30,340 bases of DNA, taken from the NCBI GenBank assembly GCA_023334545.1, contig JAADVB010000223.1, positions 1 to 30,340 of the forward strand, in the 5' to 3' direction. A program made the position numbers and the translations under genes. Positions within the stretch are counted from its first letter, which is position 1, and the number at the start of each line of letters is the position of its first letter. The DNA comes from Salisapilia sapeloensis. Its lineage: Eukaryota > Oomycota > Peronosporomycetes > Peronosporales > Salisapiliaceae. Shown here in pieces: positions 1 to 30,340 of this stretch. The notes under the pieces were generated by a model, which was not told the DNA's origin, made no database searches, and saw nothing but the letters and a program-made list of their open reading frames with translations.

Positions 1-970
1 GAAATCGAACTTCTACCTTCGGAAAAGGTTCTCTCTTTGCAGCGTAAAGTTTCTCGGATAAATCTCGGTGAAGCTGCCTCGAGCCATGCGCTGTCATGGT
101 CGCACTTGACGTGTACGAAATCGTCGGTGTGTCCACCATTGTAATGGTGTATTACAGGTGAAAACACAAGAACAGGTAAGCACTTAGCACTTAGAATGCT
201 ATGGTAGGCACTTGGAAAGTTGAAAAGTGAGGTACGGTATCGAGGAAGATCGGATGGTATTCGTACTTTTACTAATCACGTCAGGGGCCACAATTGATAC
301 AATCAACGCAGTATCATCATTTGGTGGTGCACGAAGAATTAAATCGACCGTCTGTTGTACCAGAGGTGCATCCGTTATCAAACGTGTCGTCTTGAAAACA
401 TGGGACACACAAAGTAGAAGCGTACCGCTGTGGTTGCCTACCGTCGTACATGTTTACAAGATACGTTATGAAGCAAACTGTATAAGGCCTGAGTTTAAAT
501 AAGAATGGTGCTAGTGATTTGTTATCGTGTCATTCAGGTGCATTTTAACTGACAGTACCCTGTGTATTACAAGCAAATTGGCCGAGCTCGCAGTCTAATC
601 GTATAAGTTTCAGAATGGTTAGTTTCCAGAGACATTTGACTGACGTGATTAAAAGCACAGGATAGAGCCCACGCCTCCGACGAACATTTATATTAAGAAT
701 CGCAAAGCCGGCGATATACAATTCTGGAGGTAGCACCGAATCGAAAAAGTGGTACAGATGAACCCTCTATAACAATTCTGCTAGGAAGGGCCTTTTAACG
801 ATTTTAAAGGGGTACCACAAAACAGAGGTACATACAAAATCTCTGTCGAGCACCATTTGTTCGACTTCGTATCAATAACGAATTATTCCCGCAATGTATT
901 ATGACAGTAACTGGTATTGGATTATTATATCCGATCCCTGGTGCAAGCTCATGGTGGCGCGATAAAAAAG

Positions 971-1110
971 GCTGTGTCCATGTTGCATACCGAATCGGTA
1001 AAATAGGAATTTATAATTTGTAATTCTACTCTTGACAAGCGAATCGGAAAGCTCTGTGTTCGTTTAAAATTGCCGATTCGGACTAGCTAAATGTTATGGA
1101 GACCCAAAGT
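971..1110. repeat. Imperfect inverted repeat with CCGAATCGG words
   Basis: The word CCGAATCGG occurs at 990-998, its near copy GCGAATCGG at 1039-1047, and CCGATTCGG, which is its reverse complement, at 1073-1081. The flanks outside the outer pair share a short TCCAT stretch in opposite orientation (978-982 on the plus strand; near 1100 on the minus strand). This looks like a degenerate inverted repeat of about 100-140 bp, possibly an eroded MITE-like element. No open frame or clear target-site duplication is visible. It could be chance in AT-rich DNA. Confidence 0.25.
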
Positions 1111-1283
1111 AGCATTTTAATATAACTTTCTGTCATTGTACCAAATGCATAAGCGAGTATTCTGTACTGCCCATGGAGATCCGAATTCATATTCTTGGTC
1201 TATCTTTGTCTTCGTCTAGGATGCAATTATAGTACAGTGATGGATGAAAGTTGAGCGACTTTTGCGACTTGCACTGTACTCTA

Positions 1284-1347
1284 CCCACTAAAATGGCTTT
1301 TTTTCAAAGATTCATTTTTATTAAAATTTATATCCCACTAAAATGGC
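1284..1347. repeat. 14-bp direct repeat, two copies 50 bp apart
   Basis: The sequence CCCACTAAAATGGC occurs exactly at 1284-1297 and again at 1334-1347, separated by a T/A-rich spacer. Two exact 14-mers this close are unlikely by chance. Function unknown; it could be a footprint of an inserted element or a small tandem duplication. Confidence 0.5.
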
Positions 1348-1851
1348 GAAGAGCTCACAAGCGCGAATAAATCGAATGCAACTTCAACCTGAACGATTTC
1401 CAACGATACACCACGATACCCTTGACACTATCTCCCGCCAAAGCATGACAGAGGAGTGAACGATATACGTGGATAAGAATGGAAAGGTAGATAGCGATGC
1501 AAGAGCAGGACGACCCGCCATAGACTTGGCACTGATTCCTACTATAATGCTTGCGTGTTTGTTCATATGATGCCTACGCTCCTCGCATACCACCCGATTA
1601 TCGACTCAACGAACACAGCCTTAAAGTAAAAGTGAGCAAAGACGACAGCGTGGCTTCTTGGAGAAGTACAGGCTTCTGCTTCGTAAGCAACGGGGCTTTT
1701 ATTACGTGGTATGATGGTAAAGTGTCTTTGAGTCACTGCAAACCATGTAGCTTGGGCAATGACGCTACCCTTGCACGACAGAGAATAAGGAATGAGCAGC
1801 TTTATTTTACTAGTTCAGTTCGATCCTCCCAGCCCATGTGATCTACTAGCA

Positions 1852-4355
1852 TCAAAGTCTCTTTTGCCAAAATGTCTGCACTTCGTCCACTCTTAATTTG
1901 TACACGGCACTTGCTTCCAGTACAGTCTTCACTTGGTCCATATCCCTTCCACTTTCGTTCGCAATGACACTGCGAATATCACGTACCCGATCCTCATCCA
2001 TCGTCCAGAGTGTTGCCACTTCCATCATCTTCTGCAAATGAGCTCGCGGATGGGACGTGCAAACGGAGAAGACGGACACAAAGGACTGCGCGTCCGTTTC
2101 AAACTGTCTTCCTCCTTCCTTTGCAATTACATGTTCGTCTGCATCAAGCACAGTGCCAGTAAGCTCTTCATCAATCTGCACGGCAAGCTCCTTCCACAGC
2201 TGATTCCAGCAATGCTCATGTAGAAACTCTTTGGACAAAACTAAAACTGTCGATACCAGTGTGAGGCTGGGTGCTAGTTCACTCGAGGGCTCTCCACACA
2301 CCTCTTGCCTGTCCGCCTTGTAACTTCCAAACCACGCAGATCGATATTTTCTCACATCACGCCGAACTAGACGCATGACATTTCTAGTAACGTCGCCCAT
2401 GGAAGCATTCAACTGTTTTGTTAAAGCTTCTACTTCATGTTCAAAGATCGAATCCGAGAACAAGACAGCTTCCTCTTCCTCGACCGGATTTGAGGATTGC
2501 ACATTGTCTTCCGATACTACCGACCCGACTGAGTCTTCCACCACGGCATTCGTTTTCTCTACACCAGTCGTATCGTCGGACGCTCGGCCGAATAGACTCT
2601 GCATGGCAGTAGACCCAGCAGAGTAGGCTGCTGCCAGAGCTCTCCCTGGTCCAATGACACTTCCAGGACCTGCAACTGCCTGGCGCACGGCAACCGCCTC
2701 CTCTCTCGCCAACACTGCATCCGACGCGCTTTGAAGCACTGCTTTCGAGTACTCGAGTCGAATCTGTAGCATCCGCCGGCGCAGTTGCTTCGACTCGGAT
2801 GCCATTTGTGCCAACTCTAAGAAAGCGCTGCTCTCCTGCCAGTCATGTAATGCATCGATGACGAACTGGTAGGCGTTGAGTAGTAAAAGAATTTGGCGAA
2901 AGGAGGAAGGGTTTAAAGGACAGGACTCGACTGCATCACCGACGTCGAGGGACCAGAGGTGTTGAGCGCAATGTTGGGAAAAGTCCTGCAGCAACACTTG
3001 GTGCACTTGGCTAACATAGAGATAGCGATGGGACGGCTTGGCCATCGGTAAGAACCGTCGGCAGAGGTAGTCTAGTGTTGACACAAAAGCAACCGCACAT
3101 CGAGGAACATAACGCAGAGGAGATGCGGCTGTTAGTTCGTCCAAGCCATCGAGATATGCGTCCCAAGGCCTCGTTGATTGGGAAAATATATCTGCATTCA
3201 ATTTCGCACGAGCATAAGAGACGTCCACTGCCGTCCACGTGAATAGCGTCTGCTCTTCCTGCGTGAACATGTCGATGCATCGAGGATACTTGTATCTTGC
3301 CTCATTCGCCCATGCATAATAATCGTACTCGTCGTCCAATGATCGTTCGAAGATCAACGTTTCATCTAGCGTATGACAAAAGAGCTCTTTATGCGCCAAT
3401 AGCGTTGGCAATTCGTGCTGAAGCTTGCGTTGTGTTGCTTGAATAAAGTGGACGATCAGGATGACTGGCCCGTCACAACAGTCCAGATGTAAGCCGACGT
3501 GGTTTCGCAATACAGGAGTGACGGTATGAGATAGGAAGCGGTGGTGACCACCAAGTTGCTCGTTGATGTAGGTAAACACCCACTCTGGCTTGGATAATCG
3601 ATTCGTCTTGCTTTCAGGTCGCTCAAAGTGGAACTGGAAACGACGCAGGATAGGATTGAAGAGCTCCTCCAGTGCCCATACCGAGTCTGATTCACTATTG
3701 TGAGCTGAAGATGCATGCTGTAAGGCAAGCAAGTTCTCGAGCATAACGCTGAGAGCAGCAAGAGTCTCTCTTCGTTCATCCATCTCGTCTTTATCAAGCA
3801 CCTGCGGCCAGGAGATGTGCTTCAAATGCTTGTGAAGAGCTGTAACGAGGTGCTGCTTTTGCATCACTGCGAGTGATTTGATCCGTGCTTGTAGACAGCT
3901 CTATACGTTTCGAAAAAGCTTAGTACGACTCTTTTGTGACTCCATTGAGTGTAAAGTACTTTAATGGGTAGACAATAATCCTTTCGAAGCAGTTCAGATA
4001 GCTCTTGTGTCTTTCGGATTCCAGCCGGCATGTCTTCTCGATACTCTTCGACCAGTGTCTTGGTCACTTCCTCTGCTTCGATCGCTGCAGTAAGTCCAAT
4101 CTGCATCTGTAACTGAAGAGCATCATCTTCACTCATGGAGCTACTGCAATCCTCCTTCCATTTGTATAGCATTTCAATCCGATGATCAATTGCATTTGCA
4201 TCCTCCTCCTCGGACGCTTTCTCGATCACTTTAATGACCTGATTACACATTTCTTCCTTATCATCTGCAGGAATCTCGGCCTCATTCATCCTCTTCGAAA
4301 CATTCAAAGCTTCCCATCGTCCATAGATCTCCTCTAGTCCGTTACGCTCGGTCAT
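1852..4355 (-). CDS. RINT1/TIP20 family vesicle-tethering protein
   Basis: The product resembles the RINT1 (animals) / MAG2 (plants) / Tip20 (yeast) family, a subunit of the Dsl1/NRZ complex that tethers Golgi-derived COPI vesicles at the ER. Two frames carry it. The first, 4355 to 3864, gives 163 residues of acidic helical sequence starting at a true ATG. The second, 3864 down to 1852, gives about 670 residues with the family-like region around PEWVFTYINEQL, followed by VLRNHVGLHL, and a helical C-terminal half. The first frame's TGA overlaps the second frame's first ATG (TGATG at 3862-3866). Joined, they give about 830 residues, near the family's 700-800. I infer one gene with either a short unassigned intron or a one-base shift near 3864; I could not choose the splice sites. 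The C-terminal two thirds is secure, the junction is not. Confidence 0.75.
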
Positions 4356-4514
4356 ATCGGCGTAGGAGCTCTTCGATTCCGTCCAGATGGCAAATGATCC
4401 GAGATCGTGTCATTGTACCACAATCGTACCATATAATTAAACTACCGTTTTGTATGTGATAGTTTATCACCGTCTACTGTATCGGTGGCTGGTCACCATC
4501 GGAGCAATACATAG
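4356..4514. promoter_or_regulatory. Short divergent (bidirectional) promoter region
   Basis: Only 159 bp separate the start codons of the RINT1-like gene (minus) and the NOC1/MAK21-like gene (plus), so both promoters and both 5' UTRs must lie here. The interval is moderately AT-rich; I see no clear TATA box and no convincing oomycete initiator element. Shared regulation is an inference from the spacing alone. Confidence 0.5.
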
Positions 4515-7229
4515 ATGGCAATGCCGAAGAGCACGAAGAGCAGCGATGCCAAGGCGAAGGGTTCAGCTGCTGCCGTGAAAAAGGCTGCTAAACCCTCCAC
4601 AGCCACCGCCAAGAGCACGCACAAGAAATTTGGTGCTGGAAACGATACAAAGCCTGCAAAATCGGGTACCAAGGCTGACCTTGTGCAGGACGATGGCAGT
4701 CTCGAAGCCTTACGAGCGAAATTGGAGGAAGGGACAGCTTGGTATGACATTCTAGAGCCATTGCAAGCACCGGAGCCTTCTGCGAAGAAGTCTAAGAAAT
4801 CTAAAAAGAAGCAAGCTGCCGAGACGGAAGAGCTGACTGCCGAGTCGCCTGCCGTCCAAAAGGCAAAGGCTAGAGGCCAGGCACTTCTCGAGCAGGAAGT
4901 CAGTCAGCACGAACGCAAAAAGGAAGGCAGTCTGTCAAGTGATGACAAGTACCTTGCGACCATGATGCGGTCTGGTACACTGTCGGATCGAGTGGCTGCA
5001 CTCACGCTATCTGTCCAGGCGTCTCCGATCCTGAGTTTATCCAAGCTCTCTCAGCTGACCACCATGGCGGGAAAGAAAGCACGTCGGGAGAGCCGTCTGG
5101 CTGTCGAGTCCTTGCGCGATCTCTTCATCAACAACCTGCTACCGACGGACCGCAAGCTTAGCTTCTTCCACCAACAACCACTCAGCCACCCAGACATCTC
5201 CGACGCGTACCTTTTGATCTGGTTCTTCGAACACTGCTTGAAGACTGCGTACGCCAACCTAGTGGGTGTCTTGTCGTCTGGCCTGGAAGACGCAGTTGCA
5301 GCGCATAAGAAGGGCTGTCTGCATGCAGCAGCAACCTTGTTGACGGAGAGACCGGAGCAAGAAGCTGTGCTCTTGTCCATGCTCGTGAACAAGTTGGGTG
5401 ACCCTGACCGAAAGATTGCTGCGTCTGTCCAGACGGCACTGAAGCAACTACTGACAGCACATCCGGCGATGAAGAAGGTGGTAGCAGACGACGTCGAACG
5501 TCTCGTCACTCGTCCGCACGTGGCGGATCGATCCAAGTACAACGCCATTCTTTTCCTGAATCAGCTGCAGCTGACGCATGAAGACGCAGATCTCGCTTCC
5601 CATCTCATCACAGTCTACTTTGGTCTGTTCTCGAAAGAGATTGCAGGTCTCCAGAAGGCTCCAACGCCCAATAGGAAGAAGAAGTCTGTCATGAAGAAGC
5701 AAAAGAAAGGAAAGAAGATGAAAGACGAGAACCCTCTCGACCGAAAGCTACTGAGTGCTCTGCTCATGGGTGTCAACCGCGCCTTCCCCTTCACGGACGC
5801 CACGTCCGCTAGTTTGACGAAGGAGATCGAGTCACTCTTCTCCGTCGTCCACAAAGCTCCTTTCGCCACAGGCATCCAAGCTCTACTTCTTCTCTTCCAA
5901 GTGCTCAGCAGTACGCACAGCGTCTCGGATCGATTCTACGTCGCGCTGTATGCGAAACTCATGGACCCAAGACTCAGACAGACTTCCAAGCACACGGTCC
6001 TGCTCAACCTCGTCTACCGCGCGATCAAGAACGACGTGTCTCCCGCTCGCAGTGCTGCGTTTATCAAGAGACTGCTGCAGCTGAGTCTAGCGATGAACCC
6101 TGCCTTTTCATGTGCCGTGCTGTACCTCGTGTCAGAGCTCTTCAAGGTCCAGCCACAGCTTCGTACGTTGTTGGATCAGCCATCGAGCGAAGTGTTTGAA
6201 TCGACCGCAAGTGAGATGAAGGCGGATACGAACGAGCACTCTGACTCGGAAGACGATGAGGTCGTGAAGAAGGATCAGGAGCAGTCTCAAGCTGTCCTCG
6301 CCCAAATGTTCGGATCGTCGGACACGACCGAGACGAGTGGAGAGCGCAAGTCTGTTGCTACGGTCTACGACCCGATGAAGCGTAATCCTTTGTTCGCAGG
6401 CGCCGAACGAACGTGTGCGTGGGAGGTTCGGTCGCTCTTGACCCATTACCACCCATCGGTGCGAGTGTTCACCAAGCAATTGGTCCTGGACAAAGAGACC
6501 GGTATCCAATACGACAGTGATCCTCTGATCGACTTCTCTGTGCCTTCGTTCTTCGAAAAGTTCGTGACGAAGAAGCCAAAGCCTACTGGTACCAAGCAAA
6601 CGTCCACGTCGTCCGCACCGACAACGTTGGCTGACATGGGTGCGCGGGAGACTGTGTCTACTGAAGACGACGCGTTCTTCCACCGGTTCTTCCAAGAGAG
6701 GTCGAACCGAGAGCAGCAGCATAAGAGTCTCAGGAAGAAGAAGAAGAGTGTCTTGGACGAAACGGACTCTGGACCACAAGACGCAGATGTGTTCTCGGAC
6801 AATGAGGACGGAGAGGATGAAGAGATGGAGGCCTTTGCGCAGCAGTTGGCCGAAGGTATGATGGAGGACGCTGATAATGACGACGAAGATCCGGACACGG
6901 GCGACTGGAGTGGACCTGAAAGCGACGACGATGAAGCTGACGCTGAGGACATGGAAGAACCCGAGATGGACGATATGGAAGAGCCAGAGTTTGATGGTGC
7001 CGACGATGACTCTGACGACGAAGAGCTGATGGAGTTTGGCGAAGATGAAGACGAAGAGGAAGAAGCGGAGGAAGAAGAAGAGGAGAAACCGGCGAAGAAG
7101 GATGGGAAGCGCAAGTCTCCTTTCGCTAGTGCAGATGATTATGAAGAGATGGTCAAGAAGGCGATGGAAGCTCGAGAAGCCAAGGCCGACAGTGCTCCAT
7201 CCAAGAAGAAACGTAAGAAACAAAAGTAG
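4515..7229 (+). CDS. NOC1/MAK21/CEBPZ-type ribosome biogenesis protein
   Basis: This 904-residue single-exon protein belongs to the CBF/Mak21 family (yeast Noc1/Mak21, human CEBPZ), a nucleolar factor for early 60S subunit assembly and export. The first 60 residues and about 80-100 are lysine/alanine-rich and basic, as expected for a nucleolar protein. Residues about 130-450 form a helical-repeat region. The CBF domain spans about 455-690 and includes the family hallmark near residue 624 (YDPMKRNPLFAGAE) followed by WEV, then HYHPSV and the ending DFSVPSFFEKF. Residues about 755-860 are an extreme Asp/Glu tract and the last residues are a basic lysine/arginine tail. The ATG at 4515 sits in a good context (AGATGGCA); a second ATG two codons later is possible. 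Long antisense frames over the acidic tract are shadows. The neighbouring acetate kinase is convergent. Confidence 0.93.
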   Translation: MAMPKSTKSSDAKAKGSAAAVKKAAKPSTATAKSTHKKFGAGNDTKPAKSGTKADLVQDDGSLEALRAKLEEGTAWYDILEPLQAPEPSAKKSKKSKKKQAAETEELTAESPAVQKAKARGQALLEQEVSQHERKKEGSLSSDDKYLATMMRSGTLSDRVAALTLSVQASPILSLSKLSQLTTMAGKKARRESRLAVESLRDLFINNLLPTDRKLSFFHQQPLSHPDISDAYLLIWFFEHCLKTAYANLVGVLSSGLEDAVAAHKKGCLHAAATLLTERPEQEAVLLSMLVNKLGDPDRKIAASVQTALKQLLTAHPAMKKVVADDVERLVTRPHVADRSKYNAILFLNQLQLTHEDADLASHLITVYFGLFSKEIAGLQKAPTPNRKKKSVMKKQKKGKKMKDENPLDRKLLSALLMGVNRAFPFTDATSASLTKEIESLFSVVHKAPFATGIQALLLLFQVLSSTHSVSDRFYVALYAKLMDPRLRQTSKHTVLLNLVYRAIKNDVSPARSAAFIKRLLQLSLAMNPAFSCAVLYLVSELFKVQPQLRTLLDQPSSEVFESTASEMKADTNEHSDSEDDEVVKKDQEQSQAVLAQMFGSSDTTETSGERKSVATVYDPMKRNPLFAGAERTCAWEVRSLLTHYHPSVRVFTKQLVLDKETGIQYDSDPLIDFSVPSFFEKFVTKKPKPTGTKQTSTSSAPTTLADMGARETVSTEDDAFFHRFFQERSNREQQHKSLRKKKKSVLDETDSGPQDADVFSDNEDGEDEEMEAFAQQLAEGMMEDADNDDEDPDTGDWSGPESDDDEADAEDMEEPEMDDMEEPEFDGADDDSDDEELMEFGEDEDEEEEAEEEEEEKPAKKDGKRKSPFASADDYEEMVKKAMEAREAKADSAPSKKKRKKQK

Positions 7230-7703
7230 ACGTTAGGATGCATAAATACTACCATTAGTTTTGTCTTTCCTCATCGTACGTTCAAATGCGGATACGATGG
7301 ATGTTGAACTCATAGCTATTCCTCACGTGTTCACCTTGTAAAAGGGGATTCGTATCCATCATGATTTATTTCTGCACTCGACCGACATGGAGAGGAGCGG
7401 AATCAAATTCTACTTCTCTTCGATTTAAAGCTTCCGTAGGAATGGGAAGAGCAAGAATAACCTCAATGAAGGTCACATTTCTTCACTAACAATACCCTAC
7501 AACCTTGTCGACTCCTCTGACTATCAGCAGACAAGACTATGACTGCTGCACTGTCACGATGACTGCATAGGAGCTGCTAGACTACCCTCCTTCTGACTTG
7601 ATATGAACACAAAAAGAGAGCTCACGTGATTAAATCTTCCATCTTATGATTGAACTTCACTGACTTCTTCAAAACGTGAACTTCTCAGAGTCACTCGTTC
7701 CAC
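7230..7703. other. Convergent 3' intergenic region
   Basis: This 474-bp stretch lies between the stop codons of the NOC1-like gene (plus) and acetate kinase (minus). I see no gene. It should hold both 3' UTRs and polyadenylation signals; no strong canonical AATAAA stands out. Confidence 0.6.
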
Positions 7704-8993
7704 CTACAAAGCAATCCTAGCGGTCTGATCGGCGATACTACGTTCTTCATCCGTAGGCAAGACCAGTACCTTGATCTTCGAGTTCTTGCTCTGGATCTCC
7801 GTTGGACCTTCTCCCATCATCGCCTGTCCGTTCTTCTCGTCATCCAGCTCGATGCCGACAAAGGCCAAGTCCTTGCAAACACGCTCTCGGATCATGGCAC
7901 TGCTCTCGCCTGTGCCAGCCGTGAACACGATGGCTTGGCATTCACCAGCCAACTCGAGCAAGTACGCACCGAGGTACTTGCGCACACGATGCGCGAACAC
8001 GTCCAGAGCTAGAGCAGCTCGTTCGTCGCCTTCACGGACACGATCCTGGATGTGTCGGACGTCACTGTCTCCGCAAAGTCCGAGCAATCCGCTCTTCTTG
8101 TTCAACATCTTGTCCACGTCATCGAGCTTCATGTCGAGGTGGTTCGTGAGGAAAGAGTGGAGAGCAGGGTCGACGTCTCCACTGCGCGTGCCCATGACCA
8201 GACCTTCAAGCGGCGTCACGCCCATGGTCGTATCGACACACGTTCCATTCTTGACTGCTGCCATCGACGCTCCGTTACCCAAGTGGCACGTAATAATGTT
8301 GCACTCTTCTGTCTTGCAGCCGAGAATCGACGCAGCCTTCTCCGTAACGAACTGGTGAGAAGTGCCGTGGAAGCCGTAGCGACGAACGCCGTGCTTTTCA
8401 TACAACTCATACGGAAGAGCGTACATGTACGCCTTGGGTGGCATGTCCGCATGGAAAGCAGTGTCAAAGACACCGACGTTCGGGAGCTTATTGCCAAAGA
8501 CTTGCGTCGCGACGTCGATGCCCAGCAGACCTGGGGGGTTGTGGAGAGGAGCGAGACTCGCATTGCTCTCAATTGCTTCCTTCACCTGAGCATCGATGAG
8601 CGCGGCCTGATGAATTTTCTCTCCGCCATGGACAATTCGATGGCCGATCGCAGCGAGGCCAGCCATGTCATCGGCGTGGAAGTATCTTTCGACAGCAGCC
8701 TGAAGTGCGTCCTTGTGCGAATGCAAGGGCAGCTCAACCTTTTCCTTTTTCTCCTCTCCACTTGGGCTATAGCTCGTGTGCTTAATACAACCGTCTTTGC
8801 CCTCGCTCGGCGAAAGCTCCACGAGACCAGAGAAGACGGGAGACCCGACCTGTTTGTCTTCCAATCCGAACATCTTGTACTTGAGCGACGAGCTGCCGGC
8901 GTTCAGTACTAGCAGACGAGCATCACTGTGGGCAGCGGACGAGAACGACCGGCGCAGAGGTGTAGATAGACGAAGAGAACGAGATGCGAGCAT
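7704..8993 (-). CDS. ackA: Acetate kinase, probably mitochondrial
   Basis: The 429-residue product is a bacterial-type acetate kinase (EC 2.7.2.1), interconverting acetyl phosphate plus ADP with acetate plus ATP. Family blocks are all present: NAGSSSLK at residues 31-38, the GHRIVHGGE block, FDTAFH, GFHGTSH, CHLGNGAS, MGTRSGDVDP and FTAGTGE. The open frame continues upstream to 9116, but the first ATG is at 8993, so I use it. That start gives a leader of about 24 residues, MLASRSLRLSTPLRRSFSSA, rich in Arg/Ser/Leu and lacking acids, typical of mitochondrial targeting; bacterial enzymes begin at about residue 27. No intron. In other eukaryotes this enzyme partners phosphotransacetylase or phosphoketolase; neither is in this window. 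Family certain, location inferred. Confidence 0.95.
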   Translation of the reverse strand: MLASRSLRLSTPLRRSFSSAAHSDARLLVLNAGSSSLKYKMFGLEDKQVGSPVFSGLVELSPSEGKDGCIKHTSYSPSGEEKKEKVELPLHSHKDALQAAVERYFHADDMAGLAAIGHRIVHGGEKIHQAALIDAQVKEAIESNASLAPLHNPPGLLGIDVATQVFGNKLPNVGVFDTAFHADMPPKAYMYALPYELYEKHGVRRYGFHGTSHQFVTEKAASILGCKTEECNIITCHLGNGASMAAVKNGTCVDTTMGVTPLEGLVMGTRSGDVDPALHSFLTNHLDMKLDDVDKMLNKKSGLLGLCGDSDVRHIQDRVREGDERAALALDVFAHRVRKYLGAYLLELAGECQAIVFTAGTGESSAMIRERVCKDLAFVGIELDDEKNGQAMMGEGPTEIQSKNSKIKVLVLPTDEERSIADQTARIAL

Positions 8994-10465
8994 GATGCTG
9001 CGGATATGAAAATGCGATTGCTGCTTCCGGTCGACGTTTAGCTGCGCGCCTCGTCTCAGGATCGTTTTGCGGCAGACAGGCGTTGGAGGAAGGGTGAAGA
9101 ATACGCAAAAACGCACTTTTAGACATAAATTAGGGTCTCTATCACGTAAGTACGCGCTTAATTATTTGCGCACGTTTAAAGTTACAGCTCATTCTTTCAA
9201 ATCGTAGCTTTTGCGGATAAAAACGACAAAAAGAGTGCTTTTGTCCAATTAAAACGTCCGTCTGGTTACGTGCTTGGTATGTCGTCTACGGAAGCTGCAG
9301 ACGCGACGCCAAGTGACCGTGAGTGCAGTATGCTAGCAAGGCAATGGATTGGACTACGAGTTAGTATTTGCGTAGTAGATTTGAAGGTGAGCCAAATGGA
9401 AACTAGGAATGGATGAAGAGAGCGAGAGTTCAATAGTTTAGATAAACGACTTCGCTTTAGCACGGAAACTCACAACCTTTGCTGTCTAGTTAGCTTCATC
9501 AGTTCTTTATGAAGGAGAAGTTCCTCGGACAAAATGCAGGAGACAAAACTTTATGTGTTCTAGGATTGGTCTATAAACTATAAAGACCTGTAGAAGATAT
9601 AAAGTGCCCATTCCGAGCAATGCTTGATAGAAAACAACGGAAATGCAATGCAGCACTCGTAATACGATAATTGTTTACTGCGTGTGTCCGTACGAGATGG
9701 TTGAAGATAGATTGGCAGCAACCCCACTATCGTATCGGATACGTATTGTTCGAGCACTGGCGTAAACTACTTGGTACTGTCCGATGCAAAGAGTCTGTAC
9801 ATTCGGACATTAGCTCTTTCTGTCCATCCCTTAGAAATTTGCCTGCGAAAAATGCGATTCATTCTTTGCATTGAGTACAGCGCCCTAAGCGAGTGCCCTC
9901 TAGGTCAAACTGCTGCACCGACATTCACTATCCTTCAAATTATCCTTTAATACCTACTCGTCTCCATACTTCGTGCTTCCTACAGCATATACTTTTCGTA
10001 CTTCTCTTCTTGATACATTTTAACTAGGATACATGAATCCAGCTTAAAGAAATTCCCCGCCCTTTCTTGAAGCAAAATACTCTTTGCTTTTCGTAGAAGC
10101 CCAGTTGTAAATTCTGCATCGCCGAAGATGGCACAGCAATAGCTTTAAGCACGTAGTATACCTTTTGAAATCCCTGTTGCTTCCTAGTTTCCACTGGCGA
10201 TGCCGAACTATTTTGACGGATGGTACAACAGCCTTGACTTGGCCATAAACTTTTTACCATGGGCCCATGTATGACTTCGCACGCTTCAGTCATTTCGTCT
10301 CTAAAAGTGGCATGGTTAGAAAGAAATCTCGAGCTACCATGCGGTCCACAAATGTTGGCTACAGACGAAAAAGTGATGACTTAGCACGAAGTCACCTTGG
10401 TAAGCAAGTAGGAACCAAGTTTGATATCATTGCCCTTTTCGACGCCATTGATCACAAAGCAGATA
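8994..10465. other. Intergenic region, no supported gene
   Basis: About 1.5 kb between the divergent starts of acetate kinase and the secreted acidic protein. Frames of 65-101 codons occur but none has a recognisable motif. The sequence GCTCATTCTTTCAAATC near 9187-9203 resembles the oomycete initiator plus flanking element, but it points to the plus strand where no gene follows closely, so I do not call it a promoter. Confidence 0.55.
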
Positions 10466-11896
10466 ATGGTGTTTCTAGCACTTGCAGCAGTCGTAGTAGC
10501 CGCATCCATCAGCACAACTCATGCTGGGTTGATTTACCCTCGTCCCATCACAGGACCTTTCAAGCTAAATGAAGTTACCAATACTTCTATGGCTTGCGGA
10601 GAAGACTTGGGCGAGGCCGTTGTAGCGTATTTCCCGGTGGGCGGTACTGTTGAAGCACAGTATCATCGCGACGTTGAAGATCACTATGGTGGAATTATGA
10701 ATGGATTTATTCGTTGGGCTCTGGTTCCCATTAATTCTATCAAGGAGAACCCGTCGGCAAGTGATTTTGACAACAATGTACTGCAGTACACCTGCAACGG
10801 AGGCGATTTTGTGTCGTATCTATATGACGACGTAGAAAGAGTGCCGTATTATGAACTTGATGAAAAGTTTGGTATGACACAGGAAGAAAAAGAGATGTAC
10901 AATGGATACGTGTGCAAAAATGAACTTGAGCTTCCGGACTCTCTTCCAGTCGGATTGTACAAGCTTCAATTTACCCGCTTCGGTGCCGTGAAGGCAACTC
11001 GGACGAATGACGACGGCTGGGATACTGATGATTTCGAGTATGAAGTTAAGGTCGCTCCTGCAACTCCGCAACGCACGTGTGCCTACTTGAGAATCAATGC
11101 CAAAGATGATACGGATTCTGACGAGGATTCAGCTACAGTTTCAGGCTTGGACTTGGACTCAAACTCAGGGTCCTTGGAATCAATAGATAGTTCTGGTTCC
11201 ACTTCCGGCTCATTCCAGCCTGGTAAAGCACAAGGCAACCAGGAGACGGAAGATGATAGTGGTACGAGGAAGCCCTGGGATTGTTGGGGCTGCAGTAAAA
11301 ATGACGACGACTCTGCGAATGGCTCCAATGGCAGCAAAGTTGACGTCGGTGACAGCGACAGCACTGATGCTAGTGGCGGATTTTTAAATAAGGACATGTC
11401 TGCCTCCGCAGGTCATGCTGACTCGGATTCTAGTAGCGCGCATGGGTCTCGTGCTGGATCTCATTCTTCTCTAAGTGAAAGCCGCAGTATTAGTACCATT
11501 GACGCTACTTCAGGTCAAGGCAGCGCTAGCAGATCTGAGGGCAGTTTACAAAGTACGGACATCTCAAGCACTGACACTGTTGTCGGAGACGATGATGGCG
11601 ATGATAATCGGAATGAGGCCGCTGTAACAGTCCGGAAACTACAGGATACTTCAAATTCTGGTGATCGCACTAAAGTAGATCTCGGATGCCCCGAACTCAG
11701 CACCATATACATGTCTGGTATGGTTGGCGGGGAATGTTACTTTGCTTTTACGAACGAGATTGAGAGTGCGGAGGATTTGTCTACTATTTTGGAAAAATTG
11801 ATCCACCTCGATCTTTATTTTGGTATGTTTTTCGAAGACCTGCCGAAACCGTTTGAAAAGGGTCAGCCTGCCGATTTCAACCCTGATTGTTCCTAG
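10466..11896 (+). CDS. Secreted protein, LPMO-like N-domain, acidic Ser-rich tail
   Basis: The 476-residue product starts with a clear signal peptide (MVFLALAAVVVAAS), cleaved either after T18, leaving His19 first, or after A20. The open frame extends upstream but the first ATG is 10466. Residues about 19-205 look like a compact disulfide domain with C44, C110, C150 and C205. It begins HAGLIYPRP, carries H67 and H73 just before a predicted strand FIRWALVP, and ends near ELPDSLPVGLYKLQF. That arrangement recalls lytic polysaccharide monooxygenases, whose mature N-terminal His and a second His bind copper; this is a pattern match, not a proven homology. Residues about 215-400 are a low-complexity Asp/Ser/Gly-rich linker with a CWGC island. 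A cysteine-containing C-terminal segment of about 70 residues follows and resembles nothing I know. No GPI signal or TM segment is seen. RXLR is absent. Confidence 0.8.
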   Translation: MVFLALAAVVVAASISTTHAGLIYPRPITGPFKLNEVTNTSMACGEDLGEAVVAYFPVGGTVEAQYHRDVEDHYGGIMNGFIRWALVPINSIKENPSASDFDNNVLQYTCNGGDFVSYLYDDVERVPYYELDEKFGMTQEEKEMYNGYVCKNELELPDSLPVGLYKLQFTRFGAVKATRTNDDGWDTDDFEYEVKVAPATPQRTCAYLRINAKDDTDSDEDSATVSGLDLDSNSGSLESIDSSGSTSGSFQPGKAQGNQETEDDSGTRKPWDCWGCSKNDDDSANGSNGSKVDVGDSDSTDASGGFLNKDMSASAGHADSDSSSAHGSRAGSHSSLSESRSISTIDATSGQGSASRSEGSLQSTDISSTDTVVGDDDGDDNRNEAAVTVRKLQDTSNSGDRTKVDLGCPELSTIYMSGMVGGECYFAFTNEIESAEDLSTILEKLIHLDLYFGMFFEDLPKPFEKGQPADFNPDCS

Positions 11897-12835
11897 ACAC
11901 GCTATAAAGCGTTTAACAGAGGATCAAAATATCAAATGATGGCACCTTCATCTGCAAGCTAGCTCTTGTAGCTTCGTTTGTTATTTGACAAATAGTAACT
12001 TACCGACATTTCCTCTGCAAGAATAAAAGTTGGCAAGCATATCTGCCACTAACTTTGGCATTTCATTTCATTCACGAACTCTACGAGATAAACTACTTTG
12101 TTCATGGTCCAAAGCAACGTACTGGCTCATCGAGATCGATAAATGATTCCAAGTGGGCTACTTTGTCCAGAAAAAGACGCAATTCAAACGTAAATTGAAT
12201 TGATCGGATTTCACCGACCAAACTTGCAAATAGAGAACGCTGAGGCCGGTGTACTGGTGCACGAATAGCATGTACTGAGACGGACATTCGATATCATAAG
12301 TAACTTGATGTCAATGCGCCTCACTTTCATTTTAATTCAACTGCCTTTGGCATCACCATTCATAGACACTCGACTGCATCCGCGTCTGGGTTCATACCAT
12401 GGCCTTTGGCAACAACATTCGCATGAGAAAAAACAGCAGCACCTGCTCCAGATGTATGCTCTATAGAATCCATATCCCCTGGACTACACTACTAAAGCTA
12501 CAATACCACCAATACCTTTTCGCTACAAAAGTAATTGATTTCATTGCTCACACCTGAGGAGAGAATTCGCATGACACCACCCACGCATCCTCCGTGACGA
12601 TGTCCTGTAAACCCTCGTACATAACCTCGATACTTCATCTGGAACTGAAGTAGTCCTAATTTCGAGGGTTCGTATCGCACGCTTGACAACTACCTCCGTT
12701 CCGAAATCACCGCAACGTGCATCACAAAACGAAGTATTAACTGTACCTACTAAACTGATATCGAGGTACACTCCCGATCGCTCGTCGTTCACAATCCGAA
12801 ATCGCCGCAAGATCCCAAGCGCTCTTCCATCCGTC
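11897..12835. other. Intergenic region upstream of the pyrophosphatase fusion
   Basis: About 940 bp without a supported gene. The sequence CCTCACTTTCATTTT at 12319-12333 resembles the oomycete initiator/flanking core-promoter motif on the plus strand, but it lies about 500 bp before the next ATG, farther than usual, so it would require a long or spliced 5' UTR. In-frame codons without stops run from 12683 to 12836, but this stretch contains no ATG. Confidence 0.45.
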
Positions 12836-14518
12836 ATGGCAGAGTCCTTCGATAACTTCCTTGCCGAGGGCAAAGGCAACGCCCCTGAGCCGCTCATCTC
12901 GGGCACGCTATACAAGCGCCCGGAGAAGAACTCTTTGCTGTGGAAAAAGCGATACTGCGTCATTTACAAGAACGCGTCGTCACCACAGATTGTCTACTTT
13001 GAGAGTGAAGAGGCTTTCCAGGAGGGACGTGTCCGCGGAAAGATCTCGTTCTCGTCTGTCCACGCGTGGGACGGAAAGCCCTATGGCATCCAGTTCTACA
13101 CGCCCACTAACAAACTCTACCGCGTCTACTGTGAGAATGACGAGGAGCAAAAGCAGTGGCTCAGCACCATGCAGCAAGCCATTGACGCCACGCCCGACAT
13201 GGGGGATGGTACCTCCGTTCCGCACGACCGACCGGTCGTTTCCTCCCCGACATCTTCCCCGAAATCGTCGGACGGATCGCCCGAAAAGGCTCGATCCTTC
13301 CGCAAGGCTCGCCAAGACTCGTGGCGTGAGGAGGATGGCGACACGGCTGCCATGACACAGGAGCTAGAGGACTTGCGTAGCGAAGTCGCCACTCTCCGTG
13401 CCGAACTCGTGTCGTACGAAAAGACCGAGCAGAAGTTTGCTCCGGAGATCAAGAAGCTGCGTACGCGTCGTGGTAGTATCCTAGACGACGGTACCGAGGT
13501 CGATCTCAACCCTCGTGAGATGGAGCGCATGCGTGGTATCTTCGACCTTTTCGACACGCAGGGCAACGGATGCATCTCTGAAGACGACTTGATCGACCTC
13601 CACGCCAAGCTTGGTGAGCCGATCACGGCTGAGGAGGCCAAGGAGGCCGCAGCGTACATGCAGCCGGAGGGAGGCAAGATCAACTTCGACTCGTTCATCA
13701 AGTGGTGGAACGACGACCACTCGAGCAGCAGTCAGACGGAGGCCATGAAGCGCTACCAGGCCAAGTTCAAGTTCCTCAAGGCTCGTATCGCGAACCCTCA
13801 GATCGGCAACCTCGAGACGCTGAGTGAAGGCCCGTTCCCGAGCTTTGAGTTCCGTCTCCAGTTCTTCCATAACAACCCCAAGGACGGTACGCGCGAGCAA
13901 ATCTCTCCGTGGCACGATATTCCGCTCTACAATGCGGACGGAAGCGTCAACTTTATCTGTGAGATCCCCAAGTGGACGCGAAAGAAGATGGAGATTGCCA
14001 CGGGCGAACCGTTCAACCCGATCAAACAAGACACCAAGAATGGTAAACTGCGCGAGTACACGTGGGGAGACATGATGTTCAACTACGGCTGCCTGCCGCA
14101 GACGTGGGAAGACCCGGCGCACGTGACGGAGGGCACCGGATGCATCGGTGACAACGATCCGATCGATGTGCTCGAGATCGGTACCAAGCAGTGGCGCACG
14201 GGTGCTGTTGTCCAGGTCAAGATCCTAGGTGTCCTTGCCCTCATTGACGATGGTGAGACGGACTGGAAGGTCCTGTGCATCAATGTGGAGGACCACTACG
14301 CGTCGCAGATCCACGACGTGGCGGACATTGAAGCGCACATGCCTGGCTGCATTACTGCCATCCACGACTGGTTCCGTGACTACAAGGCTCCTAAGGTCAA
14401 CAAGTACGGCTTTGAGGGCCGATGCCTCAGCCGCGACTTTGCGGAGGACGTAGTGGCCGAGACGCACGAGTTCTGGAAACTGCTCATCCAGGAACGTGGT
14501 GGTCAGGCCACGGTCTAG
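12836..14518 (+). CDS. PH / EF-hand / inorganic pyrophosphatase fusion
   Basis: A 560-residue single-exon protein with four parts. Residues about 20-117 are a pleckstrin-homology domain (GTLYKRPEK, WKKRYCVIY, closing helix with W109), expected to bind phosphoinositides or proteins. Residues about 130-165 are a Ser/Pro/Arg linker. Residues about 172-205 are a coiled coil. Residues about 229-293 are an EF-hand pair: the first loop is D240-TQGNGCISED-D251, the second looks degenerate. Residues about 330-555 are a family I soluble pyrophosphatase (EC 3.6.1.1) with WHDIPLY, EIPKWTRKKMEI, KQDTKNGKLR, NYGCLPQTWEDP and the signature DNDPIDV at 439-445. It hydrolyses diphosphate to two phosphates. The first in-frame ATG is 12836 (GTCATGGCA). 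Trypanosomatid acidocalcisomal pyrophosphatases also carry EF-hands; the PH addition is the unusual part. The MYB gene downstream is convergent. Confidence 0.95.
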   Translation: MAESFDNFLAEGKGNAPEPLISGTLYKRPEKNSLLWKKRYCVIYKNASSPQIVYFESEEAFQEGRVRGKISFSSVHAWDGKPYGIQFYTPTNKLYRVYCENDEEQKQWLSTMQQAIDATPDMGDGTSVPHDRPVVSSPTSSPKSSDGSPEKARSFRKARQDSWREEDGDTAAMTQELEDLRSEVATLRAELVSYEKTEQKFAPEIKKLRTRRGSILDDGTEVDLNPREMERMRGIFDLFDTQGNGCISEDDLIDLHAKLGEPITAEEAKEAAAYMQPEGGKINFDSFIKWWNDDHSSSSQTEAMKRYQAKFKFLKARIANPQIGNLETLSEGPFPSFEFRLQFFHNNPKDGTREQISPWHDIPLYNADGSVNFICEIPKWTRKKMEIATGEPFNPIKQDTKNGKLREYTWGDMMFNYGCLPQTWEDPAHVTEGTGCIGDNDPIDVLEIGTKQWRTGAVVQVKILGVLALIDDGETDWKVLCINVEDHYASQIHDVADIEAHMPGCITAIHDWFRDYKAPKVNKYGFEGRCLSRDFAEDVVAETHEFWKLLIQERGGQATV

Positions 14519-14777
14519 AGAGGAAAGATAGATTTGTGAGCACATTGGCCTTGGGCGGTCTGTGCTCTTTTTTTCAAATACACATGCCATCGCACTGCAT
14601 GATTTGGATTAGATACACATACCTCTGTCTTTACTCTTGTTCGATACCATTGTAAATGTTATGAAACGATTAGAAGTGCAGGTAGAGGTGCGCTTCGGAC
14701 TAGCTGACGATAGCAACTACGTAGGAAACGATTCGAATCAACGTTAATCGACTAGGAGCTTTCAACTACGAATGAGG

Positions 14778-15774
14778 CTAATATAAAGACTCTCTGACGT
14801 CTTGGTCACGATCCAGGCGTGCATTGCACTCGATCACTTCTTGGAAAATGTCATCCAGGGCACCACTTGAATCGAGAATATCGTCCACATCACTCTCGTC
14901 CAAAGCCATCTGAAACCCACCGCCATATAGAACGTTGATGGGCTCGTGGGGATGATAATAGTCCTCTTTGCCCAAGTTGCACGTCGGCTTTGGTTCTGCC
15001 TTGAGACTTTTGCGTTTATCCAACACCCTAGAGACTTCTGCACAAGAGGATGAAGCCTTTACACGCTTCGCTCTCTTGTCGATTCGGTTCATCGGCGAGA
15101 TGGTGGAGGTTTCCATCGTATCAACGCAAGCTTGGATGTCGTCCTTGGTCAATATGTTGGAATCAGCCATGGCGCTGTGATATGTGCGCTTGCGTATAGA
15201 TTTCGGCTCTACTTGTTTAACTCGATGGAGAGCATGCCAATGGTTCTTGACTGCGTTATCGGTTCGCCCTTGTAGCATTTTTGCCAGGACAGACCACTTG
15301 TTACCATGAATTCGATGCAGCTCTTCTAGTCTTTCATCCTCTTCCTTAGCCCATGGTATATGGCGGATGCTCGGGTGAAGCTGATTCTTCCATCTGCAAC
15401 AGCTTAGTAGGCAGTCAACAGCAAGTTGAAACATAGGACAGCGTACCGGTCGCGACACTGTTTGGCAGTACGATTTGTAAAGTAGGAAGCGATCTTCTTC
15501 CACTTATGAGCTCCCTGGTGCTGCACAAGACTTTTCAGTTTGTTGTCCTCATCCTGAGTCCAAAACTTTCGTCTACCCTGGACTTGTTTCAGGGATGGAC
15601 TAGGAATAGCTCTTTTGCTACTGGCCGAGGAGGGCTCCGCAGTTTCAAAATCCACCCGATGTCGATCATCATGCTATCAGTATTCGTAGTTAGAAGATAT
15701 AGATTGATACGGTATGAATAGTGCTGTACCTCCTCGACAACCGATAGTCGCGGCTTGGACACCTTAATCGACAT
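14778..15774 (-). CDS. R2R3-type MYB transcription factor
   Basis: Three exons on the minus strand: 15774-15730, 15673-15447 and 15393-14778, with introns of 56 nt (15674-15729, GTACAG...GATAG, branch-like CTAAC) and 53 nt (15394-15446, GTACGC...GCAG). They encode 295 residues. R2 has Trp at 53, 73 and 92; R3 has Trp at 105, 124 and 143, with 18-19 residues between them within each repeat, as in two-repeat DNA-binding MYBs. The second intron interrupts the end of R2, and splicing it restores QCRDRWKNQLHPSIR. The first intron is in phase 0 after a 15-codon exon starting at a true ATG; the frame of exon 2 has no ATG of its own before R2. The C-terminal half is low-similarity and ends in an acidic stretch (DESDVDDILD), a possible activation region. 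Target genes are unknown. Confidence 0.88.
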
Positions 15775-16588
15775 GCAGTCTTCTTATTAGCAAGTATCAA
15801 GCTAATATTTCAGAAAATGAGTCGGATGGTATGGAGCGAAGAGATTGAGAGCTCTAGTTTCGATGATCGGGTCGGATTAAAAGTGGGGACGATGACTTCG
15901 ATCGTCAGTTAGTTGCGACAGCTTGTTCGACTCGTCCCAAACTGAGATTCACAGCCAGTATGATCCGAGTTGCACACTTGGATAGTCTCGATAATACTGT
16001 ACTACTCGCGACGTTTTCCGGCGTCGTGCTCTGTACTACGATAGATTTTGCCGATGGAAATGTTAGAAAATTCTGATCAAAACCTCATGCATCGATCACA
16101 CACTTTTTCACTTCGTTCTCATCGACAGAAACATTCCTACCTTATCATATTAAACTAGAGGGAGTACCCTGTATCTTGGTGTTGAACTCATGCTTCCCCG
16201 CTACATGCGGCCGATTTGTTTCAAATTCGCTCATAAATATTCATTTATCGATCCTGGAACAAAGTCAATAGTATATAAGGTAAGGAGAAATGTGTCGATG
16301 ATGGCAACCACTATAAAACCATAGGCTACCCATCTAATAGCAATGGATAGATGTCTCCTGTATATATGATATGCATTCAAGCATCAACGGCTTATGCGAT
16401 AATCTTAAAGGTACGAAAAATACTGGGAGCAGGGTTTACAGTGATCTATATCCCAGTTGCATTGCTTTCGCTGATACTATTCATATTCAACAGACAAAGA
16501 ATCAATTATAGGCAGACAAGATTGAAGGGAGTTTCACGTAGCTAAGTTTAGATCAATGGCACCGACGGGTTGAGCAAACTGCAACCCG
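15775..16588. other. Divergent intergenic region between MYB and SWEET genes
   Basis: About 814 bp with promoters for both divergent genes. A 64-codon hydrophobic frame at 16351-16545 has one membrane-like stretch but no family resemblance and no splice path that I can justify to the SWEET gene. Nothing else is supported. Confidence 0.5.
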
Positions 16589-17687
16589 ATGGGACTGCTC
16601 ACTTTCAAATTTGCAGTCTTCCCGCGATCTTGTGTCCCGCAGAGCCGCATGAATCTCCTTCTATCGGTGATTAACGTCGTCGTGTCGATCTCATCGACGT
16701 ACATGAGTATTAGCCCGACAACGGCGATGTACCGGATTCACAAGCACAAGTCTACTGGTCTGGCGTCCGTCGTTCCGCTTGCTGCTTTATGGTTTTGCAA
16801 CAACACTTGGTGGGTTGCTCTATGGCTACTGCATTAATCATTTCAATTCTAATATCTCGACTTCGCATTATAGGATGATGTATGGCATTCTCAAAGGGGT
16901 TCTATTTCCTCTTATTATCACCAACGCAGTTGGGAGTGTCTTCAGTATTGGCTATTTGATGGTTTTCTACCAACACACCATGGATAAACGCTTCGTTTTA
17001 TTTTGCTGCCTGATAGCGTTGATGACCAATACAGTGGTTGCCACGTACGCAATGCTAGGGAAAGCGCTTGTTTTCGGGCAAGCATTGGAAACTGTGACAG
17101 ATATCGTTGGATATATTGGCATGACTTCTAGCTTTATGCTTTACGCCTCACCTTTTATTCAGGTGGCTCAAGTGTTAAAGACCAAAACTTCGGAATCCAT
17201 TCCGATCCTGATGTCTACCGTTGGGACTTTAAATAACTTGCTTTGGATCATATATGCATACTTGGCAGGGGATAACCTTATTCTTATTCCATCCACGGTC
17301 AACTTCTCCTTCGGCGTCTTGCAAATCATCCTCTTCATATTATACCATCCACGCATTCAAGGATTGAATCACGGCATCAAGAACTTTAACACGGTCACTC
17401 TTGGAGCAATCCAGACAGTCTCAAGTGAAGTGCTCGAAGCGATTCATCCATTGAAACAAGGCGAGCTCATTTTCGATATGATCGCACCAAGCGTTATCGT
17501 GCCGGTTGAAACGAATGTAGAATCGTGTAAAGTTTATGCGGATCCATCCAATTTAACTTCTTCTGAGTCTCTTGACACGGACGTTGTGGAGGCAGTTGAC
17601 AGCACCACCTCTTTTAACTATGACAGCTCAAGTAATTTAGTGGAGCGAAACGTTGCCAGCGATACACTTGAGGACACAACCGAGTAG
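16589..17687 (+). CDS. SWEET (MtN3/saliva) sugar transporter
   Basis: Two exons, 16589-16809 and 16874-17687, encode 344 residues. The intron (16810-16873, 64 nt) has donor GTGGGT, a branch-like TTCTAAT and acceptor TTATAG; splicing joins ACT TG to G ATG, giving NNTWMMYGILKG. The distance from KST to MYG is then 25 residues, the same as in plant SWEETs. Seven membrane segments form two MtN3 repeats (about residues 25-110 and 140-225) with the PL-xx-TNAVG block in the first and LYASPFIQV, KTKTSESIP and IPSTVNFSFGVLQ in the second. SWEETs are bidirectional uniporters for mono- or disaccharides, usually in the plasma membrane. A second ATG at 16649 gives a family-normal N-terminus and may be the true start. 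The C-terminal tail of about 120 residues is hydrophilic and longer than usual. Substrate unknown. Confidence 0.88.
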
Positions 17688-18292
17688 CTTCCCGAGTCAC
17701 GTTTAATACTTTACTACACTAGTCAACTCAAGAAGCGTACGTAGCCTCACAAGCTTCACTAAGCTTCCTTTTCCGTCGGATACATCACGACCTACCCTGC
17801 TTGTATCCAAAACAACCAACATGCTAATAATTCAAACAAAATTATACATAAACTTGCTTGACATCTCTGCAAATCAGCTCTGTATGGATCAGTTTTCGTA
17901 GTAACCTATCCGTCATTCTAACTAAACATCAATTAAACTTTTAATATATTAATTAAAACAAAATAAAAGTTCACGATTTTGCTTTCGGTAGGAACCCACA
18001 GCAACAAAATTCTAGTTATGTACCTGGCTAAAAAGGGGCTGAGTATCCTTAAGACGTAGTGCATGGCGGGTGATATCTCGACGGATTCTGCTATAAACAT
18101 CACTTTACGCTGCTTAGATTTTAAAGAACCGCTACCTACCGTGGTACTTATAATCGATCCTTTACTGCACGAAACACGTTTACTCCCATTTGGCAGAGTA
18201 CTTGTAGATACTTGTAAGCATGCCCTGGTAATAATAGTAATAAACCCATAAACACCAAACCCATGACAACATTTCATGTTTATGATTTCAAC
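17688..18292. other. Convergent intergenic region, AT-rich
   Basis: About 600 bp between the stop codons of the SWEET gene and the GH1 gene. The stretch near 17930-17970 is very AT-rich (AATTAAAC, TTAATATATTAATTAAAAC, AATAAAAG) and could contain both polyadenylation regions. Short frames at 17933-18277 have no recognisable motif. Confidence 0.55.
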
Positions 18293-20150
18293 CTATAGCA
18301 GAGGACGGTATTCATCTTGGCGGCGTTTTAACGTGATCATGGCAAACGCAACGGCACCGACAACTGCAACGAGTCCTGCTGTACCAGCCACTAGTAAGGT
18401 AGAACTGTGCACGTCAGAGGTAGTGGCAGACAGGCTGACAGCGTACTCTGATCCTTGAAGGATTTCGCTTCGGGGGGCATCAAGCATTTCCTGTGTCATG
18501 CACTTGGTTTTGGACAGATTCGCAAACCAATTGGCTGCAGGACGAGGAAGGCGCTTCAGGTCAGAAGCCTTTGGTTCGTAAATCTCATGTGAACCAACTT
18601 GTGGCGGGAAGTCGACGTAGTAGAGCCCGAAGCGCGGTTCAAAAGATCCCCATTCCTATTACATAGCAATGTCAGCAGGTCATTTGCATTTCGAATACGA
18701 ACGTAATCTTACATAGTTGTCCAGAAGCGACCACGCAGTGTATCCGATGATCGGAATGTTCTCTTCGTAGATGGCCTTGTGCACCTGGTCAAGGTACGCC
18801 TGGTAGTACCACAATTGCGTCTTACTCTCGATGATATCATTGCCACAGTATCCATTTTCAGTCAGAAGGATGTCTGCCTTCGGGTCAAACGAATGGGTGT
18901 ACTTGATGTTTTGCATGTAGCCTTCAGGATGAGCTGCCCACGACGGACAGTTGTAATCACCCTTTCGGTTCTTCGCGGCCATGACGGAGTCTTCAAAGAA
19001 CTGAGTCTGCCAATCCAGTCCCATATCTTTTTCAAATCCAGGCACAAGACTCTCGCACTTAATGTTTGACCTCGGAGAGTCACAGTCAGTAACCAGCCAG
19101 GACGTGTAGTGGTTAACCATGAAGAGATCATACGATCCCTTCACAAGAGCTTCTTCTTCCTCGGAGAACTCCGGGAGACGGTCGCCAACGCGCTCTCGCA
19201 TAATAGCAGGATACTTACCCGTCGTAATAGGGCTAAGCCACCATCCAATGAAGAATGAGTTCAATCGCTCGGCAGCATCGATATCCGCCTGGCTGTCCGA
19301 ATCAACTGGGTAGGAACCACCCATAGGAATCACAATACCAATGCGAGCATCATCTCGTACGACACCTGCTGTCTTGAGGTTGCGGAAGTTGGCTACGGCT
19401 CTGGCATGCGAAAGTAGGATGTGATGCGTGACAACGTACGTATCTGTGTCTGATCCGGACATACCAGGAGCCATGCGACCATTGCCGTACCCAAAGTACG
19501 ACGTTACGATAGGCTCATTAAAAGTAGACCAGTACTTCACCTTCTCTCCAAACTCGTGGAAGATGAGAGTGGCGTACTCTTCGTAGTGGCTGATGATCTC
19601 CGGGTTGATCCAGCTTGGAGGAGAAAGCTCCGTGTGCAACTCAGATGGGAGGTCCCAGTGGTAGATCGTGAGGATTGGCTCGATGTTCTTTTCAACGAGC
19701 TTGTCGACTACAGCATGGTAAAACTTGATTCCCTCTGGATTAGGCTTCATTCGTTCGGTCTCTGGATCCCAGTTCATCACACGAGACCAGGATATGGAGA
19801 AACGGAAGGTATCATGGCCGTCAGCAACCATCAGATCCACATCCGAAGCGTAGCGGTGAAAGAAATCATCAGCAACGTTGGCGCATGCTCTTTCTTCACT
19901 TTCACGACAAAAGCTATAGGCGTAAATTTATTAACAACCAGAATTATTTTAACGATTATAGCAAGACGTACTCATCCCAGATACTTGGCGTACGTCCACC
20001 CTCTTCTACAGCCCCCTCAACTTGATAAGATGCAGTAGCAGAACCAAAGAGGAAGTTGTCAGGGAAGCATTTGGTTTCTTCTGAAGCAGCGGACGAGGAT
20101 ACCAGTGCGACCGTGGCAGTAGCTGCCAAAGTCCATATCTTTCCCAGCAT
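18293..20150 (-). CDS. GH1 beta-glucosidase, secreted and membrane-anchored
   Basis: Three exons, 20150-19972, 19913-18713 and 18655-18293, encode 580 residues. Intron 1 (19914-19971, 58 nt, GTACGT...CTATAG) joins SIWD to the next exon and yields [20 protein letters not shown], a typical GH1 start. Intron 2 (18656-18712, 57 nt, GTAAGA...TAATAG) restores [20 protein letters not shown]. Residues 1-22 are a signal peptide ([17 protein letters not shown]). The acid/base is E193 in FNEP and the nucleophile is E412 in LLTENGY. Residues about 547-569 are a hydrophobic segment followed by the basic tail [11 protein letters not shown], so the enzyme should be a type I membrane protein with its catalytic domain outside. 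It hydrolyses terminal beta-glucosides; the exact substrate cannot be read. The SWEET transporter is the convergent neighbour, suggesting linked sugar use. Confidence 0.92.
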
Positions 20151-21428
20151 GATCGGCTCTTATTTTAATGCAAGTGGGAGTCGAAATGAACTCGTTGGAT
20201 GCTTGGATGAGAGAAGAGCATCAAAACGTAGTGATTGAAGTTCGCTGCATCCTGATCAACTTGATTACCATCTGCTTGAAGTCGAAGCATTTAGATATCG
20301 CTCGACTTTAATTTGCCTGTGGCTTTCTTCTCTAGCACTTGGGTTGGGCAATGTGAAATTACTGGAAAAGTACTTGGGACTAGGTCCATTATGAACGGAA
20401 AATTTGTCTGCATTTCTGTAAATATACGCTGACAAAATATCTTCATTGACGAGAGGATGGTGCCTTGGTCCTGATGAGATATCTCGGCAACGAAAGTATA
20501 TCGAATGGTAGCTAAATAAAAGAAGAGCTGACTGAAGATACGCTGGATATTCTCCAGTCAATTGAAATTTAGGACGTCGCCTATTAAGATAAGCATGCTC
20601 AACAAACTTCTTATCCTTTGCAACAATAAAATCGAAATCGTAGGTTGGCATTTAAATATCTATTGCATACTTGTTTTCGAGCGATTCGTGGACTTGCTTT
20701 CGAATAAAGCCAAGTACCTTTACATTGATCTTCAAATGTGCTTCTTTCCTATTTATTGTCAATATGGCGCGATAGCGAGACTACGCTGTAGCAATGGTAC
20801 AAGCCCTCCTCCATAGGAGCTTTTATCTATTATAGTCTCAACTTAAACAAATGCTATCATATATCCCGCTAATGGTGAAGACGATATATTAAAGTTTCGA
20901 TGGTTGACTACCGGCAACGAGAATCCGTACTAAAGTCGATCGGCTACTATCGTCCTTTAACCAAGGTTACTACGCCAAGCCGAACGAAGCAAGTCTGACC
21001 ATCATGAAGACACGCCGGTCTCGGTCCAGAGATGCGGATACGGCGATCCTCCTACCTTTTACACACATAACCATACCAATATTCAGGAGGTTACCATGAT
21101 TGCCCACAAAAGATAATTCCATCTTCCGATAGCTGTCCAACAAAGTCATCGCGGACAATAAAGCTGTGAAAACTACAAGTCTATGCCCAATGTACCGGGG
21201 ATAGTTCACATGACTGGAAGGAGTTCGGGTGGCGTAATAGTTAACAAGGACTGCAATATCTTTCAATTGATAAGACTCCTTTCATCGCAGTAGACTGGAT
21301 AGAAAACGTGTAGCTAAGAAATGAAAGAGCTCAGACTATGTGCAAATTGAACAGTTGAAGGGAACGGACCAGAGCATTGAACAATGACTTCATATGACAT
21401 AGTAGCGTCCGTACGTAGCAACGCTCGC
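20151..21428. other. Intergenic region, no supported gene
   Basis: About 1.3 kb upstream of the GH1 gene, which starts at 20150 on the minus strand. A 128-codon minus-strand frame at 20265-20651 starts with ATG but has no signal peptide, no domain, and no family resemblance, so I leave it uncalled; it could be a fragment of a decayed gene. Nothing else stands out. Confidence 0.5.
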
Positions 21429-22136
21429 TTACTCATCCGCTAACCGACCAACTATGACGTATTTTTCTTTAAATTTCTTCACCCAGTCGTCAAGCACCTT
21501 TTGCTGTTCATCCGTCAAGTCGTCGACTCTCGGATCATCCAGATCGGCCTCACTGAGTGACATGCAGGCGAGGGCTCTTGTCACATCTCTTCCAGCAAAC
21601 TGGCCGTACATACCTTGTTCAGGATGATAAAACTCTTTCCCTGTCAACGTGACATCGTATATCTGTCCAGCGACAGCTACGAGGATTTCCTTTCGTGGGT
21701 CCTGTACACCATCATACCTTTGCAATTCTTCTCTTGTCATGTCTCTTGTCATAACGATACGTCCGACAATTTGCACCTGCTCCTCTTCCAGTAGCTTTTC
21801 CTGCCATTGTGCCATTCGACTCATCATCTCCTCTTCCAGATCTCTCAAATCCTCTTTGCGAACGACATTCTTCTTGTCGCCTGTTGCAACTGCATACGAC
21901 ACATCTTTTCCAGCCCACATACAAAGCTCTCCATTCGGACCATACTCATCCGCCAAGCTGGTCACGTCATAGACATCACTCGCGACAGATATATAAATTG
22001 GAAGTCCACATCTTCCATTAAAAGCTTCTAACTCATCAAAAGTAAAGCAGCGTCCAGAAGGATCCCTCTCATCGCCTGTCGGCCGTGGCGGAAGTACCTT
22101 CGGACCTTTTGGATTCGTCGCCACGGCATTTCCCAT
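21429..22136 (-). CDS. Tandem cytochrome-b5-like (MAPR) protein, myristoylation motif
   Basis: A 235-residue protein with two domains of the MAPR family (PGRMC1/neudesin-type cytochrome b5-like heme-binding domains). Domain 1 covers about residues 30-127 (FTFDELEAFNG, VYDVTSLADEYGPNG, MWAGKD) and domain 2 about 132-232 (MTREELQRYDG, GQIYDVTLTGKEFYHPEQ, QFAGRDVTRALA). Domain 2 keeps both tyrosines of the heme site (Y170, Y177); domain 1 has Leu71 where the axial Tyr is expected. The open frame starts at a TTG three codons upstream, so the ATG at 22136 is the first; it gives MGNAVAT, a classic N-myristoylation context, instead of the usual N-terminal TM helix of PGRMC proteins. MAPR proteins act in heme handling and P450 support. 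It starts 132 bp after the stop of the SulP gene, same strand. Confidence 0.85.
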   Translation of the reverse strand: MGNAVATNPKGPKVLPPRPTGDERDPSGRCFTFDELEAFNGRCGLPIYISVASDVYDVTSLADEYGPNGELCMWAGKDVSYAVATGDKKNVVRKEDLRDLEEEMMSRMAQWQEKLLEEEQVQIVGRIVMTRDMTREELQRYDGVQDPRKEILVAVAGQIYDVTLTGKEFYHPEQGMYGQFAGRDVTRALACMSLSEADLDDPRVDDLTDEQQKVLDDWVKKFKEKYVIVGRLADE

Positions 22137-22268
22137 CGTGTACAAGTGAAAAACGAAACGGGCAACGTAACAAGTCCATGATAACGCGCAAGATCAAGTA
22201 ATTTATGCAAAGGTAGAGTGTACTTGCGTTTATAAATACCACCTTGGGCATATTTCTACAATAAACAA

Positions 22269-24410
22269 CTAGGCAGTTGGCGAGGAAGTCGGGTGCAGAC
22301 GGACACGAGCGATCGCGTCTTCCAAAGTAATGGATGGATCTCCTGCTACTAATCGCTTGCTCAGCTTGGACGCAGTCATCATATCACTGATACGACCATT
22401 GGCATGCGCAATGCCGAGGCAAAGATCTTTCCTCGCGAGCTTCTCCTCCAGATCGGAAAGCACCTGCAACGTCGTTGCGTCCATATCGTTCATGTGTCTC
22501 GCATCCAGGACGACTCCCTTGATCTCGACATCGAGACTGTTCACGCGAGAAAGCTCTTGCTCGATACACACGACGACTCGTTCGCAGTTGGCAAAGTACA
22601 GAGAGCTCTCGACTCGCAACGCCACCACATCCTCCAACACTGAAGTGTACGGGTACATGCTTCGGTCCACGAGGCTTCCGTCGTCGAGCTCTGCCAGGAC
22701 AGCGACAGGCTGCGTCTTGGTCTTGTACATGAGCGCCAGGACGGACGAGATAATGGAGGCAAAGAGACCGTTGAGGACACCAAGGCCGAGCGTCAGGACG
22801 AAGGCTGCGAGCCAGACGAAGAACTCGTCTTTTTTCACCTGGTACAGCCACTTGGCTTCATGCATCTCCACAAGAGAGCTGCCGGCGACGATGATGATGG
22901 CCGCTAGACTCGCTGCTGGGAGGTAGTACAGCGCACTCGTCATGGTGTAGAGCGCGATGATGATGATCAGGACGGTGCAAATGGACGCCAGTTGCGTACG
23001 CGCATTCTGCATGTTGACAGCCGTGCGGGACATGGCACCAGTCGATGGGATGGCGGTGAGGAAACCGCAGACGATACTGGCCATGCCGAGACCCATGAGC
23101 TCCTGGTCCGTGTTAATGTCCTCTCCACGCTTAATCGCTAGTCGCTTGGACATGGCGATAGATGAAAGGTACACGACGGCGGCAATGGAGCATGCGTGGC
23201 CGATCATGCTGCCAAAGTCACCTGCATCCAGCAGCCCTTCGTTGAAGCCATACCATGGCACACGAGGGGTGCCATATCCACTAGGCACATCACCTGTGAG
23301 CTCGAGACGCTCCGGACCGACAATATAGCCGACGACACCGCCGAGGATGCAGACGATGAGAGGTCCGAGGTCGCATACGGTCTTAGCGACGAAGAGGAGC
23401 AAGAGCGTCGTCTTGGACATGGGTTTCTCCTGCTCTTCTTCTCCAAACGGATCCACTTCGTCCTTTTCAACGACGGTCGTGGGAGACTCCGGAACAGCGG
23501 ATCGCTGCGCTTGCATGTGCTCCATACTGACGTACTGTTGATCTGTCAGAGAGAAGCCGTGGCTCTGATTGTTCGAGTTGACAGGCGTGAGGACCATCGG
23601 GTTCTGCTGCGTGCCAGATCCGTAGCTGAGTGACTCGGATTCCTCATCTTTCGTCGTATCTGCGTCTTCCTCAAAGATGCTGTTTAAAGAAATCTGTGCG
23701 AGGAACTTGCGTTTGATGATCCGGAGCGATAGAAGGAGGACGATGGAGACGAGACCGAGCACGAAGCTCGTGATATTCGTGTGTGGAATGCTCTCCAAGA
23801 CACGGTAGACGGTTACGGGCGGAAAGTCTTCGTGCTTGACCTTGACATCCAGCCAGTTCTTGACCTGCGACAGCATGATGAGGAGACCACCGGCTGAGAT
23901 GAAACCTCCCATGACCGGACGAGAGAAGAAGTCGGCGATCTGACTTAGATTAAGCGCTCGGAGGACGAGAAGGATGGCGCCAGAGAGGAACGAGTAGAAG
24001 ACGACGGTCGCTGTACGCGTTTCTTCATCCTCAATGTCACTAACAGTCGATCCGACCAGTAAAGACACTTCGGATCCACTCGCGACGGAGAGGACGGTCG
24101 AGCTACCGAACAAGGCGTAGATGAAAGGAGCAGAGGCAGCTGTGTAGAGTCCGTGCTCCGGTGCGACCTGCATCAGTTTCGACAAAGAAACTTCCTGTGG
24201 AATGAGCATCATGGCGACGGTGATGCCGGCAACGATGTCAAACATAAGATCGCGCTTGACATTGTACTGCGGCAGCCATTGGAGGATCGGAAGTAGGTAC
24301 TTGACTCGCTCCTTAGCAGTCGGCCGTCGTACTTGCAAGTGGAAAGATGAGTCGTGGGACGCCTGGCTACTGGACGACGCGCCATTTCGACGTTGGTGTA
24401 TCTCGGACAT
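22269..24410 (-). CDS. SulP/SLC26 anion transporter with STAS domain
   Basis: A 713-residue single-exon membrane protein of the SulP/SLC26 family, which moves sulfate, bicarbonate, chloride or other anions. It has the N-terminal transport core (MLIPQEVSLSKLMQVAPEHG, then ALFGSSTVLSVASGSEVSLL), later helices including SIVCGFLTAIPSTGAMSRTA, and a C-terminal STAS domain at about 575-700 (LRVESSLYFANCERV, VVLDARHMNDMDATTL), with the regulatory DxDAT-type loop. Between about residues 237 and 335 lies a long hydrophilic acidic segment (EEDADTTKDEESES, Gln/Asn-rich, then DPFGEEEQEKP) inside the membrane part, which family members lack or keep short. The frame is open to 24605, and the ATG at 24551 is also in frame, so the start is uncertain; 24410 gives the most family-like N-terminus. 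Substrate cannot be read from sequence. Confidence 0.92.
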   Translation of the reverse strand: MSEIHQRRNGASSSSQASHDSSFHLQVRRPTAKERVKYLLPILQWLPQYNVKRDLMFDIVAGITVAMMLIPQEVSLSKLMQVAPEHGLYTAASAPFIYALFGSSTVLSVASGSEVSLLVGSTVSDIEDEETRTATVVFYSFLSGAILLVLRALNLSQIADFFSRPVMGGFISAGGLLIMLSQVKNWLDVKVKHEDFPPVTVYRVLESIPHTNITSFVLGLVSIVLLLSLRIIKRKFLAQISLNSIFEEDADTTKDEESESLSYGSGTQQNPMVLTPVNSNNQSHGFSLTDQQYVSMEHMQAQRSAVPESPTTVVEKDEVDPFGEEEQEKPMSKTTLLLLFVAKTVCDLGPLIVCILGGVVGYIVGPERLELTGDVPSGYGTPRVPWYGFNEGLLDAGDFGSMIGHACSIAAVVYLSSIAMSKRLAIKRGEDINTDQELMGLGMASIVCGFLTAIPSTGAMSRTAVNMQNARTQLASICTVLIIIIALYTMTSALYYLPAASLAAIIIVAGSSLVEMHEAKWLYQVKKDEFFVWLAAFVLTLGLGVLNGLFASIISSVLALMYKTKTQPVAVLAELDDGSLVDRSMYPYTSVLEDVVALRVESSLYFANCERVVVCIEQELSRVNSLDVEIKGVVLDARHMNDMDATTLQVLSDLEEKLARKDLCLGIAHANGRISDMMTASKLSKRLVAGDPSITLEDAIARVRLHPTSSPTA

Positions 24411-25913
24411 GCCTTGTCGACGTAAGAAGAAATTGTGGAATGAAACTTCGCCTCGAGTCGATGGTCCTCCATGATGCTGCGACGAGAAGAGGTGGCGGCC
24501 GAGGAAGAGATGATTGGGTCGCGGTCGATGACGTGGTTTGGGCGGGTACATACAAAAAGCAAGGTAGATCTTGGCATGGGGATAGGGGACACAGTTGACA
24601 GCCAATAAGATAAAAGGCGTTTTATAGCAAATTGGAAGGTCGCTAGGGACGAGACGATGAAGAGGAGATAAAGGGGAAAAGTAGGCACGAGCTACAAGGC
24701 TTTTAGAGTCTTACTAGCCAGTGTGTAAAGGGCTGGGCCGGATGGAATCGAATGCGGGACGAGCGGCTAGATACTTGTAGACGAACATAAAGTAGCCAGA
24801 CTTGGAAGTTTGATTAATCGAGGTTGGATATTAGCGAATGAAAAAGCAGTAAAGTATACATGAAAGCCAATCAAATAGTTTGATTTTGGGCTGTTTGCGT
24901 GTTCGCCAGGCAACGGACACTACAGCTCCGATCCAATTGATAGCAGTATACATACTGATAAGGCAGCCTCTCCTTAACGCACTCATCATAGCTCTATAAT
25001 AAGTCTAGAATAAAAGTACTAGACACGTGATACGTACTGCACATATCCATAAGGCAACCTCTACGTGGTAAAGTCCTTGAAGATGGAGGACCCGCCGAAT
25101 ATATGGAAACCTAGCACAGAAAAGAATCTACGTCACGAAGTAAAGTAGCTGTAGACCTGACTTGATCAGTATGGAGCAACGTGAGCAGGCTTTGCCCTTA
25201 GTTGCTTCTCTTGTTGCCACCCACTGGAATCTGCTTGCACCACCCACTGCCGATGTCTTTTTTTACTTCTATTCCTCATCTATCGGATCTGTGCTTTCAA
25301 GATCCTTTCACTAAAGCACGCCCTACGCCTCGTTTCGCTGGTCTCTCTCACTTACAACTGCCTCGAGATTGTCATGCTTTTACGTCTATAAACGTATCTT
25401 TCACCTTCACTACGGACAATCGATAAGATGACAGTGCTCGTGTTTCTACATCTTATACATACCAGAGTTGGTCATTATCCAACATTTTGAGGCGCTATCT
25501 ATAATTGTCTAAAAGATGTATATACTTATTACTTTGTGTTTTAAATTAATTTTACTTCATGCTGTCTTCTTATCTTTCCTATCGATAGCTTCTTCTTAGT
25601 CAATTGCACATCACCGCTCTTGATACTTTACGCATACTTGCGTTTCCATTCATATGCAGTTCACACCCCTCCTCCTGTCTTCTCGGATGAATTTAAAGTC
25701 ATTCTAGCACTGAAGGTCCAATGTCAACTTTACCTTGGAACTACCAGCTACGACCATGGGCACTCGACAAGCATCGCTATCTATTACATAGACATATTTC
25801 ATCATACTCGGGATTCAGTTTAAAGTAGCAAGTACATTTGAGCACAACTTTTTGTTTCTTTTCGATTTACGTGCAACGATGCCGTCGACCATGGCATCCT
25901 CAACTACCTCCGA
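24411..25913. other. Intergenic region, no supported gene
   Basis: About 1.5 kb between the SulP start and the P450 stop codon, both minus-strand genes. It holds the SulP promoter and probably the P450 3' UTR. A near-repeat ATAAGGC(A/G)... occurs at 24958-24971 and 25049-25062, listed separately. The stretch around 25200-25280 is pyrimidine-rich. No protein-coding signal is convincing. Confidence 0.55.
24958..25062. repeat. Near-identical 14-bp direct repeats
   Basis: ATAAGGCAGCCTCT at 24958-24971 and ATAAGGCAACCTCT at 25049-25062 differ at one base and lie 91 bp apart, each preceded by related AT-rich sequence with GTATACATACTG and GTACTGCACATA. They might be remnants of a tandem duplication or paired regulatory sites upstream of the SulP gene. 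Confidence 0.35.
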
Positions 25914-27704
25914 TTAAGCGTGGTATGGCGTCACCTTCAACGGCAAGTCGCTGTCCACAGTCAACTCCAGTCCTTCAGACGTACCGATCTGGTGCGGATC
26001 CTCCAGCATCGTCAAGTCAAACTTGCTCAGCAAGGCGCACATGACGATCTCAAGCTCGACCATGGCCATTCGCTCTCCAATGCACTTCCTGGCTCCAGTA
26101 AGCTATGATCACAAACAGCATGTCAGACCCGTAGGCTAGCTATAAACTACATTAATATACGTACGAAGATTGGGAACTCGGACGCCGTGACATTGATAAG
26201 ACCTCCCGTCGATTCGTCAATCCAGCGCTCAGGCTTGAACTCACGAGCGTCTTCACCCCAGACTTGAGTCAAGAATCCCGTCGCGCGCATGACAGTCATC
26301 ACTTCCGTGCCTTTGCTCACGTAAGTCCCGTCGACCAGTGTAGTGGACTGAGTGGCAGCACGTTGCGAAAGAGGGACCGTCGAGTTTAGACGGAGCGTCT
26401 CTCGAATCACCGCTTCCAAGTACTTAAGCTCAGCAACCTCTTCCACGGTCGGGATACCCGCCTCTTCCTCCAAAAGATGCGGTAACTTGGCCTGGATTTC
26501 GGCACGGATCTTGGGTAGAACATTTGGATGACGGTGCAGTTCGACGACAATCCATGCCATGGTAGAGCTCGTCGTCATGGCTCCACCCAAGAAGAAGTTG
26601 AGGGCCATGTCGCGCATCAAGGTAGGGTCCGCGTCCAACTTGCCAGTCTTCGACGCTTCCTTGGCCTGACTCTCTAAGAAGAGAGCGATCAAGTCCTTTG
26701 AACGGGACTCATCAACTTGACCACTTTCCATCTCTTGCTTTTGCTTCGCGATAGACTTGTGAATGATGTCATAGATCAATCCGTCCAAGTATTTTTTGCC
26801 CTGGGCAACTTCGGCTTCTTCACCAATACCGAGCATACGTCGGATGGTCCAGTACCAGTATGGCTGCTGGTTACGATGGAAGATACCGCGAGAGATGAGG
26901 CGGATGTTTTCAATGAATTCGTTCTCTTCCCCACGCAAACCCTTTTGCATGCTTTCCAAATCAACGCCAAAGCCAACCTAGTTCGAGAACAGTTATGGAC
27001 ATGATCTATATGAAGATAGTTCATCTTTCTTACCTGGGTGAAGACGTCCGTTGTGAATTCCATGAATGAGATTCGGCCAGAGATGACGTTGCCTCGCTTC
27101 GCTCGCTCACGCAAGACTTGAATGAATTCTTGAGTACGCTCTCGAATCTTAGTGTGCATGACATCCTTCATCATCTGCATACTGAACAAGTGAGAAGCCG
27201 TCTTTCGTTGGTACTTCCAATGACTGCCAATGCTGTTGATGATGCCATATCCGAGCAAGTCGTAGTTGCGGTCAAGTGACAGTGGGTTGTTGACAAAGAT
27301 ACTGTTTTGTGTCTTGTAAATGTCCGTAATGTGTTCCGGGGTCGAAACAATCACCATCGGGTCGCGACCCAAGATTTCCAGAAGCCAAGGCTTGCCATCC
27401 TTCTCCGCGCATGTCTCGGCGAGCCATGTAGTAAACCTATCGGATCCAACGTGTTAAGCACAGGTTATGCAGTTTAACTATCAGACGTTGGAAATTACCG
27501 ATGGCGATTGCGAGAAAGCACTAGAGTGCTACCTAAAAATGGCAGCGCTCCTTTCGGACGAGGCAAGGATTTGCCTTCAGAAGTGTAGGCACGAGGCTTT
27601 TGGTAGTATGACAAGAGCATGTATCCTGCTGCAAGTGGAAGCGCGACGACAGCCACTGATTGTGGTGTAGAAAGCTGCTCAAACTTTTCCATTGCACGGT
27701 CCAT
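25914..27704 (-). CDS. Cytochrome P450, ER-anchored, CYP86-like
   Basis: Four exons, 27704-27499, 27436-27034, 26977-26165 and 26102-25914, encode 536 residues. Introns are 27437-27498 (62 nt, GTAATT...GATAG), 26978-27033 (56 nt, GTAAGA...CTAG) and 26103-26164 (62 nt, GTACGT...CATAG). Splicing restores RNRHRFTTWLAE, DVFTQVGFGVDLESM and FPIFLTGARKCIGERM. Motifs: N-terminal helix at about 14-33, Pro-rich LPRPKGALPFLG, C-helix HWKYQRK, I-helix GGAMTT at 334-339, ExxR E396-TL-R399, PERW at 452-455, and the heme-ligand Cys at 481. Overall it resembles the CYP86 / CYP94 fatty-acid hydroxylase type and oomycete CYP50xx enzymes; substrate unknown. The I-helix usually has Asp or Glu before Thr-Thr, here Met337. 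The open frame extends upstream to 27848, but the first ATG is 27704. Confidence 0.92.
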
Positions 27705-29994
27705 AGTCTCAAACGGGTAGGTGCTCTGTGGGGTCGATCGGAAGTTGCGGAATGATAGACTCCTGATTTTTGCGGGGGTCCAGCGTTGTTTGTACGTCTT
27801 ATGCTGACCAACTGCATAGAGCGGAGCATGAATCAATGCATCGCACACAAAAAGATCATCATAGTGGTCAGTTTCCTTGAAATAGACACGGTATCATCGG
27901 CTGTCGCCATGTGTCGTGGCAAGTCGAGTACATGGGAAGAGACATTGAGCCGAAGTGGAGTGATCGTGTGAGGATCATCTGATCGATGAGCTCATGAAAA
28001 GGGATAGCGAGTATCTATTAGGGCGGATTTGCATTTCCGACACCAGCCATGGGAACATTGTTAAGTGTACAGGGTATCGAGTATTTGAGTTGGCAATCGA
28101 CGATCGTCGCACGTGCGCCCGTCTGACTGTCGTTCTTCGAGTAACCGGCCTTCAAGCATGGACGAGACGTACTGGCAAGGCAACTCCAATTCCGAAAAGA
28201 TCGGTCTTGCGTCGTTTTGTGTGGGGTCGATGTGCATGGACGACGCCGGTATTCTGGTAGCAGATGCATGCCTTTTGGCAGCCAAGACACCCAAAGATGC
28301 TGTTTGACAGGAGGGCTCCTAATGTGTAGTCATTGAAAGATGAAAGTCTACACAGGGAGAGCTTCAGATCATTTGGAAGATGGTCTTGCTAGTTGGTTAG
28401 TGATCAAGTAGTTTTATTGCTAACGAATTAAGGAGCCTGTACAAGGTTGGAAAGCAATCAATCGCCGCCATATTGCTTGTAGCATAGTAACAAATTGTAC
28501 GTCAACTCACCCAGCTTTGACTGTTTCGTAACCTCTTGAATGCGATTATTTTTGTCTTGAGGTCGATGACTCGTAGAGAGCGATTGTATTTTATACTCTA
28601 CCCTCGTACTCATGGATATCCGCGATTTTGTTAGCTTTTACTTGTGATTAATACCAAGCGGAGCTTTGGCTATCTGTAGTCTGGTCGAATCTTTCAACAA
28701 TAATTGGATCAACAGTTCGTGGGGGTAGTTTCTGGGAAATTTGTTATTGCTGTCTCATCTTCTGCCTACCTGCACTTGTTCTTATATCAATATGAGATAT
28801 AAATTTAGTAGCTTCGATTGCATTTTGGAATCATAGCATTCCAAGGTCCCACACGATATCAAAGCAGTAGACAAGTAACCCACAAAATATGTATGCGACT
28901 GACTCATATCCTTATCAGCGTAGCGACTCGTTTTTTATCCTTGGCAGAATGCATAATATTCTGCAGACAGGTGGGAGTTTCGAAATGACTACTGAACAAG
29001 GTTTCGTTGTAGCACTCGCGATGAATTATAAAGCGCAAGTGGAAAGTGGCACAGTTTCCATTAAAAAGTCGGGATTTAATGTAGATATATGATACTCCAT
29101 CATGCATAGTGACAATTCGAAGGCGATTTAAATGTTTTATCCATATGATGATCGTTAAAGCAATGGATTGTAGCTCACCGTCTGAATGTTGCAATATAAC
29201 ATTGCTTTAGTTAGAGCTTGCGCTAATCTGTTTTAATCGCAATTTTGGTATTGTAACCTGAAGTTGCGTTGGCAGACAACAAAACTGCGTGTTCAGACAC
29301 AGTCGCTTGAATAGACTTTCTTTCTCTTTTCTTTTTCCTAGGTTTCCATATCTTTTCTACAAGCCATCGTATCTTAAAATCCCGCCGTAAGGAAGAGAAT
29401 CATTAACACGGATTTGCCGACATGCATATTGCACATGAACGTAATACTAGAAAAGGAACGAAGCACAATCGAGTGGTTGAAGCTCAAGAAAGAGTAGAAC
29501 TGTTGGAAGAACTAATCTATGTTTAGCGACTTTACCAACATGGATGGATCTCCTCAGCTATCGAATTAAGACTCGACCAACGAGTTCAAAAGCCAACTAC
29601 GACCATATTTACTAGGTAGCCGTGAGATTTATATGTGCATGAGATTACTATAGTCGTGAAAACTTGACAGCTCGGATGAATGAAGAAGACGCAGTGGGCG
29701 TTTCCAATATGCTAGAAAAACCATTATACATAGCGTGCATAGCATCACTGCTGCACGCGGTGCTGGGTATACGCTAGTCGACATCATTGCCTAGTATAAT
29801 GATTTCCAGTGGAGAAACCGCGATGCTTTGATGGGGCGTGACCAGACAGCGCACTTCAATCCAATCTATCATTAAGACAAGCAAGACGATGATTATGTGA
29901 CCAAACAATCAATAAAATGCTTTTCTTTCCTTTCTTACTCTTTTACAGCCGAGGCGTATCGTACTCCTAAGGAAAATCACCTGGCCTAACACAT
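27705..29994. other. Long intergenic region, no supported gene
   Basis: About 2.3 kb between the P450 start and the stop of the edge gene. Small frames at 27994-28307 and 28889-29194 overlap on both strands and carry no motif. A perfect 7-bp inverted repeat with a 6-nt loop (TTGGAAT at 28825-28831, ATTCCAA at 28838-28844) is visible; its meaning is unclear. No tRNA or rRNA is recognised. Confidence 0.5.
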
Positions 29995-30340
29995 TTAGTT
30001 CGCCAAAGCGTCGTCACGGATCTTGCACGTCAAAGCGTACGTGTTGACCGTGTCCGAGTACTTGGCTCGGATGACACCACCCTTGCCCGTGACGGCCTTG
30101 TAGAACTCGTCATCCTCCGTCAAGTACATGTCGTCGCCAGGGAACTCGAAGACCTCGTCCTCGTCGCTTGGGCCGCGGAGCACGCGCAGCTTCGGGCAAT
30201 CCGAGTACGGCTCGATGATCTGGATGCGCAGGCCGTCGCCCATGAGCTCAAAGTCGGCGTCGTACGCCTGGCCCTGCAGCAAGGCGCCGTGGACGAGCGA
30301 GCCGAGGGCGCCCGTGTCGAAGAACCACGTGGCTGCGTGC
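29995..30340 (-). CDS. Gfo/Idh/MocA-type oxidoreductase, C-terminal part (partial)
   Basis: The frame ends at 29995 and is open through the right edge of the window, so only the last ~114 residues are seen. They run from HAATWFFDTGALGS through ELMGDGLRIQIIEPY to the end VIRAKYSDTVNTYALTCKIR. The last block matches the C-terminal pattern of Gfo/Idh/MocA NAD(P)-dependent oxidoreductases (IRS-Y-DA--TY-LTWAIR), and the GDGLRI...EPY part fits their substrate-domain beta sheet. The catalytic Lys-Pro motif and Rossmann fold would lie outside the window. Codon use is much more GC-rich (third position mostly G/C) than the flanking DNA. Identification is moderate. Confidence 0.6.
   Translation of the reverse strand, partial: HAATWFFDTGALGSLVHGALLQGQAYDADFELMGDGLRIQIIEPYSDCPKLRVLRGPSDEDEVFEFPGDDMYLTEDDEFYKAVTGKGGVIRAKYSDTVNTYALTCKIRDDALAN

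What the first reader, a model, noticed from the sequence alone, without database searches (positions are those of the whole stretch)
12836..14518. PH + coiled coil + EF-hand + soluble pyrophosphatase in one protein
The pyrophosphatase signature DNDPIDV and its other conserved blocks are intact, yet about 330 residues precede them: a PH domain, a coiled coil and an EF-hand pair with a good first loop (D240 to D251). Soluble pyrophosphatases are usually short cytosolic enzymes. This layout suggests an enzyme placed on membranes through phosphoinositides, perhaps dimerised, and tuned by calcium. Trypanosomatid acidocalcisomal pyrophosphatases have an EF-hand, which makes the idea plausible; the PH domain may be specific to this lineage. 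The open frame is continuous and single-exon, so the fusion is not an artefact of joining.
Basis: partly seen in the sequence, partly recalled or inferred. Interest (0 to 1): 0.75.

Follow-up and report, generated by a model that had tools for sequence, protein, structure and literature searches.

The report
PH-tethered EF-hand pyrophosphatase of oomycetes
In this water-mould genome an enzyme that clears pyrophosphate carries an extra module that looks lipid-binding and another that looks metal-binding; related water moulds share the build, which suggests that a supposedly free-floating housekeeping enzyme may be parked on membranes there, but this is untested.

Summary
The frame 12836-14518 (+) encodes 560 residues: PH domain (E 4e-10), a 40-residue helix, an EF-hand pair and a family I pyrophosphatase. 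It is no joining artefact: 27 of 139 proteins in hand (query included) carry this PH. They form one clade (SH-aLRT 97) inside a broad protist family of EF-hand pyrophosphatases that includes trypanosome vacuolar soluble pyrophosphatase (VSP).

Phosphoinositide binding is plausible: W-K-[KR]-R stands in 18 of 18 aligned oomycete rows, though one motif lysine lapses in four and the basic pair in the sister group. Calcium tuning is weaker: loop 1 ends in Asp in 22 of 22 PH-clade rows, and loop 2 lacks acidic residues at both ends. Magnesium or a structural role is at least as likely. Nothing supports an acidocalcisome role.

New: the assembly's two other family I enzymes look mitochondrial, and membrane-anchored and fused to ATP sulfurylase. 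Unless the assembly is incomplete, the PH-EF enzyme is the only candidate for the general cytosolic pyrophosphatase.

New variant of a known kind; lipid binding, location and metal effect are untested.

The parts
12836..14518 (+). single-exon gene for the PH-EF-pyrophosphatase, 560 aa plus stop
   Evidence: orthologue starts
12890..13189 (+). PH domain, residues 19-118 (seven strands and C-terminal helix)
   Evidence: Pfam E 4.4e-10; AF2 with alignment, block means of residues 21-120 between 80 and 98; domain folded alone matches solved PH domains
12914..12955 (+). putative phosphoinositide motif K27-x-P29...W36-K37-K38-R39-Y40
   Evidence: W36 K37 [KR]38 R39 in 18 of 18 aligned oomycete rows, K27 in 14 of 18; motif definition from passages of PMC4746654
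13301..13336 (+). conserved motif R-x-x-R-x-D-S-W-R-E-E in the disordered linker, residues 156-167; possible kinase site S162 (inference)
   Evidence: R159 and S162 in 18 of 18, W163 in 17 of 18 aligned oomycete rows; absent from the sister group
13343..13462 (+). predicted coiled-coil helix, residues 170-209
   Evidence: AF2 secondary structure; simple heptad scan
13466..13495 (+). R-R-G-S-I-L-D-D-G-T motif before the EF-hands, residues 211-220; its L-x-D-G part recurs in many PH-less EF-pyrophosphatases; possible basophilic kinase site S214 (inference)
   Evidence: R211, R212, G213, L216, D218, G219, T220 in 18 of 18 aligned oomycete rows; P0011, not in that alignment, reads R-H-G-S
13511..13723 (+). 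EF-hand pair, residues 226-296
13553..13588 (+). EF loop 1, D240-T-Q-G-N-G-C-I-S-E-D-D251 (Gln at position 3, Asp at position 12)
13658..13693 (+). EF loop 2 region, residues 275-286; no acidic residue at first or last loop position; one residue short in the alignment, so the register is uncertain by one
13805..14515 (+). family I soluble pyrophosphatase domain, residues 324-560 (Pfam core 13955-14479)
14150..14170 (+). DNDPIDV signature, residues 439-445

Best explanation
The gene encodes a cytosolic family I inorganic pyrophosphatase of the EF-hand (VSP-like) type to which a PH domain was added, most simply once, before the oomycetes in hand diverged. The PH domain most likely recruits the enzyme to phosphoinositide-bearing membranes, so that pyrophosphate is cleared where membrane-linked synthesis releases it. 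One candidate site is UDP-glucose supply to the wall synthases: three of four cellulose synthase loci in this genome also carry a PH. The helix 170-209 probably holds subunits together and raises avidity. The EF pair acts as a divalent-metal-dependent structural or regulatory coupler, more likely with magnesium or mixed than as a classical calcium switch. Shown: the domains, conserved catalytic residues, one clade of PH-bearing proteins, conserved PH and EF residues, and the pyrophosphatase genes found in the assembly. Inferred: activity, lipid binding, membrane location, oligomerisation, metal effect and the link with wall synthesis.
For: Domains and fold. One clade: 23 PH rows of 96, SH-aLRT 97, nested among EF-pyrophosphatases; a PH profile hits 27 of 139 proteins, query included, and the next best of the other 112 has E 0.46. 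PH motif W-K-[KR]-R in 18 of 18 aligned oomycete rows; a Saprolegnia cellulose synthase PH with such a motif is reported to bind phosphoinositides (PMC4746654, passages). Of 14 active-site positions of the yeast enzyme (list and mapping recalled and placed by eye), 13 are invariant in 22 of 22 PH-clade rows; the fourteenth is Met in them and in VSP. No hydrophobic stretch before the catalytic domain: best 19-residue mean 0.13. Three family I genes: the other two begin with a presequence-like stretch or a hydrophobic segment before APS kinase-ATP sulfurylase; no family II DHHA2 match. Cellulose synthase loci on C94 and two on C228 have a PH match in the same open frame; C74 has none.
Against: K27 is Asn in 4 of 18 aligned oomycete rows, and the sister group has lost most of the basic pair, so lipid binding may not be the shared function; many PH domains bind proteins (general knowledge). 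The PH has no close relative of known ligand: best PDB sequence match E 2e-4. No localisation, lipid or activity data. AF2 pTM is 0.56, so the arrangement of the domains is undetermined. The same crude score gives one orthologue, P0007, a stretch of mean 1.72 near its N-terminus. The assembly may be incomplete (19.5 Mb, 452 contigs, no completeness given), so a plain cytosolic pyrophosphatase could be missing.
Confidence: 0.55

Rival explanations
1. The PH domain is a protein-protein or intramolecular module, not a lipid anchor: it docks the enzyme to a partner (for instance a synthase or the cytoskeleton) or folds back on the EF or catalytic part. (The rivals are not mutually exclusive, so the confidences do not add to one.)
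For: Sister-group PH domains read W-R-S-S, W-R-T-S, W-Q-V-R and W-A-S-R where oomycetes have W-K-[KR]-R; within oomycetes the PH is less conserved than the catalytic part (mean identity to this protein 0.60 against 0.82 over 17 rows).
Against: W-K-[KR]-R is kept in 18 of 18 aligned oomycete rows, and an oomycete PH with such a motif is reported to bind phosphoinositides (PMC4746654 passages).
Confidence: 0.27
2. Calcium-switched enzyme: the EF pair senses calcium signals and turns the pyrophosphatase on or off. It could hold together with membrane recruitment.
For: D240, G245 and D251 of loop 1 are kept in 22 of 22 PH-clade rows; some PH-less relatives have two loops that fit the simple calcium-loop pattern, so the family may bind calcium by descent.
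Against: Asp at position 12 in 22 of 22 and Gln at position 3 in 13 of 18 oomycete rows; loop 2 has no acid at its first or last position in any of the 22. Asp-12 loops generally favour magnesium, and calcium inhibits family I enzymes at the catalytic site (both recalled), so a simple calcium effect would not prove EF regulation.
Confidence: 0.25
3. The N-terminal part is mainly structural: PH, helix and EF pair set oligomeric state and stability, without signalling or targeting.
For: The N-terminal addition of P. falciparum pyrophosphatase is reported to be needed for stability and dimerisation, and TbVSP1 to be tetrameric (PMC5507929, passages).
Against: Such a role does not by itself explain conservation of the basic PH motif and of single metal ligands.
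Confidence: 0.15
4. Acidocalcisome or vacuole-lumen enzyme like trypanosomatid VSP.
For: The closest solved relatives by sequence and by Foldseek are named acidocalcisomal or vacuolar soluble pyrophosphatases.
Against: No hydrophobic stretch before the catalytic domain (crude score); PH domains generally work in the cytosol (general knowledge); no VTC match in the assembly, while the same search rang in 3 of 14 control genomes.
Confidence: 0.04

Closest known systems
Trypanosomatid vacuolar soluble pyrophosphatase VSP1 (PDB 5cuu, 5cuv, 5cuy, 5c5v)
   Different: The alignments begin after the PH, and no PH match was seen; the EF loop shown lacks most ligands; acidocalcisomal by name; EF and catalytic parts do not superpose together on this model (rmsd 13.5 to 19.0 in the top eight chains)
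PH-less EF-hand pyrophosphatases of Emiliania, dinoflagellates, Plasmodiophora and unnamed organisms
   Same: EF pair, then catalytic domain; the L-x-D-G motif before the EF pair in many of the aligned rows
   Different: No PH by profile; some have instead a strongly hydrophobic N-terminal stretch (28 of 133 rows by a crude score); Glu at position 12 of loop 1 in 17 of 32 aligned rows
PH-containing oomycete cellulose synthases (SmCesA1, 2, 4 in PMC4746654)
   Same: N-terminal PH on a metabolic enzyme of oomycetes; basic motif at strands 1-2
   Different: Transmembrane enzymes with an unrelated catalytic domain; their PH domains were not among the matches of this protein in its own genome at E 0.001
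APS kinase-ATP sulfurylase-pyrophosphatase fusion (C376 here)
   Same: Another soluble pyrophosphatase placed by gene fusion; such a triple entry is listed for oomycetes in PMC6264045 (passage)
   Different: Fused to the producing enzymes rather than to targeting modules

Membership tests
Family I inorganic pyrophosphatase | Pyrophosphatase domain with D-N-D-P-x-D signature and conserved active-site residues | tested here: met
   Pfam E 1e-40; 13 of 14 recalled yeast active-site positions invariant in 22 of 22 PH-clade rows; the fourteenth, a tyrosine, is Met as in VSP
Family I inorganic pyrophosphatase | Pyrophosphate hydrolysis | not testable with these tools
   needs purified enzyme
VSP-like EF-hand pyrophosphatase | EF-hand pair immediately upstream of the catalytic domain; nearest relatives of that type | tested here: met
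VSP-like EF-hand pyrophosphatase | Acidocalcisome or vacuole location | tested here: inconclusive
   no hydrophobic N-terminal stretch, no VTC match; location itself untested
PH domain proteins | PH fold: seven strands and C-terminal helix | tested here: met
Phosphoinositide-binding PH domain | K-x-small-x(n)-[RK]-x-R-hydrophobic-hydrophobic motif | tested here: met
   K27-R-P29 and K37-K-R39-Y-C here, counting Pro as small; Lys-27 lost in 4 of 18 aligned oomycete rows and the second part degraded in the sister group
Phosphoinositide-binding PH domain | Measured lipid binding | not testable with these tools
   needs protein
Canonical calcium-binding EF-hand pair | Two loops with D/N/S at 1, 3, 5 and Glu at 12 | tested here: not met
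   loop 1 has Gln-3 and Asp-12; loop 2 has no acid at its first or last position

The most novel reading that the evidence does not exclude
Oomycetes have no freely diffusing general cytosolic pyrophosphatase: the only such enzyme is lipid-recruited through its PH domain and metal-gated through a magnesium-tuned EF-hand, so that pyrophosphate level, and with it wall-polymer precursor synthesis, is set locally by phosphoinositides at the growing tip. More widely, EF-hand pyrophosphatases of protists would be a family of membrane-placed pyrophosphatases that use different anchors (PH here, N-terminal hydrophobic segments elsewhere).
Probability: 0.22. Interest if true: 0.75.

Novelty: new variant of a known kind. 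Interest (0 to 1): 0.45.

Why it matters
Soluble pyrophosphatase is usually treated as a diffusible housekeeping enzyme that pulls biosynthesis forward. If a whole lineage, which includes plant and fish pathogens as well as saprotrophs, keeps its only general cytosolic copy on membranes, pyrophosphate becomes a locally controlled metabolite, and a link between phosphoinositide signalling and cell-wall supply becomes testable with one protein.

Tried and rejected
PPi-dependent glycolysis as the reason for sequestering the enzyme: the assembly shows one PFK match, with motifs GGDGT and PKTIDND. PMC5715807 (passages) puts oomycete PFKs in a 'mixed' group whose phosphate donor is not settled, and reports PPDK in oomycetes. 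This neither supports nor excludes the idea; not used.

Acidocalcisome role: set aside because no hydrophobic N-terminal stretch and no VTC match were seen. PF09359 did not ring for this genome; the assembly may be incomplete.

Origin of the PH: open. The closest PH in this genome by whole-protein search lies in a multi-PH protein on C101 (34%). The protein search with residues 1-125 returned 10 proteins of 102 candidates, all members of this same family.

Transcript continuity: no RNA data. Four relatives sit on contigs hardly longer than the frame (P0004 1831, P0009 1807, P0012 2036, P0017 1916 bases), as transcripts would, but the nature of those contigs is unknown.

Saprolegnia proteomics (PMC5768655, passages) reports two pyrophosphatases higher in mycelium; the passages do not say of which type.

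Rows chosen and dropped. Column counts use alignment A2: 54 proteins picked by hand out of 121 then in hand. Its 18 'oomycete rows' are P0001 to P0010 and P0012 to P0019; nine bear oomycete names, the others, query included, are placed by closeness. P0011, P0020, P0021, P0022 and P0027 were not in it; P0011 departs at the RRGS motif (R-H-G-S). The 32 'other' rows include P0028, an oomycete-like fragment. One of my catalytic columns was at first taken for the yeast Tyr89 position; the check showed that this position is Met-413, and the count was mended to 13 of 14. The tree leaves out 13 rows without initial Met, the short rows P0027 and P0028, and P0021, P0022, P0029, P0030, P0031, P0046, P0094, P0124 and P0136. 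Near-copies outside the PH group were thinned from 115 to 96 rows, and this removed P0020, an oomycete model with a damaged PH that my script had labelled 'other'. It is a quick tree without bootstrap, rooted at the midpoint, with long branches that meet elsewhere in it. The best 120 of 1009 hits and of 188 were listed, and only about 8000 candidates were scored in each, so PH-bearing pyrophosphatases outside this clade are not excluded.

Full report
Observation. The frame 12836-14518 (+) is one uninterrupted reading frame of 560 codons and a stop. Pfam finds PH at 21-116 (E 4.4e-10), an EF-hand pair at 230-290 (E 2.3e-6, slightly under its curated cut-off) and Pyrophosphatase at 374-548 (E 1e-40). 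Against solved structures the best matches are trypanosome acidocalcisomal pyrophosphatases, aligned over EF-hand and catalytic part together (5cuu residues 75-404 to query 227-549, E 1e-73); further down come human and yeast enzymes for the catalytic part and calmodulins for the EF part. The AlphaFold2 model from a 54-row alignment (pLDDT 81.7, pTM 0.56) shows the strands and helix of a PH at 19-118, low confidence at 124-168, one helix at 170-209, two helix-loop-helix units at 226-296, and the catalytic domain. The PH folded alone without an alignment gives the same strands (best of five models pLDDT 79.3, the others 61 to 70) and matches solved PH domains.

Is the fusion real? Yes. The protein search (best 120 of 1009 hits listed) gives full-length PH-EF-pyrophosphatases named as Pythium, Globisporangium, Hyaloperonospora, Achlya, Thraustotheca and Aphanomyces at 63-73% identity, and four proteins of unnamed origin (P0023 to P0026) at 45-47%. 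A second search from P0023 added no PH member among the 120 of 188 hits listed. A PH profile built from 22 family members hits 27 of the 139 proteins in hand, query included; the next best is E 0.46. Database models P0020, P0021 and P0022 lack stretches, and P0027 and P0028 are fragments. P0028 begins just after where the PH would end; a PH-less gene there is not excluded. The strain that gave P0022 also gave the complete P0014.

Descent. In a quick tree of 96 rows built from the EF-to-end part, so that the PH itself is not used, the 23 PH rows are one side of a branch with SH-aLRT 97, within a larger group at 98, among PH-less EF-pyrophosphatases. One gain of the PH before the split of the oomycetes in hand from the unnamed sister group is the simplest reading. 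PH-less relatives include, by the names, Emiliania, Symbiodinium, Effrenium, Alexandrium and Plasmodiophora. By a crude score (19-residue Kyte-Doolittle mean of 1.6 or more near the N-terminus) 28 of 133 rows, all outside the PH group by the way the labels were set, have a hydrophobic N-terminal stretch. The score cannot tell an anchor from a signal peptide, and one PH-bearing orthologue, P0007, also passes it (1.72).

PH ligand. W36-K37-[KR]38-R39 stands in 18 of 18 aligned oomycete rows and K27 in 14 of 18; the exceptions (P0015, P0016, P0018, P0019) have Asn. The four sister rows have lost most of the basic pair. The motif K-x-small-x(n)-[RK]-x-R-hydrophobic-hydrophobic, described for a Saprolegnia cellulose synthase PH that is reported to bind phosphoinositides (PMC4746654, passages), is met here if Pro counts as small. 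Lipid binding is therefore likely in the Pythium/Peronospora group, uncertain in Achlya and Aphanomyces, and doubtful in the sister group.

Metal site. Loop 1 is D-T-Q-G-N-G-C-I-S-E-D-D. Positions 1, 6 and 12 (D, G, D) are fixed in 22 of 22 PH-clade rows, while the 32 other aligned rows have Glu 17, Asp 11 and others 4 at position 12. Position 3 is Gln in 13 of 18 oomycete rows. Loop 2 varies in length, is one residue short in this protein, and has no acidic residue at its first or last position in any of the 22; some rows keep an Asp or Asn inside it. From general knowledge, a conserved Asp-12 loop points to magnesium or weak mixed binding. 'Tuned by calcium' is possible but not favoured.

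The genome's pyrophosphatases. The assembly (19.5 Mb, 452 contigs, completeness not given) has three family I genes and no family II DHHA2 match. C186 has a short enzyme that by eye is split by introns and whose first exon reads MLRRFGRLSLRPLHTPARCMVASF, like a mitochondrial presequence (no predictor run). C376 encodes a 1008-residue APS kinase-ATP sulfurylase-pyrophosphatase with a hydrophobic stretch near residues 40-58; such a triple entry is listed for oomycetes in PMC6264045 (passage). That leaves the PH-EF enzyme as the only one without an apparent organelle or anchor signal. Two proton-pumping pyrophosphatases are also present. If the assembly is representative, the PH-EF enzyme is the main soluble cytosolic pyrophosphatase. 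This is the most consequential inference here; it depends on completeness.

Mechanism proposed. A cytosolic enzyme, oligomeric through its helix, is held on phosphoinositide-bearing membranes by several PH domains at once and removes pyrophosphate near membrane-linked synthesis. Four cellulose synthase loci were found; three (C94 and two on C228) have a PH match in the same open frame. A review proposes that pyrophosphate from UDP-glucose synthesis must be removed during oomycete wall synthesis, and links that to membrane pyrophosphatases (PMC11210485, passages). A PH-bearing soluble enzyme near PH-bearing synthases is an alternative that fits. Two conserved short motifs, around S162 (R-x-D-S-W-R) and S214 (R-R-G-S), look like basophilic kinase sites and may add control (inference).

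Literature. Searches: soluble pyrophosphatase with EF-hand and PH domain (0 papers); three or more of six related terms (25 of 242 listed); vacuolar soluble pyrophosphatase (15 of 15); inorganic pyrophosphatase with oomycete (15 of 23 listed) and with EF-hand (20 of 56 listed); acidocalcisomal pyrophosphatase (5 of 5). None of the titles and abstract beginnings shown is about this architecture. I saw passages, not whole texts, of PMC5507929, PMC11210485, PMC5768655, PMC9694693, PMC6264045, PMC5715807 and PMC4746654; the terms 'EF-hand', 'PH domain' and 'pleckstrin' have no occurrence in the microbial pyrophosphatase review PMC11210485. Most subscription papers are not in the library, and the database entry P0021 already bears the name 'PH domain-like', so the build is visible to automatic annotation. 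Hence 'new variant of a known kind', interest moderate.

Noticed in passing
L021 342-3368 (G000 C376): APS kinase-ATP sulfurylase-pyrophosphatase of 1008 residues has a hydrophobic stretch near residues 40-58 preceded by basic residues, as a signal anchor would; if luminal, it would make PAPS inside the secretory pathway.
   Followed up: partly
P0029, P0030, P0031: Proteins of unnamed origin with two pyrophosphatase domains in tandem; the first domain of P0029 and P0030 has SLWNDVP/SLWNDIP instead of SPWHDIP.
   Followed up: no
P0053, P0057, P0059, P0115, P0127: EF-hand pyrophosphatases of unnamed organisms with a strongly hydrophobic N-terminal segment (19-residue mean above 2.3 in the first four, at least 1.6 in P0127), then a long linker and the EF pair: perhaps a different membrane anchor for the same enzyme.
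   Followed up: partly
L004 (G000 C101), minus strand: Protein with at least two PH domains by Pfam and a third by eye, the closest PH in this genome to that of the pyrophosphatase (34%); it also has a zinc-ribbon-like stretch and a C-terminal part of unknown kind.
   Followed up: no
window 7704-9116, minus strand: Acetate kinase (Pfam E 6e-139) with a presequence-like start at an internal Met; another phosphate-metabolism enzyme near this gene.
   Followed up: no
window 1852-3867 (-), 4515-7229 (+), 14778-15503 (-), 16779-17687 (+), 18680-19840 (-), 21429-22145 (-), 22269-24605 (-), 26147-26959 (-), 10421-11896 (+): Neighbours by Pfam: RINT1/TIP1, CBF/Mak21, Myb, SWEET-type sugar transporter, glycosyl hydrolase 1, cytochrome b5-like, sulfate permease with STAS, P450 piece. 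The frame 10421-11896 has no Pfam match and is Ser/Asp-rich with a hydrophobic start.
   Followed up: partly
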